Shown: piece by piece, positions 1-64,000 of the stretch | How the letters are laid out: every line of letters begins with the position of its first letter | Numbering within the stretch: position 1 is the stretch's first letter | Position numbers and translations under genes: made by a program | Assembly (NCBI RefSeq): GCF_029360805.1 | Contig: NZ_JARKNC010000008.1 | Location: 680,339-744,338, forward strand | Reading direction: 5' to 3' | DNA length: 64,000 nucleotides | From: Daejeonella sp. JGW-45 | GTDB lineage: Bacteria; Bacteroidota; Bacteroidia; Sphingobacteriales; Sphingobacteriaceae | The notes under the pieces: generated by a model | What the model saw: only the letters and a program-made list of their open reading frames with translations | What the model was told of the DNA's origin: nothing | Databases searched by the model: none

Positions 1-623
1 TACGAAACACCCCGCTGCTTTTCATCAAGCTCTTTTAAGATCCCATAATTAAGCATCTTCTTTCGGAAATTACGCTTATCCAGCTTCTTATTAAGTATAA
101 CTTCATAAAGATGCTGCAACTGTGTCAACGTAAATTTCTCGGGAAGTAACTCAAATGCAATTGGCTGGTAGCTTATCCGCGTCCTGATCTTGCCAAAGGC
201 CCGCCCAAAGATCTGATCGTGGTCGAATGCAAGATTAGGAAGCTCCGCGATCGGTTTCCAAACCGCCTTCCTGGCATAATCGGTAACCGGAACGGGCTTT
301 AATTCCTTATTCCCACTAAGCCGGATCATCGCATAATAACCAACGGTGACCACCCGCCCCTGCGGGTGCCGGTTAACATCGCCAAAGGTGTAGAACTGAT
401 CCATATATATCCCTTTAAGGCCGGTTAGTTCATACAAGATCCGTTCAGCTGCAGTATCCAGGCTTTCATCCTGTTCTACAAGATATCCGGGGAGTGCCCA
501 CCAGTCTTTAAAGGGCTCAGCATTACGTTCAATCAGCAAAACTTTAAGCTCACCCTCATCGAATCCAAAAATCACGCAGTCTATTGAAAATACCGAATCG
601 AATTTGGGCAGAATTGTTTCCAC
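1..623 (-). CDS. Nudix-domain transcriptional regulator (NrtR/AraR-like), partial at left edge
   Basis: Reading leftwards from a GTG at 623, an open frame runs off the window, so the C-terminus is missing. An in-frame stop lies just upstream of the GTG. The N-terminal ~130 residues look like a Nudix domain (GFDEGELKVLLIERN, then WALPGYLVEQDESL). The Nudix box is degenerate: where REUxEE is expected, RILYEL is seen, so two metal-binding glutamates are gone and hydrolase activity is unlikely. The rest (LTQLQHLYEVILNKKLDKRNF) fits the winged-helix C-terminus of NrtR/AraR-type regulators. In that family the dead Nudix domain senses a sugar or nucleotide ligand. It is divergent from pfkA, with an interrupted palindrome between them. 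The family is fairly sure; the ligand is unknown. Confidence 0.8.
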   Translation of the reverse strand, partial: METILPKFDSVFSIDCVIFGFDEGELKVLLIERNAEPFKDWWALPGYLVEQDESLDTAAERILYELTGLKGIYMDQFYTFGDVNRHPQGRVVTVGYYAMIRLSGNKELKPVPVTDYARKAVWKPIAELPNLAFDHDQIFGRAFGKIRTRISYQPIAFELLPEKFTLTQLQHLYEVILNKKLDKRNFRKKMLNYGILKELDEKQRGVS

Positions 624-694
624 GGGGTAGCATTAATTAAAAGACTAAATATATAAGGATTAAAAGTAAAGGGTGAAAAAATCTGGCAAAAATT

Positions 695-714
695 ACTTAG
701 TGTAAAAAATACAC
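695..714. promoter_or_regulatory. Operator-like interrupted palindrome GTGTA-N5-TACAC upstream of pfkA
   Basis: The arms GTGTA (700-704) and TACAC (710-714) flank a 5-bp A-tract and are preceded by ACTTA. The site lies between the divergent Nudix regulator and pfkA, immediately upstream of the presumed -7 box of pfkA, where bound protein would touch the promoter. A second site with the same arms and the same leading ACTT lies at 23558-23577. Binding by the neighbouring regulator is inference. Confidence 0.5.
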
Positions 715-716
715 CC

Positions 717-724
717 TATCTTCG
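717..724 (+). promoter_or_regulatory. Probable -7 promoter element of pfkA (TATCTTCG)
   Basis: TATCTTCG differs in one position from the Bacteroidota -7 consensus TAnnTTTG. It lies 22 bp before the TTG start of pfkA. No clear TTTG is seen at -33, which would fit a promoter needing an activator or one overlapped by the palindrome at 695-714. Confidence 0.4.
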
Positions 725-746
725 TTGAGATCAATAAAGATTAATA

Positions 747-1730
747 TTGTCGGAAATAAAAAAAATAGGCGTTTTTACGTCCGGAGGCGACGCGCCGGGC
801 ATGAATGCATGTATCCGGGCCGTTGTCAGAACTGCAATATTTAAAAATATCGAAGTGGTGGGGATCCGTCAGGGATACCAGGGAATGCTTGAATGCAATT
901 TTTGGGACATGACGGCCAGAGACGTTGGTAACATTATCCATATAGGTGGCACTATTTTAAAAACAGCGCGATGCCTTGAGTTTAAAACTGCCGAGGGCAC
1001 AAAAAAAGCCTATGAAAATCTGAAAGCCCACGGGATAGACGCCCTTGTAGCAATTGGCGGTGATGGGACAGCGAATGGCGCCGACCGGCTCTCGAGGACG
1101 TTTGATATTCCGGTAATGTGCATACCCGGCACGATAGACAACGATCTTAACGGATCTGACTTCACACTTGGTTTTGATACTGCCACAAATACAGTTATCG
1201 AAGCAATCGACAAGATCAGGGATACAGCCGCATCACACGACCGCCTATTTTTTATCGAAGTTATGGGGCGTGATTCGGGTTGCATCGCACTTCATGCGGG
1301 TATCGCCGGAGGTGCGGAAGCCGTACTTCTTCCCGAAAGGGAAACCGCTATAGATGAGCTGATAGAGAAGCTTTCGAGCCAGGCAAAGAACAAGAAAACG
1401 TCAAGCATAGTGATCGTTGCAGAGGGCGATAAAAACGGAGGCGCCTATCATGTTGCCGCCCGTGTAAAAGAAAAATTTGATTTTTACGACAGTAAAGTCA
1501 CTATATTAGGGCATTTACAAAGAGGTGGCAGTCCGAGCAGTTTCGACCGTATTTTAGCCAGCAGACTGGGTTTCGCTGCTGTTAAGGCGTTATTAAATGG
1601 CAGGACCCGTCAGATGGTAGGCCTTCGCGGCAACGCAATAGTGCTTACTCCTCTTGAAGAAGCATTAAATATTTCCCATTTCAAGCTTGAGGATGATCTG
1701 CTGGAAATGATAAATGTATTATCAATATAG
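747..1730 (+). CDS. pfkA: ATP-dependent 6-phosphofructokinase
   Basis: Phosphorylates fructose 6-phosphate to fructose 1,6-bisphosphate in glycolysis (cytoplasm). The 327 residues match the usual ~320 of the bacterial PfkA family. Visible motifs are the N-terminal ATP loop TSGGDAPGMNA (residues 11-21), GGDGT (104-108, the G after D marks an ATP rather than PPi enzyme), GTIDND with the catalytic Asp131, and the substrate segment MGRDSG. The start is a TTG, chosen because the protein then begins MSEIKKIGVFTSGG as in relatives. It is first in a likely operon with the sugar-kinase-like gene (4-bp gap) and gapA. Confidence 0.97.
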   Translation: MSEIKKIGVFTSGGDAPGMNACIRAVVRTAIFKNIEVVGIRQGYQGMLECNFWDMTARDVGNIIHIGGTILKTARCLEFKTAEGTKKAYENLKAHGIDALVAIGGDGTANGADRLSRTFDIPVMCIPGTIDNDLNGSDFTLGFDTATNTVIEAIDKIRDTAASHDRLFFIEVMGRDSGCIALHAGIAGGAEAVLLPERETAIDELIEKLSSQAKNKKTSSIVIVAEGDKNGGAYHVAARVKEKFDFYDSKVTILGHLQRGGSPSSFDRILASRLGFAAVKALLNGRTRQMVGLRGNAIVLTPLEEALNISHFKLEDDLLEMINVLSI

Positions 1731-1734
1731 TTAT

Positions 1735-2583
1735 ATGATTGCGGTAGTTTATAGCGGGTCGAGATTTGCAGATTGGAAGTTGGCTGAAAGAGGAAAGATC
1801 GTTTCAGAATTTAAAACTCAGGGGATCAACCCGTTTTTTAGTGACAAGAACTCAATAAATCAACTACTTAACAAGAACGTTCAGCTAATCAATAATGCTG
1901 AAAAAATAAATTGGGTTTATTTTTTCGGTGCAGGCGCATCCTCACCGGAGAGACAAAAAATTATATCCGAGTCTTTTGGATCATTCTTCAGATATAGCCG
2001 CGTGGTGGTTGATCATGACCTGAAAGCTGCTGCACTGGCAGCCTGCGGCGACGAACGCTGCGTCCTGGGCATTCTCGGCAGCGGGTCAAATGCCGCTTAT
2101 TTCGACGGGAAAAAAGTCCATAGCAACAATTTTGGATTAGGGTATATTCTCGGTGACGAAGGCTCTGCGAACTGGCTTGGCATAAATTTGCTTAAGGCTT
2201 TCCTGAATGAAAAGATCCCATCTGATTTCGAAAAGCTGTTTCTAAAAAAATATGACCTGGACAGGACACAAATCCTCGATAAAGTTTACAGACAGCCACA
2301 ACCGGCCTTATTTTTGAGCTACTTTTCTGATTTCCTAATGGATCACCGAAATGATACCTTTGTAAAGCAGCTGGTGCTCTGCGGCTTTGATGCTTATTTT
2401 AAGACCTATATCATTCCGCTCAAAAAACAGTATCCCGGCGCGCCCGTACACATCGTCGGAACGGTGGCTTCAGGCTTTGAAGACTATCTGCGTGAGTCTG
2501 CTACAAATAACGGCTTAAAAATCAACTCCGTGATTAAGGAACCGATATATAACTTATTAAAATATTACTCTAACAAAAATTAA
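1735..2583 (+). CDS. BadF/BadG-type N-acetylglucosamine-kinase-like protein with degenerate ATP loop
   Basis: About 282 residues of the ASKHA sugar-kinase fold. The ATG at 1735 gives the family-like beginning MIAVVYSGSRFADWKL; an ATG at 1714 would overlap pfkA. Later motifs are well kept: VVDHDLKAAALAA with the expected Asp, GILGSGSNAAYFDG and GYILGDEGSANWLG. In the first phosphate loop, however, the usual D-x-G-x-T reads Y-S-G-S-R, so the metal-coordinating Asp and the Thr are missing. It may be a sugar- or amino-sugar-sensing pseudokinase, or a kinase with changed chemistry. Its place between pfkA and gapA suggests a link to glycolytic flux. Confidence 0.75.
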   Translation: MIAVVYSGSRFADWKLAERGKIVSEFKTQGINPFFSDKNSINQLLNKNVQLINNAEKINWVYFFGAGASSPERQKIISESFGSFFRYSRVVVDHDLKAAALAACGDERCVLGILGSGSNAAYFDGKKVHSNNFGLGYILGDEGSANWLGINLLKAFLNEKIPSDFEKLFLKKYDLDRTQILDKVYRQPQPALFLSYFSDFLMDHRNDTFVKQLVLCGFDAYFKTYIIPLKKQYPGAPVHIVGTVASGFEDYLRESATNNGLKINSVIKEPIYNLLKYYSNKN

Positions 2584-2597
2584 TAAACATGAAAACG

Positions 2598-2667
2598 GCA
2601 TGAGCTTACCATTTCAAAAACCAAACAAGCTCATGCAAGCCCGTCCGAATGGTTTGGCCGGGCGGAC
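2598..2667. repeat. Double hairpin upstream of gapA (related copy at 29414-29471)
   Basis: The 10-bp arms GCATGAGCTT (2598-2607) and AAGCTCATGC (2627-2636) form a stem with a 19-nt loop. A second GC-rich hairpin follows (GTCCG 2643-2647, CGGAC 2663-2667). The structure lies between the kinase-like gene and gapA, about 30 bp before the gapA ATG. A related double hairpin precedes the cytochrome c gene at 29492. It may act as an attenuator or processing site, or be an extragenic palindromic repeat. Confidence 0.6.
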
Positions 2668-2694
2668 TTCATATCCGCTAAAAAATAAAAATAA

Positions 2695-3699
<1,005 letters not shown>

Positions 3700-3732
3700 A
3701 AATAGGATTGATAGGATTGTAGGATTAATAGG

Positions 3733-3821
3733 ATGTTGGGCGGAGAGTTCAATGTCATTGCGAGCGGAAGCAAGGATGCTGGGCGGAGATGCGCCGTATT
3801 TTTCATTGCGAGCGGAAGCAA
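3733..3821 (+). repeat. Tandem ~46-bp duplication with TCATTGCGAGCGGAAGCAA
   Basis: The 19-mer TCATTGCGAGCGGAAGCAA is present at 3755-3773 and 3803-3821. Each copy is preceded by a related segment (TTGGGCGGAGA and CTGGGCGGAGA). Just upstream, 3707-3736 holds four imperfect TAGGATT units with an 8-9 bp period. No coding frame here resembles a protein family. Confidence 0.65.
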
Positions 3822-3838
3822 AATTTTTAATACAACCG

Positions 3839-3874
3839 AAGCCCTGCTTAATTTATAGAGCAGGGCTTTTTTTT
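3839..3874 (+). terminator. Rho-independent terminator after gapA
   Basis: A perfect 10-bp stem, AAGCCCTGCT (3839-3848) with AGCAGGGCTT (3859-3868), is followed by a run of eight T (3867-3874). The loop is TTAATTTATAG-like. It would end the pfkA-gapA transcript. Confidence 0.9.
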
Positions 3875-3910
3875 GAGAACCCAGAGCAGCTTATCAGGAC
3901 CAGATTCGCT

Positions 3911-4222
3911 GACTCCGAAGGAGTCAGATCTTTATAGAAAATTATTTAGTACGTTTTCCCGACCCCGAAGGTGGTCGCCCGGATGAACACCGTTCGGACA
4001 GGGTCGCATGTTTATAGATAACGTTGTTCATCTTACCCGACCCCGACGGGGTCGTATATTTATAGTAACCGGTGTTCCCGGGCAAATCGACCCCGAAGGG
4101 GTCGTATGTAATACAACGACACATGCGACCCCGTCCGAACGGTGTTCATCCGGGCGGGCACCTTCGGGGTCGGGGTGTCGGGCCGGAAAGATGTTCTATA
4201 AACATTTGACCCCTTCGGGATC
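3911..4222. repeat. Cluster of GACCCCGAAGGGGTC palindromes with TTTATAG tails, copy 1
   Basis: The basic unit is a 15-bp palindrome (GACYCCGAMGGRGTC) plus a few bases and TTTATAG. Units are seen at 3911-3925, 4039-4053, ~4091-4105 and, inverted, 4208-4222. The segment ~3959-4014 is an imperfect inverted copy of ~4128-4178, so the region can fold into a long hairpin. The part 4039-4222 recurs at 5373-5556 with only two differences seen. Open frames across it translate the repeat (SGSGK/RCSSGR) and are not genes. This and the tandem duplication at 3733-3821 fill the 3700-4352 gap. Confidence 0.85.
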
Positions 4223-4352
4223 GTTATCTACAGACCACTCGGTGAAACAATGTCAACCAAAATCCTGGATCCTTTAAATAATAACATTGGACGCAGCGGT
4301 GGGGTTTTTGCTTCCATTTCCTATTTTTATCTTCATAAAATGTGAAACTTCG

Positions 4353-5321
4353 ATGAAAAAAGTCTCCTGGGGAATTATCGGCTGCGGTGATGTTACAGAA
4401 GTAAAGAGCGGCCCGGCCTTCAACCTTGTGCCAAATTCAGAATTAACTGCCGTGATGCGGCGTGATCCAGGAAAAGCAGAGGATTATGCAAAACGTCATG
4501 GTGTTAAAAACTGGTATTCTGATGCTGGTGAGCTGATCAATGACTCTGCCGTAAATGCCATCTATATAGCCACGCCTCCCGCCTTTCATGAAGCCTATAC
4601 GCTGCAGGCCTTCAAAGCTGGCAAGCCAGTTTATGTGGAGAAACCCATGGCCCTGGATTCATCCGAATCGCTGCGGATGGCAGAGGCAGCCGCCAGATAT
4701 TCCTGCAAGTTAAGCGTTGCTCACTACCGGCGTGCTCAGCCACGATTTCAAAAAGTCCGGCAACTGCTGCAGGAAAAATCAATAGGTGATGTCATTTCGG
4801 TAAACCTTCAATTACACCAGGCTTATCAGCCCGGGACGGAGAACACCTGGCGTACCAACCCTGCAATATCAGGGGGCGGTTTGTTTCATGACCTGGCACC
4901 GCATCAGATCGACCTGATGGTCTATTTTTTTGGATTCCCGCTGGATGTTAAAGGCAGTTCGCTGAACCGGGCGAATCTGTATGATGCGGATGACTATGTA
5001 CACGCTGAACTTCTGTTTAAGAATAATATCCGTTTTAGAGGAATGTGGGACTATAACGCCCGGCTTGAAGATGAGTTGGATATCTGCGAAATAACGGGAA
5101 CACAGGGTACAATCCGGTTTGCTGTGTTCAGCGATTTATGCGAACTGGTTAAAGATGGTCAAACCAAGGTTCTTGAGTTCGATCATTTGCCTCATGTTCA
5201 GCAGCCTATGATTGAGGCCGTTGTAAAGCATTTTCTTGATGAAGGGCAGAACCCCTGCCCGGCAGCAGATGCTGTTGAAGTGATGAAGATAATTGATAAA
5301 GTTACGGGGAAGATCAACTAG
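4353..5321 (+). CDS. Gfo/Idh/MocA-family oxidoreductase
   Basis: A cytoplasmic NAD(P)-dependent sugar or polyol dehydrogenase of about 322 residues. The N-terminal Rossmann motif is WGIIGCGDVT, followed by the family signature EKPMALD and the substrate-domain segment GGGLFHDLAPHQIDLM with the usual Asp and His. The ATG at 4353 is chosen because it places the nucleotide loop near the N-terminus; an upstream frame adds only a poorly conserved leader. The substrate cannot be told. It stands alone, bracketed by two nearly identical 184-bp repeat clusters, so it may have moved or been duplicated together with them. Confidence 0.88.
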   Translation: MKKVSWGIIGCGDVTEVKSGPAFNLVPNSELTAVMRRDPGKAEDYAKRHGVKNWYSDAGELINDSAVNAIYIATPPAFHEAYTLQAFKAGKPVYVEKPMALDSSESLRMAEAAARYSCKLSVAHYRRAQPRFQKVRQLLQEKSIGDVISVNLQLHQAYQPGTENTWRTNPAISGGGLFHDLAPHQIDLMVYFFGFPLDVKGSSLNRANLYDADDYVHAELLFKNNIRFRGMWDYNARLEDELDICEITGTQGTIRFAVFSDLCELVKDGQTKVLEFDHLPHVQQPMIEAVVKHFLDEGQNPCPAADAVEVMKIIDKVTGKIN

Positions 5322-5372
5322 CAATTTGTCAATGAGTAAATCACTGGTGTCCGGTTAAAAAGTTTTGCTGTC

Positions 5373-5556
5373 GACCCCGACGGGGTCGTATATTTATAGT
5401 AACCGGTGTTCCCGGGCAAATCGACCCCGAAGGGGTCGTATGTAATACAACGACGCATGCGACCCCGTCCGAACGGTGTTCATCCGGGCGGGCACCTTCG
5501 GGGTCGGGGTGTCGGGCCGGAAAGATGTTCTATAAACATTTGACCCCTTCGGGGTC
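5373..5556. repeat. Palindromic repeat cluster, copy 2 (direct repeat of 4039-4222)
   Basis: 184 bp matching 4039-4222 in the same orientation, with two substitutions seen (a CACATG/CGCATG change and one base in the last palindrome). It starts with GACCCCGACGGGGTC at 5373-5387 and ends with GACCCCTTCGGGGTC at 5542-5556. The two copies flank the oxidoreductase gene. Confidence 0.9.
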
Positions 5557-6318
5557 AGCGCTAATGGCGATTTAATAAGGGGTTTGCTTTTTAAACCTTA
5601 TCAAAAAACGGTCAATCTAAAGCACAAGAGCATATTTATCAAGAACTTAATGTTAACCCGGACGCTAGTGATGAGTAAATTAGCAAATGGTGGTGATCAG
5701 TACAGCAATCACACTCGTCAAAATTGCAATCGTGCCGAATACACTTACACTAAGGTGACTTATGCCCAATAAAAAAACGACACGAACTAAGCGGATCATC
5801 AGGGCTGAAATATCTAAAGATCGTAACTGATAAATTTTATCAAAATTCGAGATGCTGCGGCAGACTAAAAACACCACCAACAACGGCGTCAAACAAACAG
5901 GCTATTTTACGCGTCCTGTTTCTTATGTAAGTATTCCCCGCATCAGGCAGAATATTTCCTTAGAGAGCTTTATTTTAGCTTAATACAGGGACTTGTCTGA
6001 AAACATGTCATCGTTCATTGTGAATTTTGCGATTCGAGATCTTTAGAATACTTTCCTGCCACCTTCTTCGTACCTTCCTCGTACCTTCTTTGTCTATTAT
6101 TTGCCTGACGTTGGTTAAAATGGCTTTCGAGACGAAGAAGTGACGAAGAAGGCACAAACAAAACCTCTTTTTTAGACTATTTTCTGATCTGGTATAAAAA
6201 CACGCTTGATTTCAAAAAGCCGCCGATAGCTTTTTACGGTAAAATGGGAAATTCAGGGAAGGTCACCCGCAGTCAACAGGGACACGATAAAAAGCCTGGT
6301 ACTTACACTAAGTACTAC
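5557..6318. other. Gene-poor interval between the oxidoreductase and glgB
   Basis: About 760 bp with no convincing gene. Two short overlapping frames exist (5584-5772 on plus; a hydrophobic 70-residue one at 5680-5892 on minus) but neither resembles a family. The interval holds the 11-bp micro-repeats at 6061-6152, the 11-mer CTTACACTAAG at 5744 and 6302, and a small hairpin GTACTT/AAGTAC (6299-6315) just beyond the glgB stop that could be a weak terminator. Confidence 0.6.
6061..6152. repeat. Inverted 11-bp micro-repeats (ACCTTCTTCGT type)
   Basis: Three tandem 11-bp units lie at 6061-6093 (ACCTTCTTCGT, ACCTTCCTCGT, ACCTTCTTTGT). Two units in inverted orientation lie at 6131-6152 (GACGAAGAAGT, GACGAAGAAGG). 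The arms can pair around a ~37-nt loop. Confidence 0.7.
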
Positions 6319-8277
6319 TTAATCTGCCCGTTTAAGAACCATCCCTCCCAGTGGCGGCAAATTCATCAATCCCGATTGCTTCTTTCCATGCCAGGAGATC
6401 TCTTCAGAAATGATCATTTCTTCCCTAACAAAGCCACTCCCATAAAACTTCTGATCATCTGAATTGAGAATGATTTGCCATTTACCCTCGGCTGGCAAAC
6501 CTATGCGCCAGGTAGTCCTCGGCACTGGCGTTAAGTTGAGAACTATAAGCAGGTCCCTGGCTCGCTCGTTGCCTTTACGGGAGTAAACCAATACCGAATT
6601 TTCGGAATCCCCCCCTTCTATCCATTCAAAACCGGTACTTTCAAAACTCTTCTCATACAATGCTGGCTCGGAAGTATATAGCTTATTCACAGATTTTACC
6701 ATTTCGCTAACACCCTGGTGCGGCGTGTGCTCAAGTAAATGCCAGTCGAGTGAACGGTTAAAATCCCATTCAGCGCTCTGGCCGATCTCATTACCCATAA
6801 ACAGGCACTTTGTTCCGGGATGCGTGAACATATACAGGTACAGCAAGCGGAGATTGGCAAATTTTTGCCAGTCATCCCCCGGCATGCGATTAAGAAGCGA
6901 TCCTTTTCCGTGTACAACCTCGTCGTGTGAAAAGGGCAGCATAAAATTCTCTGTAAAGGCGTATTCTGTGCTGAACGTGATCCTGTTATGATGGTATTTA
7001 CGATGAACCGGGTCTCTGGAAAAGTAATCCAGCGTATCGTTCATCCAACCCATCATCCATTTCATACCAAAACCAAGCCCGCCGGCATAAGTAGGCTTGC
7101 TGACACTGGGAAAGGCAGTAGATTCTTCAGCAATAGTCTGAACATCGGGAAAATGGCCGTAGACCGCCTCATTGAACTCTTTCAGGAAACTTATCGCTTC
7201 CAGATTTTCGTTACCTCCGTATTCATTGGGGATCCACTCTCCTCCTTCCCGGGAATAATCGAGATACAGCATTGAAGCTACGGCATCTACACGCAGACCA
7301 TCAGCATGATAGCGGTCAAGCCAGAAGATCGCATTACTGATTAAAAACGATCTCACTTCGTTACGGCCATAGTTGAAGATATAGGATTTCCAATCGGGAT
7401 GGAACCCTTTTTTCATATCGGCATGTTCGTATAAATGAGTACCGTCAAACCGGTAAAGGCCGTGCTCATCGCCCGGAAAGTGCGACGGAACCCAGTCGAG
7501 TATCAGGCCGATATCATTTTGGTGCAGTTGCTCAATGAGGTACATGAAATCCTGAGGTGTTCCAAACCGCGATGTCGCAGCAAAATAACCCGTGATCTGA
7601 TAACCCCAGGAAGGATAAAAAGGGTGTTCCATCATAGGCAGGAACTCAACATGCGTAAAACCCATCTCCTTCAAATAAGGAATCAGCTTCGCTGCCATTT
7701 GGCGATAACTTAAGAATTCATTGGGCGACTCCATGCTTCTGGCCCATGACCCGAAATGCACCTCATAAACTGACATGGGTTTATTCAGTGCGTTTCTCTC
7801 GTAACGCGACTTCATCCACGATTCGTCCTTCCATTCATACCAGGTATCCCAAACGATCGAGGCAGTTGAGGGCGGCTCCTCCCATCTGAGAGCAAATGGA
7901 TCTGCCTTCTCCAGGCTTTCGCCTGTATTAGAGTTAATGACATATTTATAAACCTCACCGGTGCCCACGCCCGGGATAAAGGTTTCCCATATGCCTGAAC
8001 CATCCCATCGTACAGACATGGGATGTGATGACCGGTTCCACCCGTTGAAATTTCCTTCAACCGATACCTGCCGGGCATTCGGAGCCCACACGGCAAAATA
8101 AGTACCGTCAAGGCCGTCGTGAGTTACAACATGAGAACCGAACTTCTCATATAGCTTGTAATGTTTACCGGCCCTGAAGAGACTGATATCAAAATCTGAA
8201 AACCGTGAGTACCATGCACGGGGCTCTACGGCAGGAACAGGTACCGGCAGAACATGAGGTTGATCTTTTTTGGCCAT
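6319..8277 (-). CDS. glgB: 1,4-alpha-glucan branching enzyme (GH13)
   Basis: Makes alpha-1,6 branches in glycogen by cutting and transferring alpha-1,4 chains (cytoplasm). 652 residues: an N-terminal CBM48 domain (~50-140, FAVWAPNARQVSVEGNFNGW), a GH13 barrel and a C-terminal beta domain. The four GH13 signatures are visible: DWVPSHF (261-267), GLRVDAVASMLY with nucleophile Asp331, TIAEEST with acid/base Glu384, and FSHDEVVHG. It is 57 bp downstream of the GH31 gene on the same strand, probably one transcript. No glgA or glgC is adjacent in the window. Confidence 0.96.
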   Translation of the reverse strand: MAKKDQPHVLPVPVPAVEPRAWYSRFSDFDISLFRAGKHYKLYEKFGSHVVTHDGLDGTYFAVWAPNARQVSVEGNFNGWNRSSHPMSVRWDGSGIWETFIPGVGTGEVYKYVINSNTGESLEKADPFALRWEEPPSTASIVWDTWYEWKDESWMKSRYERNALNKPMSVYEVHFGSWARSMESPNEFLSYRQMAAKLIPYLKEMGFTHVEFLPMMEHPFYPSWGYQITGYFAATSRFGTPQDFMYLIEQLHQNDIGLILDWVPSHFPGDEHGLYRFDGTHLYEHADMKKGFHPDWKSYIFNYGRNEVRSFLISNAIFWLDRYHADGLRVDAVASMLYLDYSREGGEWIPNEYGGNENLEAISFLKEFNEAVYGHFPDVQTIAEESTAFPSVSKPTYAGGLGFGMKWMMGWMNDTLDYFSRDPVHRKYHHNRITFSTEYAFTENFMLPFSHDEVVHGKGSLLNRMPGDDWQKFANLRLLYLYMFTHPGTKCLFMGNEIGQSAEWDFNRSLDWHLLEHTPHQGVSEMVKSVNKLYTSEPALYEKSFESTGFEWIEGGDSENSVLVYSRKGNERARDLLIVLNLTPVPRTTWRIGLPAEGKWQIILNSDDQKFYGSGFVREEMIISEEISWHGKKQSGLMNLPPLGGMVLKRAD

Positions 8278-8334
8278 ATTGCTATATCACAGGTAGAACT
8301 AAGCACGTATGAATATACCGGTTTATCACAAAGA

Positions 8335-10791
8335 TCAGGCAATAATTTCAATGCGTTTAAAGTTCTTATGGGATTTTATCCTTACACGTTTGAGTTCGTC
8401 AAAGCTAAGGTCGCCCACATATTCCTTTCCATCGATATAAACCTTTGCCGGTGTAAACGGAAGACCAATTACCTTTAGATCGTAAGTCTCATACCTTGGT
8501 GTGAACAGACCTTCAATAGACTGCGTAATGGTCATAGAAGCAGTGTCGCCCTTAACTACATACTTCTTTTCAAGATAGATATCCTGCTCAAAGGCAAACG
8601 TATCATCATGATCCTCGAAATAGAATGAGTTGGCTTCATAGTCTGAATAGTAGATCTGAAACATCAATTCATCAATTTCAAACTCACCCACGTACTGCAT
8701 TAAGGGTGATTCGGGAATCACTGACCCCGCCTTCACAAATATCGGCATAGAGTCGATCGGGGCTTCCGCCGTATGTTCTTGTCCGCCTTCAAGCAGATCG
8801 TGTGTCCAGTAATTGTACCATTTGCCTGCAGGCATGTACACCTGTTTGGTGACGGCTCCCGGATCACTGACCGGTGCTACAAGTATCTTATCGCCAAACG
8901 TGAAGAGATCCTGGATACTATGGGTATGAAGGTTCGCCTGTTCCTGCATAACCAGCGGCCGCAGAATAGGGAAATTATGTTTATGGTGCTCCCAGAAAAC
9001 CGAATAGATATAAGGCATTAAACGATATCGCAGTTCGATGAACTTACGGTTTATTGCTTCGAACTCTGATCCGAAACTCCAGGGCTCACGCTCAGCCGTG
9101 TCACCAGCCGAATGTGCGCGCATAAAGGGAGAAAATACGCCCATCTGGATCCACCTTGTAAACAATTCGGCATCCGGCTCGCCGCTGAAGCCGCCAATAT
9201 CAGTGCCGCAGAAAGATAGCCCGGACATCGATAATCGCTGCAATTGTACGATCCCTATTTTCAGATGTTCCCAGGAAGCCACATTATCGCCAGTCCAGAC
9301 AGAAGCATAACGCTGGACTCCCGAATATCCGGCACGTGTTATAGTAAACGGCCGCTTATTTTTCTGTAATCGCTTTAATCCTTCGTAGGTGGCCCTTACC
9401 ATCTGCATGCCATAAACATTATGGGCTTTGCGGTGTGATCCGTGGAACCCATCGTAATTATGTCTCACATCATCCGGAAATGTTCCAGCCCCGAACACCG
9501 CAGGCTCATTCATATCGTTCCATACACCGGCAACGCCGGCATCAACCAGCTCTTTGAAAAGCCCACCCCACCATGTCCGCACTTTGGGATTGGTAAAATC
9601 AGGGAACTGGCAACGCCCCGGCCAGACATGGCCTTCCATGAAGTAATCGTCGCAGCGCCTGCAGAAATAATTATTCTGCTTCCCTTCCTTGAAAACGCTA
9701 TAATTCTCATCCACGCGGATTCCCGGGTCTATGATGACTACGGTTTTAAAGCCGTCATCAGACAGTTCTTTGATCATCTTTGCCGGATCCGGAAAATATT
9801 TCCTGTTCCAGGTAAAACAACGATATCCATCCATGTAATCAATGTCAAGATAGATCGCATCGCAGGGAATCTTCCGTTCCCGGAAATTACGGGCGATATC
9901 CTTTACCTTTCGTTCGGGAAAATAACTCCACCGGCATTGATGGAAACCTAAAGCCCATTTCGGGGGCATCTGATGTGTTCCGGTTAGTTTATGGTAGCTC
10001 TTGACAACATCCATCATGTGGGGGCCATGGATATAATAGTATTGCATCTCGCCGCCGTCCGCCCAGAAGCTTATCTTATCGGAATCTTCCTGCGCGAAAT
10101 CAAAATGACTTTTAAACGTATTGTCAAAGAAAATACCATAACTGGTACCATCCGTTACCCCCATATAAAATGGGATGGTACGGTATAACGGCTGCTGCCC
10201 CTTGCCGAACGAGTAAGCATCGGTATTCCAATTTACAAACCTGCTTCCGCGAAGGTTAAGATCGCTGGACTTGTCACCCAGCCCATAAAACGCCTCATTT
10301 GGCTGGCATTTTTTGGTCGCATATACATAGTATCCGCCGAAGTCGGCATTTTCCTCCCAATGCATCGGCTTCAGGTCTTCATTTATCACTTTACCCTGAA
10401 TGTCTTCGAAAGAGACAGTGAAGTCACTTTTACGGACGATACATGCAACCAGGTTAGTTTCAACCCGGTACGAATCCGGCGTATCTTCGAGCCTGAATAC
10501 AGTTACCTTATGATCGGCAGGCTCAACGCCGTACGAAAACTCATCGAGAAATACACTTTGAGGAGCCAGCCTAACCCTGATAATTTCATCACTTATAACC
10601 CGTACTTCAACCTTGGCCTGAGTATCTGAAAAATAGAAGCTGTTTCCTTCCTGAATATAATTTGTTACTGCAGAAAGATATTTTTTCACAATGGGCTCGA
10701 GCCCCACTACCGGATTGTTCACATGCTGCATATCGTTTTCTAAGTTATCGATATCCAATTCCGTACTCACTGGTTCCTTACTTACATCCAT
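8335..10791 (-). CDS. GH31-family alpha-glucosidase
   Basis: Hydrolyses terminal alpha-linked glucose (or xylose) from oligosaccharides. 818 residues with no signal peptide, so probably cytoplasmic. Order: an N-terminal beta-sandwich, the barrel with GVWNDMNEPAVFG (nucleophile Asp426) and HSAGDTAEREPW (acid/base Asp564), then beta domains. The N-terminal ~30 residues are acidic and poorly conserved; a start at the downstream Met (MQHVNNP) is possible. With glgB it suggests alpha-glucan storage or turnover. A partial GACCCC-type repeat lies just upstream at 10846-10903. The exact linkage specificity cannot be read from sequence. Confidence 0.92.
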   Translation of the reverse strand: MDVSKEPVSTELDIDNLENDMQHVNNPVVGLEPIVKKYLSAVTNYIQEGNSFYFSDTQAKVEVRVISDEIIRVRLAPQSVFLDEFSYGVEPADHKVTVFRLEDTPDSYRVETNLVACIVRKSDFTVSFEDIQGKVINEDLKPMHWEENADFGGYYVYATKKCQPNEAFYGLGDKSSDLNLRGSRFVNWNTDAYSFGKGQQPLYRTIPFYMGVTDGTSYGIFFDNTFKSHFDFAQEDSDKISFWADGGEMQYYYIHGPHMMDVVKSYHKLTGTHQMPPKWALGFHQCRWSYFPERKVKDIARNFRERKIPCDAIYLDIDYMDGYRCFTWNRKYFPDPAKMIKELSDDGFKTVVIIDPGIRVDENYSVFKEGKQNNYFCRRCDDYFMEGHVWPGRCQFPDFTNPKVRTWWGGLFKELVDAGVAGVWNDMNEPAVFGAGTFPDDVRHNYDGFHGSHRKAHNVYGMQMVRATYEGLKRLQKNKRPFTITRAGYSGVQRYASVWTGDNVASWEHLKIGIVQLQRLSMSGLSFCGTDIGGFSGEPDAELFTRWIQMGVFSPFMRAHSAGDTAEREPWSFGSEFEAINRKFIELRYRLMPYIYSVFWEHHKHNFPILRPLVMQEQANLHTHSIQDLFTFGDKILVAPVSDPGAVTKQVYMPAGKWYNYWTHDLLEGGQEHTAEAPIDSMPIFVKAGSVIPESPLMQYVGEFEIDELMFQIYYSDYEANSFYFEDHDDTFAFEQDIYLEKKYVVKGDTASMTITQSIEGLFTPRYETYDLKVIGLPFTPAKVYIDGKEYVGDLSFDELKRVRIKSHKNFKRIEIIA

Positions 10792-10845
10792 ATTTTTACG
10801 TTTTTATCATCAGTAGCGTCTGGTAAAAAATTGGTGCGAACTTTT

Positions 10846-10903
10846 CTATAAACATGTGACCCCGTCCGAACGGTGTTCATACGGGCGGGACACCTTCGGG
10901 GTC
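10846..10903. repeat. Partial copy of the GACCCC palindromic repeat
   Basis: Begins with CTATAAAC (inverted TTTATAG tail), then GACCCCGTCCGAACGGTG, and ends with CACCTTCGGGGTC. It matches the central part of the 184-bp clusters at 4039 and 5373. It sits in the upstream region of the GH31 gene. Confidence 0.8.
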
Positions 10904-11045
10904 AACCTCTGTTTCTGTTTTTATCGGAGTTACCCCGTTTTCAATTCACAAGGTACGCCGGCCCTGATACCTAATACTAAACCACCGGGACAAAATAGCA
11001 GTTTAGACAGATAGTAAGAAATAAATATCCCATTTATCATTAACA

Positions 11046-11081
11046 ATAAGTCCCGCTCCAAACGAACGGAACAGGACTTAT
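11046..11081 (-). terminator. Stem-loop downstream of the TonB-dependent receptor
   Basis: An 8-bp stem, ATAAGTCC (11046-11053) with GGACTTAT (11074-11081), with extra partial pairing inside. It lies beyond the receptor stop on the minus strand. There is no T-run, so its function as a terminator is uncertain. Confidence 0.35.
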
Positions 11082-11082
11082 A

Positions 11083-11207
11083 ACTGGTGGTCAGTGGTCC
11101 GTAATCAGTGATGACATACCTTTACTGATTACTGATCACTGATTACCTAGTTACTTGATCACTGACCACTGATTACTGATCACTAACCACTGATCACTTG
11201 ACCACCA
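11083..11207. repeat. 7-bp-period repeat tract, ACTGATC type, with inverted arms
   Basis: Left arm 11083-11115 reads in heptads (GGTGGTC, AGTGGTC, CGTAATC, AGTGATG). Right arm ~11123-11207 reads ACTGATT, ACTGATC, ACTGATT and so on, with a few 8-bp units, and is complementary to the left arm. It ends directly next to the stop of the TonB-dependent receptor (11211). With the repeat at 10846 and the stem-loop at 11046 this accounts for most of the 10792-11210 gap. Confidence 0.75.
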
Positions 11208-11210
11208 TCA

Positions 11211-14087
11211 CTACTGATTAAATGTGAAACCTACATAATACATTCCACCCATCAGCGGGTTACCGTACGATGTAGTATAATATTTATTCAGAAGATCCGA
11301 GGCTCCAATCTTAATTACTGACTTCACGCTAGGGATCTTAAGATTTACCTGTGCATCGACGGTACCAAAGGCCGGTACATCGCCTGAAGCGAAAGAGGAA
11401 GTCCAGTAGAATGAGTCCTGCCACCTGTATGATGCATTAAAACCTACGTTTTTAACCACTTCACGACTGGCCAGGCCAAGATTGTAGCGTATAGTAGGCG
11501 TATTGAAGTCATTGACATAAGTTGCAGGAATATCACCGATTTCATTATATGAAACGTTTCCGTTAAGATTAAACTTCCCAATCATATAATCCATACCAAG
11601 AGCAGCACCGTAAGCTGTAACTTCTCCGGCTGCGTTTACCGGAACACCAAACCTGGTGAAGACGTTAGAGACATTTTGATAGACATCGACCGCAGTGATG
11701 AAATCTTTATACTGGTTATAATAACCGTATGCATCAATCAGAACGTTGGCGCCGAGCAGGCCTTTATAACCGAGCTCGTAAGCCTTTACACTCTCCGGCC
11801 TTACACCTTTTGGATCAAAGGTATAGGTTTGTAACAATGCAGGGTTAGGTGCACCCGCAGAAGCCGACGCGAGGAATGCACGGTAGCTGACATCGGTATA
11901 AGGTTTGTTTGTATACAGGCTATATTTTGAGAGACTTTCGGGTAAACCGCCGATCAAACGTGTGGCACCTCCAAGAACTGCCAGATCAATATACTGATTC
12001 TGTGTTGTTGGGTTACGGTATCCTGTTTGAAACGATGCACGGATGTTGTTGTTAGGGGCAACAGTTAAAACCCCGGTAACTCTTGGCGTGAAACGGCCCT
12101 CGAAGTTCATGCTCTTATCATAGCGTCCGGCAAGCGTCAGTTTAAATATATCGCCAAGTTTCTTTCCCATCTGCACGAAACCGCCGTATTCATTGATATC
12201 AATTTCGCGATTCAAATCGTCAAAGATAGTACCGCCGGAGTTAAGGTCATAAACACGGTAAGATGCCCCCACCTGAAGCTCAATTTTATCCTTAAGAAGA
12301 TTAGTGAAATTATACATTCCCTCATAATGCCACAAGTTCGAGTTATCATCAAATTTCGCTCCCGCCCCTGAACTGATCGTTGAGTTCATGATCTTTTCTT
12401 TTGCGGCATTAAACTGGGGGGAACCTACTTCATAACGACCCACATCCGCTGCAGAACGGGCGAGACCGTGAGCCTGCATATCAGGAGCACCCGCAGCACG
12501 GGCTCCAACGTAGTTACCTACATACTGAGGGAACCATGTTGAATTGCTTTTTGAAGTTTCGTTAATATAAACACCCAGGATCGAAGAAATATATGAATCA
12601 CCTGAACGCTCCTGGGTAGTGTAGCCACGCAGCATGAAATCCTGGCCTTTTAATTCTAATTTATACTGCCCGATACTGAAGTTCCTTAATGAATATCGAT
12701 CAGATCCGGTATAGACAGATGTACCAGCTCCCCAATTAACCTGTGCAATTGCCTCGACCGTGTTACTCAGCTTATAATGAAGTGAATTTGATGTTTTGAA
12801 AGACCTCGCATCATAATCAACCAGGTCTTTCTCCATATAGCCTGTTCTTGAAACTGATTGATCAGGAATTAAGCCTGCCCGTAAACCTATATTAAAGGGA
12901 ATAGCATTTTGAATAGCTGGCCGCAATGCAGCAGGGAAACCACCCAGGAATGTGCCGATTTGAGTTGGCGTTGCAGTAACAGGCAAGGAGGCCGTAATAA
13001 CCGCATTAATGTTTGGAATAAGTCCGCCAGACGCTGCTGCAATACCTGCTGATGTAGCAGTAAGAACGTTGTTTGCCACGTTCCGCATATTTACGCTTAC
13101 TTCGTCACCATATACGTTTATACCATCATAATTAGGATCCGTACTTCTGCTGCCGGCTTTCTGGGTACGTGAGTTTCTATCGAAATTAGTGTAGTTTGTC
13201 GCCTGCCAGTCATCTGCCGTTAACAATGAAACCGTAGTTTTAACAGCAAATTTATTCCATGCTTTAGCAAATCGCACACCTGCTTCCTGAAATGGCCTGG
13301 CTTTTTGATTCGGATCGTTGAGGTGGTTTAAGCCGGTTTTTAATTGAAAACTAACGCCCTGGGAAGTATATGGGCTTTTAGAAGTCAGGAGCATCGTACC
13401 GTTGATACCGCCAGCTCCGTAAAGTGCTGATGAAGCGCCTGGCAGAAGCTCAACATTATCCACATCAAGCTCACTCATACCGATAATATTACCCACTGCA
13501 AAATTCAAGGCGGGAGCCTGATTGTCCATTCCATCAACGTACTGATTGAAGCGGGTGTTACCGTTCGCATTGAATCCGCGGGTGTTAACAGATTTGAATG
13601 TTAAACTCTGGGCGCTCAGTTCCACGCCCTTTAAATTAGTTAATGCATCATAAAAAGACGGGGATGCTGTTTCCTTGATAGCTGAAAGGCCAACACGCTC
13701 AATCGACACCGGTGATTCCAATATCTTTTCCGGCGTGCGGGACGCTGCTATAACAACTTCCTGCCCCAATATCGACTGGGCTTCCATCGAAATTAACAGA
13801 GCCGCTGACGACGAAGTAACAACCTGTTCAACTGTTCTGTAGCCCAGGTAGCTCACCACGATGGTGAAAGGCACCGCTGCTGGAGTTGAAAGCGTAAACT
13901 GCCCGCTTTCATTTGTAGAAGTACCGCCCGACATCCCTTTAACTGTTACCGAAACACCCGGAAGTGTTTCTCTTGTTAAATTATCCGTCACAGTCCCCGA
14001 AATGGTGATATTCTGGGCAAATACCATGCTCGTAGCCGCTGCAAATACAATCAATATGCAAGCCAGACGGGTGAAAACTCTACTCAT
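11211..14087 (-). CDS. TonB-dependent outer-membrane receptor
   Basis: An outer-membrane beta-barrel importing a substrate using TonB energy. 958 residues. A signal peptide (residues ~1-25, ending VFAQ) is followed by a carboxypeptidase-regulatory-like domain (GTVTDNLTRETLPGVSV..., ~28-105), a plug domain (~115-240, ending near SALYGAGGINGTMLL) and the barrel, which ends in the aromatic pattern YYVGFTFNQ. There is no SusD-like partner next to it, so it need not be a polysaccharide importer; siderophore, peptide or sugar are all possible. A good promoter match lies upstream (14127-14157). The 3' end abuts a 7-bp-period repeat tract. Confidence 0.92.
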   Translation of the reverse strand: MSRVFTRLACILIVFAAATSMVFAQNITISGTVTDNLTRETLPGVSVTVKGMSGGTSTNESGQFTLSTPAAVPFTIVVSYLGYRTVEQVVTSSSAALLISMEAQSILGQEVVIAASRTPEKILESPVSIERVGLSAIKETASPSFYDALTNLKGVELSAQSLTFKSVNTRGFNANGNTRFNQYVDGMDNQAPALNFAVGNIIGMSELDVDNVELLPGASSALYGAGGINGTMLLTSKSPYTSQGVSFQLKTGLNHLNDPNQKARPFQEAGVRFAKAWNKFAVKTTVSLLTADDWQATNYTNFDRNSRTQKAGSRSTDPNYDGINVYGDEVSVNMRNVANNVLTATSAGIAAASGGLIPNINAVITASLPVTATPTQIGTFLGGFPAALRPAIQNAIPFNIGLRAGLIPDQSVSRTGYMEKDLVDYDARSFKTSNSLHYKLSNTVEAIAQVNWGAGTSVYTGSDRYSLRNFSIGQYKLELKGQDFMLRGYTTQERSGDSYISSILGVYINETSKSNSTWFPQYVGNYVGARAAGAPDMQAHGLARSAADVGRYEVGSPQFNAAKEKIMNSTISSGAGAKFDDNSNLWHYEGMYNFTNLLKDKIELQVGASYRVYDLNSGGTIFDDLNREIDINEYGGFVQMGKKLGDIFKLTLAGRYDKSMNFEGRFTPRVTGVLTVAPNNNIRASFQTGYRNPTTQNQYIDLAVLGGATRLIGGLPESLSKYSLYTNKPYTDVSYRAFLASASAGAPNPALLQTYTFDPKGVRPESVKAYELGYKGLLGANVLIDAYGYYNQYKDFITAVDVYQNVSNVFTRFGVPVNAAGEVTAYGAALGMDYMIGKFNLNGNVSYNEIGDIPATYVNDFNTPTIRYNLGLASREVVKNVGFNASYRWQDSFYWTSSFASGDVPAFGTVDAQVNLKIPSVKSVIKIGASDLLNKYYTTSYGNPLMGGMYYVGFTFNQ

Positions 14088-14126
14088 AATTGTCAGATTA
14101 GTTTTTGGTTATTTTAATTGTATTTA

Positions 14127-14157
14127 TAAACTTAAGTAGAATTTTGATTCTGGCAAG
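14127..14157 (-). promoter_or_regulatory. Promoter of the TonB-dependent receptor gene
   Basis: On the minus strand CTTG (-33) is followed after 19 bp by TAAGTTTA (-7; plus positions 14127-14134). This matches the Bacteroidota TTTG-N19-TAnnTTTG arrangement closely. The transcript would start near 14120, giving a leader of about 30 nt. Confidence 0.55.
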
Positions 14158-14305
14158 CACTTTCAATTAATTTTTTTATGCTTGCATAGTATTATTAGTC
14201 GCTTATTTATCATAAATTAACATTTTGATAAAATTAAATATTAAGACTACAACAACATTCTGAGATCATTTTGTAACTTTTAACCGGGACAATCCCGCTT
14301 CGTAA

Positions 14306-16747
14306 ATGAAAATTATCAAAGCCATTCTTTCTTCAGCACTTGCTTTAATATTGGTTGTCTCCCTGAATAGCAAGTTCGGCGACATCCCTCCTTTAGGTAA
14401 GTTCCTTGATCCTTTCCGGGGATTCTGGAAAAACGCTGAAAACAGAAAAATAAATCCCGAGCGTAACTTGAAAGTGGATGGGCTGCACGGACCGGTTGAA
14501 ATTAAATTTGACGAACGCATGGTGCCCCACATATTTGCCGGCAATAATTACGATCTGTATTTCGCCCAGGGATACGTGACAGCCAAGGACAGGCTTTGGC
14601 AGATGGATTTTCAGACGCGATTTGCTTCAGGCCGGCTGTCTGAAGTAGTGGGTTCGAAAGCTATTGAACTGGACCGGTACCAGCGGCGGATGGGAATGAC
14701 CTATGGTGCCGAAAACATGGTGAAGACCATGATGAAGGATCCGGTGATCAAGGAAATTATGGAAGCCTATGCAGCAGGGATAAACGCTTACATCCATTCG
14801 CTCAAGCCGGGCCAATACCCGTTAGAATATAAGCTATTGAACTATATCCCTGAAGATTGGACCCCGTTGAATTCGGCGCTGTTACTAAAACTCATGTCGG
14901 CCACGCTTGCCGGCGGATCTAATGAATTCTACATGAGCAATATTCTGAATAAATATGGACCGGAAATTACCCGGGACCTCTTTCCGGACTATCCATTTCG
15001 TGAGGATCCGATCATACCCGCTGGAACGAATTGGGATTTCACCCCGGGTGTTCCCCCAAAAAAACCCGAAGTACTAAGCAACAACAAAAAAACTTACAAT
15101 ATCAAAACACGTGAACTTGAAGACGGTATTGGCAGTAATAATTGGGCGGTAGCAGGTGCAAAATCTGCGAGCGGATACCCGCTGCTGGCTAACGATCCTC
15201 ACCTTGACATTACCCTGCCGTCAATATGGTACCAGATACAACTGGTATCTCCGGACCTCAACACCTGCGGGGTATCCATCCCAGGCTCGCCAGGGGTCAT
15301 CATCGGATTTAACAAGGACGTAGCCTGGGGTGTTACAAATGTTGGTGCTGACGTGCTGGACTGGTATAACATTGAATTTAAAGACGCGACAAAAAAAGAA
15401 TATTGGTATAATAACAAATGGAATGAGGTGAAGGTTAGAGTAGAAACCATCGAAGTTAAAGGCGGCGAGACCATAACCGACAGCATCTATTATACTCACC
15501 ACGGACCTATTGTTTATACCAGTGAACAAAGACCTGAAAAATTCTCGAAAATCAACAACATCCCCACCGGGCATGCATTGCGGTGGGTAGCGCATGACGG
15601 TTCAAATGACGTCAGAACCTTTTATGAATTAAACAAGGCGAAAAACTATACGGACTATCGTAAAGCTCTTACCCACTATTCGGCACCTGCACAAAACTTT
15701 ATTTTTGCCAGCGTCGAAAACGACATCGCAATCACTCCTAATGGATATTTTCCAATGAAGTGGAAGGGCCAGGGGAAATTCCTTATGGACGGCTCTGACC
15801 CTGCGAACGACTGGCACGGCAGGATCCCTGCGGAGCAAAATCCGACGGTTAAAAACCCCGCGCGGAATTTCGTGAGCTCTGCGAACCAATTCCTGACTGA
15901 TCAGAGTTATCCTTATTATATCAATTGGGAATTTGCAGCATACGAACGCGGGCATAGGATCAATAAACGCCTGGCCGTAATGACACAGGCAAATGTAGAC
16001 AGTATGAGAAATCTGCAAAACGACAATTACAGCATACTCGCTGAAAATATTCTGGCGACACTTGTCTCACTTGTTAACACCGAAAAGTTAAATGCCAGCC
16101 AGCGCGAAGGGTATGAAATCGTCAGTAAGTGGAACAAGTTTTTTAATGCGGAAGAGATTGGAGCAAGTATTTTCGAACTATGGCATAAAAGCCTGGCTAA
16201 AGAGATCTGGGAAGATGATCTGGGTAATCCTAAAACTCCAATGCGCTATCCTTCCCGCGACAGAAACGTTCATCTTTTACTCAATGAGCCAAATTCTCCG
16301 TGGTTTGACAATGTTCATACGGCAAAAAAAGAAACCCGGGCAGACGCGGTAAATGCCGCATTCAGATTCGCTATTGACAGTCTTGAAAGAAAATACGGGC
16401 CTCTGAAAAAGGAGTGGCAATGGGGAAATGTGAAGCACACGAATGTTCCCCACCTGGCAAAAGTCGCCGGCTTTGGGTCCAAATTCCTGAATAACGGCGG
16501 GTCTAAATCTTCGGTCAATGCGATGAGTGAAAATAACGGGCCATCATGGCGTATGATCGTCGCCCTGGGCAAAGAGGTAAAAGCTTATGGCGTCTTTCCC
16601 GGGGGAGCATCAGGCAACCCGGGAAGTTACTATTATGACAACATGGTAGATACCTGGTCGGAAGGAAAACTTAATGAATTGGTTTACCTGAAATCGAAGG
16701 ACGAGAAACGGGCGGGTATTATAAGTACGTGGAAACTATCTGATTAG
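14306..16747 (+). CDS. Penicillin acylase family protein (Ntn hydrolase)
   Basis: An amidase of the penicillin G acylase/acyl-homoserine-lactone acylase family: an exported precursor that cleaves itself so that a new N-terminal Ser attacks amide bonds. 813 residues. There is one N-terminal hydrophobic segment (~4-22, signal or anchor), then the alpha chain (~55-240), a linker, and the beta chain starting at Ser277 in GIGSNNWAV. Other family segments are ANDPHLDITLPS, GSPGVIIGFN and SANQFLTD. The natural substrate could be an N-acyl-homoserine lactone, an aculeacin-like peptide or another amide. Divergent from the receptor gene; the stop codon abuts a 7-bp-period repeat. Confidence 0.92.
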   Translation: MKIIKAILSSALALILVVSLNSKFGDIPPLGKFLDPFRGFWKNAENRKINPERNLKVDGLHGPVEIKFDERMVPHIFAGNNYDLYFAQGYVTAKDRLWQMDFQTRFASGRLSEVVGSKAIELDRYQRRMGMTYGAENMVKTMMKDPVIKEIMEAYAAGINAYIHSLKPGQYPLEYKLLNYIPEDWTPLNSALLLKLMSATLAGGSNEFYMSNILNKYGPEITRDLFPDYPFREDPIIPAGTNWDFTPGVPPKKPEVLSNNKKTYNIKTRELEDGIGSNNWAVAGAKSASGYPLLANDPHLDITLPSIWYQIQLVSPDLNTCGVSIPGSPGVIIGFNKDVAWGVTNVGADVLDWYNIEFKDATKKEYWYNNKWNEVKVRVETIEVKGGETITDSIYYTHHGPIVYTSEQRPEKFSKINNIPTGHALRWVAHDGSNDVRTFYELNKAKNYTDYRKALTHYSAPAQNFIFASVENDIAITPNGYFPMKWKGQGKFLMDGSDPANDWHGRIPAEQNPTVKNPARNFVSSANQFLTDQSYPYYINWEFAAYERGHRINKRLAVMTQANVDSMRNLQNDNYSILAENILATLVSLVNTEKLNASQREGYEIVSKWNKFFNAEEIGASIFELWHKSLAKEIWEDDLGNPKTPMRYPSRDRNVHLLLNEPNSPWFDNVHTAKKETRADAVNAAFRFAIDSLERKYGPLKKEWQWGNVKHTNVPHLAKVAGFGSKFLNNGGSKSSVNAMSENNGPSWRMIVALGKEVKAYGVFPGGASGNPGSYYYDNMVDTWSEGKLNELVYLKSKDEKRAGIISTWKLSD

Positions 16748-16777
16748 TTGTACGTTATACGTTTTACGTTGTAAGTT
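16746..16777. repeat. Left inverted arm of four-helix-bundle element 1 (7-bp period)
   Basis: 32 bp in heptads GTTGTAC, GTTATAC, GTTTTAC, GTTGTAA. It matches the reverse complement of 17267-17298 at 29 of 32 positions. The arm starts on the stop codon of the penicillin-acylase gene. Confidence 0.8.
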
Positions 16778-16805
16778 GCTGGGTGTTTAGGTATGACGGA
16801 GAAAG

Positions 16806-17165
16806 TTAAAGAGCAGAACGCACTTTGTGGATTAATGAGATTAACATTGCCTTGATTTCATTTATATTATCATTTAAGACGCGATGCTCTTCTTTTGGTA
16901 AATATCCAAGGTCTTTTGATAAAAGCAGAAAATATTCAGCTTCATTCGCAGACCCTAATGCAATATTTAGAAAATTGCTAAACTCCTTTTGAGTATTCTT
17001 ACCACAGCCTTCCGCAATATTAGCAGGAATTCCCGATGAGCACCGCCTTAGCTGATTTGTCAAAGTGTATAACTCCTCTTTGGGGAACACTTTGGTAACA
17101 TGATAAATTCTAAGAGCAAACTGATGAGCCTTTTCCCAAACCTTTAGTTCTTTATAATTCTGCAT
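16806..17165 (-). CDS. Four-helix-bundle protein (23S rRNA intervening-sequence protein family)
   Basis: 119 residues beginning MQNYKELKVWEKAHQFAL, a typical opening of the four-helix-bundle/S23 family first known from 23S rRNA intervening sequences. Other family hallmarks are QLRRCSSGIPANIAEG and FLNIALGSANEAEYF. The protein is all-helical and forms ring-like oligomers in known relatives; its biochemical role is not established. The start was set at 17165 because longer frames add an unrelated leader. The gene lies between convergent neighbours and inside an inverted repeat pair (16746-16777 and 17267-17298). It may be cargo of a small mobile element. Confidence 0.9.
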   Translation of the reverse strand: MQNYKELKVWEKAHQFALRIYHVTKVFPKEELYTLTNQLRRCSSGIPANIAEGCGKNTQKEFSNFLNIALGSANEAEYFLLLSKDLGYLPKEEHRVLNDNINEIKAMLISLIHKVRSAL

Positions 17166-17266
17166 ATACAGCAAACCTAGCGAACATAAAGTGTTACACA
17201 GGAATTGACTTATTAAGCGGTAGGTTCGGTTGTGTATCCGTTCAGAACGTAAAACTTTATCCGTCC

Positions 17267-17298
17267 AACTTACAACGTATAACTTACAACGTACAACT
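17267..17298. repeat. Right inverted arm of four-helix-bundle element 1
   Basis: 32 bp in heptads (AACTTAC, AACGTAT, AACTTAC, AACGTAC). It ends exactly one base before the stop codon of the LuxE-like gene (17299). It pairs with the arm at 16746-16777 with three mismatches. Confidence 0.8.
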
Positions 17299-18285
17299 CT
17301 ACTGTACCAGCAGATTACATCCACGAATATCACTATTATCAAATCGTCCCAAAACTTCAAAAGTCCCCCCTTCGAAAGTTTTTCCGAGATCCTGAACAGC
17401 TATAAAAGAACAGGAATTAATATTAGCCAGATCGGTCACATTAATTCCCCCCGTTTGTCCATGGCTTAAAAGTTCCAGCGGGTCGTTGGTATCACGGATG
17501 CTTACCCTCATCCAGGGCGGGCAGTGAAAAATCCCGGCTCCCTTTGAATAAGCTTGTGATAAGAGCTCAGTCATTCCATATTCTGAATGTATTACGGGAA
17601 CTCCAAAGCCACTGCATAATATTTCGTGCAGTTCTGTTCGTACCATTTCGCGCCGCTTACCCTTCATTCCGCCGGTTTCCATAACTATCAACTCAGGAAA
17701 GTCGACAGAATGGCCCTCCGCAAAATCCAGCAGAGCATAGGTCACGCCTATTAATATCGTGTGAGTTTTTGTACTCTTCAGGTGAAGCAGAGTGTCGTTT
17801 AATGTTTTATGGTCATAAAGAAAATAGCCGCTGTTATCATTCTCGCTCCCCCTGATCAGATCATCAGCCATGTATATCAGTGATGAACCATCTCTTTCAA
17901 GGTAAGACGGCAATAACGCGAGAATGGCATACTTTCTAATATCGCCATAAAAGATCTCAAAAGTCTTGCGAAAACTTTGTACATAAACTTCCACATCGAG
18001 CACCGCGTGCTTACTTTGCGCCATTCCGGTGGTACCCGAACTTGTGAACACTTCTTCCGCAGTTCCCGAACCACTCATAACCTGATGGCTTTTAAAAAAT
18101 TCTATAGGGAGAAAGGGTATGCTGTTTAGATCAGAGACCTTATCAGCTCTGATACCAAGATTTTTTACAAAGTCTGAGTATACCTGACAATTTTCAGCCT
18201 GATACCTGAATATTTCCAAAGCCAGGCTTTCGAACTGCGGTTGACTCTGGATCGAAAAAATCGCTTTCGGATCAATTTTATGCAC
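17299..18285 (-). CDS. LuxE-like acyl-protein synthetase / acyltransferase
   Basis: About 328 residues of the LuxE/phenylacetate-CoA-ligase-like adenylate-forming family. In LuxE, fatty acid is activated as acyl-AMP and passed to a Cys. Visible segments are IPFLPIEFFKSH, the phosphate loop FTSSGTTG, METGGMKG, and SEYGMTELLSQAYS. The frame opens further upstream (to 18378), but that would overlap the next gene; a GTG at 18285 gives VHKIDPKAIFSI, close to the usual beginning of relatives, and is preferred. The true acyl substrate is unknown. It may be co-transcribed with the small membrane protein upstream. Confidence 0.82.
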   Translation of the reverse strand: MHKIDPKAIFSIQSQPQFESLALEIFRYQAENCQVYSDFVKNLGIRADKVSDLNSIPFLPIEFFKSHQVMSGSGTAEEVFTSSGTTGMAQSKHAVLDVEVYVQSFRKTFEIFYGDIRKYAILALLPSYLERDGSSLIYMADDLIRGSENDNSGYFLYDHKTLNDTLLHLKSTKTHTILIGVTYALLDFAEGHSVDFPELIVMETGGMKGKRREMVRTELHEILCSGFGVPVIHSEYGMTELLSQAYSKGAGIFHCPPWMRVSIRDTNDPLELLSHGQTGGINVTDLANINSCSFIAVQDLGKTFEGGTFEVLGRFDNSDIRGCNLLVQ

Positions 18286-18320
18286 GCCCAAAGATACAAC
18301 TTGATGATGTAGATTCCCTG

Positions 18321-18680
18321 TCAGGCTTTTTCGGGTATGACCATTGCCTGTCTGAAATAATATCCTGCCAGAGAGCAAAATCCAGCCGCAAGAGCACCCA
18401 CGAGCCCAGAAATCAAAATGACAATTATCCAGTTAATACCCGTTTCAGGAAGTCCCAGCATCGCCCCTATCCTGTTTGCCAGAAGGTTCCCGTTGGGAAG
18501 GCTATAGAATAATGCTGTTCCGACCCATAAGATAAAAACCCCAAAAAAGCCTGATGAAAAGGCGTGGCTTGCATTTTTTGCTTTCCAAAACGCGGCTCCA
18601 AAAGCTAGCGGGGTTATTATCCACCATGGGAGAAATAACTGCATCAAAAAACAGATGATTACGATTATGAAAAACAACAT
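18321..18680 (-). CDS. Small integral membrane protein, unknown function
   Basis: 119 residues with about four hydrophobic segments (~2-18, ~20-30, ~42-60, ~82-108) and a short polar C-terminus. No catalytic motif is seen. It precedes the LuxE-like gene by ~35 bp in the same direction, so the two may be expressed together. The composition and clean start (MLFFIIVIICFLM) support a real gene. Confidence 0.7.
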   Translation of the reverse strand: MLFFIIVIICFLMQLFLPWWIITPLAFGAAFWKAKNASHAFSSGFFGVFILWVGTALFYSLPNGNLLANRIGAMLGLPETGINWIIVILISGLVGALAAGFCSLAGYYFRQAMVIPEKA

Positions 18681-18713
18681 GGCTTATCTCTTTAACTGTT
18701 AACTTTCTCCGTT

Positions 18714-18743
18714 ACGCACGTAAAACGTACCACGTGCAACTTA
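18714..18743. repeat. 7-bp-period repeat tract, GTAAAAC type
   Basis: Heptads GTAAAAC, GTACCAC, GTGCAAC, TTACAAC continue into the 3' end of the Tat-exported oxidoreductase gene (stop at 18741-18743). Its orientation is opposite to the related tract at 22479-22510. Confidence 0.65.
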
Positions 18744-20189
18744 CAACTTCAAATCCTTCCATCCTTCCCTGTATTCCCTCTTCACAAACTGGTTAGCCAG
18801 ATCAAAATTAGTGATCTTCATATTTGGCCCGTCCCAAAGAAGTTTCCTGAACCTTCCCGGATACTGGAAATTATTACCATTCGGCACGCGGATATCAAAA
18901 CCCCGGATCGCCAGGTTACCCATAAGCAATGCTTCGGTTAACGGCCCCGCGATAGAGAAGTCTGAGCTGAGTTCCATCTTTCCATAACCAGCGATTGATG
19001 CATCGACCCATTGAGTATAATGGCCTGCTTCCTCTCCCGGTACGCGGGCAAGTGTTTGAGGGATACTAACTACCTCATTCAGCGATAGCGGCAATAAGCG
19101 AGGGTTCTTGCCGTATGTATCACAAAGCATTTTTCCTTTAGTCCCGATGAACAAAACACCATTCCCGCCGTCGCCGAATTTATCATCCGGCCCGAGTTCC
19201 TCAGGACGTTCCGGTTGGATTCCGCCATCCATCCAGTGGAGCTTAACCAAGCCTCCGCTTTGCTTCGCCGACTTGAATGTCATGGTCACATGTGACGATG
19301 GGGGGCAACTTTCCGGGAAATATCCCCGTTTAAATTCATCTACATAAACGCTGCCTACACTGCACTCTACATCCAGCGGATATTGCAGGCCAAGCGTTCT
19401 GAACGGGGCGTCCACCAGGTGACAGCCCATATCGCCAAGGGCGCCTGTTCCATAATCCCACCATCCTCTCCAGTTAAACGGTACGAGTTTATTTACATAA
19501 TCCTTATAAGGCGCTGTTCCTAACCAGAGGTCCCAGTCCAAACCTTTCGGCACGTCGGCTTTTAAGTCAGACCATGGCACACCCTGAGGCCACACCGGCC
19601 GGTCGGTCCAGCAATAAACAGTATGGACATCGCCAATCAGGCCAGCGTTATACCATTCCTGCAGCTTACGGGTACCGTCAGATGAAGCGCCCTGATTTCC
19701 CATTTGGGTAACCACTTTATATTTCTTTGCAGCTTCGGTAAGTATCCTTGCCTCATAAATATCGTGAGTTAAAGGCTTTTGAACGTATACGTGCTTTTTC
19801 CGTTTCATAGCCTCCAGGGTAACCAAAGCATGGTTGTGATCCGGGGTTGAGACCGATACTGCATCAAAGTGCCGATGTTCTTTATCCAACATCTCCCGCC
19901 AGTCTTTGTAGTATTTAGCTTTAGGGAAGTTCTTTATTGAATTAGCCGCGCGGCGGTCGTCTACATCACAAAGAAAAGCAATTTCTGCCTTCGGATTCTT
20001 TGCGAAGCCTGTCAGGTCGCTCGCACCCTTTCCGCCGACACCAACGCCGGCGATAAGCAATTTATCGCTTGGCGCCAGAAAGCCTTTACCTCCCAGTACG
20101 TGACGGGGCACGATCATAAATCCGGCTGCTGCCACCGAAGCAGCCTTTACAAAGTCTCTTCTTGAAGTTTTAGTTTCTTGTTCGTTCAT
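18741..20189 (-). CDS. Tat-exported Gfo/Idh/MocA-family oxidoreductase
   Basis: 482 residues with a twin-arginine signal (TSRRDFVKAASVAAAGF, residues ~8-25), so it is folded with its nucleotide cofactor before export to the periplasm. The Rossmann segment (IAGVGVGGKGASDL), VSTPDHNHALV, the family signature YVQKPLTHD, and DMGCHLVDAPF are visible. The length is typical of the exported Bacteroidota branch, in which some members act as glycosidase-like or keto-sugar-forming enzymes with tightly bound NAD. It is last in the minus-strand set isomerase - GMC - small subunit - this gene. The last codons lie in a 7-bp-period repeat. Confidence 0.9.
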   Translation of the reverse strand: MNEQETKTSRRDFVKAASVAAAGFMIVPRHVLGGKGFLAPSDKLLIAGVGVGGKGASDLTGFAKNPKAEIAFLCDVDDRRAANSIKNFPKAKYYKDWREMLDKEHRHFDAVSVSTPDHNHALVTLEAMKRKKHVYVQKPLTHDIYEARILTEAAKKYKVVTQMGNQGASSDGTRKLQEWYNAGLIGDVHTVYCWTDRPVWPQGVPWSDLKADVPKGLDWDLWLGTAPYKDYVNKLVPFNWRGWWDYGTGALGDMGCHLVDAPFRTLGLQYPLDVECSVGSVYVDEFKRGYFPESCPPSSHVTMTFKSAKQSGGLVKLHWMDGGIQPERPEELGPDDKFGDGGNGVLFIGTKGKMLCDTYGKNPRLLPLSLNEVVSIPQTLARVPGEEAGHYTQWVDASIAGYGKMELSSDFSIAGPLTEALLMGNLAIRGFDIRVPNGNNFQYPGRFRKLLWDGPNMKITNFDLANQFVKREYREGWKDLKL

Positions 20190-20211
20190 TTTATAGCTTT
20201 ATTAATATCTA

Positions 20212-20784
20212 TTATGCGTTTGCCCACATCCGGTCACCCTTTGTATAAGGAACATTTCCATCGTATCTTCCTGGAGTTTCGATATACCGGAGTGCTTTGG
20301 TTGCTCCTATTTCCGAGGTAAAAAATCCCAGCAGTGTCAGTTCCTTAACCATTCTAAAATAATGGGAAGGTTGCTCCGCTGTTTTTGCATCCATATAAGC
20401 TTTCTGAAGACCGTCCATTTTTACGAAGAACTTAGTCCGCTCTTCCGGTGTACATTCCATAAATGTTTTGCCGGTATCTTCCTTACATCTTTTCTCAAGC
20501 CTTGTAATTCCCTCACGGAATATCCCCTGATCCTTTTTTGTATAACAATCCTTAACCATTACCGCCATAAATTCGCCAACCTTAGCTTCTTTAGCTCCGG
20601 GTGTGCTGGTTTTTGGCAAAATAGTTTCGCCCATTTCGTTCAGCAATGCAATGGTTTCCGTATCAAAGAAGTCTTTAGCTTTCTCAGTACTTGTTTTGCA
20701 TCCGGATTCAAGAAAGATACTACCTCCTACGATGGTGCCACCCAGCAGCCAGCTTACTTGTGTTATTGCTTCTCTTCTGTCCAT
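20212..20784 (-). CDS. Gluconate 2-dehydrogenase subunit 3 family protein
   Basis: 190 residues: the small subunit that partners a GMC flavoprotein dehydrogenase. The N-terminus MDRREAITQVSWLLGG has a twin-arginine and a hydrophobic stretch, and a Cys at GC near residue 29 could be a lipid site. The body contains the family segments LNEMGETILPKTSTPGAKEA and LTLLGFFTSEIGATKAL, and ends in YDGNVPYTKGDR. It lies 10 bp after the GMC gene. In characterised dehydrogenases of this type the small subunit carries the Tat signal and takes the catalytic subunit along. Confidence 0.9.
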   Translation of the reverse strand: MDRREAITQVSWLLGGTIVGGSIFLESGCKTSTEKAKDFFDTETIALLNEMGETILPKTSTPGAKEAKVGEFMAVMVKDCYTKKDQGIFREGITRLEKRCKEDTGKTFMECTPEERTKFFVKMDGLQKAYMDAKTAEQPSHYFRMVKELTLLGFFTSEIGATKALRYIETPGRYDGNVPYTKGDRMWANA

Positions 20785-20794
20785 GTAACTAAGA

Positions 20795-22474
20795 TTAAAT
20801 ATTGCCCTTTTTCAATTCTGACACTGCATGATCTACTGCCCTTGCCGTCATCGCCATATAGGTTAATGAGGGGTTCTGGCATGCTGCCGATGTCATGGCT
20901 GCACCGTCGGTAACAAACACATTTGTTGCATCCCATACCTGGTTAAACTTGTTTAATACAGACGTTTTCGGATCATGGCCCATACGTGCGGTACCCATTT
21001 CGTGAATTCCCATCCCAAGGGTATAACCAGTATCAAATGTTTTGACATCTTTCAAACCTGCAGCTTCCAGCATATCTTTTGCATCCTGCATCATGTCTTT
21101 GCGCATCTTAAGCTCGTTATCTTTTATTTCTGCATCAATAGCAAGCACATTCAGACCCCATTTATCCTTGTTTGTTTTATCGAGCGTAACTTTGTTCTCA
21201 TGGTAAGGCAAGGTTTCGCCAAAGCCGGTGATGCCCATATTCCAGTTCCCTGGTTCGCAGAGAGCATCCTTAAAATCGCCGCCAATGCTCATTTCGGCTA
21301 TGTTCCTTCCCCAACCTTCCCTGCTGGCCGAACCCTGATAACCGAAACCGCGCAGGTAATCCCTTTTCTCACTTCCAAGGTTCCTGAAGCGTGGAATATA
21401 TATTCCATTCGGTCTCCGGCCATAAAAGTATTTATCATCAAATCCCTCGGCCCTGCCCGATGCACCAGTCCGGAAGTGGTGATCCATTAAATTGTGGCCA
21501 AGTTCGCCACTGCTGCTGCCCAAACCTCCATCCCATACGTCGGTAGCAGAATTCATCAGTATCCAGGTTGAGTTTAATGCTGAGGCATTCAGGAAAATAA
21601 CCTTGGCAAAATATTCATAGGTTTTATTCGTTTCCGCATCTAAAACCTCTACTCCCTTTGCTTTCCTTGTATCCTTATCATATAATATCTTGGTAACTAT
21701 CGAAAACGGGCGCAGCGTCAGGTTCCCCGTTGCTACTGCTGCCGGCAAGGTCGACGACTGCGTGCTAAAGTAAGCGCCGAAGGGACATCCGAGCCAGCAC
21801 TTGCTCCGGTACTGACAATTTGTACGGCTCTGAAGGGGCTGGGTAATATTTGCAGTCCTGCCGATAACCATATTCCTTTCGCCCTTATAGTGAGCTTTAA
21901 TTCTGGCAGCTACGTCTTTCTCCACAACGTTCATTTCCATCGGAGGCTGGAACTCGCCATCAGGCAGTTGTGGCAAGCCGTCACGGTTACCGCTAATGCC
22001 TGCGAAACGTTCCACATAACCATACCATTTCTCCAGATCCTTGTAACGGATCGGCCAGTCGACTGCAATTCCTTCCTTCGCGTTTGCTTCAAAATCAAGA
22101 TCACTGAGCCGGTAACTCTGCCTTCCCCACATCAATGAACGGCCACCTACATGATACCCCCGGTACCAGTCAAAACGCTTCACTTCGGTATAAGGGCTTT
22201 CCTTATCCTTTACCCAAAAATCCAGGTTCTTTTCATTCAGAGGGTAATCCCGCTTAAGTACAGGATAATTCTCGATCATCTCCTGCGTTCTGCCTCCCCT
22301 GTGAGGAAAATCCCATGGATTTTTAGTTGCATTGACATAGTCCTTAATATGCTCTATGTTCCTGCCTCGCTCAAGCATAATCGTTTTAAGCCCTTTTTCT
22401 GTAAGCTCCTTTGCCGCCCATCCGCCACTGATCCCGGAACCAATTACTATTGCGTCGTAAGTATTATCAGCCAT
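20795..22474 (-). CDS. GMC-family FAD-dependent sugar dehydrogenase, catalytic subunit
   Basis: 559 residues. The FAD-binding motif is at the N-terminus (DAIVIGSGISGGWAAKEL, then MLERG). A Cys-rich segment NCQYRSKCWLGCPFGA (~215-230) is followed by the C-terminal active-site blocks MGIHEMGTARMG and SAACQNPSLTYMA with the expected His and Asn. No signal peptide is present, so export probably depends on the Tat signal of the adjacent subunit 3. Relatives oxidise gluconate, glucosides or other sugars, several at C3. The electron acceptor is likely cytochrome c, encoded across the divergent promoter. Confidence 0.93.
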   Translation of the reverse strand: MADNTYDAIVIGSGISGGWAAKELTEKGLKTIMLERGRNIEHIKDYVNATKNPWDFPHRGGRTQEMIENYPVLKRDYPLNEKNLDFWVKDKESPYTEVKRFDWYRGYHVGGRSLMWGRQSYRLSDLDFEANAKEGIAVDWPIRYKDLEKWYGYVERFAGISGNRDGLPQLPDGEFQPPMEMNVVEKDVAARIKAHYKGERNMVIGRTANITQPLQSRTNCQYRSKCWLGCPFGAYFSTQSSTLPAAVATGNLTLRPFSIVTKILYDKDTRKAKGVEVLDAETNKTYEYFAKVIFLNASALNSTWILMNSATDVWDGGLGSSSGELGHNLMDHHFRTGASGRAEGFDDKYFYGRRPNGIYIPRFRNLGSEKRDYLRGFGYQGSASREGWGRNIAEMSIGGDFKDALCEPGNWNMGITGFGETLPYHENKVTLDKTNKDKWGLNVLAIDAEIKDNELKMRKDMMQDAKDMLEAAGLKDVKTFDTGYTLGMGIHEMGTARMGHDPKTSVLNKFNQVWDATNVFVTDGAAMTSAACQNPSLTYMAMTARAVDHAVSELKKGNI

Positions 22475-22478
22475 TTTT

Positions 22479-22510
22479 AGTTGTACGTTTTACGTTGTAA
22501 GTTTTACGTT
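22479..22510. repeat. 7-bp-period repeat tract, GTTGTAC type
   Basis: Heptads GTTGTAC, GTTTTAC, GTTGTAA, GTTTTAC. The sequence is almost the same as the left arm of the four-helix-bundle element at 16746, but no opposite arm or gene is present. It sits between the isomerase stop and the GMC start. Confidence 0.7.
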
Positions 22511-22534
22511 CTGTATTTGTTCTTTATTCGCCTT

Positions 22535-23419
22535 CTACACGTCACACAACTCCACCGCCTGCCGTAAGGATCCCAGCTTATCGGCTTTTACAGGAATAAA
22601 TTCCTGGGCAACATACCCTTTGAACCCGGTTCCTACTATTGCCTTCATAATTGCAGGGTAATTTAGTTCCTGTGTTTCATCGATCTCGTGCCTTCCAGGT
22701 ACTCCGGCCGTATGGTAATGCGCAAAATACTGGTGATTGTCACGGATGGTCCGGATCACATCGCCTTCATCGATCTGCATATGATAAATATCGTAAAGCA
22801 GTTTGAAGTTCTCCGAACCAACCCGCTTCACGAGCTCCACACCCCACGGTGTTTTGTCGCACTGGTAGTCTTTATGATCAATCTTACTGTTTAATAGTTC
22901 CATAACCAGGAGAACATTGTTCTTCTCAGCAAGTGACATCAACTGCTTCAGGCCTTCGGTACAGTTGGCAAGACCAGTTTCATCATCTTTTCCAGCCCTG
23001 TTACCGCTAAAACAGATCAGGTTTTTATAGCCGGCTTTCGCCAGCAAGGGAATCATATCTGAATACTGCTTGATGAGTGTCGCATGGTATTGCTTATCGT
23101 TAAACCCGTTAATCAGATTTATCTCGGCACCATTACACATACTCGAGTCCAGTCCATATTTCTGAAGCATCGGCCAATCCTTCGGCCCAACGATATCTAT
23201 GGCCTTTAAACCCATATCCTTAGCTGCAATGCATAACTCTTCAACTGAAAACGAGTTAAAGCACCACCGGCATACCGAATGATTAATATTACCTTTCAAC
23301 ACCCGGGCGTTTGAATGACTGCCGGAATCAAAGGATGAGAGTAAACCTGCAGAAGTAATTGCTGCAGTTCCGGTAAGAATGTTTTTAATAGCCCGACGGC
23401 GATGTGTATTGGAAGCCAT
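22535..23419 (-). CDS. Exported sugar phosphate isomerase/epimerase-like TIM-barrel protein
   Basis: 294 residues of the AP-endonuclease-2/hydroxypyruvate-isomerase-like TIM barrel. The N-terminus has an arginine-rich Tat-like signal (HRRRAIKNILTGTAAITSAGLLSSF). Family segments include KAIDIVGPKDWP, LVMELLNSK (metal Glu), LLYDIYHMQIDEGD (metal Asp/His), HYHTAGVPGRHE and GYVAQEFIP. It would isomerise or epimerise a free or keto sugar in the periplasm. It is first in the minus-strand set, which diverges from the ThuA/dehydrogenase fusion gene. Confidence 0.88.
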   Translation of the reverse strand: MASNTHRRRAIKNILTGTAAITSAGLLSSFDSGSHSNARVLKGNINHSVCRWCFNSFSVEELCIAAKDMGLKAIDIVGPKDWPMLQKYGLDSSMCNGAEINLINGFNDKQYHATLIKQYSDMIPLLAKAGYKNLICFSGNRAGKDDETGLANCTEGLKQLMSLAEKNNVLLVMELLNSKIDHKDYQCDKTPWGVELVKRVGSENFKLLYDIYHMQIDEGDVIRTIRDNHQYFAHYHTAGVPGRHEIDETQELNYPAIMKAIVGTGFKGYVAQEFIPVKADKLGSLRQAVELCDV

Positions 23420-23727
23420 ATCATATATATTTAACAGGTTGACATTAACCCTGGTGGCACTGTAGCTTTGCTAATGTATTAATGGTTTGATTAGTTAACT
23501 GATTTGAATTGATACAAATCGAAAAGTCTCCAAACCGGTAAAACGCTGAATATAAGGACTTGGTGTAATTTATACACGAACTTTCCTGAATATTTGCGAT
23601 TAAGACCGCATAAATGCATTATTCCATATTGCAATTTAGTTTACTTGTAATAAATAAATGTATATTTTTATTTTTAAAAATCATACTTCCCATTCTCAAA
23701 CCCGGTAAGTTTTAAAGACAGCCTAAG
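23420..23727. other. Divergent promoter region of the sugar-oxidation cluster
   Basis: 308 bp, AT-rich, without a coding frame. It contains the operator-like site at 23558-23577, roughly midway between the two divergent starts. No unambiguous TTTG-N19-TAnnTTTG promoter was found on either strand, though AT-rich TATATTTT-like boxes occur near 23660. Confidence 0.6.
23558..23577. promoter_or_regulatory. Operator-like palindrome GTGTA-N5-TACAC (second copy)
   Basis: Arms GTGTA (23563-23567) and TACAC (23573-23577) with a 5-bp AT spacer, preceded by ACTTG. The first site at 695-714 has the same arms and spacing and the same ACTT. The shared site suggests a common regulator, most simply the Nudix-type protein at the left edge. 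Confidence 0.5.
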
Positions 23728-26700
23728 ATGAAAAATTCAACCCTTATATTATTCTCAACCGGGATCTTGCTTTCACTATTATCCTTTAGGATGCTGACCC
23801 AAACGTCAAAACCCCGGATCCTGGTTTTCAGCAAGACACCGGAGTACCGGCACGAGTCGATCGCTGCAGGAAAGGCTGCAATTATGAAACTCGGCAGAGA
23901 ACAGGGCTTTTCGGTTGATACCACAGAGGATGGAAGATATTTCACAGAGGATTCCTTAAAAAAATACAAGACCGTTGTATTTCTGAACACCACAGGAAAC
24001 ATTCTCAATACGCCCCAGCAAATAGCCTTTGAACGCTATATACAGGCAGGAGGCGGCTATGCCGGCATCCACGCTGCGGCGGATACCGAATACGACTGGC
24101 CCTGGTACGGCAAACTTGTGGGTGGGTATTTTGCCAGTCACCCTAAAATCCAGGCAGCTGTGATTAATGTGGTAGATCGTACAAATGCAGCCAGCAGTCA
24201 TTTACCAAAAAAGTGGAAGCGAACTGACGAATGGTATAACTATAAAAACCTTAATCCAGACGTAAAAGTCCTTGCATATCTGGACGAATCCAGTTACGAG
24301 GGCGGGCAAAATGGCACAAACCATCCTATTTCCTGGTATCATGCGTTTGACGGGGGCAGGGCTTTCTATACAGGCATGGGGCACACTGACGAAACGTTTT
24401 CCGACCCCTTGTTCTTAAAGCACCTTCTGGGGGGCATAAAATATGCAATGGGAAACAACACTGTACTTGACTACTCAAAAGCAAGCACCCCGAACGCACC
24501 AGAGGAGAACAGGTTTGTACGAACAGTTTTAACGCAGGGGACGCTGTTTGAGCCAACGGAAATGGCTATCCTTCCCAATCTTGATATACTTTTAGTGCAG
24601 CGGCGCGGCGAGATCCTTTTATATAAAGAACAAACCAAAAGCATTAGTCAGGTCGGTTCGCTAAATGTTTACTCAAAGACCTCAGTTCCGGGTGTGAATG
24701 CTGAAGAAGGCATATTAGGTCTGGCTGCCGACCCCCGATATAAAGAAAATAATTACATCTATATTTTTTACAGCCCGACTGACACGTCAGTAAACCGTTT
24801 ATCACGATTCCGATTCGTGAATGACCAGCTCGACCGATCCTCGGAAAAGATCGTCCTGGAGCTTTATTCACAGCGCGAGATCTGCTGCCATACAGGAGGT
24901 TCGATAGCTTTTGGCCCCGATGGTCTGCTTTATCTTTCAACGGGAGATAATTCAACGCCGTTCGATGTTCCGAATCAAAAATTTACCAACAAGGGCTTCG
25001 CGCCTCTCGATAACCGCCCCGGATTGGAACAGTATGACGCGGGAAGAAGTTCGGGAAACACCAACGACCTGCGAGGAAAGATCTTACGGATCCGGGTTCT
25101 GCCCGACGGGTCCTATCAGATCCCTGAAGGAAACCTGTTTCCACCCAATACACCGAAAACGCGCCCTGAGATCTATGTTATGGGAAACCGCAACCCGTAC
25201 AGGATATCGATAGACAGTAAAACCAATTTCCTATACTGGGGCGAAGTAGGACCGGATGCAGCGAATGATATAGCGGAACGAGGACCTCGCGGTTATGACG
25301 AATTAAACCAGGCAAGAAAGGCAGGCTTTTTCGGCTGGCCTTTCTTTGTGGGGAACAACTATCCTTACCGCCGTTATGATTACAGGACCGGCACGAGTGG
25401 TGAGGCTTTCGACAAACTTAAGCCGGTAAACAACTCGCCTAATAATACGGGCCTCGAAGATCTGCCGCCAGTATCTCCCGCATTTATCTGGTATCCCTAT
25501 GCAGCATCGAAAGAATTCCCTCAACTTGGAACAGGCGGAAGAAATGCGGAAGCCGGACCTGTGTACTATAGTGAATTGTTCCCTAAGGAGACTCGCTATC
25601 CGGATTATTTCGACGGCAAGCTATTTATGTACGACTGGATACGAGGCTGGGTTAAGTTAGTCACCATGAAGCCCAATGGCGATTACGACAGCATGGAGCC
25701 TTTTATGGGATCAACATCGTTTATCGCTCCGATAGACATGGAGGTTGGTCCTGATGGCAGATTATACATCCTGGAATATGGAAAGGGGTGGTTCTCTAAA
25801 AACGTAGATGCCGGCCTGGTGAGAATAGATTACGTTGCCGGTAACCGGCCGCCAAAGATAGACGATTTGATGATCAGCAGCACAAGCGGGATCATGCCTT
25901 ATAAGCTGCAGGCAAAAGTAGCAGCGGCCGACCCGGACCGGGACGACCTGACATATTTATGGGATTTGGGCAACGGAGTTAAAAAGACGACAAATCAGCC
26001 CTCTATTGAATATGTGTATACCAAAACCGGCGAATATCCGGTTAGTGTGCAGGTTACTGACAAGACCGGTGCAAGCACGGTAAGTCCTGCAAAAAGCGTA
26101 TTTGCAGGAAATGCACAGCCTAAACTGAATATCGCGTTAAAGGGTAACAAGACGTTCTATTTCCCTAATAAGCAGGTTGAATACACCGTCAATGTAAGCG
26201 ACCAGGGTTCAGCAGTTAACAGGGCTAAGATCTATGTCAGTACTACTTACACTAAGGGAATTGATATGGCCGGGGCTTCTCTGGGGCACCAGGAAGTACC
26301 CGAGATACAGGTTGGTGAAAGCCTGATGCTGAAATCAGATTGCTCTGCCTGTCACAAGGTAAATGCACCTTCGGTGGGGCCTTCTTTCACTCAGGTATCA
26401 TCAAAGTACGGGAAGGACCCTAATGCTTTGACCTATATAGCTGCAAAAATTCTGAAAGGCAGCAGCGGGGTTTGGGGGGAAGTGGCTATGCCGCCACATG
26501 CAAGTATGCCAGAGGATCAGGCTCAGAAAATAGCGGCCTACATTTTATCGCTTGGCAGCAAAACCTCCACCAGGCCGAGTCTTCCGGCACAGGGTAAGAT
26601 CATGCCGGCGGCCGGTTCCGGCGAGAACACAACTCTGAACATTCACGCGTCGTATACCGACGCAGGCTCTGCAAGTGTAAGGCCATTGACCGCGTCGGGA

Positions 26701-27108
26701 GTGGTTCATCTGCGAAGCAATAGTATACATGCAAGAGAGATCAGCCAACGCGCCCGGCTGAATTTAAAGGATTCAACGGCGACAGGCCTTATCGGCTATC
26801 CGCAAACCAACGGCTGGATGAAATTAAGCGGCATAGACCTGACCGGGATCAGCAGCATTAATCTAAGCTCTATCAACGGACAAGACGAGGGAGGCTTCAC
26901 CGTAGAGATCAGGCTGGGTCAGGAAACAGGTCGATTGATTGGCCGCGGTGACGTTAGCTCAGGTGGCACTCAAAAACAATTTAACAGCCTGATTAAATTG
27001 CAGCCAGTTGCTGATGCAAAGCGCCATGATGTTTATATCATCATAAAGTCTTCAGCGCCGGTCAGGCGACGGCCATTTCTGCAATCACTAACTTTTAATT
27101 CTATCTAA
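23728..27108 (+). CDS. ThuA - PQQ-type sugar dehydrogenase - PKD - cytochrome c multidomain exported protein
   Basis: 1126 residues with an N-terminal signal peptide (~1-25). Order: a ThuA-like domain (~30-242, IQAGGGYAGIHAAADTEYDW, GRAFYTGMGH); a glucose/sorbosone-dehydrogenase-like beta-propeller (~262-705, EEGILGLAADPRY, CCHTGGSIAFGPDGLLYLSTGD, MGNRNPYRI); a PKD domain (~710-795, DPDRDDLTYLWDLGNG); a haem c domain with C872-x-x-C-H876 and a likely Met921 ligand; and a C-terminal beta domain (~960-1126), perhaps carbohydrate-binding. It could oxidise a sugar and pass electrons to its own haem. ThuA is named from trehalose use through 3-keto sugars. Divergent from the isomerase gene; first of the plus-strand set. 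Confidence 0.9.
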   Translation: MKNSTLILFSTGILLSLLSFRMLTQTSKPRILVFSKTPEYRHESIAAGKAAIMKLGREQGFSVDTTEDGRYFTEDSLKKYKTVVFLNTTGNILNTPQQIAFERYIQAGGGYAGIHAAADTEYDWPWYGKLVGGYFASHPKIQAAVINVVDRTNAASSHLPKKWKRTDEWYNYKNLNPDVKVLAYLDESSYEGGQNGTNHPISWYHAFDGGRAFYTGMGHTDETFSDPLFLKHLLGGIKYAMGNNTVLDYSKASTPNAPEENRFVRTVLTQGTLFEPTEMAILPNLDILLVQRRGEILLYKEQTKSISQVGSLNVYSKTSVPGVNAEEGILGLAADPRYKENNYIYIFYSPTDTSVNRLSRFRFVNDQLDRSSEKIVLELYSQREICCHTGGSIAFGPDGLLYLSTGDNSTPFDVPNQKFTNKGFAPLDNRPGLEQYDAGRSSGNTNDLRGKILRIRVLPDGSYQIPEGNLFPPNTPKTRPEIYVMGNRNPYRISIDSKTNFLYWGEVGPDAANDIAERGPRGYDELNQARKAGFFGWPFFVGNNYPYRRYDYRTGTSGEAFDKLKPVNNSPNNTGLEDLPPVSPAFIWYPYAASKEFPQLGTGGRNAEAGPVYYSELFPKETRYPDYFDGKLFMYDWIRGWVKLVTMKPNGDYDSMEPFMGSTSFIAPIDMEVGPDGRLYILEYGKGWFSKNVDAGLVRIDYVAGNRPPKIDDLMISSTSGIMPYKLQAKVAAADPDRDDLTYLWDLGNGVKKTTNQPSIEYVYTKTGEYPVSVQVTDKTGASTVSPAKSVFAGNAQPKLNIALKGNKTFYFPNKQVEYTVNVSDQGSAVNRAKIYVSTTYTKGIDMAGASLGHQEVPEIQVGESLMLKSDCSACHKVNAPSVGPSFTQVSSKYGKDPNALTYIAAKILKGSSGVWGEVAMPPHASMPEDQAQKIAAYILSLGSKTSTRPSLPAQGKIMPAAGSGENTTLNIHASYTDAGSASVRPLTASGVVHLRSNSIHAREISQRARLNLKDSTATGLIGYPQTNGWMKLSGIDLTGISSINLSSINGQDEGGFTVEIRLGQETGRLIGRGDVSSGGTQKQFNSLIKLQPVADAKRHDVYIIIKSSAPVRRRPFLQSLTFNSI

Positions 27109-27121
27109 ATATTATTACAAA

Positions 27122-28288
27122 ATGAACAGAAAACTACGGATGGGGATGGTCGGCGGTGGCAAGGACGCCTTTATAGGCGCCATCCACCGGATAGCGGCAA
27201 ACATGGACGGCCTGGCAGAACTGTCGGCAGGCGCTCTGAGCATAGATCCTGATATAGCGCGCGAAAGCGGTAAGATGTTATTTTTACCGGAGGATCGAAC
27301 ATACGTGAGTTTCGAGGAAATGATCGAAAAGGAGAGCAAGCTGCCCGCCGACAAGAAAATAGATTTTGTCACCATAGTTACGCCGAACTTCGCTCATTTC
27401 GCACCGGCCATGGCAGCCCTGGATAAAGGCTTTCATGTAGTTATCGAAAAACCGATTACATTCACTCTTGAAGAAGCCAAACAGCTCCGGCAAAAAGTTA
27501 AAGAAACCGGACTCATCCTGCTCCTCACCCACACGTATGCAGGGTACCCTATGGTAAAACAAGCTAAACAGATGGTAAAAAATGGAGCCCTGGGCAGGAT
27601 CCGGAAGATCTATGTTGAATACCCACAGGGATGGTTAAGCCGTCTGTCAGAAAGAGAAGGAAACAAAGGGGCTGCATGGCGCACAGATCCTAAAAAATCA
27701 GGCAAAAGCGGAAGCATGGGCGATATAGGCACTCATGCCGCTCATTTAGCAGAGTACGTATCAGGGTTGAAGATCACAAAAGTTTGCGCCGACCTGAATA
27801 TTGTTGTGGAGGGAAGACAGCTTGACGATGACGGGAGTGTGCTTCTTAAATTTGAAAACGAGGCCAGCGGTGTTCTTATGGCTTCACAGGTGGCTGCAGG
27901 TGAAGAAAATGCGCTAAAGATCCGGGTTTACGGAGAAAATGGCGGCTTGGAATGGGCCCAGCAGGAGCCAAACACCCTGTTGGTAAAATGGTTCGACAGA
28001 CCTACCGAGATACTCCGGGCAGGCGCAGGGTATGCCGACAGGCTTTCTTCTTATGCAACACATAATTGCCGGACTCCGGGAGGGCATCCTGAGGGTTACC
28101 TTGAAGCCTTCGGAAACCTATACCGGAATTTTGCATTAACATTGTCGGCCAGGATCGACGGCGTTGAGCCTTCTGCGGAAATGCTCGACTTCCCTTCTGC
28201 AGAAGAGGGTGTCAGGGGTATGGCGTTTATTGAGAACGTGGTAAAAAGCAATGCAAGTAATGAAAAGTGGACCGACTATACTGTTTAA
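27122..28288 (+). CDS. Cytoplasmic Gfo/Idh/MocA-family oxidoreductase
   Basis: 388 residues without a signal peptide. The Rossmann loop MGMVGGGKDAFIG is followed by TPNFAHFAPAM, the signature VIEKPITFT, and the substrate block GDIGTHAAHLAEYVSG. It probably interconverts a keto-sugar and sugar with NAD(H) in the cytoplasm. It follows the fusion gene by 13 bp and precedes the isomerase by 10 bp, so these are one operon. It and the next gene mirror the exported oxidoreductase/isomerase pair of the minus-strand set. Confidence 0.92.
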   Translation: MNRKLRMGMVGGGKDAFIGAIHRIAANMDGLAELSAGALSIDPDIARESGKMLFLPEDRTYVSFEEMIEKESKLPADKKIDFVTIVTPNFAHFAPAMAALDKGFHVVIEKPITFTLEEAKQLRQKVKETGLILLLTHTYAGYPMVKQAKQMVKNGALGRIRKIYVEYPQGWLSRLSEREGNKGAAWRTDPKKSGKSGSMGDIGTHAAHLAEYVSGLKITKVCADLNIVVEGRQLDDDGSVLLKFENEASGVLMASQVAAGEENALKIRVYGENGGLEWAQQEPNTLLVKWFDRPTEILRAGAGYADRLSSYATHNCRTPGGHPEGYLEAFGNLYRNFALTLSARIDGVEPSAEMLDFPSAEEGVRGMAFIENVVKSNASNEKWTDYTV

Positions 28289-28298
28289 CATTTAGGAT

Positions 28299-29351
28299 AT
28301 GACTACGATTAAAGGGCCGGGAGTATTTCTGGCGCAGTTTATAAGTGATGAGGCACCATTTAACAGCCTCGAATCCATTTGCAAATGGGCAAAAAGCCTG
28401 GGCTTTATCGGGGTTCAGATACCCACACTCGACCCCCGCTTTATTGATCTTCAAAAAGCAGCTGAGAGCAAGACATATGCTGATGAGATCAAGGGAATTG
28501 TCAACTCATGCGGCCTGGAGATAACCGAATTATCTACACACCTGCAGGGGCAGCTCGTGGCAGTTAATCCGGCTTTTGATAAGCCATTCGACGTGTTCGC
28601 TCCGGCGCATTTGCAAAATAACCCTAAGGGAAGACAGGAGTGGGCAGTGCAGCAAATGAAATACGCCGCGACAGCTTCCAGAAATCTCGGTTTAAACGCT
28701 CACGCCACATTCAGCGGCTCGCTGCTTTGGCACATGTGGCATCCATGGCCGCAACGGGCTGATGGACTCGTGGATATGGCGTTCACGGAACTCGCCAAAC
28801 GGTGGAGGCCGATCCTGGATCACTTTGACAGGGAAGGTGTGGATGTTTGTTATGAGATCCATCCAGGTGAAGACCTTTTCGACGGAATAACCTATGAGAT
28901 GTTCCTGAAAAAGGTAAACAATCATCCGAGAGCCTGCCTGTTGTATGATCCCTCCCACTTTGTATTACAGCAACTGGATTATATCCAGTATATAGATCAT
29001 TACCACGACCGGATCAAAGCATTTCACGTTAAGGATGCGGAATTTAATTCTACTGGAAAGCAGGGAACTTTTGGCGGCTATCAAAACTGGGCGAACCGTG
29101 CCGGGCGTTACCGCTCGCCGGGCGATGGACAGGTTGATTTCAAACGCATCTTCAGTAAGCTGACACAGTATGATTATTCTGGCTGGGCAGTAATGGAATG
29201 GGAATGCTGTATCAAACACCCGGAGGATGGCGCGCGCGAGGGATCTGCATTCATAAAAGATCACATTATCCGGGTTACGGAGAAAGCGTTCGATGATTTT
29301 GCAGGGGGAGCCAGCAATGACGAGCTGAACCGTACGATCCTGGGGATATAA
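28299..29351 (+). CDS. Cytoplasmic sugar phosphate isomerase/epimerase
   Basis: 350 residues of the AP-endonuclease-2-type TIM barrel, without a signal. Visible metal-site segments are CYEIHPGEDLFDG (Glu, His), LLYDPSHFVLQQLD (Asp, His), AFHVKDAEF and AVMEWECC (Glu). Relatives isomerise or epimerise keto-sugars next to Gfo/Idh/MocA dehydrogenases. Together with the gene before it, it could complete intracellular processing of the oxidised sugar. Confidence 0.9.
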   Translation: MTTIKGPGVFLAQFISDEAPFNSLESICKWAKSLGFIGVQIPTLDPRFIDLQKAAESKTYADEIKGIVNSCGLEITELSTHLQGQLVAVNPAFDKPFDVFAPAHLQNNPKGRQEWAVQQMKYAATASRNLGLNAHATFSGSLLWHMWHPWPQRADGLVDMAFTELAKRWRPILDHFDREGVDVCYEIHPGEDLFDGITYEMFLKKVNNHPRACLLYDPSHFVLQQLDYIQYIDHYHDRIKAFHVKDAEFNSTGKQGTFGGYQNWANRAGRYRSPGDGQVDFKRIFSKLTQYDYSGWAVMEWECCIKHPEDGAREGSAFIKDHIIRVTEKAFDDFAGGASNDELNRTILGI

Positions 29352-29413
29352 ATTAAAAACTGTAACTTCACAACGCTGTTAACATGATACAGCAGATCTT
29401 AAAATAACGAACG

Positions 29414-29471
29414 TTGCATGGGCTTACCGCTCAGCCATGAAGATAAGCTCATGCAATCCCGCGCGTGCGGG
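29414..29471. repeat. Double hairpin upstream of the cytochrome c gene
   Basis: A 13-bp stem, TTGCATGGGCTTA (29414-29426) with TAAGCTCATGCAA (29444-29456, one G-T pair), is followed by a second hairpin CCCGC-gcgt-GCGGG (29458-29471). The layout and stem sequence match the double hairpin at 2598-2667 before gapA. It lies 20 bp before the cytochrome c start. Confidence 0.65.
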
Positions 29472-29491
29472 ACATAAAAAATTACACACTA

Positions 29492-29929
29492 ATGAAAAAA
29501 GCAATTCTTATTCTCGGAATATGCAGCGTGATAATAGCTTGCAACAGTAATGAAAAAACCGGCTCGTCAGCAGATTCCTCATCGCCCGGCCAGGATCAAA
29601 GCGCGGTTGCGCAGCAGCCGGATGTCGATACTAATGTGAACAAGATCGGAACGGATTCGCCTGTTGCATCGGCAGGGAAAGGTGAAGAGCTAATTAATAA
29701 AAGCGATTGTCTCACCTGTCATAAAGTTGATGTAAAGCTTTTGGGACCAGCTTACCAGGATGTAGCGGCAAAGTATGCAGCAACTGATGAGAATATCAAG
29801 ATGCTAGCCGGCAAGATCATCAATGGCGGCAGCGGTAACTGGGGCGACATTCCCATGGCTCCACACCCGTCTATTTCAGAAGCTGACGCCACTGAAATGG
29901 TTAAATATATCCTATCCTTAAAAAAATAA
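29492..29929 (+). CDS. Cytochrome c lipoprotein (single haem)
   Basis: 145 residues. A lipoprotein signal with lipobox IIAC (Cys near residue 20) is followed by a Ser/Gln-rich linker, then one class I cytochrome c domain with SDCLTCHKVD as the haem site and a likely Met ligand in DIPMAPH. It closely resembles the cytochrome domain of the fusion protein at 23728. It likely carries electrons from the GMC dehydrogenase or the fusion protein to the respiratory chain in the periplasm. The start at 29492 gives a proper signal peptide; an upstream in-frame extension would overlap the hairpin. Confidence 0.92.
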   Translation: MKKAILILGICSVIIACNSNEKTGSSADSSSPGQDQSAVAQQPDVDTNVNKIGTDSPVASAGKGEELINKSDCLTCHKVDVKLLGPAYQDVAAKYAATDENIKMLAGKIINGGSGNWGDIPMAPHPSISEADATEMVKYILSLKK

Positions 29930-29932
29930 CAT

Positions 29933-30640
29933 ATGAGATCTTTGAGTTTTGTAATTCTTGCCGCAGTGATTTTATCAGCATGCAGCTCCGGAAGAAATGC
30001 TATGAACAGTTCAGAAAGTAAAGGCTGGCAAAAATTATTCGATGGGAAGACAACCAGCGGATGGCACACCTATGGCAAATCTGCCGCGGGTACTGACTGG
30101 AAAGTAGCAGACGGGGCTATATTTCTTGATGCAAAGAACCGGACTCCCGGACAGGGCGGCGACCTGGTTACAAATGAAGAGTTTACGAATTACCACTTAA
30201 AACTGGACTGGAAGATCTCAAAAAACGGAAACAGCGGTATTATCTTCAATGTCAACGAAGACCCGGCTAAGTATAAAGCAACATACAATACAGGCCCTGA
30301 AATGCAGGTTCTGGACAATGATGGACATGCCGATGGTAAGATCATAAAACACCGCGCGGGAGACCTCTACGACCTGATAAAGAGCCGCAAGGAAAATGTC
30401 AGGCCTGTTGGCGAATGGAACACCTCTGAGATCATCCTGAATAATGGCCAGCTTGAGTTCATCCAAAACGGCGAATCAATTGTTAAAACAACGATGTGGG
30501 ATGATAACTGGAATCAACTGGTAGCCGGCAGCAAGTTTAAAGCATGGCCAGGCTTTGGAACATACAAAACCGGAAAGATAGCACTGCAGGATCACGGAGA
30601 TGAGGTTTGGTATCGGAATATTGTTATAAAACGACTTTAG
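29933..30640 (+). CDS. DUF1080 lipoprotein, 3-keto-disaccharide hydrolase family
   Basis: 235 residues with a lipoprotein signal (lipobox LSAC) and one concanavalin-like beta-sandwich domain (~30-233). Visible family segments are WQKLFDGKTTSGWHTYG, DGAIFLDA, LKLDWKISKNGNSGI, GPEMQVLDNDGH, GEWNTSEIILNNGQ and GKIALQDHGDEVWYRNI. Some DUF1080 members cleave 3-keto-glucosides, which fits the oxidoreductases around it. It starts 3 bp after the cytochrome gene and ends the operon. Confidence 0.92.
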   Translation: MRSLSFVILAAVILSACSSGRNAMNSSESKGWQKLFDGKTTSGWHTYGKSAAGTDWKVADGAIFLDAKNRTPGQGGDLVTNEEFTNYHLKLDWKISKNGNSGIIFNVNEDPAKYKATYNTGPEMQVLDNDGHADGKIIKHRAGDLYDLIKSRKENVRPVGEWNTSEIILNNGQLEFIQNGESIVKTTMWDDNWNQLVAGSKFKAWPGFGTYKTGKIALQDHGDEVWYRNIVIKRL

Positions 30641-30710
30641 TTTTTGAGGAGGGGAATTTCAAACGTTCAGTTTTATTCTTAAGGTGAAGGCTGAGCCGAC
30701 TAACATTCGG

Positions 30711-30740
30711 AGCTGAAAGTTGTAAACTGAAAGCTGAAAT
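30711..30740. repeat. Left inverted arm of four-helix-bundle element 2 (7-bp period)
   Basis: Heptads AGCTGAA, AGTTGTA, AACTGAA, AGCTGAA. It matches the reverse complement of part of 31214-31265 at 26 of 30 positions. It lies 4 bp beyond the stop of the four-helix-bundle gene. Confidence 0.7.
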
Positions 30741-30744
30741 AAGC

Positions 30745-31104
30745 CTAGCGATTAAGAGAGGATTTAATGGTTTTAACAGTACTTACAAGCATTTGAATTA
30801 TTTCGCTGCAATCTGGGATAATGGACGAAAACTCTTCTTCAGTGAGATAATGTGAATCTTTCAGCAAAAGCAACCAAAACTTAGTCTCATTGGCTTCTTT
30901 CAAAGCAATGTTCATTTTATTTAGAAAGTCCGCTTTTGACTGTGCATGTTCTGCTTCATAGCTAAGAGCATCAGGAGCTGTTCCGCTTCTCAATAGCTGT
31001 TTGGAAAGCACGAATTCCCTTCTAGTTTCACATAAAAACTTATAAAGCTTTACGATCCTTATTGCAAATGCATACGTTTTAATCTGGATAAGGCTGTCTC
31101 TCAT
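30745..31104 (-). CDS. Four-helix-bundle protein, second divergent copy
   Basis: 119 residues, the same length as the copy at 16806 but of another subfamily (AFAIRIVKLYKFLCET, QLLRSGTAPDALSYEAEHAQ, SKADFLNKMNIALKEANET). It is all-helical and the function is not established. Like copy 1 it is on the minus strand, between convergent genes (DUF1080 and the D-threonine-aldolase-like gene), and flanked by inverted 7-bp-period arms, here with a different heptad sequence. Confidence 0.88.
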   Translation of the reverse strand: MRDSLIQIKTYAFAIRIVKLYKFLCETRREFVLSKQLLRSGTAPDALSYEAEHAQSKADFLNKMNIALKEANETKFWLLLLKDSHYLTEEEFSSIIPDCSEIIQMLVSTVKTIKSSLNR

Positions 31105-31213
31105 TAAATTGCTGCATTATATACGTTGCAACTTAATGAGAGAATAGGTGATTTGAGTAAATAATTATTTTACGACACAAGCCCTTGATTTAACGGAATT
31201 CAGTCTCGCTTTC

Positions 31214-31265
31214 CGTTTTCAGCTTTCAGTTTTCAGTTTTCAGCTTTCAGTTCCCAACTCTCAAC
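31214..31265. repeat. Right inverted arm of four-helix-bundle element 2
   Basis: Heptads TTCAGCT, TTCAGTT, TTCAGTT, TTCAGCT, TTCAGTT, CCCAACT, CTCAACT. The tract ends immediately before the stop codon of the next gene (31266). Confidence 0.8.
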
Positions 31266-32486
31266 TTATTGAGATTTCCCCCGGGCCAGCACAGGTATAA
31301 TTGACTCAACCTTATCATTCCTGATCCCGTAAATTATATCATACAGGTTAACGATGGGATCACAGTGGGGAGCTATAATTTCCAGCTTATCACCAACTTT
31401 ATAGGTCTTATTTGCTTTCTCAAACGTTATAGCCCCAAACTCGTCGGAGCCGGCATTATAGTTAAATCCAGGTTCGCCGATTACAAGCGGAGTGGGTTTA
31501 TTAAGAGTGAATGCTTTCGCGCCGGAATCTGTTGTCAGACGGCCGGGAACACGGTTGTTAATGACGGTGGCTATAACCGTCAGCGAAACGTCGAAATCAT
31601 CAAATACCGTTTCATTTTTCTCCCCTCCTATTTCCACGTACTGGCGGTCCATGAATAGGTAGCTTCCCACCTGAACATCGGTAAATCCGGGAACTACACT
31701 CATGATGTCGTAAGTACCTGTCCCTCCTCCGCTGAATATCTCCATGTTCAACCCCGCAGCCTTCATCATATCGTAAGTTTTTACAACCGGCTCGAAGGTT
31801 TTCAGTGCACGTTCCTGTCGTGCCTTGAATCCAACTACATGCTGGACGCCACCATCGTAAGCAAGTATACCGCAGAATTTGAGATTCGGCATTTTATCAA
31901 TCATTTGCGCAAGCGCCAGAGCCTGTTCACCAGGAGCCACGCCGGTTCTCCCGATCACGTCTATGTCAAGCGTAACCTCGGCTTTAATACCTGCCGCTTT
32001 TGCTGCGTCCTGAAGGTCCTGTATGTTTTGAGCGTTATCTACAGCCTGAATAAAGCCGCTGTGCTTCTTCCGGAGCGCCATCGCTTTAATAATCTTCGGA
32101 GCCGAAACATTTACAGTGGTCAACAACACATTTTTAATCCCATTCTCCAGCATCACCTCTGCTTCGCCAAGCTTAGCAGCACAAACCCCCAAAGCTCCGG
32201 CGGCAACTTGCATTTTAGCTATAGCAGGCGATTTATGAGTCTTGACATGCGGGCGTACACCTACGCCGGTGCCTTGCAGACGAGTATGTACTTTCTTAAT
32301 ATTCCGCTCCATTTTGTCGAGATCGACAATTAACGCGGGTGTATCGAGATCCCATTTAGATTTGCCGATTGCCCCTTTATCTAAAATCATTTCTAAATTT
32401 TTAGCCTGTAAGGCGGGAGCTAATAAAGTTCCGGCGCCGGCCAGGGCGCTTGTTTGCAGAAAATTGCGACGGCTGAAAGACGACAT
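31266..32486 (-). CDS. Tat-exported D-threonine-aldolase-like PLP enzyme (alanine-racemase fold III)
   Basis: 406 residues. A twin-arginine signal (SRRNFLQTSALAGAGTLLAP, ~5-25) is followed by the fold-III barrel with the PLP lysine in RPHVKTHKSP and a C-terminal beta domain with the metal-type segment APHCDPIVNLYD. D-threonine aldolases and D-serine dehydratases share this layout and split or deaminate D-3-hydroxyamino acids. Export of a PLP enzyme fits Tat, which moves folded proteins. It may recycle D-amino acids in the periplasm. Convergent with DUF1080 across four-helix-bundle element 2. Confidence 0.88.
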   Translation of the reverse strand: MSSFSRRNFLQTSALAGAGTLLAPALQAKNLEMILDKGAIGKSKWDLDTPALIVDLDKMERNIKKVHTRLQGTGVGVRPHVKTHKSPAIAKMQVAAGALGVCAAKLGEAEVMLENGIKNVLLTTVNVSAPKIIKAMALRKKHSGFIQAVDNAQNIQDLQDAAKAAGIKAEVTLDIDVIGRTGVAPGEQALALAQMIDKMPNLKFCGILAYDGGVQHVVGFKARQERALKTFEPVVKTYDMMKAAGLNMEIFSGGGTGTYDIMSVVPGFTDVQVGSYLFMDRQYVEIGGEKNETVFDDFDVSLTVIATVINNRVPGRLTTDSGAKAFTLNKPTPLVIGEPGFNYNAGSDEFGAITFEKANKTYKVGDKLEIIAPHCDPIVNLYDIIYGIRNDKVESIIPVLARGKSQ

Positions 32487-32763
32487 AGTTATTGTGTTTA
32501 GGTTGTCATAAATCTAATATTTATTTTTCATTTGTTTTATGAGAAAGCGAGAGACTGCAAAAACCGGTGAATTAAAGCAACGACTGTAACAATAGGGTGT
32601 GCTTAAACACCGCTCATTCTCCGCTTGAGGTCCGGTTTAGGAATGGTTTAGGACCGCTTGGACTCCGGTTGCGGCCGGAACTGGCGGGCGAGCCGAAATT
32701 GGTGTCTATCGAATATAGAGTCTCACTGATCCAGGAATAAGAAAGGATACCACGAATGAAAAT
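32487..32763. other. Intergenic region with GGTTTAGGA repeats
   Basis: 277 bp without a gene. It has a short direct repeat, GGTTTAGGA twice near 32633-32653, flanked by GGTCC and GGACC, and GC-rich CCGCTTG repeats. It holds the promoter side of the exported PLP gene and the 3' side of tyrS; no clear promoter box or terminator was recognised. Confidence 0.4.
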
Positions 32764-34047
32764 TTATTCTGAAATAATCAGAAAGTAATTCTTCTTGCCT
32801 TTTTGAGCCACGAGAAATCGTTCATTAATGAGATCAGAAGTTGAGAGTAAATGTGCGGGATCATCGACCTTCTGCTTATTAACAGACACGCCCCCGCCTG
32901 TTATCATTTTCCTTGCTTCGCCTTTTGACGGGAAAACAGAAGTCTTTTCTGCAAGCAGATCGGTTACATTAATTCCGGCAGACAATTCATCTTTTGACAC
33001 AGCAAATTGAGGAAGGCCGTCAAAAACCTCCAGAACCTGCTCATTATTTAATCCATTCAGGAATTCGAGTGAACCTCCGCCGAAAAGAAACTCTGATGTT
33101 TTCAGGGCAGTTTGAAGAGCTTCTTCAGAATGGCTTCGCACTGTGATTTCTTCGGCAAGTGCCTTTTGAAGAATCCTTAAGTGCGGAGCCCGGTCATGCT
33201 CGGCTTCTAAGGCTTCGATCTCTTCCCTGGATTTCAATGTAAAGATCCGGATCCAGCTTTTAGCATCTGCATCCGTAGTATTTAGCCAGAACTGGTAGAA
33301 TTTATAAGGAGATGTTTTGGCCGGATCAAGCCATACTGCACCACTTTCGGTCTTGCCAAATTTGGTACCATCAGCTTTTTTAATAAGTTGGGTTGTTATC
33401 GCATAAGCGGTACCGGCAGCTTTACGGCGGATCATCTCTGTACCGGTAACAATATTTCCCCATTGATCTGAGCCGCCCATTTGAACAAGGCAATTCTTTT
33501 CCTTCCAGAGATAATAGAAGTCGTAACCCTGCACTAACTGGTAGCTAAACTCAGTGAAGGACATGCCTGTCTCGCCTTCAAGACGCTTCTTAACAGAATC
33601 CTTCGCCATCATGTAATTGACAGTAAGATGCTTGCCTACATCCCGTATAAAATCAAGGAACGTAAAGTTCTTGAACCAGTCGTAATTATTCACCATTTCA
33701 GCACTTTTTGCCCCGCAATCAAAATCGAGGAATTTCTTCAGCTGAGATTCCAGGCATCTAACGTTATGGTTGAGCACGTCTTCCGAAAGCAGGTTCCGTT
33801 CGGCAGACTTGCCTGATGGATCACCAACCATACCCGTGGCACCTCCTACCAGGGCGACAGGTTTATGCCCCGCACGCTGAAAGTGGATGAGCGTCATGAT
33901 CTGAGTCAGGTGACCGACATGCAGAGAATCAGCGGTCGGATCGAATCCTATATAGCCCGAGGTAAGTCCCTTATTAAGTTCTTCTTCAGTACCAGGCATT
34001 ATATCATGCAGCATTCCCCGCCAGCGTAATTCTTCTACAAAATTCAT
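32764..34047 (-). CDS. tyrS: Tyrosyl-tRNA synthetase
   Basis: Charges tRNA-Tyr with tyrosine. 427 residues from the ATG at 34047 ([15 protein letters not shown]), preferred over an upstream alternative start because of conservation and a perfect -7 box 23 bp upstream. Class I signatures: the HIGH-like HVGH in [12 protein letters not shown] (~35-45) and the KMSKS-like KFGKTESG (~230). The C-terminal S4-type RNA-binding domain (~360-427) includes [17 protein letters not shown]. The length is typical of the TyrRS of this phylum. Confidence 0.97.
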
Positions 34048-34069
34048 TTGATTATCTCGTTTTTGCCTG

Positions 34070-34077
34070 CAAATATA
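34070..34077 (-). promoter_or_regulatory. -7 promoter element of tyrS (TATATTTG)
   Basis: A perfect match to the TAnnTTTG consensus on the minus strand, 22 bp before the tyrS ATG. The -33 TTTG is not clear. Confidence 0.5.
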
Positions 34078-34183
34078 ACAGAATTGGCAACACACGGGCA
34101 TTGCAAATTTTTCGTAAATTTATAGCAGACGAGCGCTAATACGTATTTCCCATATTAGTTTGAAAGAGCTTATAAATTCCCGC

Positions 34184-34846
34184 ATGAACTTTTTGTCGCA
34201 TTTTTACTTTGACAGGCATACCAGCGATCCAAACATCGTGCTCGGTACGGTATTGCCAGATCTTGTAAGAAATGCGAGAAAAGACTGGAAATTTCGCCCT
34301 GAAAAGAGGGAACACCTTTTTACAGGGCAGGCGGAAAAAGCTATCCTAAAGGGGTGGAAACGACATCTTGTTGTCGACAAACACTTTCATAATTCCGGCT
34401 TTTTTATCAAGCACACCAACGCCATACGAACGGCTATAGCACCTGTACTCGAAAATTCGCCGGTACGCCCCTCATTCCTGGCACACATTGCGCTGGAACT
34501 TATGCTTGACAGCATTCTGATCACTGATGATGTCATCGATGCGAACGATCTTTACTCTAACCTCCGGCGTGCTGACGACCTGGCTATCAATAAGTTTCTT
34601 AAACTTAACGCGATGGACGACACGGCTCACTTCTTCAAGTTCTTCGAGAAGTTTCTCGAATCAGGTTATCTCAACGGTTACCGCGAGGCACATAATATCA
34701 TGTACGCCCTTAACCGTATCTGTACGCGAATCTGGCCGGACCCAATGAATGACACACAGTTACTGCAAGCGAGCGCGATCTTGCTTGGGTACCAGGACGA
34801 GCTCCGGGGGTGTTATGGAGAGATTTTTGAGGAAATCGGGAAAGTA

Positions 34847-34858
<12 letters not shown>
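34184..34858 (+). CDS. DUF479 / acyl-carrier-protein phosphodiesterase-like protein
   Basis: 224 residues starting MNFLSHFYF, as in the AcpH (DUF479) family; a start eight codons earlier is possible. Segments LGTVLPDLV, HLVVDKHFHNS and LELMLDSIL carry the conserved His/Asp residues of this helical, HD-like family. E. coli AcpH removes 4'-phosphopantetheine from ACP; whether this member does so is not certain. The last codons (VES-stop) lie in a 7-bp-period repeat tract. Confidence 0.8.
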
Positions 34859-36984
<2,126 letters not shown>

Positions 36985-37066
36985 TCAGTAATATTTCAAT
37001 AATCGTTTTAAACTAGAGGCTTATCCTCTTAAATTCGCAAAATAAATTCGTATAAAAAATACCAGA

Positions 37067-37954
37067 ATGAACAAATTTCATGGAACAGGAGTAGCGCTCA
37101 TTACCCCATTTAAAGCAGATGGCTCAGTTGATCATTCCGGTCTTAAAAATGTTATAGATTACGTTATTTCCGGTGGTGTAGAATACATTGTTTCTTTAGG
37201 AACTACAGGAGAAGCCGCCACCCTTTCAAATGATGAAAAGAAATCCGTTTGGGAAACTACAGCTGAGCATAATGCTGGCAGGGTAACACTTGTCGCCGGT
37301 ATAGGAGGTAATAATACCGCAGAAGTAGTGCGTGACCTGAAAAACTTTCGAAATAAGGAATACGACGCGGTACTCTCAGTGTCGCCATATTATAGCAAGC
37401 CAACACAGGAAGGAATCTATCAGCATTATAAAGCAGTAGCTGAAGCATCTGATCTGCCGGTAATGCTTTACAATGTACCCGGGCGCACAAGTATGAATAT
37501 GACGGCAGAAACGACTCTGCGGTTAGCCCATGATTTCAAAAACATTATTGCCACAAAGGATGCGTCCGCAAATTTTGACCAGTTTAATAAGATCATCCGC
37601 GACAAACCAGAGGATTTTCTTCTAATATCAGGTGATGATGCGATCGCGTTACCCCTGATATCTATGGGTGCAGCGGGAGTTATTTCTGTCGTGGGCAACG
37701 CGATACCCGGTCTATTTTCGACAATGGTGCGTATGTGCCTTGATGGCAAGTTTATAGAAGCTCAGCCACTTCACTTCAGCGTTATTGAAATTATTAACTT
37801 ATTCTTCGCGGAGGGAAACCCCTGCGGCGTAAAATCTGCTATGAAGCTGCTTGATATATGTAGCGACACATTACGGCTGCCGATGGTAAATGTAAGTACA
37901 GATACCCGGGATCTAATTCTGAAGGAGCTGAAAAAACTAAATCTTGTTTCATAA
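37067..37954 (+). CDS. dapA: 4-hydroxy-tetrahydrodipicolinate synthase
   Basis: Condenses pyruvate with aspartate semialdehyde in lysine and diaminopimelate synthesis. 295 residues, a single TIM barrel. Schiff-base Lys164 is in IATKDAS, Tyr135 in MLYNVPGRT, and the early motif LGTTGEA is present. It starts 82 bp after ligA and is closed by a hairpin terminator at 37958-37986. It supplies meso-DAP precursors for the cell-wall cluster nearby. Confidence 0.97.
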   Translation: MNKFHGTGVALITPFKADGSVDHSGLKNVIDYVISGGVEYIVSLGTTGEAATLSNDEKKSVWETTAEHNAGRVTLVAGIGGNNTAEVVRDLKNFRNKEYDAVLSVSPYYSKPTQEGIYQHYKAVAEASDLPVMLYNVPGRTSMNMTAETTLRLAHDFKNIIATKDASANFDQFNKIIRDKPEDFLLISGDDAIALPLISMGAAGVISVVGNAIPGLFSTMVRMCLDGKFIEAQPLHFSVIEIINLFFAEGNPCGVKSAMKLLDICSDTLRLPMVNVSTDTRDLILKELKKLNLVS

Positions 37955-37957
37955 AAA

Positions 37958-37986
37958 AACCCGTCTCTAGCTTATAGGACGGGCTT
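37958..37986. terminator. Bidirectional terminator between dapA and the histone-like gene
   Basis: Stem CCCGTC (37960-37965) with GACGGG (37978-37983). A run of seven A stands before it (37953-37959) and CTTT follows, so it can act for both convergent genes, more strongly on the minus strand. Confidence 0.7.
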
Positions 37987-38004
37987 TAAATCTCTTCTGC
38001 AAAA

Positions 38005-38202
38005 TTATTTTTTCTTAGCTTTTGCTGCTTCTTTGTTTTTAGTTTCCTGAACCTCAAGGCGGATGGCCTGAGCCAGGTTTTTAAGATCCTGCATGCCTTT
38101 TCTTACGCGGGTTCCTGCTGCGCTGTTAGCTTTGTTGTAGAATTTGTCAGCATCTGCTTCCAGTGATTCGAATAAACTTTTTGCTTCTTGGAATTTTTTC
38201 AT
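38005..38202 (-). CDS. Histone H1-like DNA-binding protein (Hc1-like)
   Basis: 65 residues, rich in Lys and Ala: MKKFQEAKSLFESLEADADKF..., then RVRKGMQDLKNLAQAIR and a KEAAKAKKK tail. Small proteins of this kind are widespread in the Bacteroidota and are called histone H1-like; they likely bind DNA without sequence specificity and compact the nucleoid. It is a short monocistronic gene with an AT-rich upstream region. Confidence 0.85.
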   Translation of the reverse strand: MKKFQEAKSLFESLEADADKFYNKANSAAGTRVRKGMQDLKNLAQAIRLEVQETKNKEAAKAKKK

Positions 38203-38455
38203 GTTTGTATTTCTTTAGTTTAGAGGTTAGTACGATTACTATTAGCTAATGTATAATGTTTTTTCTTAAAAAAGAATATTTGAAAAAAATAAAATCATGC
38301 GTTTTTAGCGTTTTTTTCCACATTTATTGAGTTTATCCACAATAAAAATATCTTTTTAAATGCTAACCTATTTTAAATCAGCGATTTATAAAACAACTTT
38401 AAACAAAAAGCGCCCCTAATGGTGTTTAAGGGCACTTTTATTAAATTACGAGTAT
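38203..38455. other. AT-rich intergenic region with DnaA-box-like sites
   Basis: About 250 AT-rich bp. TTATCCACA, a perfect DnaA-box consensus, lies at 38333-38341, and TTTTCCACA at 38314-38322. A hairpin at 38409-38440 serves the gene to the right. There is no gene. The convergent gene orientation around it argues against a replication origin. Confidence 0.45.
38409..38440 (-). terminator. Terminator of the alpha-oxoamine synthase gene
   Basis: An imperfect stem (GCGCCCCTAA near 38410-38419 with TTAAGGGCAC near 38426-38435), with A-run and T-run on either side (AAAAAG and CTTTTAT). It lies about 20 bp beyond the stop at 38456 on the minus strand. Confidence 0.6.
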
Positions 38456-39697
38456 TTATACCTTCGCAAGGTTCTTCTCTTTATAATGGCCTTTTTTCAG
38501 CTTCACAGCAAGTTCACTGTATGCATCGAGAGTACGATTAACGTCTTCAATCGTATGCAAAGCTGTCGGTATTAACCTTAGCATGATCAGTCCTTTTGGT
38601 ATAACGGGATACACAACTATCGAACAGAATATTCCGTAGTTCTCTCTCAAGTCCATAGTAATGGCCGTTGCTTCAGACAACTCCCCTTCGAGGAATACCG
38701 GCGTTACCATTGTATCAGTTACGCCAATGTTGAACCCACGTTCTTTTAAGCCATTTTGAAGGGTGGTAGCAACTTCCCATAATTTCTCTCTTAACTCCGG
38801 CTTGCTCTTTAACAACTCCAACCTTTTACGCAGGCCAACAACCATCGGCATTGGAAGCGACTTCGCAAATGTTTGCGATCTCATATTGTATCGCAGGAAG
38901 TTTGTAATTTCCTCAGTTGATGCAATAAAGGCGCCTATTCCGGCCATTGATTTTGCAAAGGTTCCGAAATAAATATCTATCCCGTCAATACAACCCTGCG
39001 CTTCATGAGTTCCCGCGCCGGTATTACCCATGGTACCAAAACCATGCGCATCATCAATTAGTATCCTGAAATTGAACTTCTTTTTAAGCCCGACAACTTC
39101 CTTAAGTTTTCCTTGTGCACCTGACATCCCAAATACACCCTCTGTAATTACGAGGATAGCACCGCCGGTATTTTCAACCCACCGTGAAGCGCGCTCAAGT
39201 TGCTTCTCAAGGCTTTCCATGTCATTGTGAGAATACACAAAACGCTTTCCCTGATGTAAACGAACTCCGTCAATGATACATGCATGCGATTCTGCATCGT
39301 AAACGATCACGTCATGGCGATCCACAAGTGCGTCGATTGCAGACATAATACCCTGGTAACCATAATTCAAAAGGAAAGAATCTTCCTTTCCAACGAACTC
39401 AGCAAGTTCCTTTTCGAGAGCTTCGTGATTGTTTGAGTTGCCTGACATCATACGTGCACCCATCGGATAAGCGAGGCCGAACTCCCTTGCACCCTCAGCA
39501 TCAGCTTCACGTACTTCAGGATGATTTGCCAACCCAAGATAGTTGTTCAGACTCCACACTAAGTGCTCTTTCCCCCTGAACTTCATATGCGGTGCGATCT
39601 CGCCTTCTAACTTTGGGAAAGAAAAATAACCGTGCGCCATTTTTTGGTGCTGACCCAGGGGGCCCATATTTTTCGAAATTTTATCAAATAAATCCAA
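38456..39697 (-). CDS. Alpha-oxoamine synthase family PLP enzyme (KBL/serine palmitoyltransferase-like)
   Basis: 413 residues. Fold type I enzymes of this family join an acyl-CoA to an amino acid with loss of CO2. Seen: SLNNYLGLANHP (~49-60), ARMMSGNSNNHEALE (81-95), DDAHGFG (215-221, PLP Asp) and the PLP lysine Lys249 in FGTFAKS. It may make 3-ketosphinganine or a related long-chain base (sphingo- or sulfonolipids occur in the phylum) or 2-amino-3-ketobutyrate; sequence alone does not decide. A clear promoter (39732-39763) precedes it, and a terminator separates it from ftsZ. Confidence 0.82.
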   Translation of the reverse strand: MDLFDKISKNMGPLGQHQKMAHGYFSFPKLEGEIAPHMKFRGKEHLVWSLNNYLGLANHPEVREADAEGAREFGLAYPMGARMMSGNSNNHEALEKELAEFVGKEDSFLLNYGYQGIMSAIDALVDRHDVIVYDAESHACIIDGVRLHQGKRFVYSHNDMESLEKQLERASRWVENTGGAILVITEGVFGMSGAQGKLKEVVGLKKKFNFRILIDDAHGFGTMGNTGAGTHEAQGCIDGIDIYFGTFAKSMAGIGAFIASTEEITNFLRYNMRSQTFAKSLPMPMVVGLRKRLELLKSKPELREKLWEVATTLQNGLKERGFNIGVTDTMVTPVFLEGELSEATAITMDLRENYGIFCSIVVYPVIPKGLIMLRLIPTALHTIEDVNRTLDAYSELAVKLKKGHYKEKNLAKV

Positions 39698-39731
39698 ACC
39701 TTATAGTATTTAATGTTAGCGTATTTTTCTG

Positions 39732-39763
39732 CAAAGTTAAGATTTAGCGACCTGATTATCAAA
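39732..39763 (-). promoter_or_regulatory. Promoter of the alpha-oxoamine synthase gene
   Basis: On the minus strand TTTG (-33) is followed after 20 bp by TAACTTTG (-7; plus 39732-39739). Both boxes match the Bacteroidota consensus perfectly. The leader would be about 28 nt. Confidence 0.65.
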
Positions 39764-39802
39764 AGCTAATTAATAGCCTGCAATAGTATCGCCATAAAAC
39801 AA

Positions 39803-39837
39803 GAACGCCTCTATCCAACAGGCGAATAGAGGCGTTC
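39803..39837 (-). terminator. Terminator of the dcw cluster after ftsZ
   Basis: A perfect 12-bp stem, GAACGCCTCTAT (39803-39814) with ATAGAGGCGTTC (39826-39837), with an 11-nt loop. On the minus strand it is followed by TTGTTTTAT. It lies 19 bp beyond the ftsZ stop. Confidence 0.8.
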
Positions 39838-39855
39838 ATTCATTATGATTTACTA

Positions 39856-41475
39856 TTAATCCACATTGTCGTGAAGAAAAGAATTATTCGGCCTGATCTC
39901 CGTGATTCCATCTTCGGTACTTAAAGTAAACCGCGAAACCTGTGATTCTGACGAATGCGGAACATCCTGCAGAGACATTTGCTTGCGTTTGTAAGCTGGT
40001 TCGTTTTCAAGCTCCTGAAGGCCATTGCTCGTGCGCAATTTCATGCTCAGGTCTTTCAGGCGAAGAATACGTTCTTTAGATTTTCTTAACTGTTCTTCGA
40101 TAGATTCGTCAGTTTTATTCTCATCAGGGTTGGGCTGCTGCTCTTCTTCAAAAGCTTCTACCACAGGCAAATCTTCTTCTTTTGCAGTCTCTACTTTAAA
40201 TACGAATTCATCTTTCTGAGTTTCAAATTCAAAAGAAGATTCAATTTTGATGCTGTCGGCAGGAATCTCATCGTTCAGGGTATGGCGCACATAATCTGCC
40301 TCTGGCGCGGACTCCATTTCAGCCTTGGGAGCACTTTGAAAGAAACCTGCAAAAAGATCTACCTGGCTCTCCTCCTTTTTCAAAACAGGCTCGTTTATCT
40401 CCCCTTCCACTCTTGGCGCAATGAAGGTATTTTCATGCACTGGCCTTACAAGCGGAGCCTGCTCAGGCGTAAGCAGGGAAACCTTACGTACCTGGCTCTT
40501 CTCTACTTCACGCTCTTCCTTGGTTTGGAAGCCTGTCGCAATAATTGTTACCGAGATTTTCTCTCCCAAAGCCTCATCTGAACAGTTACCCCAGATCAGA
40601 TCAGCAGCAAGCCCCGCTTCCTGCTGAATATAATCGGTTATAATGCTTACTTCATCCATGGTAACTTCCTTGTCGCCGGAACTAATATTCAGGAGAATAT
40701 AGCGTGCTCCCTCTATCTCATTATCCTTTAACAACGGTGATGCCAGGGCACCTTCAACTGCCCTCAAAGCCCGGTTTTCTCCTTCAGCGGCGTAGCTTCC
40801 CATTATGGCAACACCGCTTTCTTTCATAACGGTACGTACGTCTTTAAAATCAACGTTTATATAGCCTGGAATGGTGATGATCTCAGCGATACCTTTTGCT
40901 GCTGTAGTCAAAATATTATCTGCCTGAGCAAATGCTGACCCAAGCGTAAGATTGCCAAATATCTCGCGCAGGCGATCATTGGAAATTACCAGATAAGAGT
41001 CGACATATTTCTTAAATTCTTCCAGGCCGTCCTCAGCCTGAAGCTTTCTTCTTTTCCCCTCAAAAGAAAACGGAGTAGTAATAATGCCGACCGTGAGGAT
41101 ATCCATCTCTTTAGCAGCCTGTGCGATAATAGGACTTGCACCAGTTCCGGTACCACCGCCCATCCCGGCTGTGATAAAAAGCATTTTAGTATTGCTACCA
41201 AGCATCCGCTTAATATCATCAATATTTTCGATAGCTGAATTCTTACCGACCTCTGGGATCGATCCGGCTCCCATCCCTTCGGTAAGGCTGGCACCAAGCT
41301 GAACTTTATTAGGTATCGGGCTTAATTCAAGAGCTTGTGCATCGGTATTACATATAATGAAATCAACACCGGTGATCCCCTGACGATACATATGGTTAAC
41401 AGCATTCCCGCCGCCGCCACCAACACCAATCACCTTAATGATCGATGATTTTTCTTTTAACATTTCGAACTGCAT
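39856..41475 (-). CDS. ftsZ: Cell division protein FtsZ
   Basis: A tubulin-like GTPase that forms the division ring. 539 residues, well above the ~390 of E. coli. The GTPase core (~1-320) shows IGVGGGGGNAVNHM, the tubulin signature GGGTGTGASP, and NVDFKDVRTVM. A long acidic linker follows (~330-480), then conserved-looking C-terminal blocks (EPAYKRKQMSLQDVPH and EIRPNNSFLHDNVD) which probably bind partners such as FtsA. Last gene of the minus-strand dcw cluster, closed by a terminator at 39803-39837. It follows ftsA after 122 bp, which include two DnaA-box-like motifs. Confidence 0.97.
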   Translation of the reverse strand: MQFEMLKEKSSIIKVIGVGGGGGNAVNHMYRQGITGVDFIICNTDAQALELSPIPNKVQLGASLTEGMGAGSIPEVGKNSAIENIDDIKRMLGSNTKMLFITAGMGGGTGTGASPIIAQAAKEMDILTVGIITTPFSFEGKRRKLQAEDGLEEFKKYVDSYLVISNDRLREIFGNLTLGSAFAQADNILTTAAKGIAEIITIPGYINVDFKDVRTVMKESGVAIMGSYAAEGENRALRAVEGALASPLLKDNEIEGARYILLNISSGDKEVTMDEVSIITDYIQQEAGLAADLIWGNCSDEALGEKISVTIIATGFQTKEEREVEKSQVRKVSLLTPEQAPLVRPVHENTFIAPRVEGEINEPVLKKEESQVDLFAGFFQSAPKAEMESAPEADYVRHTLNDEIPADSIKIESSFEFETQKDEFVFKVETAKEEDLPVVEAFEEEQQPNPDENKTDESIEEQLRKSKERILRLKDLSMKLRTSNGLQELENEPAYKRKQMSLQDVPHSSESQVSRFTLSTEDGITEIRPNNSFLHDNVD

Positions 41476-41597
41476 ACTCTTATCAGTTAGGTAAAAATCT
41501 ATGTTCTCTGACAGTTTCCGTTGTAATATTAGCTAATTATCAACATACGTTTTCCACAATTGTTGGATATGTGGGAAACTCGTCAGCTTGTGGATAA

Positions 41598-42950
41598 TTA
41601 ACGTATATAATCTTCGTCTTTAATATCGTCCTTGATGAATTTGGCACCTGATTGCAGGATTTTTTCAAACAGGCCGAGGCTCTTTTTAGACTTATCGGTC
41701 ACCTGCACTTTTTCTTCAGAAATGCCAACACGCCTGCTTGATTCTTCCAATTGTTCAGCCTTCTGGATACCTTTAATCAGAAGACCGATACCGGTGGCAA
41801 ACATTGGGCTTTTTAATTCGTCATAAGTAAGCTTTGGCAATACATCGTTTTTTGCCAGATGCTCATTCGGATAGCCTACACGGCTATCTAAGCCGGTAAC
41901 ATATTCCACCAGTTGTGGCAAGTGCTTTAGCTGCGCGCCTCCACCGGTAATCACAATCCCTGCAATAAGCTTTTTCTCATACCCTGAAGACTTAATCTCG
42001 TAATACACGTGCTCTATGATCTCCTCCATCCTCGCCTGGATGACAAATGCAAGATTCTTGACAGAGATCTCCTTGGGTTCCCTTCCCCGAAGTCCTGGTA
42101 CACAGATAATCTCATTTTCTTTGTTCTCTTCAGCAAGCGCGGATCCAAAACGGGTCTTCAGTAATTCTGCCTGGTTCCTCATTACTGAGCATCCTTCCCT
42201 AATGTCCTCGGTAACGCTGTTCCCGCCAAAAGGAATAACAGCTGTATGACGAATAATGCCTTCATGGAAAATTGCCAGGTCGGTAGTTCCTCCACCTATG
42301 TCCACCAATACCACCCCAGCTTCTTTTTCTTCGTCGCTCAGCACCGACTCAGAAGAAGCAAGCGGTTCCAGAATAAGTTCCTGGGTTTCGAGGCCTGCAT
42401 TTCCAACGCATTTAATAATATTTTTCACAGCACTAACATGGCCTGAAATAATATGGAAGTTTGCTTCCAGGCGCACGCCGGCCATTCCGATCGGGTCTTT
42501 AATGCCAGGCTCATTATCTACCGTGAATTCCTGAGGAAGAACATGGATAATTTCTTCGCCCGGAGGCATTACCAGTTTGTACATATCTTCGATGAGCTTA
42601 TCGATGTCCCTTCTCTGAATCTCAGTATTAAGATCTTTTCTGGTAAGAATACCGCGATGCTGGAGACTTTTAATATGCTGTCCGGCAATACCGACGTTAA
42701 CTATCTTCACATCGACATTAGACTGGGCACTTGCATCTTCAACGGCAAGCATAATTCCCTGGACCGTCTTTTGAATATTAGATACCACACCACGGGTCAC
42801 TCCCGCGGATTCGGCTTTTCCCATACCTAAAATTTCGATCTTACCATGTTCGCTTCTGCGACCCACGGTAACACAAATCTTAGTTGTCCCTATATCAAGG
42901 CCTACAACTATTGGTGAATTTTTTACTGAAGCTGAGTTACTCTTATCCAT
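41598..42950 (-). CDS. ftsA: Cell division protein FtsA
   Basis: An actin-like ATPase that anchors FtsZ to the membrane. 450 residues. Visible: VGLDIGTTKICVTVG (~17-31), the SHS2 insertion around EIIHVLPQEFTVD, VLVDIGGGTTDLAIF and GIVITGGGAQLKHL. The C-terminal ~25 residues (SLGLFEKILQSGAKF) form a likely amphipathic membrane helix. Located between ftsQ (10-bp gap) and ftsZ. Confidence 0.97.
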   Translation of the reverse strand: MDKSNSASVKNSPIVVGLDIGTTKICVTVGRRSEHGKIEILGMGKAESAGVTRGVVSNIQKTVQGIMLAVEDASAQSNVDVKIVNVGIAGQHIKSLQHRGILTRKDLNTEIQRRDIDKLIEDMYKLVMPPGEEIIHVLPQEFTVDNEPGIKDPIGMAGVRLEANFHIISGHVSAVKNIIKCVGNAGLETQELILEPLASSESVLSDEEKEAGVVLVDIGGGTTDLAIFHEGIIRHTAVIPFGGNSVTEDIREGCSVMRNQAELLKTRFGSALAEENKENEIICVPGLRGREPKEISVKNLAFVIQARMEEIIEHVYYEIKSSGYEKKLIAGIVITGGGAQLKHLPQLVEYVTGLDSRVGYPNEHLAKNDVLPKLTYDELKSPMFATGIGLLIKGIQKAEQLEESSRRVGISEEKVQVTDKSKKSLGLFEKILQSGAKFIKDDIKDEDYIR

Positions 42951-42960
42951 ATTATGTGCA

Positions 42961-43821
42961 TTAATTTATTGTTGAATCCTGATTTGTCACAAGTGTACTA
43001 TCAGCCGTCAAATCAATCGGCTTTACACTGACAGCCGTACTGTCTATTATATTTTTTTCGCAGATGATCTGATTGGCATATTTTAAGTTGATCGACTTAT
43101 AACTATCCCATCCCACCTTCGGTATTGCTTTTTTATAAAACACCAGGAGGTTCCGGAATTTTGTTTCCAGTGAATCTGCTGTTCCCAGGATAATTTTGTG
43201 GTCGCCGACGCGGGGAACAATTTCAATATCACCCTTCAGGTCAACAAAGAGCTGCTCGACCTGATCATTCCACAATGTATCTTGCCGGATAAATTTCGCT
43301 GCTCTGAACAGATCCTTCACCAATTGCGAGCTCATCGTGTCGACTTTGCCGGAAAAATCCTCATTTATCAAACCATTTGCCACAAGAACCCTGGCAGTGT
43401 AGTTATCTGACATAGGTATCTTAAAGCCGTTTTCATCGACGTAAAAGTTAACATTTGCCATATTAATGATCCTTATGACTGGTTTACGCTGCCGGATATC
43501 TACGTGGATAACCCCGTTCATATCGGCAAATACTTTCGCGTACTCTATAAAGGGATTTTCATTCAGTACTTTTTCCAGTTTATGAATATTAATATCTTCA
43601 AGTCCCCTTCCCACCAACGGACCGCTATTCTCAAGCAGGATACGGTCAACTTCATCGCGCTCTATAAAATTGTTAGCACCCGGAAGCATCACCTTAAGAT
43701 CGGTGCACTTCTGACTATTTTTCTTTACACCAATAAAGCTCATGAGCACAACCAGCCCAGTGAGACACATTATCCATGTGAAACAGTAAAAAATAAGCTT
43801 CCAGTTGATCTGCTTAAGCAT
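42961..43821 (-). CDS. ftsQ: Cell division protein FtsQ
   Basis: 286 residues. One N-terminal membrane segment (~12-29, FYCFTWIMCLTGLVVLM) is followed by a POTRA-like region (~35-110, LPGANNFIERDEVDRIL) and a beta domain in the periplasm. FtsQ links early and late division proteins. Identity rests on topology and the fixed place between murC and ftsA more than on strong motifs. Its start overlaps the end of murC by 8 bp. Confidence 0.88.
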   Translation of the reverse strand: MLKQINWKLIFYCFTWIMCLTGLVVLMSFIGVKKNSQKCTDLKVMLPGANNFIERDEVDRILLENSGPLVGRGLEDINIHKLEKVLNENPFIEYAKVFADMNGVIHVDIRQRKPVIRIINMANVNFYVDENGFKIPMSDNYTARVLVANGLINEDFSGKVDTMSSQLVKDLFRAAKFIRQDTLWNDQVEQLFVDLKGDIEIVPRVGDHKIILGTADSLETKFRNLLVFYKKAIPKVGWDSYKSINLKYANQIICEKNIIDSTAVSVKPIDLTADSTLVTNQDSTIN

Positions 43822-45169
43822 TTTCTAAAACTTTCTTCAATGGTTCAATTAACGTATCTATGTCACCAGCCCCTACCGTCAGCAACAGCTCAGGTTTCTC
43901 CTCCCGTATATATTCGATCACATTAGCTTTCGTAAGGATGTGTTTTTCTGACAGGCTAACCTTATCTAAGATCATCTCAGAATTGACGCCGGAAATCGGC
44001 AGCTCTCGGGCCGGGTAGATATCGAGCATTATCAGTTCATCCGTCATGCCTAACACTTCAGCGAACCCATCTGCAAAATCCCTCGTCCTTGTAAATAAAT
44101 GCGGCTGAAACACGGTTGTCAGTTTTTTGCCTGGATAAAGGGTTTTAACTGCCTGTATACAAGCCCGCAACTCTTCGGGGTGATGAGCATAATCATCTAT
44201 ATAAACATGGCTCTCATTTTTTACAATATATTCAAAGCGGCGCTTTACTCCTTTAAAATTACCAAGCGCTGCTCTGATCTTGTCCGGGCGTATACCCAGT
44301 TGAAGCGCTACTTCCACGGCCGCAACCGCATTTTCTACATTATGAAGGCCCGGCAGTCCCATCTGAATATTTTCGATAATCAGCTCACCGTTTTTGAAAT
44401 CAAAATAGAAGCTCCCTTTCTCAACACGTACATTTACAGCCTGAACATCGGCAATGGCGTTTGCAGCATAGGTTTGCCCGTTTTGCAGATCAAGGCCTTT
44501 TCGATAAAGGAGTTTACCGCCCGGCTTTAACTGTGATGTAAATTGCTTAAACGACTCTACTAAATGGCTCTTATCGCCATAGATATCAAGATGGTCGGCA
44601 TCCATCGAAGTAACAATCGCTATATCAGGATGAAGGGTCAGAAATGACCGGTCAAACTCATCGGCTTCAACTACCAGAGTATTATTATCGCCGAACAGCA
44701 CATTGCTGTTGTAATTACTCGCAATGCCACCCAAGAAGGCAGAACAATCATACCCGCTGTCTTTCAGCACATGGGCTATCATACTGGAAGTAGTTGTTTT
44801 ACCGTGTGTGCCTGCCACAGCTATAGTGAACATGCTTTTGCTAATAATACCCAGAACTTCCGAGCGCTTCTTGAATGCAAACCCTCCGGATTTAAAGTGG
44901 TTCAGTATTGGCGAATCTTTAGGAATCGCGGGAGTATAAATAATGAGGGTATGAGCATCCTTTTCCTGGAAGCTCATCGGAATATTATCGACCTCGTCCT
45001 GAAAAACAACGGGAATCCCTTCGTTCATCAGGGAGGTTGTTAATGGCGTACATGTCTTATCGTAACCGCATACAACACACCCGCGCTTCTTAAAATAGCG
45101 CGCCAGGCCGCTCATGCCAATACCCCCGATCCCTATCAAATAAACCCGCTTAATATTTTCTAACTCCAT
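43814..45169 (-). CDS. murC: UDP-N-acetylmuramate-L-alanine ligase
   Basis: Adds L-alanine to UDP-MurNAc, the first peptide step of peptidoglycan synthesis (cytoplasm, ATP). 451 residues. The N-terminal Rossmann region has YLIGIGGIGMSGLA (~10-23), the ATP loop is AGTHGKTTTSSM, and later motifs are VEADEFDRSF, DADHLDIYG and DDYAHHPEE. It lies 14 bp after murG and overlaps ftsQ. Confidence 0.97.
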   Translation of the reverse strand: MELENIKRVYLIGIGGIGMSGLARYFKKRGCVVCGYDKTCTPLTTSLMNEGIPVVFQDEVDNIPMSFQEKDAHTLIIYTPAIPKDSPILNHFKSGGFAFKKRSEVLGIISKSMFTIAVAGTHGKTTTSSMIAHVLKDSGYDCSAFLGGIASNYNSNVLFGDNNTLVVEADEFDRSFLTLHPDIAIVTSMDADHLDIYGDKSHLVESFKQFTSQLKPGGKLLYRKGLDLQNGQTYAANAIADVQAVNVRVEKGSFYFDFKNGELIIENIQMGLPGLHNVENAVAAVEVALQLGIRPDKIRAALGNFKGVKRRFEYIVKNESHVYIDDYAHHPEELRACIQAVKTLYPGKKLTTVFQPHLFTRTRDFADGFAEVLGMTDELIMLDIYPARELPISGVNSEMILDKVSLSEKHILTKANVIEYIREEKPELLLTVGAGDIDTLIEPLKKVLENA

Positions 45170-45183
45170 ATTCAGATGATATT

Positions 45184-46281
45184 TTAGTTGGCAATTGTTA
45201 ATACTTCCCTTGCAATTACTTCGTCGGCATCAGGCAAAGCCATTTTGCCTATATTTTCCGAGAGCTTCTTACATTTTTTATCATCGTTCAGCAACTTGAT
45301 AGCTATCTCTAATAATTCACGTTCTGCTTCACTGTCCTTTACAACTACTGCTGCTTCGTTCCCGACAAGTGCCATAGCATTTTTTGTTTGGTGATCCTCC
45401 GCTACATTTGGAGAAGGAACCAGAATAGCCGGCTTCTTTATTGAGAATAATTCAGCTATTGTGCCTGCACCTGCACGGGATATGATCAGGTCGGCCGCTG
45501 CATAAGCAAAATCCATCCGCTGCAGAAATTCAAGGATCCGGATCCCGGGCCGGTCGATCCCTGCCATCTGCGCATTGATCGACTGATAATAATATCTACC
45601 TGTTTGCCAGATTAGCTGAACACCCTCCTGTTCTATTTTATCCAGACCGGCAACGATACTCTTATTGATCGTTGATGCGCCCAGGCTACCACCAGTGACC
45701 AGGATGGTCTTCTTATGTGATGAAAGGCCGAAGAATTTCAATGCATCATCACGTTTGCCGTCGATATCAACCGCTTCCTTACGGATGGGGTTACCGGTTA
45801 TCAATATTTTATCTGCGGGGAAAAATTTCTCCATACCGTTGAAAGCCACACATATTCTCTGGGCATTTTTGCCCAAGCCCTTATTGGTAATGCCAGCATA
45901 AGAGTTTTGCTCCTGGATCAGGTAAGGGACTTTCATCAAGGAAGCCGCATATAACAACGGCCCCGACGCATAACCGCCAACGCCCACAGCTACATCCGGC
46001 TTAAAATCTTTAATAATACTTCTCGACCTGATCAAACTCATTAATATTTTAAAGGGTAACAGAATATTCTTTACAATTGAACTCCGCTGAAAGCCCTGGA
46101 TATCCAGTCCGATGATCTTATATCCAGCTGCCGGAACCTTCTCCATTTCCATCCTGCCATTTGCCCCAACGAACAGTATTTCCGTATCGGGAGCAATTCT
46201 TTTGAGTGCATCAGCAATTGCTACGGCCGGGAATATATGCCCGCCCGTACCGCCACCGCTTATGATCACTCTCTTTCCCAT
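45184..46281 (-). CDS. murG: UDP-GlcNAc:lipid I N-acetylglucosaminyltransferase
   Basis: Turns lipid I into lipid II on the inner face of the membrane. 365 residues, GT-B fold. Seen: ISGGGTGGHIFPAVAIA (~7-23), GVGGYASGP, QEQNSYAG, TGGSLGA and SRAGAGTIAEL. The start is 2 bp after the ftsW stop. Confidence 0.97.
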   Translation of the reverse strand: MGKRVIISGGGTGGHIFPAVAIADALKRIAPDTEILFVGANGRMEMEKVPAAGYKIIGLDIQGFQRSSIVKNILLPFKILMSLIRSRSIIKDFKPDVAVGVGGYASGPLLYAASLMKVPYLIQEQNSYAGITNKGLGKNAQRICVAFNGMEKFFPADKILITGNPIRKEAVDIDGKRDDALKFFGLSSHKKTILVTGGSLGASTINKSIVAGLDKIEQEGVQLIWQTGRYYYQSINAQMAGIDRPGIRILEFLQRMDFAYAAADLIISRAGAGTIAELFSIKKPAILVPSPNVAEDHQTKNAMALVGNEAAVVVKDSEAERELLEIAIKLLNDDKKCKKLSENIGKMALPDADEVIAREVLTIAN

Positions 46282-46283
46282 AA

Positions 46284-47444
46284 TTACATCGCCGGAATTT
46301 CTCCCACAATTACCTTTTCGTTATCTTTTTGCTTCTTCTCTTCAATGTCCCTGCTTACACTAAGTATAATACCAAACGCTACACTGGTAAAAAGTATAGA
46401 TGTTCCTCCCATACTGACCAGGGGCAGCGGAACGCCCGTCACAGGCCCCAGCCCTACTGCTACAGCCATATTGGCAAACGCCTGTATCGTCAGACTAAAA
46501 CTCAGGCCGGCAGCGAGTAAAGCTCCAAATGCCTTGGGACTATGGGTTACGATCAATACGCAGCGGTACAGAAACACCAGATACAAAAGCACCAGTCCAA
46601 CTCCTCCAATTAGCCCATACTCCTCAATGATCAGAGCGAAAACAAAATCTGAATATGGATGGGGAAGAAAATTCCTCTGCGTGCTGTTTCCAGGGCCTTT
46701 TCCAAATACCCCCCCTGTGGCTATCGCAATCTTAGCCTGATTGGCCTGAAATGATTTATCAGGATCCACCTTTTCCGGATGAAGGTAGGTTTCAATACGT
46801 GAGATATATGTCTTGCGTCTCGGCCCGAGCATCATTACACCTCCCAATAAGATTATTCCGGCAAGACTCACAATGGCAATTTGCTTAATACTGATCCTTC
46901 CCATAATAAGCAGGAGTATGCTAACGCCGAAGAGCATTAAAGCAGTGGAAAGATTCGCTAAGGCAATGAGTACAAAAACACCGCAGACCGAACCCATGAT
47001 GGGAATGAAAGCTTTTTTAACATCCTTGATGTTTTCCTGCTTCTTACTGAGACTCCGCGCCAGGAAGGTGATCAGGGCAAGTTTTGCCATATCCGACGTT
47101 TGGAAAGTCTGGTTGATAATCGGAATGGTTACCCACCGGCTTGCTTCATTTACATTCGCACCAAAAATCAGTGTGTACAGCAAGAGTGGAATGGTCACGA
47201 TCATCAGAATCTTTGAGATTCCTGCATAATGTCTATAATCCAGCAAATGGGAAAAATACATCAGCGCTATACCTCCAACGATCATCACAAGGTGCTTGAT
47301 AAGGAATTGCTCGGTACCTACACCCTTCTTGTAAGCAAGCGTGCCAGTCGCGCTGTATACGGCCAGCAGCGACCATATCGATAGCAGGATTACGATAAGC
47401 CAGATCCACCGGTCGCCTTTTGTTTTATTTATGAGTCTTTCCAT
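46284..47444 (-). CDS. ftsW: SEDS-family peptidoglycan glycosyltransferase FtsW
   Basis: Polymerises lipid II at the septum together with FtsI. 386 residues with about ten membrane helices. The family motifs SRWVTIPIINQTFQTSD, the region around PHPYSDFVFALIIEE with the functional Asp/Glu, and TGVPLPLVSMGGTS near the C-terminus are visible. It follows murD after 52 bp filled by a 7-bp-period repeat. Confidence 0.95.
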   Translation of the reverse strand: MERLINKTKGDRWIWLIVILLSIWSLLAVYSATGTLAYKKGVGTEQFLIKHLVMIVGGIALMYFSHLLDYRHYAGISKILMIVTIPLLLYTLIFGANVNEASRWVTIPIINQTFQTSDMAKLALITFLARSLSKKQENIKDVKKAFIPIMGSVCGVFVLIALANLSTALMLFGVSILLLIMGRISIKQIAIVSLAGIILLGGVMMLGPRRKTYISRIETYLHPEKVDPDKSFQANQAKIAIATGGVFGKGPGNSTQRNFLPHPYSDFVFALIIEEYGLIGGVGLVLLYLVFLYRCVLIVTHSPKAFGALLAAGLSFSLTIQAFANMAVAVGLGPVTGVPLPLVSMGGTSILFTSVAFGIILSVSRDIEEKKQKDNEKVIVGEIPAM

Positions 47445-47449
47445 TCGTT

Positions 47450-47499
47450 GGCTGTTAGTTGTTTGTCGTTAGCACGTAGAACGTACCACGTAAAACTTA
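47450..47499. repeat. 7-bp-period repeat tract between ftsW and murD
   Basis: Heptads GTTGGCT, GTTAGTT, GTTTGTC run into GTAGAAC, GTACCAC, GTAAAAC, TTATAAC, so the left and right halves are roughly complementary. The tract reaches into the murD stop codon (47497-47499). It is the only sizeable gap inside the tightly packed cluster. Confidence 0.65.
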
Positions 47500-48849
47500 T
47501 AACTCCATAACCGCTTTTTTAAACTGATTACCTCTGTCTTCATAATTCTTAAACAGGTCGAAACTCGCACAGGCCGGTGACAATAGAACTGTATCGCCCT
47601 TTTTGGCCATATGATATGCTATTTGCACAGCTTCACTTGCAGAAAAGGTATTAACGATCACGTCAACATCATCTTCGAAAGCTTCATGGATACGTTTATT
47701 ATCCTTTCCCAGACAAACAATTCCTTTAACCTTACTTTTCACCAGATCTTTCAGCATATTATAGTCATTCCCCTTATCCACGCCGCCAAGAATAAGAATC
47801 ACCTGCGCGGGCATACTTTCAAGGGCGTACCAGGTTGAATTGACGTTTGTAGCCTTAGAATCGTTAATGAAGTCAATCCCGGAGATCTTTGCCACGTGTT
47901 CGAGCCGGTGTTCTATATTGCTAAAGCTTCCCATGCTGTCGCGAATGGATTCGTTTCTCAGTTCAAGCACTTTGGCCACTATTCCGGAAGCCATGGAGTT
48001 ATAAATATTGTGCTTGCCTTGCAGAGCTAATTCGTTAATGGACATAGTCAGAGGTTCTTGATTTTCGTGGTTAAGGTCTATTGTTATCTTTTCGTCTTCC
48101 AGCCAGGCGCCCTTAGAGAGCGTCTTCTCAATGGAAAATGGATATTTTTGGGATTTTATTTCGCGTCCTTGTAGTCCGGACAGAATTTCTTTGTCGTCTG
48201 CACAGTAAATAAATACATCATTATCTGCCTGATTCCGGATGATCCGAAATTTAGATTCGGCATAATTCTCCATTTTATAATCGTAGCGGTCAAGATGATC
48301 AGGAGTTATATTTAGTAACACGGCTATGTCTGCCTTAAAGCTGTACATATTATCCAGCATAAAGCTGCTGATCTCAAGAACATAGTAATCGTAGCTTTCA
48401 AAGGCCACCTGCTTGGCAAAACTCTTCCCGATATTACCGCCAAGGCCGACGCTCAGGCCCGCGGCTTTAAGCGTATGATAAGTAAGCATTGTGGTGGTCG
48501 ACTTGCCGTTTGAGCCGGTTATACAGATCATTTTTGATTTGGTATAGCGTCCGGCGAACTCAATTTCTGACAGAACGGGCACGCCGCGCTCGAGCAGCTT
48601 CTTTATTATAGGAGCTTTGTCCGGAATACCCGGGCTTTTAATTACCTCAGCGGCCGACAGTATTCTCTCCTCTGTATGCCCGTTTTCCTCATAGTTAATA
48701 TCGGCCTCTTTTAGCTCCTTGCTATAGTTCTCAGATACAGGGCCCATGTCTGATACAAAAACATCATAGCCCTGCTTCTGCGCAAGCAAAGCCGCACCAA
48801 CGCCGCTTTCACCAGCACCCAGAACAACGATATATTTCTTTGCTTCCAT
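47497..48849 (-). CDS. murD: UDP-N-acetylmuramoyl-L-alanine-D-glutamate ligase
   Basis: Adds D-glutamate to UDP-MurNAc-L-Ala. 450 residues. Seen: VVLGAGESGVGAALLA (~8-23), SPGIPD, the ATP loop TGSNGKSTTTML, NITPDHLDRY, FINDSKATNVNST and LSPACASFDLF. The start overlaps the mraY stop by one base. Confidence 0.97.
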   Translation of the reverse strand: MEAKKYIVVLGAGESGVGAALLAQKQGYDVFVSDMGPVSENYSKELKEADINYEENGHTEERILSAAEVIKSPGIPDKAPIIKKLLERGVPVLSEIEFAGRYTKSKMICITGSNGKSTTTMLTYHTLKAAGLSVGLGGNIGKSFAKQVAFESYDYYVLEISSFMLDNMYSFKADIAVLLNITPDHLDRYDYKMENYAESKFRIIRNQADNDVFIYCADDKEILSGLQGREIKSQKYPFSIEKTLSKGAWLEDEKITIDLNHENQEPLTMSINELALQGKHNIYNSMASGIVAKVLELRNESIRDSMGSFSNIEHRLEHVAKISGIDFINDSKATNVNSTWYALESMPAQVILILGGVDKGNDYNMLKDLVKSKVKGIVCLGKDNKRIHEAFEDDVDVIVNTFSASEAVQIAYHMAKKGDTVLLSPACASFDLFKNYEDRGNQFKKAVMEL

Positions 48850-50090
48850 CAGCGGAGTTTAAGGGTTACAATAGTCAGTATAGCGAGCATGATTCCCACT
48901 ATCCAGAACCTGGTTACGATCTTAGCTTCGTGATACCCTTTCTTTTGGTAGTGGTGGTGCAGGGGTGACATTAAAAAAACGCGCCGTCCCTCGCCAAACC
49001 TGCGCTTTGTATATTTAAAATAAGCTACCTGAATGACTACCGAAATATTCTCGATCAGAAAAACCCCGCACAGTACCGGGATCAATAGCTCCTTTCGGAT
49101 CATGATTGCAAAAGCGGCAATTATACCCCCAATAGCCAGGCTTCCGGTGTCGCCCATAAATACCTGTGCCGGATAGGAATTATACCATAAGAATCCTACA
49201 CAGGCTCCGACAAAGGCTCCGGCGAAAATCACCAGTTCACCCGAATGGGGGATATACATAATATTCAGGTAATCGGCGAAAATTGTATTTCCTGAAACAT
49301 AGGCAAGTATTGCAAGCGTAATGCCCACGATTGCCGACGTGCCCGTTGCCAGGCCATCTATGCCATCCGTTAAATTCGCCCCGTTGGAGACTGCCGTTAC
49401 AATGATTATAACAACGAGAAGAAATACGATCAGCGAATAGCCTTTCAAGTCTTCATCGAAAAAGGTCAGCACCTTTGCGTAGTCAAACTCATTATCCTTG
49501 TAAAAAGGGAAATTCGTTTGCGTGGACTTCACATTCTGGGTGTAGTAAAAATCGTTTCCTTTCTTGTGAACTTCCAGCGGAGCACGAACATCGGACCTCA
49601 CTATAACCTGTTCACGCACGACAATATCCGGGTGAAAATACATCGTCCAGCCAATAATAAGAGCCAGGCCCACCTGTCCCATAATTTTAAATCTGCCGGC
49701 GAGACCCTCCTTATCCTTCTTGAAAACTTTTATATAATCATCTACAAAGCCGATTGCTCCCATCCAAACCGTTGTGATAAGCATGAGCATGACGTAGATG
49801 TTATCAATCCTGGCAAACAGGACGGTCGGTAATAAAATACCCAGAAGTATGATCAAGCCGCCCATTGTTGGCGTACCCTGCTTCTGCATCTGACCTTCCA
49901 ACCCAAGATTCCGCACCGATTCTCCAACCTGTTTGGCCCTAAGAATCCTGATCAGCCTGCTGCCGTACACTGTTGTAAGGAACAATGACAAGATAACCGC
50001 CATGCCGGTGCGAAATGAGATATACTGGAACAATCCGGCTCCCGGAATATTATATTGCTGATCCAGCCAGGTAAACAGGTAGTACAACAT
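48849..50090 (-). CDS. mraY: Phospho-N-acetylmuramoyl-pentapeptide transferase
   Basis: Forms lipid I from UDP-MurNAc-pentapeptide and undecaprenyl phosphate. 413 residues, about ten membrane helices. Motifs: [17 protein letters not shown] (Mg site), [15 protein letters not shown] and [11 protein letters not shown] periplasm- or cytoplasm-facing insertion (~150-210) makes it longer than the ~360 of E. coli, as is common in this phylum. Confidence 0.97.
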
Positions 50091-51553
50091 CAGCCCATTA
50101 GATTTAAAAGTTCAGTTAATATCTCCTTATCGTCAAAAGGCAGCTTAACTCCAGCTGTCTCCTGGTACTTCTCGTGACCTTTTCCAGCAACGAGGATAAT
50201 ATCACCAGGTTTTGCCAGATGGCATGCTGTACGAATTGCTTCCTTTCTGTCAGTGATTGAAAGCGTCTTCTTCCGGTTCTGCGGCATAACGCCAGCCTCC
50301 ATTTCACGTATGATCTGCTCTGGATCTTCGGTTCTAGGATTGTCGGATGTCAGCACCACTTTGTTACTCCAATCGCAGGCTACCTGTGCCATTACCGGCC
50401 GCTTGCTCCTATCCCTGTCGCCGCCACAACCGATTACCGTGATAACCTGTTCAGCTCCCGACCGTATATCCTGGATAGTTTGCAGAACATTCTGAACGGC
50501 GTCAGGAGTATGGGCATAATCTACTATGCCAATTATGCCGGAAGAAGAAATTATATAATCGAACCTGCCTTCTGCGCCGCTTAGCCGGCTCAGCGAAGTG
50601 AGCACCCGTGTACGGTCCTGTTCTAATAACATAGCCGCGGAGTACACTGCAAGTAGATTATACGCATTAAAACTGCCAACCATTTTAAACCAAACCTCCT
50701 GGCCATCTATATTTAAAAGCAACCCGCTAAAATGGTTCTCAATGATCTTTGCTTTGAAATCAGCGATGTTCTTCAGCCCGTAAGTTTTCTTGTGCGCCCT
50801 GCTGTTTTGCAGCATAACGATGCCATTTTTGTCGTCAATATTGGTCAGCGCAAATGAATTGCTTTCCAGCATATCAAAAAATGCCTTTTTGGCTTTCAGA
50901 TATGCGTCAAAAGTCTGATGAAAATCCAGGTGGTCATGAGTCAGATTTGTAAATATTCCACCAGCGAAGGTCAACCCGGTTATTCTATGCTGAGCTACTG
51001 CATGTGAGCTTACTTCCATAAAACAATAATCACAACCACTGTCAACCATGTCGTTCAGCAAACCGTTAAGAGCCACCGGATCGGGAGTTGTGTGCGTAGA
51101 AGGAATAACCGTATCATTGATCTGGTTCTGCACGGTAGAAAGTAATCCGCATTTATATCCCAGATCTCTGAACAACTGAAAGAGTAAGGTTCCGATTGTG
51201 GTTTTGCCGTTTGTCCCTGTGACCCCAACAAGCCGCAGTTTGGATGAAGGGTGATCAAAAAAGTTCGCTGCTATTATTCCCAGCGCCTTTGCAGAATCGT
51301 CAACCAGAAAATAGCTGACTTCTGCCTCAAGTGTAGCAGGAAAAACGCTGCACACAACCGCCTTCGCACCCAGGCTTATCGCTTTCTCAATAAAATCGTG
51401 GCCATCCGACAAAGTACCTTTAACAGCAACAAAGAGCGCTCCGGATTGTACTTTCCTTGAATCAAAGCAAACCAGACTTACTTCCTGGCTGGTTGATCCG
51501 GCAACTTGTTTCAGTGAAACACCATATAATATGTCTTTCAGCTTCTTCATCAA
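50090..51553 (-). CDS. murE: UDP-N-acetylmuramoyl-tripeptide synthetase
   Basis: Adds the third amino acid, meso-DAP or L-Lys, to UDP-MurNAc-dipeptide. 487 residues. Seen: the ATP loop [49 protein letters not shown] and the segment [13 protein letters not shown]. The DNPR motif is that of DAP-adding MurE enzymes, which agrees with dapA nearby. The start overlaps the ftsI stop by 4 bp (two tandem ATG codons are possible starts). Confidence 0.97.
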
Positions 51554-53649
51554 TTCAACTCTAAGACAATTGGATACCCTTTGCCTACTTTGGACCCTGC
51601 CGCAATAGACTGTTTTACTACTTTGCCACTTCCCCTGACAAGAGGGCGAAGGCCGGAATTACCCAACACGTAAAGTGCGTCTTTAAGTCCCATCCCGCTT
51701 ACATCCGGAACAAAACCGTCAATTACTCTGACCTCAGGGTTGATGACCCCTTTATTGGTATCTACCGATAACTGTTCTGAATTAGCGGCAAATAATGTCT
51801 TTATTCCAAAAGCTTTATAAATCCGCTGGGTTGCTTTCTTCTCACCCGTTTTCGCCGATGGCATTTTTAGATTGCCGGCCAATTTCTGATCATTCAGCGA
51901 ATTATACATGTTAATGTCGCCCGCATATACCCTGTCTGCAACTTCCCGGAAAACAGGGCCGCTTACCTGTGCACCGTAGTATCCGTTTTTCGGATTGTTT
52001 ATTACAACGATGAGAGAATATTTGGGGTTATCAGCCGGGAAATACCCAACAAATGAAGCCTGATATTGCAGTTTGGCCCGATAGCCTTTATTAGCATCCG
52101 CTACTTGTGCAGTACCCGATTTACCAGCAACCCTGTAATGAGGGTTTTTTATAATAGTTTTGCCTGTACCGTCTGTTATTACACCTTCCAGCATGGCTTT
52201 AATTTTACCCAAAGTCTCATCGGAACAGATCTGTTCATTTATAACCCTGGCTTTAAATTGCTCAACAGTGTTTCCCAGACGTTTGATTTCCTTTACAAAT
52301 ATTGGTGCGATGTATCTTCCATCATTTGCTATCGCATTATAGAACGAAAGCATCTTTAGGGGAGTAAGTTGCATTTCATAACCGTATGCCATTTGGGGCA
52401 AAGTCATGTTTTTGTTCCAGCTTCTGTTCTTTGGGTTTTTTACTACCGGCTGCGCCTCGCCAGGGATCTGCAGCCCAAGTTTCTCATGCAAATGCCACCG
52501 GTATAAGTGATCGGTAAACTGCGACTGGTCTGTTTTATAAGCGTCAACCACAAGCTTAGCGATTGCAGCATTAGATGACTGCTCAAATGCCTTTTTCACG
52601 GTCACGATTCCAATACTTCCATGTGAATCCCTGATGATCTTGCCAGGAATGGGATAAGTACCCGTGCCCACCAGTGTATTAGTATCCGCCTTTTTGTCCT
52701 CAAGTATTGCCATGAAAGAGGCTACTTTAAATGTAGACCCCGGATCCTGGTTACCGGCGATCGCGTAATTAAACTTTTCCTTGTATATCCCTTCGCTTTC
52801 TTTGCTAAAATTGGCGATAGCCCTGATCTCACCTGTAGAAACTTCCATTAAAACCACGGTTCCATGGTCGGCATTGCTCGCGATCAGTTGCTTCTTCAAT
52901 GCGCGCTGGGCTACGTCCTGCATGTTGACGTCAATTGTCGAGATAATATCTGCTCCTTCTTTCGGTGCAATTTCGATATCCTGATTAACGGGCATCCAAA
53001 TCCCGCCCGCAATGCGCTGAACAAGCCGCTTTCCACTTTCCCCGTCTATATATGAGCCGTAAGCCCCTTCCAAACCAACGGGCTGTACATTTGCGTTTTT
53101 ATAACCGATAGTACGAGCCGCCAGGCTTTGAAAAGGCATAATTCGCTTGTTTTGCTGCACGGCTATTAAGCCACCCTTATATCTTCCCATATTAAATACA
53201 GGAAATTTTCGGATAGCTTTAAGTTCCTGGTGGGTAACATTTCTCTTCAACAGCAAGTAACGGGCCTTATCCTGTCTTGCATTTCGCAGCATCCGTGAAT
53301 ATTGCTTTGCAGATTTATCGTCAAAAAACGAAGATAATTTCGCAGCAAGTGAGTCTATCTTTTCATAAAAAACCTCATCACTTTCAATGCCACCTGCCAT
53401 CACATCCATTCGAATCTCGTATTCAGGAACGGAGGTCGCCAGAAGGCTTTTACCATCAGAAGCATAAATATTCCCCCGGGCAGCCTCAACATTGGCAAAG
53501 CGGGTAGACAGACTATCGGCCATCGCGGTCCATTTAGCCCCCTCAACGTATTGAACATGAAAAAGCTTAAACAGAACTGCAATAGCTAAAAGCACAATAA
53601 GCCCGAAGGCTATATAGACTCTTAGAAGTATGTCAGTCCTGATGTTCAT
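51550..53649 (-). CDS. ftsI: Division transpeptidase FtsI (class B PBP with PASTA domain)
   Basis: Cross-links septal peptidoglycan. 699 residues. A membrane anchor (~9-28) is followed by a dimerisation domain (~45-220), the transpeptidase domain with nucleophile Ser305 in PGSTFKV, the SSN motif (EQSSNAAIAK) and KSGTAQV, and a C-terminal PASTA-like domain (~640-699, VPDVSGMGLKDALYVL). The PASTA tail resembles SpoVD of Firmicutes but is usual in this phylum. Confidence 0.96.
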   Translation of the reverse strand: MNIRTDILLRVYIAFGLIVLLAIAVLFKLFHVQYVEGAKWTAMADSLSTRFANVEAARGNIYASDGKSLLATSVPEYEIRMDVMAGGIESDEVFYEKIDSLAAKLSSFFDDKSAKQYSRMLRNARQDKARYLLLKRNVTHQELKAIRKFPVFNMGRYKGGLIAVQQNKRIMPFQSLAARTIGYKNANVQPVGLEGAYGSYIDGESGKRLVQRIAGGIWMPVNQDIEIAPKEGADIISTIDVNMQDVAQRALKKQLIASNADHGTVVLMEVSTGEIRAIANFSKESEGIYKEKFNYAIAGNQDPGSTFKVASFMAILEDKKADTNTLVGTGTYPIPGKIIRDSHGSIGIVTVKKAFEQSSNAAIAKLVVDAYKTDQSQFTDHLYRWHLHEKLGLQIPGEAQPVVKNPKNRSWNKNMTLPQMAYGYEMQLTPLKMLSFYNAIANDGRYIAPIFVKEIKRLGNTVEQFKARVINEQICSDETLGKIKAMLEGVITDGTGKTIIKNPHYRVAGKSGTAQVADANKGYRAKLQYQASFVGYFPADNPKYSLIVVINNPKNGYYGAQVSGPVFREVADRVYAGDINMYNSLNDQKLAGNLKMPSAKTGEKKATQRIYKAFGIKTLFAANSEQLSVDTNKGVINPEVRVIDGFVPDVSGMGLKDALYVLGNSGLRPLVRGSGKVVKQSIAAGSKVGKGYPIVLELN

Positions 53650-53715
53650 TGTTGTATATTAATGTTACTTGTTAATGGTCGCTTTCTGACTGTACTCTTT
53701 TTATTTTATGGTTCC

Positions 53716-54123
53716 TTATTCAAACTCTCCTTCCGTAATCACTATTTTTTTGGGAGGCTCAACCGGCTCTTTTAACCCAAGGGTATCGACCTCTTTTGCA
53801 ACTTCCGTCTGAGTACTCTTCATCATAAGGTCGGCCTTTAGCGTTTTGTAATCCCAACTCAGTTCCTTAACCTCCTTCCCCAGTTTGTCTATATCACGAA
53901 TATTATTCTCGGCAAAATGGCGGTTACCTATATAAATCATTCCCAAAAAGGCGATGAATATGATAAACGGCAGCATACCAGTCGCAGCTTCCTTGGAGAT
54001 AACTCCTTCAGTAAGCATTACCGTAAAGAAGTTGCGGGGAAGCTCAGCCTTCTCTTTTAGTTCAGGCTGCACTTCCCTTTCAACTTCACCCTCAGTTGTG
54101 TCGTTTTTAAATTGGTTACTCAT
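53716..54123 (-). CDS. FtsL-like division protein
   Basis: 135 residues from the ATG at 54123 (MSNQFKNDTTEGE); an in-frame start three codons earlier is possible. A charged N-terminus (~1-45), one membrane segment (~48-65, MLPFIIFIAFLGMIYIGN) and a coiled-coil-like periplasmic region match the FtsL layout. Its place between rsmH and ftsI supports this. FtsL sequences are poorly conserved, so position and topology carry the call. Confidence 0.8.
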   Translation of the reverse strand: MSNQFKNDTTEGEVEREVQPELKEKAELPRNFFTVMLTEGVISKEAATGMLPFIIFIAFLGMIYIGNRHFAENNIRDIDKLGKEVKELSWDYKTLKADLMMKSTQTEVAKEVDTLGLKEPVEPPKKIVITEGEFE

Positions 54124-54143
54124 ATATCTCAAGCCCTAACAGC

Positions 54144-55046
54144 TTAAACCTTTACAGCAATTCTAAGCTTTGCACTCCGTGCCCGGTTATTCTCTTTGAC
54201 TTCTGCGTCTGAAGCGACTATTGCTTTGCGGGTCAGGCTTTCCAATGGCTTAATTGGATTACCGAAAAAATCTTTCTCCAACTCGCCATGAAACTTCCCT
54301 TTCGCAATAAAATTCTTGACCAGCCTATCTTCAAGAGAATGATAAGACATCACTACTAAGCGGCCCTGGGTTTTTAAAAGATCGACAGATTGCTCAAGAA
54401 ATTCCTTTAAAGCTTCCAGCTCCTGGTTGACCTCTATGCGAAGTGCCTGAAACACCTGTGCGAGATATTTATTCTCTTTTCCTTTTGGAATAAGCGATCC
54501 AATGGCCGTTTTTAAATCGGCGACTGTCTGAATAGCTTTATTCAAACGAAAGGTAACCAGGTTTCGCGCTAATGATTTCGCGTTCTTTATCTCACCGTAG
54601 ATCCCGAAAATTCTATGTAATTGCTCTTCAGTATAATTATTTACCACATCCTTAGCTGTAAAGGAGCCTGCCCGATCCATTCTCATGTCCAGATCTGCAT
54701 CGAAACGAATAGAGAACCCCCGTTCTGGCTGATCAAACTGGTGCGACGAAACACCAAGATCAGCCAGAATGCCATCTGCAGAAATGGCGCCCTGCAAACG
54801 GCAATTGTTTTTCAAATAGCGGAAGTTCTGATCAATAAAGGTTAATCGATCATCATTGGGTAAATTCTTCTGGGCATCAGCATCCTGATCAAAGGCAAGC
54901 AGCCTTCCATTCGGACCAAGGTGCCTTAATATTTCCCGGGAATGACCGCCGCCGCCGAAAGTAACGTCGACATACACCCCGTCTGGTTTTATGTTTAATC
55001 CTTTAATGCATTCCTGCAACATTACCGGTTGGTGATAATCAGTCAT
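54144..55046 (-). CDS. rsmH: 16S rRNA (cytosine-1402-N4)-methyltransferase
   Basis: Methylates C1402 of 16S rRNA using SAM. 300 residues. Seen: YHQPVMLQECI (~4-14), the SAM site VDVTFGGGGHSREIL, ADLGVSSHQFD, FRALRIEVNQEL and MSYHSLEDRLVKNF. Its start overlaps the mraZ stop by 8 bp. Confidence 0.97.
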   Translation of the reverse strand: MTDYHQPVMLQECIKGLNIKPDGVYVDVTFGGGGHSREILRHLGPNGRLLAFDQDADAQKNLPNDDRLTFIDQNFRYLKNNCRLQGAISADGILADLGVSSHQFDQPERGFSIRFDADLDMRMDRAGSFTAKDVVNNYTEEQLHRIFGIYGEIKNAKSLARNLVTFRLNKAIQTVADLKTAIGSLIPKGKENKYLAQVFQALRIEVNQELEALKEFLEQSVDLLKTQGRLVVMSYHSLEDRLVKNFIAKGKFHGELEKDFFGNPIKPLESLTRKAIVASDAEVKENNRARSAKLRIAVKV

Positions 55047-55503
55047 TCAGCCCCCTTCCTGCATTACCCATAACCTCTTCAGCGAGGTTCGCAAAATTTT
55101 CAGGCTCACTATCCATCTGCGCTTCGTAGGCATCCTTAGACCACACCTCGATTTTATTGAGCTGGCACGACAAAACAACTTCGGCTGTAATGCCCGCATA
55201 TTCCATCAAGGCCTTCGGAAATAATATACGATTGGCTGAATCAAGAGTAAGTTCTGTAGCACCCCGCGTGAAATAGCGAACAAAATCTCTGCTCTTTTTC
55301 TCGTACAGGTTTAATTTACTCAGCTCTCCTGTTATCTGATCCCACTCCTTCTTTGTATAAATAACGAGATGTTTCTCGAAGCCCCTATTGACCACAAGCC
55401 CTTCACGCTCAGCTTCAGGAAGCTGCTTCTTCAGGCTGGATGGTATCATCATCCTGCCCTTAGCATCAAGTTTACAATCAAATTCTCCTAAAAAATGGGA
55501 CAT
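55039..55503 (-). CDS. mraZ: Transcriptional regulator MraZ
   Basis: 154 residues with two AbrB-like swapped-hairpin motifs, DAKGRMMIPSSLKK (~13-26) and DSANRILFPKALMEYAGI (~90-107). MraZ forms rings and binds direct repeats in its own promoter, usually repressing the dcw cluster. First gene of the cluster. Three GTGG boxes spaced 10 bp apart lie 40-70 bp upstream and fit such an operator. Confidence 0.96.
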   Translation of the reverse strand: MSHFLGEFDCKLDAKGRMMIPSSLKKQLPEAEREGLVVNRGFEKHLVIYTKKEWDQITGELSKLNLYEKKSRDFVRYFTRGATELTLDSANRILFPKALMEYAGITAEVVLSCQLNKIEVWSKDAYEAQMDSEPENFANLAEEVMGNAGRGLND

Positions 55504-55836
55504 TACTTTACTCTACTCATTATTTCAAGAGTAAAAGTAAATAACTTACCACTTTTTACCACTATCTCCCACAAAAAAAGTTTTCCACAGTTTTGGAGCT
55601 TATTATCGTTCTATAATCTCCTTGAAAAAGGAATAATCATAGCGATAAAAACTCATAAAAACGGCAGGCTAGCTCAACGGATTCTCCTAGTTATAGGGTC
55701 TAATGAAAAGTACTACTGCGATTGACAAGCATATAAAAACACTATTTAGTCTGATCGGATCGTTTGAAAAATCCACCCAGGAAACAATAATGCTTGAGAT
55801 AGTCCGGGGCTCAAAGGCTTAAAAGCCACTTCAGAA
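55504..55836. other. Upstream region of the dcw cluster
   Basis: 333 bp without a gene. It holds the GTGG operator repeats (55543-55574), a DnaA-box-like TTTTCCACA (55581-55589) and a small palindrome GGCTT-AAGCC (55816-55827) beyond the stop of the winged-helix gene. No clear promoter box was recognised for mraZ. Confidence 0.5.
55543..55574 (-). promoter_or_regulatory. MraZ operator: three GTGG boxes at 10-bp spacing
   Basis: On the minus strand GTGGGAGATA, GTGGTAAAAA and GTGGTAAGTT follow each other directly (plus CCAC at 55569, 55559 and 55549). Known MraZ operators are GTGGG-type boxes repeated every 10 bp in front of mraZ. Only the first box has the full GTGGG. Confidence 0.7.
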
Positions 55837-56136
55837 TCATTTCTGCTGTTTTATGAGACTTTCAAGAGCTTGCAGATGCTTTCTAAAAGCATCCCGGCCT
55901 TGTTTTGTCGCAGAATATTGGGTATTGGGCTTCCGACCGATAAAAGACTTGGACACATTGATATACTCCTCTTTTTCAAGAGCCTTAAGATGCGATGCCA
56001 GATTCCCATCGGTAACTTTTAACAGATCTTTCAGTGCATTAAAATCATAGGAATCATTCACCGACAGAACGCTCATAACCTGAAGCCTTATCCTGTTTTC
56101 AAATGCCTTGTCGAATTGCTCCAGAGAAATTTTCAC
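55837..56136 (-). CDS. Winged-helix transcriptional regulator (HTH_34-type)
   Basis: 99 residues, a single winged helix: FENRIRLQVMSVLSVNDSYDFNALKDLLKVTDGNLASHLKAL (recognition helix region ~40-55) and a wing at FIGRKPNTQYSATKQG. These small MarR/PadR-like proteins often control an adjacent membrane protein gene. Its start overlaps the end of the upstream membrane-protein gene by 4 bp. Confidence 0.88.
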   Translation of the reverse strand: MKISLEQFDKAFENRIRLQVMSVLSVNDSYDFNALKDLLKVTDGNLASHLKALEKEEYINVSKSFIGRKPNTQYSATKQGRDAFRKHLQALESLIKQQK

Positions 56137-56750
56137 TGATCGTATTTAAAATGCATAATGCTACCATAGAGGATATTGAGAAGACCGAATCCTATCGCCC
56201 AGATTACCAAGCCGTAAACCGGGAGAGCCAAGGCAATCAAACCTAAAAGGATCTCGAAAATACCCAGCCATCTGACATCACTGAATGTATAGTGGCTGCC
56301 TGAAACCAGAGCCAAACCATAAAAAATAAGACAGGCAGATGCTATTAAAGAGTAGTTTCCTTTCGCCAGCATAATAAGGATAAATAAACCGCCGGTAATA
56401 AGGGGAACCGCAATAGAAGAAAGTAATCTTCTGCTCACCGGGTTCCAGACGTTTTCATTTTTCGCCCGTGCATTCTTCATAGTAAACCAGCAAGCAGTAA
56501 AAATAGAAAAGGAAAGCACAGCCAATGCAATTATGAATAGCTGCCAGAATAGAAACGGCTCGGTGGAATATGAAATGCCGGCCTCCCCTGCTGAGAATTT
56601 ACTTATCAGCCAATAGCCAACTGCTGCTCCTATCAATGCATATATACCAGCCAATATACCCGATAGGCCGCTCAATGAAATAAACTTTGAAGATCGCTCC
56701 ATCAGGTCCCTGATCGAACTCAATTCTGCATAAACATCCTTTTCTTTCAT
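56133..56750 (-). CDS. Integral membrane protein paired with the winged-helix regulator
   Basis: 205 residues with about six membrane segments (~26-50, ~68-90, ~110-128, ~133-150, ~160-180, ~182-198) after a charged N-terminal helix (EKDVYAELSSIRDLMERSSKF). No known catalytic motif. The same gene pair (membrane protein then HTH_34 regulator) occurs widely in the phylum as a two-gene unit; the role is unknown. Confidence 0.78.
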   Translation of the reverse strand: MKEKDVYAELSSIRDLMERSSKFISLSGLSGILAGIYALIGAAVGYWLISKFSAGEAGISYSTEPFLFWQLFIIALAVLSFSIFTACWFTMKNARAKNENVWNPVSRRLLSSIAVPLITGGLFILIMLAKGNYSLIASACLIFYGLALVSGSHYTFSDVRWLGIFEILLGLIALALPVYGLVIWAIGFGLLNILYGSIMHFKYDQ

Positions 56751-56876
56751 AAAAAAGCACTTTGAGATTCAAAGGAAGAGATAATTATCACCATATGCAA
56801 GAATATAACCTATTTTTTGAAATTCTCCGCTATCTTTATTTTGCATAAGTTTCAATCTTAATAAAAAGATTCTGGC

Positions 56877-57644
56877 ATGGCATTCTATGATCTGAATAAA
56901 GATGCACGGACAACAGTCCTTGAAACGATAAACAGTGCTTTAAAAGCTGATATCCAGAGTGTCAACCGCTACGACCTCCTGAAATATTTTGGTGACCCTG
57001 ATACCTATATTAGAAAATCAGCCTATCAATCGACGGGCAGGATCTATTTTTCAGAAAAGCACCTGCAAAATAAAATCATTCAATTGTTTGACGAACTGAT
57101 CTCTCATGAGGATCACAGCATACGGCAGACGACAGTTAATGCGGCGGGGGAAATTGGTAAAGTGGATTTTGAAATAGTCAGGATTTTTTTTGATACAGGC
57201 CTTTTAGATCCCCATCATACCGTTAGAAACGCAGTTATTGGCTCCGTCAAGAAGATGGGTGAAGTGAATCCGAAGCCGGTATTGGCATGGGCACAAGAAT
57301 ATCTGCATCACCCTGATAAAGAAATCCGTCGTGAGATATGCCACGGAATTGAACTACGCGGGAGAAAATATCCGGAAGACGTACTTCCATTGCTGAAAGA
57401 GTTAGAAAACGACCAAACTACCCGGGTGAGCAATACGCTCATACATGTATTAGGACAAATCGCTTATAAAAAGGGTTGTCTTAAAACCGTTGTAGAACAC
57501 CTGGGAACCTGGACAAATAAGAAACTTGTTGCATCGGCCCTGGAAGAGATAATCGATGTCCATCATCGTTATAAAAATTTCGCAGCGTTGACCCAGGATG
57601 AAGCCAGAAAGTTCATATCAGATAATTATGCATCAGCTGATTGA
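56877..57644 (+). CDS. HEAT-repeat protein
   Basis: 255 residues, almost entirely paired helices. Repeats are recognisable as DPDTYIRKSAYQSTGRI, HSIRQTTVNAAGEIG, HHTVRNAVIGSVKKMG and KEIRREICHGIELRG (~45-175). HEAT/DNA-alkylation-repair-like scaffolds bind proteins or DNA; no catalytic residues are evident and no function is assigned. Convergent with pgk. Confidence 0.82.
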   Translation: MAFYDLNKDARTTVLETINSALKADIQSVNRYDLLKYFGDPDTYIRKSAYQSTGRIYFSEKHLQNKIIQLFDELISHEDHSIRQTTVNAAGEIGKVDFEIVRIFFDTGLLDPHHTVRNAVIGSVKKMGEVNPKPVLAWAQEYLHHPDKEIRREICHGIELRGRKYPEDVLPLLKELENDQTTRVSNTLIHVLGQIAYKKGCLKTVVEHLGTWTNKKLVASALEEIIDVHHRYKNFAALTQDEARKFISDNYASAD

Positions 57645-57658
57645 CTCAGCTGATGCAT
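57628..57658. terminator. Hairpin between the convergent HEAT-repeat and pgk genes
   Basis: An 11-bp perfect stem, ATGCATCAGCT (57628-57638) with AGCTGATGCAT (57648-57658). It includes the last codons and stop of the HEAT-repeat gene. No T-run, so termination is only probable. Confidence 0.5.
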
Positions 57659-57662
57659 AGTT

Positions 57663-58853
57663 CTAGGAATTTATCGCTTTAACTCCCGGAAGCTCTTTCC
57701 CCTCCATATATTCAAGTAATGCGCCGCCACCAGTTGAAACATAGCTTACAGCATCGTTAAAGCCAAACTTCGCGACTGCAGCTGCTGAGTCTCCCCCGCC
57801 AATTAAGGAAAACGCCCCTTTTCTGGTAGCTTCGACTACCGCTTCGGCAACAGATTTCGTACCCTCCTGGAATTTCTCCATTTCAAAAACGCCCATTGGC
57901 CCATTCCATAGAATTGTTTTGGATTCCTTAATAATCTTAACAAAGTTCTTTATCGACTCAGCCCCAATGTCAAGCCCCATCCAGCCATCTTTAATATTAT
58001 CGTTCTTTGCCGTCCCGGTTTTTGCATCTTCAGAAAACGCATCTGCAATAATGGAATCTACAGGCAGCAGAAGGTTCACTTTTTTCTTTTTTGCCTTTGC
58101 AATAAGCTCTATTGCCAGATCGAGTTTATCGTCCTCGACCAATGAACTTCCTATTTTCCCTCCCTGTGCTTTTGCAAAAGTGTATGCCATTCCTCCCCCG
58201 ATGATCAAATTGTTTACTTTATTTAGCAACTGATCAATCAGCTCAATTTTATCGGATACTTTTGCCCCACCCATGATGGCTGTAAACGGCTTCTGAGCAT
58301 GGTTGAGAATCTTTTCAGCATTAGCCAGCTCTCCTGCCATCAGATAGCCGAAATATTTTGCCTCTGGAAAGAACTTTGCAATGATAGCTGTTGAGGCGTG
58401 TGCGCGGTGCGCTGTTCCGAATGCATCATTGACGTAAACATCCCCAAGTGCTGCAAGTTTTTTTGCAAAGGCCTCGTCTCCTTTTTCTTCTTCCCTGTAA
58501 AATCTGAGATTTTCGAGAAGCAATACGTCGCCTGGTTCAAGCTCCTTAGCAAGTTTAACGGCATCTTCACCGATACAGTCACCGGCAAACTTTACATCTC
58601 TATTAAGTACAAGCGACAAATATTTCACCAGGTGACTTAACGAGTATTTATTTACCGGCCCATCTTTAGGTCGTCCGAGGTGCGACATCAAGATAACGGA
58701 ACCGCCATCCCTTATTATCTTTTCAAGAGTAGGCAGCGCGCCCGTTATCCGGTTATCATCAGTAATGTTAAAATGTTCATCCAATGGCACGTTAAAATCA
58801 ACACGTATCAGTGCCTTCTTGCCGGAAAAATTTAAATAATCGATAGTCTTCAT
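57663..58853 (-). CDS. pgk: Phosphoglycerate kinase
   Basis: Makes ATP from 1,3-bisphosphoglycerate in glycolysis. 396 residues. Seen: [13 protein letters not shown] (~13-25), SHLGRPK, LENLRFY, the hinge and ATP region [12 protein letters not shown] and [13 protein letters not shown]. It follows the GNAT gene by 23 bp and gap2 beyond it, so a small glycolytic operon is likely. Confidence 0.98.
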
Positions 58854-58876
58854 AATACGTTTTGATGTGCTCGTTA

Positions 58877-59308
58877 TTAATTAATCTTAAGATACATTAC
58901 CCGGTGAGGTCCGATTTTGGGAAGCTCGAATTCATCAGATATAAATTCAAATCCCAAACCCAGATAAAATCGAAATGCAATTTTTCTGGCGTTACACCAG
59001 AGATAATCAGCTTTTTGCCCCCTTAGGTAAACAATAGAAAAGTTCAAAAGTTGGTTTCCAATTCCTTTTCTCTGGAAATCGGGATGAGTTACCATTCCGC
59101 GCAGTTGAAATCCAAGGCCGGGGAAACCTTCCCGTTGTTGCCGATGGAAGGTAGCGACGCAAACCAAGCGCTCATCAGTAAAATAACCAACGTGAAAGGA
59201 GCCCTCCGTATCGTCTCCTTCGAACCGGCAAAGTTCGCGATCGAGCCCTTCTCTCAGCTCTGAGCTACGAAGGTCTAATGTCTGCCCGGCGCTTATAAAT
59301 TTTATCAT
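58877..59308 (-). CDS. GNAT-family N-acetyltransferase
   Basis: 143 residues. The acetyl-CoA motif is visible as [23 protein letters not shown] (~85-107, with RKGIGN the pyrophosphate loop), followed by [19 protein letters not shown]. Substrate unknown. It sits between gap2 (10-bp gap) and pgk, an unusual partner that could acetylate a metabolite or a protein. Confidence 0.88.
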
Positions 59309-59318
59309 ATAGTCCTGG

Positions 59319-60317
59319 TTACCTTTTCAGATCAGCGATTTTAGCAATCAGGTCTGCCAAACGGCTGGAATATCCTGACTCATTATCATACCAGCCAACA
59401 ACCTTTACGAGATCCCCTACTACGGAAGTGAGCTCAGAATCAAATATGCAAGAGTGCGGGTTGTCTAAAATATCGACCGAAACTATCGGATCCGAGGTAT
59501 ATTCAAGGATATTTTTAAGAAAGCCCTGTGAGGCACTTTTAAAAGCTTCATTTATAGCTTCGGCGGTGGGTGTTTCCTTCAAAATGCATGTAAAGTCTGT
59601 TAAAGACCCGTTAAGAACAGGCACGCGAATACCAGCTCCTCCCAATTTCCCTTCCAGATGCGGGAATATATTGGTGATAGCTTTTGCAGCTCCGGTGCTT
59701 GTAGGAATTATAGAAGCGGATGCTGCTCTGGCCCTTCTCAAGTCCTTATGTGGTGCATCGTGCAGATTTTGGTCGCCAGTCATAGAATGAACCGTAGTAA
59801 TATACCCGTTCACAACACCCCAGTTATCATCCAGCACCTTTACCATTGCAGCTACATTATTTGTTGTACAGGATGCGTTTGACAAAATACTCGAAGTTAA
59901 GTCTACTGAAACATCGTTCACGCCAAGCACAACCGTTGGCAGATCTTTGTCGGCCGAAGGAGCAGAAATAATTACTTGCCCAGCTCCTGCTGTCAAATGA
60001 GCACTCGCTTTCCCGGTGTCGGTAAACTTCCCGGTAGATTCAATAACAAGATCGACCCCCAACTCTTTCCAGGGGAGTTTCAAGGGGTCTTTTTCTGCGA
60101 ATACTCTGACAAATTTACCGTTGATTACGAGCCCGTCTTTTTCTGCTGTAACGATCCCTTTAAATTGCCGGTGGACTGAATCGTATTTAAACAAATGGGC
60201 AAGGGTGGGCGTGTCCGTAAGATCATTTATGGCGACAACTTCAATATCATCTTTTTCAAGTATTGCGCGCAGAGTTATTCTGCCAATACGCCCGAAACCA
60301 TTTATTGCGACTTTCAT
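59319..60317 (-). CDS. Glyceraldehyde-3-phosphate dehydrogenase, second copy
   Basis: 332 residues from the ATG at 60317 ([13 protein letters not shown]); an upstream in-frame start would run into the promoter. Catalytic Cys150 in SNASCTTNN and His177 in TTVHSMT are present. It differs from the pfkA-linked GapA in the TTNN (not TTNC) block and in WYDNESGYS (not EWGYS). It may be specialised for gluconeogenesis or another condition. It leads a likely operon with the GNAT gene and pgk. Confidence 0.94.
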   Translation of the reverse strand: MKVAINGFGRIGRITLRAILEKDDIEVVAINDLTDTPTLAHLFKYDSVHRQFKGIVTAEKDGLVINGKFVRVFAEKDPLKLPWKELGVDLVIESTGKFTDTGKASAHLTAGAGQVIISAPSADKDLPTVVLGVNDVSVDLTSSILSNASCTTNNVAAMVKVLDDNWGVVNGYITTVHSMTGDQNLHDAPHKDLRRARAASASIIPTSTGAAKAITNIFPHLEGKLGGAGIRVPVLNGSLTDFTCILKETPTAEAINEAFKSASQGFLKNILEYTSDPIVSVDILDNPHSCIFDSELTSVVGDLVKVVGWYDNESGYSSRLADLIAKIADLKR

Positions 60318-60335
60318 ATTTACATAACGAGAGCG

Positions 60336-60343
60336 CAAAGTTA
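60336..60343 (-). promoter_or_regulatory. -7 promoter element of gap2 (TAACTTTG)
   Basis: A perfect TAnnTTTG match on the minus strand, 18 bp before the gap2 ATG. The -33 element is not obvious. Confidence 0.5.
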
Positions 60344-60498
60344 TTACATTGCCTGATAAAGATTAAGTAAAAATGCTTTGAGCTAAAACAAACTTGCTAT
60401 TTATTAGTTGGCTTTAGAACATCTGCATACAATTCATAATATTTCTTTAAGTTTATCCCACGTCCGAAGCCCTTTGTAAAATATGCTGAAAAACAGAG

Positions 60499-61617
60499 AT
60501 GATTTTAATTGTTGATGACACCGCCGAGAATTTATATTCTCTAAAGAAAATACTTGAACTTAATGGCTTTGCAGTTGATACCGCACTATCGGGAGAAGAG
60601 GCTCTTAAAAAGATCCTTAAACGCTCTTACTTCCTGATCATACTTGATGTTCAGATGCCAGGTATGGATGGTTTTGAAGTAGCTGAAACCATTTCCGGAT
60701 ACAGTAAAACGAAACATATTCCTATAATATTCCTTTCTGCGGTAAACACAGATAAAAAGTTCATTACTAAAGGTTATGCCTCAGGAGGACTGGATTATGT
60801 AACTAAACCATTCGACCCTGATATTTTGTTGCTTAAGGTCAAAACCTTCTACAGGCTTTATCAGCAAACACAGGAACTAACCAAGATCCAGGCTGAATTA
60901 CTAAAGGAGATCGAGTCGCGCAAAGAGGCAGAGAATAAAAAGGACGAGTTTATCAGTATTGCGAGCCATGAATTGAAAACACCCCTTACCAGCGTGATAG
61001 GCTATGTACAATTATTACAGCGCTCGCTTAAAAAATACGAAGACGTTTCAGTTGATAAATATCTGCAACGGACCAACCTCCAGCTGGGCAAACTTCAAAA
61101 CCTGATTGGTGACCTGCTGGATATTTCCAAAATAGAAAACGGTAAAATTGAATTCAACAAAAAAGTTTTTGATTTTAATACCATGTTAAATAGTGCGGTT
61201 GATACCGTACAGCAAACACACGAGTGCAACATCATTCATGAAAAATCTGTTGAGGCTGAGGTGTATGGTGACGAAATGCGTATCGAACAGGTTATTATTA
61301 ATTACCTCACCAATGCCATCAAGTATTCGCCCGACTGTAAAGAGGTTCATATAGAATCGTCTATAACGTCTGATAATGAGATCTACCTTAAGGTCAGGGA
61401 TTTCGGGATAGGAATTCCTAAAGAAGTGCAATCTCAGCTGTTTGACAAATTCTACCGGGTTGAAGGATCGGCAACACGCTTTCAAGGCCTTGGTATAGGG
61501 CTTTACATCAGTTCAGAAATCATTAAACGTCATGAGGGTACATGCGGAGTATTCAGTACGCCTGGGAAAGGATCTGAGTTCTGGTTTAAGATCCCGCTGA
61601 CACATTCGCAAGATTAG
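60499..61617 (+). CDS. Response-regulator receiver fused to histidine kinase
   Basis: 372 residues. The receiver domain comes first (~1-120), with Asp6/Asp7, phosphorylation Asp50 in LIILDVQMPGMDG, and the Thr/Ser and Lys sites (FLSAV, TKPFD). A short coiled coil (~120-150) leads to HisKA with His157 in ASHELKTP and the HATPase (~265-370) with NYLTNAIKYSP, DFGIGIP and GLGIGLY. There is no membrane segment, so it is cytoplasmic and probably receives phosphate from another kinase such as its neighbour. Confidence 0.93.
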   Translation: MILIVDDTAENLYSLKKILELNGFAVDTALSGEEALKKILKRSYFLIILDVQMPGMDGFEVAETISGYSKTKHIPIIFLSAVNTDKKFITKGYASGGLDYVTKPFDPDILLLKVKTFYRLYQQTQELTKIQAELLKEIESRKEAENKKDEFISIASHELKTPLTSVIGYVQLLQRSLKKYEDVSVDKYLQRTNLQLGKLQNLIGDLLDISKIENGKIEFNKKVFDFNTMLNSAVDTVQQTHECNIIHEKSVEAEVYGDEMRIEQVIINYLTNAIKYSPDCKEVHIESSITSDNEIYLKVRDFGIGIPKEVQSQLFDKFYRVEGSATRFQGLGIGLYISSEIIKRHEGTCGVFSTPGKGSEFWFKIPLTHSQD

Positions 61618-61644
61618 TAATTCAGAGAAAATTTACACAGCTTT

Positions 61645-64000
61645 ATGAGATCTACTTTTAAACGCAATATTCAGATAGGCTTTGGCTTATCGCTCCTTGT
61701 GCTCATTATTAGTTCAGCGGCATCATATATAAGTATTAATGCCCTGCTCAACAGTTCCAGGCTTGTAAACCACACTAATCAGGTAATCCAGGAATTAGAG
61801 GAAATGATGTATATCATGAAGGATGCGGAGACTGCCCAGCGCGGGTATCTACTTAGCGACCTGGAAGAATTCCTCGAACCTTATAACGGTGTTCAGCAAA
61901 GGGCATACGAAACTATCATACGCCTGAGACAACTGACCGCAGACAATCCACTTCAACAAAGAAATGCTGACCGGCTGGATACAATAATCAGGAAACGGAT
62001 TAGCTATATGCAGAGGCTGGTTGATTTGAAAAAAGCCGGGAAGCAGATCGAAATAGGCTTTCTAAAGGAAGGCAAAGCTTCGATGGACGAATTACGTATG
62101 GTTGCAAATGTGATCAAAGCCCATGAAGTAGACCTCTTGAACGAACGCACGTTGAGCATGAACAGGTTTGCTTCGTATACGCCAGTCCTTATCCTGATTG
62201 CCGCTGCATTATCCCTGATCATAACTATCTTCTTCTACCTCAAGGTTTCAACTGATTTTGCCGAAAAGACGAAACTTCAACAGGAACTGGAAGCCAAGGA
62301 TATTGAGATCCGTAAACGGATCGCTGCGATTCAGAACATTGCTGGAAAAATATCTGCCGGAGAATACAATATCCGTATTAACGATGAGGAAAAAGATGAT
62401 CTGGGAAGCCTGTCCTGGGCATTAAATAAAATGGCCGAATCCCTGGACCTGTCGTTTAGCCAGTTACACCATAAGGAATGGCTGCAGACAGGCATCGCAA
62501 AATTGAATGAGATCATGGTCGGAGAAAAAAGCACCGATAAGCTCACTGTAGATATCATTCAATTCGTTGCTGAATTTACAAACAGCCAGGTTGCTGCATT
62601 TTACCTGCTTAATGATGAGCGGTTAACGCTGTCGGGAAGCTTTGCACTGGATAATATTTCGAAACGACAATACATACAACTCGGTGAAGGAATCGTGGGA
62701 CAAAGTGCCCAAAGCGGAACGCCTATAGTTCTCAATGAGATATCAACAGATAACTTCATGATAAGCTTTGCTTCGGGCGATATCAAACCAAAGGGTATCG
62801 CAGCTATTCCTGTTTATCACGAATACAGGCTGATAGGAGTAATAGAATTAGGATCACTTACAGAGATCTCCGCCGATGCCCTGGAGTACATGACTGCGAT
62901 AGTTAACAGCGTGGGAATCGCGATATATACATCACAGATCCGTAAGCAGCAACAGGAGCTCCTGGAAGAAACTCAGGCCCAGGCTGAAGAATTACAAACG
63001 CAGCACGGCGAACTTGAAAATCTGAATGCGGAGCTTGAAACCCAAACTCAGAAGATACAAGCCTCAGAGGAGGAGCTCAAAGTACAGCAGGAGGAGTTGC
63101 TGCAAAGTAACCAGGAACTCGAAGAAAGAAGCAGGCTGCTTGAGGAGAAGAACCAGATCATTGTTGAGCGGAACCTTGATATTCAGCAGAAAGCCGAACA
63201 GCTTGAGCTTAGTACAAAATACAAATCGGAGTTTCTGGCTAATATGTCACATGAACTCCGCACCCCGCTTAACTCTATCCTGCTTCTTTCGAGACTCATG
63301 TCAGAAAACGAAGCGCTTGATAAGGAACAGGTGGAATATGCTGAAGTTATTCAAAGCGCCGGACAAGGTTTACTGAGCCTGATCGATGAGATCTTAGACC
63401 TGTCGAAGATTGAATCCGGGAAAATGGATCTTGAATTCCGTTCGGTAACAATAAAAGAGATAAATAATGACCTCCGGCCGCTATTCGAACCGCTTGCTAA
63501 AGAAAAAGGACTTGATCTTAAAATGATCGTTGAGCCTTCCGCGCCTGAACTTCTGGTAACTGACAAGCTGAGGCTCGAACAGATCCTTAAGAACTTGCTT
63601 TCTAATGCACTTAAATTCACCAGCAAGGGTTCCATAAAGCTGACTATATCCCAGCCGGAAACTTCAAGCCTGGTTCAGTTCAGCGTGAAGGACACCGGGA
63701 TCGGGATACCGAAAGAAAAACAGCAGCAAGTCTTTGAAGCATTCCAGCAGGCAGACGGGTCGACACGCCGGAAATTTGGCGGAACTGGCCTTGGCTTGTC
63801 TATAAGCCGGGAACTTGCCAAACTGCTGGGAGGCGAGATCAAACTATCCAGCAAGCCAGGTGAGGGAAGTGAATTTATTTTACAGATCCCCGCATCAAAA
63901 ACCAGCTTCAGTGCGATCAAGCCTGCAGAGTTCCTGGCCGTTCCCGACGAACCCGCTGTTGAAAGCCCGGAAAGATTCCGGGCAGCAGTGATTCCAACCG
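61645..64000 (+). CDS. Membrane sensor histidine kinase (CHASE3-HAMP-GAF-HisKA-HATPase), partial at right edge
   Basis: An open frame runs from the ATG at 61645 (MRSTFKRNIQIGFG) to the window end, 785 codons without stop. Order: membrane segment (~10-30), a CHASE3-like helical domain (~35-175, DAETAQRGYLLSD), a second membrane segment (~178-200), HAMP (~205-275), GAF (~290-435), a long Gln/Glu-rich coiled coil (~435-525), HisKA with His536 in MSHELRTPLN, and HATPase with NLLSNALKFTS, DTGIGIP and GTGLGLSIS. A C-terminal receiver or Hpt domain may follow off the edge. It is 27 bp after the receiver-kinase gene, so they likely form a phosphorelay. Confidence 0.92.
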   Translation, partial: MRSTFKRNIQIGFGLSLLVLIISSAASYISINALLNSSRLVNHTNQVIQELEEMMYIMKDAETAQRGYLLSDLEEFLEPYNGVQQRAYETIIRLRQLTADNPLQQRNADRLDTIIRKRISYMQRLVDLKKAGKQIEIGFLKEGKASMDELRMVANVIKAHEVDLLNERTLSMNRFASYTPVLILIAAALSLIITIFFYLKVSTDFAEKTKLQQELEAKDIEIRKRIAAIQNIAGKISAGEYNIRINDEEKDDLGSLSWALNKMAESLDLSFSQLHHKEWLQTGIAKLNEIMVGEKSTDKLTVDIIQFVAEFTNSQVAAFYLLNDERLTLSGSFALDNISKRQYIQLGEGIVGQSAQSGTPIVLNEISTDNFMISFASGDIKPKGIAAIPVYHEYRLIGVIELGSLTEISADALEYMTAIVNSVGIAIYTSQIRKQQQELLEETQAQAEELQTQHGELENLNAELETQTQKIQASEEELKVQQEELLQSNQELEERSRLLEEKNQIIVERNLDIQQKAEQLELSTKYKSEFLANMSHELRTPLNSILLLSRLMSENEALDKEQVEYAEVIQSAGQGLLSLIDEILDLSKIESGKMDLEFRSVTIKEINNDLRPLFEPLAKEKGLDLKMIVEPSAPELLVTDKLRLEQILKNLLSNALKFTSKGSIKLTISQPETSSLVQFSVKDTGIGIPKEKQQQVFEAFQQADGSTRRKFGGTGLGLSISRELAKLLGGEIKLSSKPGEGSEFILQIPASKTSFSAIKPAEFLAVPDEPAVESPERFRAAVIPT

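Follow-up and report, generated by a model that had tools for sequence, protein, structure and literature searches.

The analysed window, a stretch of 64,000 nucleotides from Daejeonella sp. JGW-45, contains between two convergent genes an insert of ~ 550 bp that carries arrays of a degenerate 7-nt repeat (heptads) in inverted orientation at its two ends. The left neighbour is a penicillin-acylase-like gene on the plus strand (14306..16747), and the left arm of the insert (16746..16778) begins within its stop codon, with which the open reading frame ends at 16747. The right arm (17266..17298) terminates immediately beside the stop codon (17299-17301) of a LuxE-like gene on the minus strand (17299..18378, an open frame from TTG with an unsettled start), so that the position between convergent stops, as claimed in an earlier note on this DNA, holds. 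The arms are 33 nt each and 91% complementary, with 487 nt between them, and they enclose an IVP/S23 four-helix-bundle gene on the minus strand (16806..17165, 119 aa from ATG). Relative to this gene, the left arm is the 3' arm (an inverted array of ~ 4.7 heptads, GTTGTAC GTTATAC GTTTTAC GTTGTAA GTTG), and the right arm, which abuts the LuxE stop codon, is the 5' arm (also ~ 4.7 heptads, AACTTAC AACGTAT AACTTAC AACGTAC AAC). The arms score 24, while none of 300 dinucleotide shuffles exceeded 14, which rules out a chance palindrome and establishes the inverted repeats of the earlier note as real; the tandem heptads of which they consist are absent from that note. On folding, either strand of the element yields a stem that the arms close (z -5.4 and -6.1), and in the part of the window searched against Rfam (14000-32000) no match to any known RNA family was obtained. 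Just inside the arms lie a sub-terminal piece (16777..16790), which by eye resembles the core found in the gene-less arm pairs described below (CTGGGCGG..TTTAG), and an inner degenerate heptad with sub-terminal sequence (17246..17265).

The encoded protein matches PF05635 (E 1.5e-40) and TIGR02436 (E 8.5e-39), well above the curated cut-offs of both (138.2 bits vs 33.8, and 132.2 vs 24, respectively). We know of no catalytic domain in IVP. The structures nearest to its AlphaFold2 model (pLDDT 97.0) are XCC0516 (2GSC) and BT_0352 (2RLD), followed by Avd; the Foldseek TM of 0.88-0.93 (by query length) against 2gsc points to the XCC0516 four-helix-bundle fold, and the Avd-like fold proposed in the earlier note is thus found in the predicted model as well. 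The Avd profile NF033474 matches weakly (E 1.8e-7, 31.4 bits, under its cut-off of 80), as does the bAvd profile (29.2 bits, under its cut-off of 40), and PHROG 3206 gives another weak match (E 1.6e-10). According to the Coxiella IVS paper, 2GSC is a pentameric ring, and the function of IVP/S23 proteins is not known (PMC4990558). The genome of JGW-45 holds five PF05635 genes, each with a different heptad, and IVP is present in 18 of the 20 genus genomes; PF05635 genes occur in 232 of 296 sampled genomes of the phylum of G152 and in 62 of 398 of the phylum of G157.

A second PF05635 gene lies in the window on the minus strand (approximately 30784..31086, E 5.7e-22), with heptad arms of its own that differ from those of the first element (30711..30739 on the left, with heptads A[AG]CTGAA, and 31217..31252 on the right, with TTTTCAG/CTTTCAG heptads). 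Heptads of the window element's family also form a solo array on the minus strand at 22480..22510, just upstream of the start of a GMC oxidoreductase gene. Genome-wide, the pattern AACGTAYAACKT has 118 exact matches and the reversed pattern none; neither this repetition nor the second PF05635 gene appears in the earlier note, and the letters of the motif were not found in the literature searched for the heptad. In the stretches around the first 100 of these 118 matches, together with the window, 39 gene-less pairs of facing arms within 200 bp were counted, compared to one in the opposite order (38 are distinct, L006 and L116 being the same sequence at two places).

The same anatomy recurs around PF05635 genes in several phyla, including inside a 23S rRNA gene. 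Inverted arms were found at 56 of 78 genus loci (direct-orientation control 8/78), on 17 of 19 viral contigs (control 1), at 15 of 17 plasmid loci (control 3; 11/15 pass with 250-bp flanks) and at 21 of 30 loci from another phylum, that of G157 (control 2), while in named genomes 36 of 80 loci pass the threshold (control 8). The genus set consists of 80 of 114 matches (the other 34 being mostly weaker or partial), two of them without flanks, and 366 pairs among the 80 have common flanks, so that its counts are not independent. From the 24 viral contigs five near-duplicates were removed and the similar-looking L175 and L176 both kept, as were L386 and L387 in the G157 set; the plasmid set comprises 17 of 29 matches, among which L205 and L206 are one site, both kept. 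The 18 'non-Bacteroidota' loci of the named set include a 'Limnohabitans' MAG (L231, G152), initially taken as Pseudomonadota, which seems to belong to the window's own phylum, since the set from the MAG's phylum repeats places of the congener G021 (as G287). The arms have a period of 7: in genus arms (n = 80) lag 7 occurs in 39 upstream and 40 downstream arms and lags 4-6 and 8-12 in 0-1, and in the viral and plasmid sets lag 8 also occurs in 2 upstream and 3 downstream arms of the 17 plasmid loci, with single cases at lags 4, 6 and 9.

The 5' arm is G-rich, C-poor and placed ahead of the start codon, and GC skew is positive in 131/149 upstream and 143/155 downstream arrays (80 genus, 80 named, 17 viral and 13 plasmid loci). 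Among 135 loci (80 named, 27 from the phylum of G157, 13 plasmid and 15 viral; 123 with arrays), 30 of 66 5' sides lie at most 10 bp behind a stop codon, and the upstream gene is on the IVP's strand in 54 of 66 elements. Such a layout behind stop codons, in sense direction, would suit a regulatory cassette in which IVP binds the 5' heptads and thereby controls its own and the upstream mRNA, position polymorphism being secondary, and TAACTGA repeats have indeed been proposed as translational regulators (PMC4679880). However, neighbour genes vary between the annotated plasmid loci, and neither the gene-less pairs nor the matching 3' arm is explained, which makes this reading highly improbable.

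With respect to presence and absence, JGW-45 can be compared with 17 congener loci (18 congeners have LuxE, but G067 yielded no locus). A convergent oxidoreductase lies beside LuxE in 16 of these 17 (at a distance of 1407 bp in G021), and the penicillin-acylase-like gene precedes LuxE, both being on one strand, in 20/20 relatives' loci where it was found (29 loci in total). The IVP gene is missing from 15 of the 16 congeners that retain the LuxE/oxidoreductase neighbourhood, hence its position is not shared by all relatives; the sole congener with an IVP gene at this site is G042, where it is decayed (3 stops). Relative to G042, the LuxE-like gene is inverted in JGW-45 together with a small ORF (18321-18680), and a degenerate heptad array (18717..18754) marks the far end of the inverted segment, before the oxidoreductase gene. 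Due to this inversion and the divergence of the congeners, no base-level empty site is available for the window element itself. Clean absence was observed on cyanobacterial plasmids, where a 428-bp element is lacking from six plasmids that are 97.5-97.9% identical, with GTAAT as candidate duplication. The empty sites, i.e. the 428-bp plasmid difference and the congeners without the gene, are the reason why the window element apparently behaves as a mobile element, as judged from sequence comparison, and with the recurrent inverted arms they bear out the small, transposase-free element with terminal inverted repeats and one cargo gene that the earlier note had described.

The junctions are less regular. 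Of seven filled/empty comparisons, one has a clear target-site duplication (GTAAT), one a probable one (TTCTA) and five have none, so that duplication is inconsistent and a uniform one unsupported. The Azospirillum 23S insert replaced 19 nt, and the comparisons of L203 with C057 plasmids and of L204 with Dolichospermum gave imprecise or different inserts. At one site the Scytonema array is two heptads shorter than that of Trichormus, and plasmid pC052_E (C052) retains part of an IVP at the site of the Trichormus element, from which it follows that loss also occurs. Variable heptad number and the inversion near the arms, as well as IVP-less heptad arrays in spacers (e.g. the LuxE/oxidoreductase spacer of six congeners), would agree with a non-mobile host gene beside intergenic repeats grown by slippage, which spreads by homologous recombination and vertical descent only. 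This is nevertheless very unlikely, since repeats fall to background 400-800 bp from IVP (0-7% of sides vs 38-67%), the arms are inverted, with an orientation that follows the gene (as the GC skew indicates), the whole unit is cleanly missing from nearly identical plasmids, and one insertion lies in a 23S rRNA gene that has an IVS-free sister copy.

The lineage of the IVP is linked to the sequence of its heptads. Heptads differ by locus, and IVP identity predicts heptad similarity among loci without common flanks (Mantel r = 0.443, 0/2000 permutations) and in the cross-phylum set (r = 0.298, 0/1000 permutations), to which common flanks may contribute. Genome-wide heptad counts are also greater where the cognate IVP is seen (p = 1.8e-4, 3.5e-4 and 0.012), in non-independent genomes and with cognate classes assigned by eye for 80 of 114 loci; for class C, genomes in which no cognate IVP was found hold up to 68 heptad copies. 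Within single genomes, only two IVP pairs exceed 60% identity. Instead of binding, the linkage could reflect that IVP and heptads have descended together as one unit from a common ancestor.

As to what moves the element, the arms could terminate a MITE-like, non-autonomous DNA transposon that an unlinked transposase mobilises, with IVP as mere cargo, which would account for the terminal inverted repeats, the many gene-less facing pairs and the one duplication of 4-5 bp. It is rather unlikely, because IVP lineage and heptads remain linked over loci and phyla, and because the ends are tandem arrays of variable length (as in Scytonema and Trichormus). The transposase scan covered the Y1_Tnp family, which is present in 13 of 20 genus genomes but absent from G042, a genome with 94 heptad matches, and this weakens a Y1/RAYT transposase as motor. 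An integrase or transposase adjoins IVP at 4 of 15 annotated plasmid loci, which may be chance.

Alternatively, the Avd-like IVP could bind the hairpin RNA, which a reverse transcriptase supplied in trans would copy into DNA. The kinship of IVP to Avd in fold and sequence, the prevailing sense orientation of the upstream gene, and the fact that the genomes with RVT_1 (G000, G042 and G098) are among the four richest in AACGTAY copies are all in line with such a retroelement, which we nonetheless hold to be distinctly unlikely: IVP occurs in nearly all genomes of the genus and RVT_1 in only 3/20, which weakens the case for a reverse transcriptase as the general motor, RVT_1 is missing from G086 despite its 35 copies, and no reverse transcriptase is annotated beside IVP at the 15 annotated plasmid loci. 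The single RVT_1 of the JGW-45 genome is at C9:402008-402574 and the window at C9:680339-744338, so it is not in cis.

The explanation that we consider fairly probable is that of an IVS-type mobile element between genes, whose IVP recognises its own heptads and which borrows other enzymes. The IVP ring would bind the tandem heptads of its own element, either in the RNA hairpin formed by the arms or at the DNA ends, and this binding would let the element, and ends-only derivatives in trans, reach new sites via borrowed host or foreign enzymes. It would persist at low cost, because the site is often just behind a stop codon and the long stem of the transcript could be removed by RNase III, as has been reported for rRNA IVSs. 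Repeat slippage would alter the number and order of heptads, while recombination between arms may lead to inversions, of which the one in the adjacent LuxE segment would be an example.

More tentatively, and with less than even confidence, these elements might form a distinct mobile class in which a five-membered ring reads at least ~ 5 heptads, one per subunit (TRAP reads triplets around its ring), with a 7-nt address per lineage. Full elements and ends-only hairpins would then co-spread, often behind stop codons and in mRNA and rRNA alike, and would have left behind the orphan heptamers of Bacteroidota, Cyanobacteria, Beggiatoaceae and Xanthomonas. Such a class may account for scattered 7-letter repeats in many bacteria. 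Linking IVP with heptamer repeats suggests where the repeats may come from and favours the long-standing view of rRNA intervening sequences as mobile elements that encode a protein for their own mobility; for IVP, a protein of no known function, it raises the concrete and testable question of whether it binds its own heptads, and if this binding is specific, more than 100 natural protein/heptad pairs would provide a ready-made recognition code.

Compared with known systems, the element shares palindromic ends-only copies and one candidate autonomous gene with REPINs / REP-RAYT and MITEs, but IVP is not a Y1 (HUH) transposase and the ends are heptad arrays. Avd (4DWL, 8UB7) is similar in fold to the predicted IVP model (Foldseek TM 0.75-0.81 by query, E 0.01-0.33), although identity is 13-14% and the element has no reverse transcriptase. 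Dispersed heptamer repeats, among them the cyanobacterial STRRs, likewise are degenerate 7-nt tandem units, intergenic and multi-copy. The heptad AGTTATC, which occurs in IVP arms of the present set, gives TAACTGA when rotated and reverse-complemented, and GGGAATC repeats, known from Xanthomonas and Nostoc (PMC4692102), form close convergent pairs in Xanthomonas, 70 in one genome and 75 in another. The papers on these repeats, however, deal with regulation or G-quadruplexes, and their main texts contain no 'four helix'/'four-helix' or 'intervening' (PMC4679880, PMC4692102); for horizontal spread, the former states that 'no mechanism is evident'. The literature search yielded no paper connecting IVP elements to dispersed heptad repeats. 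As to the 23S IVSs, the kinship to rRNA intervening sequences claimed in the earlier note is corroborated by the PF05635/S23 family and by the Azospirillum copy, a true IVS inside 23S rRNA with the same heptad arms, which means that intergenic and rRNA forms have one anatomy. The Coxiella IVS carries GACAGAT heptads ahead of the S23 start and a terminal stem of 28 bp; the data there suggest that the S23p ORF is decaying and its product not made in vivo (PMC4990558). Like the window element, whose complementary termini form a long stem around the S23 ORF, 23S IVSs have terminal inverted repeats with heptads, ~ 430-470 bp, one PF05635 ORF and an RNA hairpin; the window element differs in being intergenic, between protein genes instead of in a 23S rRNA gene, and in residing in a genome with multiple PF05635 genes and many gene-less arm pairs.

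The two arms enclosing the IVP gene (16806-17165, minus strand) are 33 nt long each (left 16746-16778, right 17266-17298), are composed of tandem heptads (AAC[GT]TA[ACT])n and show 91% complementarity, with an ungapped score of 24 against a highest score of 14 among 300 dinucleotide shuffles. This bears out the inverted repeats around a single gene described in the earlier note, as well as their placement at convergent stop codons, the left arm starting within that of the penicillin-acylase-like gene and the right arm adjoining that of the LuxE-like gene. In RNA the arms are able to pair on either strand (z -5.4 and -6.1). The gene encodes an IVP (S23) protein of PF05635/TIGR02436, for which a four-helix bundle is predicted with high confidence; the model lies nearest to XCC0516 (2GSC) and BT_0352 (2RLD), followed by Avd, which agrees with the fold relationship previously proposed (Avd and PF05635 are treated in PMC10053308).

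Arms and IVP gene together constitute the insertable unit. In Trichormus variabilis plasmid C, 2401 bp align with six plasmids over 1973 bp in two pieces (97.5-97.9%), and the 428 bp absent from the compared plasmids (two of the six aligned) comprises arms plus gene. GTAAT flanks this element on both sides, and Scytonema carries it minus two heptads. Target-site duplications had been proposed for checking: a candidate one is present here and a probable one at another IVP locus, L207 (TTCTA on either side), but none was seen at L201, where the element truncates the end of a gene and a clear duplication is absent, nor at L200 (element in place of about 11 bp) or the rRNA locus L208. For L203 and L204 the comparison yielded no clean filled/empty junction. 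At the window locus itself, a convergent oxidoreductase lies near LuxE in 16 of the 17 congeners examined, and of these 16 only one (G042) has an IVP gene there while 15 lack it, so that the expected empty sites exist and the gene is not fixed among relatives. Six of the 15 carry other heptad arrays at this locus (period-7 score of at least 0.68). The G042 gene (L094, 10046-10348) is decayed, with 3 stops; this genome still has 94 heptad-pattern matches, and a further IVP gene there (L091) lies between arms of a similar kind. Compared to the same locus of G042, the closest congener, the segment with a small ORF and LuxE (window 17266-18754) is inverted and has heptad arrays at both ends. The inversion is likely repeat-mediated, consistent with recombination between arms. 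Counting neighbour frames from stop to stop (at least 100 aa), a stop codon faces the element on the 5' side in 54/66 genus loci (30 within 10 bp) and on the 3' side in 29/68 (19 within 10 bp), and the stop-codon placement of the window element is therefore common.

PF05635 genes occur in 18 of the 20 genus genomes (114 matches), 80 of which were used for flank tests and 78 for arm scoring. At lag 7, self-match of at least 0.75 was found upstream at 39 loci and downstream at 40, versus 0-1 times for each of lags 4-6 and 8-12, and arm scores of at least 14 were reached by 56/78 loci in inverted versus 8/78 in direct orientation. The lag-7 signal (at least 0.7) drops off with distance from the gene (101/157 sides next to it, versus 1/155 at 400 bp and 5/155 at 800 bp). 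The two arms of one locus have a 7-mer cosine of 0.37 inverted and 0.06 direct, compared to 0.02 against arms from other genomes. IVP lineage and heptad sequence are linked: IVP identity predicts heptad similarity for pairs without shared flanks (r 0.443, 0/2000 permutations), and within single genomes, where no more than 2 pairs exceed 60% identity, r is 0.288. Across the 20 genomes, each of three heptads is more numerous where an IVP bearing it had been observed (p 1.8e-4, 3.5e-4 and 0.012, the third test being the weakest). For these tests the classes were set by eye, and related genomes are not independent. In the IVP-less genomes G077 and G067 the counts are 0 and 1, 0 and 0, and 4 and 0.

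The window's genome has five PF05635 genes, with period-7 arrays at L002, L004 and L005, weaker ones at L003 and a different heptad at each; the second IVP element in the window (L005, 30711-31252) has A[AG]CTGAA, unlike the first. Additional degenerate heptad-like arrays lie at 47473-47503 and at 34847-34863, the latter of another type (ACTTTCA). Matches to AACGTAYAACKT number 118 in the genome, versus 0 with the reversed pattern. Gene-less facing arm pairs also exist: in the stretches examined, 39 inverted array pairs face each other at most 200 bp apart (spacers 23-181 bp) versus 1 in the opposite order, 38 being distinct since two are identical in sequence at two places. Two longer facing pairs add spacers of 397 bp and, in the window element, 468 bp. 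A CTGGG[CT]GG- or GCGTTTAG-like core is present in 21/41 facing pairs, and a piece that resembles it by eye is also found beside a window arm. We read the gene-less pairs as ends-only derivatives. One facing pair (L112, 817-1038) encloses a gene for tRNA-Leu(gag), which ARAGORN places at 858-942. The identical pair, with its surroundings, lies on two contigs in opposite orientation (L006/L116), either as a true duplication or an assembly repeat.

Arms of this kind also occur beyond the genus. Inverted arms were found at 17/19 IVP loci of viral contigs (1 direct), at 15/17 of plasmids, mainly cyanobacterial (3 direct, with some lag-8 arrays), and at 36/80 loci of named genomes (8/80 direct), where lag 7 reached at least 0.7 in either flank at 42/80, lag 8 at 7 and other lags at 0-2. 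The 30 loci from the phylum of G157 (taken as Pseudomonadota) gave lag 7 at 13 upstream and 21 downstream, lag 8 at 2 and 2, and inverted arms at 21/30, direct at 2/30 and offset at 0/28. Across phyla the IVP-heptad link has r 0.298 (0/1000 permutations), in pairs that may include shared flanks. Read in ORF sense, G exceeds C in 131/149 5' arms and in 143/155 reverse-complemented 3' arms, and the 309 arm consensus heptads reduce to 159 distinct rotations. Cyanobacterial STRRs likewise count among dispersed heptamer repeats. Three cyanobacterial plasmid IVP genes (L198, L204, L209) lie between cas genes (cas6/cas4; cas10/Cmr3), and PMC3936711 notes 18 IVP genes in cas loci. A MAG titled Limnohabitans (L231/G152; 9 PF05635 matches) groups with the window's own phylum and is probably mislabelled or a mixed bin.

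As for the mechanism, the IVP would bind the heptads of its own element and could act in trans on ends-only copies, while the motor for movement may be borrowed. Neither RVT_1 nor Y1_Tnp fits as universal motor, because they occur in only 3/20 and 13/20 genus genomes, respectively. The window's genome has one RVT_1 gene (G000:C9:402008-402574); the only carriers in the genus (G000, G042, G098) all belong to the top four genomes for AACGTAY repeats. We hypothesise that a pentamer may read about five heptads, much as TRAP reads triplets round its ring. The grounds for this are the array lengths (median 44-45 nt, detection minimum 28) and the 2GSC structure, a known pentamer (PMC4990558).

The suggested kinship to rRNA intervening sequences is supported by one of 40 IVP loci scanned with Rfam, L208 on an Azospirillum lipoferum plasmid, which has heptad arms and lies inside bacterial LSU rRNA (RF02541, 2529 bits). 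Relative to the sister rRNA copy on plasmid AZO_p3, which lacks the insert, it has 473 bp in place of 19 nt reading as a hairpin. No paper stating a general rule that ties IVP genes to heptad repeats was found in searches of open-licence papers (see also PMC4679880, PMC10910872, PMC5524665 and PMC4476775). GGGAATC repeats number 186 in Xcc and 183 in Xac, with 70 and 75 close convergent pairs (PMC4692102). PMC4990558 remarks on heptads for Coxiella's own IVS, which is 428 nt long with a 28-bp terminal stem, carries GACAGAT heptads ahead of the S23 start in numbers varying among strains, and is cut out by RNase III. An older proposal cited there regards IVSs as mobile elements with the ORF serving mobility; a need for S23p in Coxiella is disfavoured, because, according to the paper, the protein is seemingly not produced in vivo and its ORF is decaying. 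The Coxiella IVS resembles the window element in its complementary termini, its heptads and its S23 ORF.
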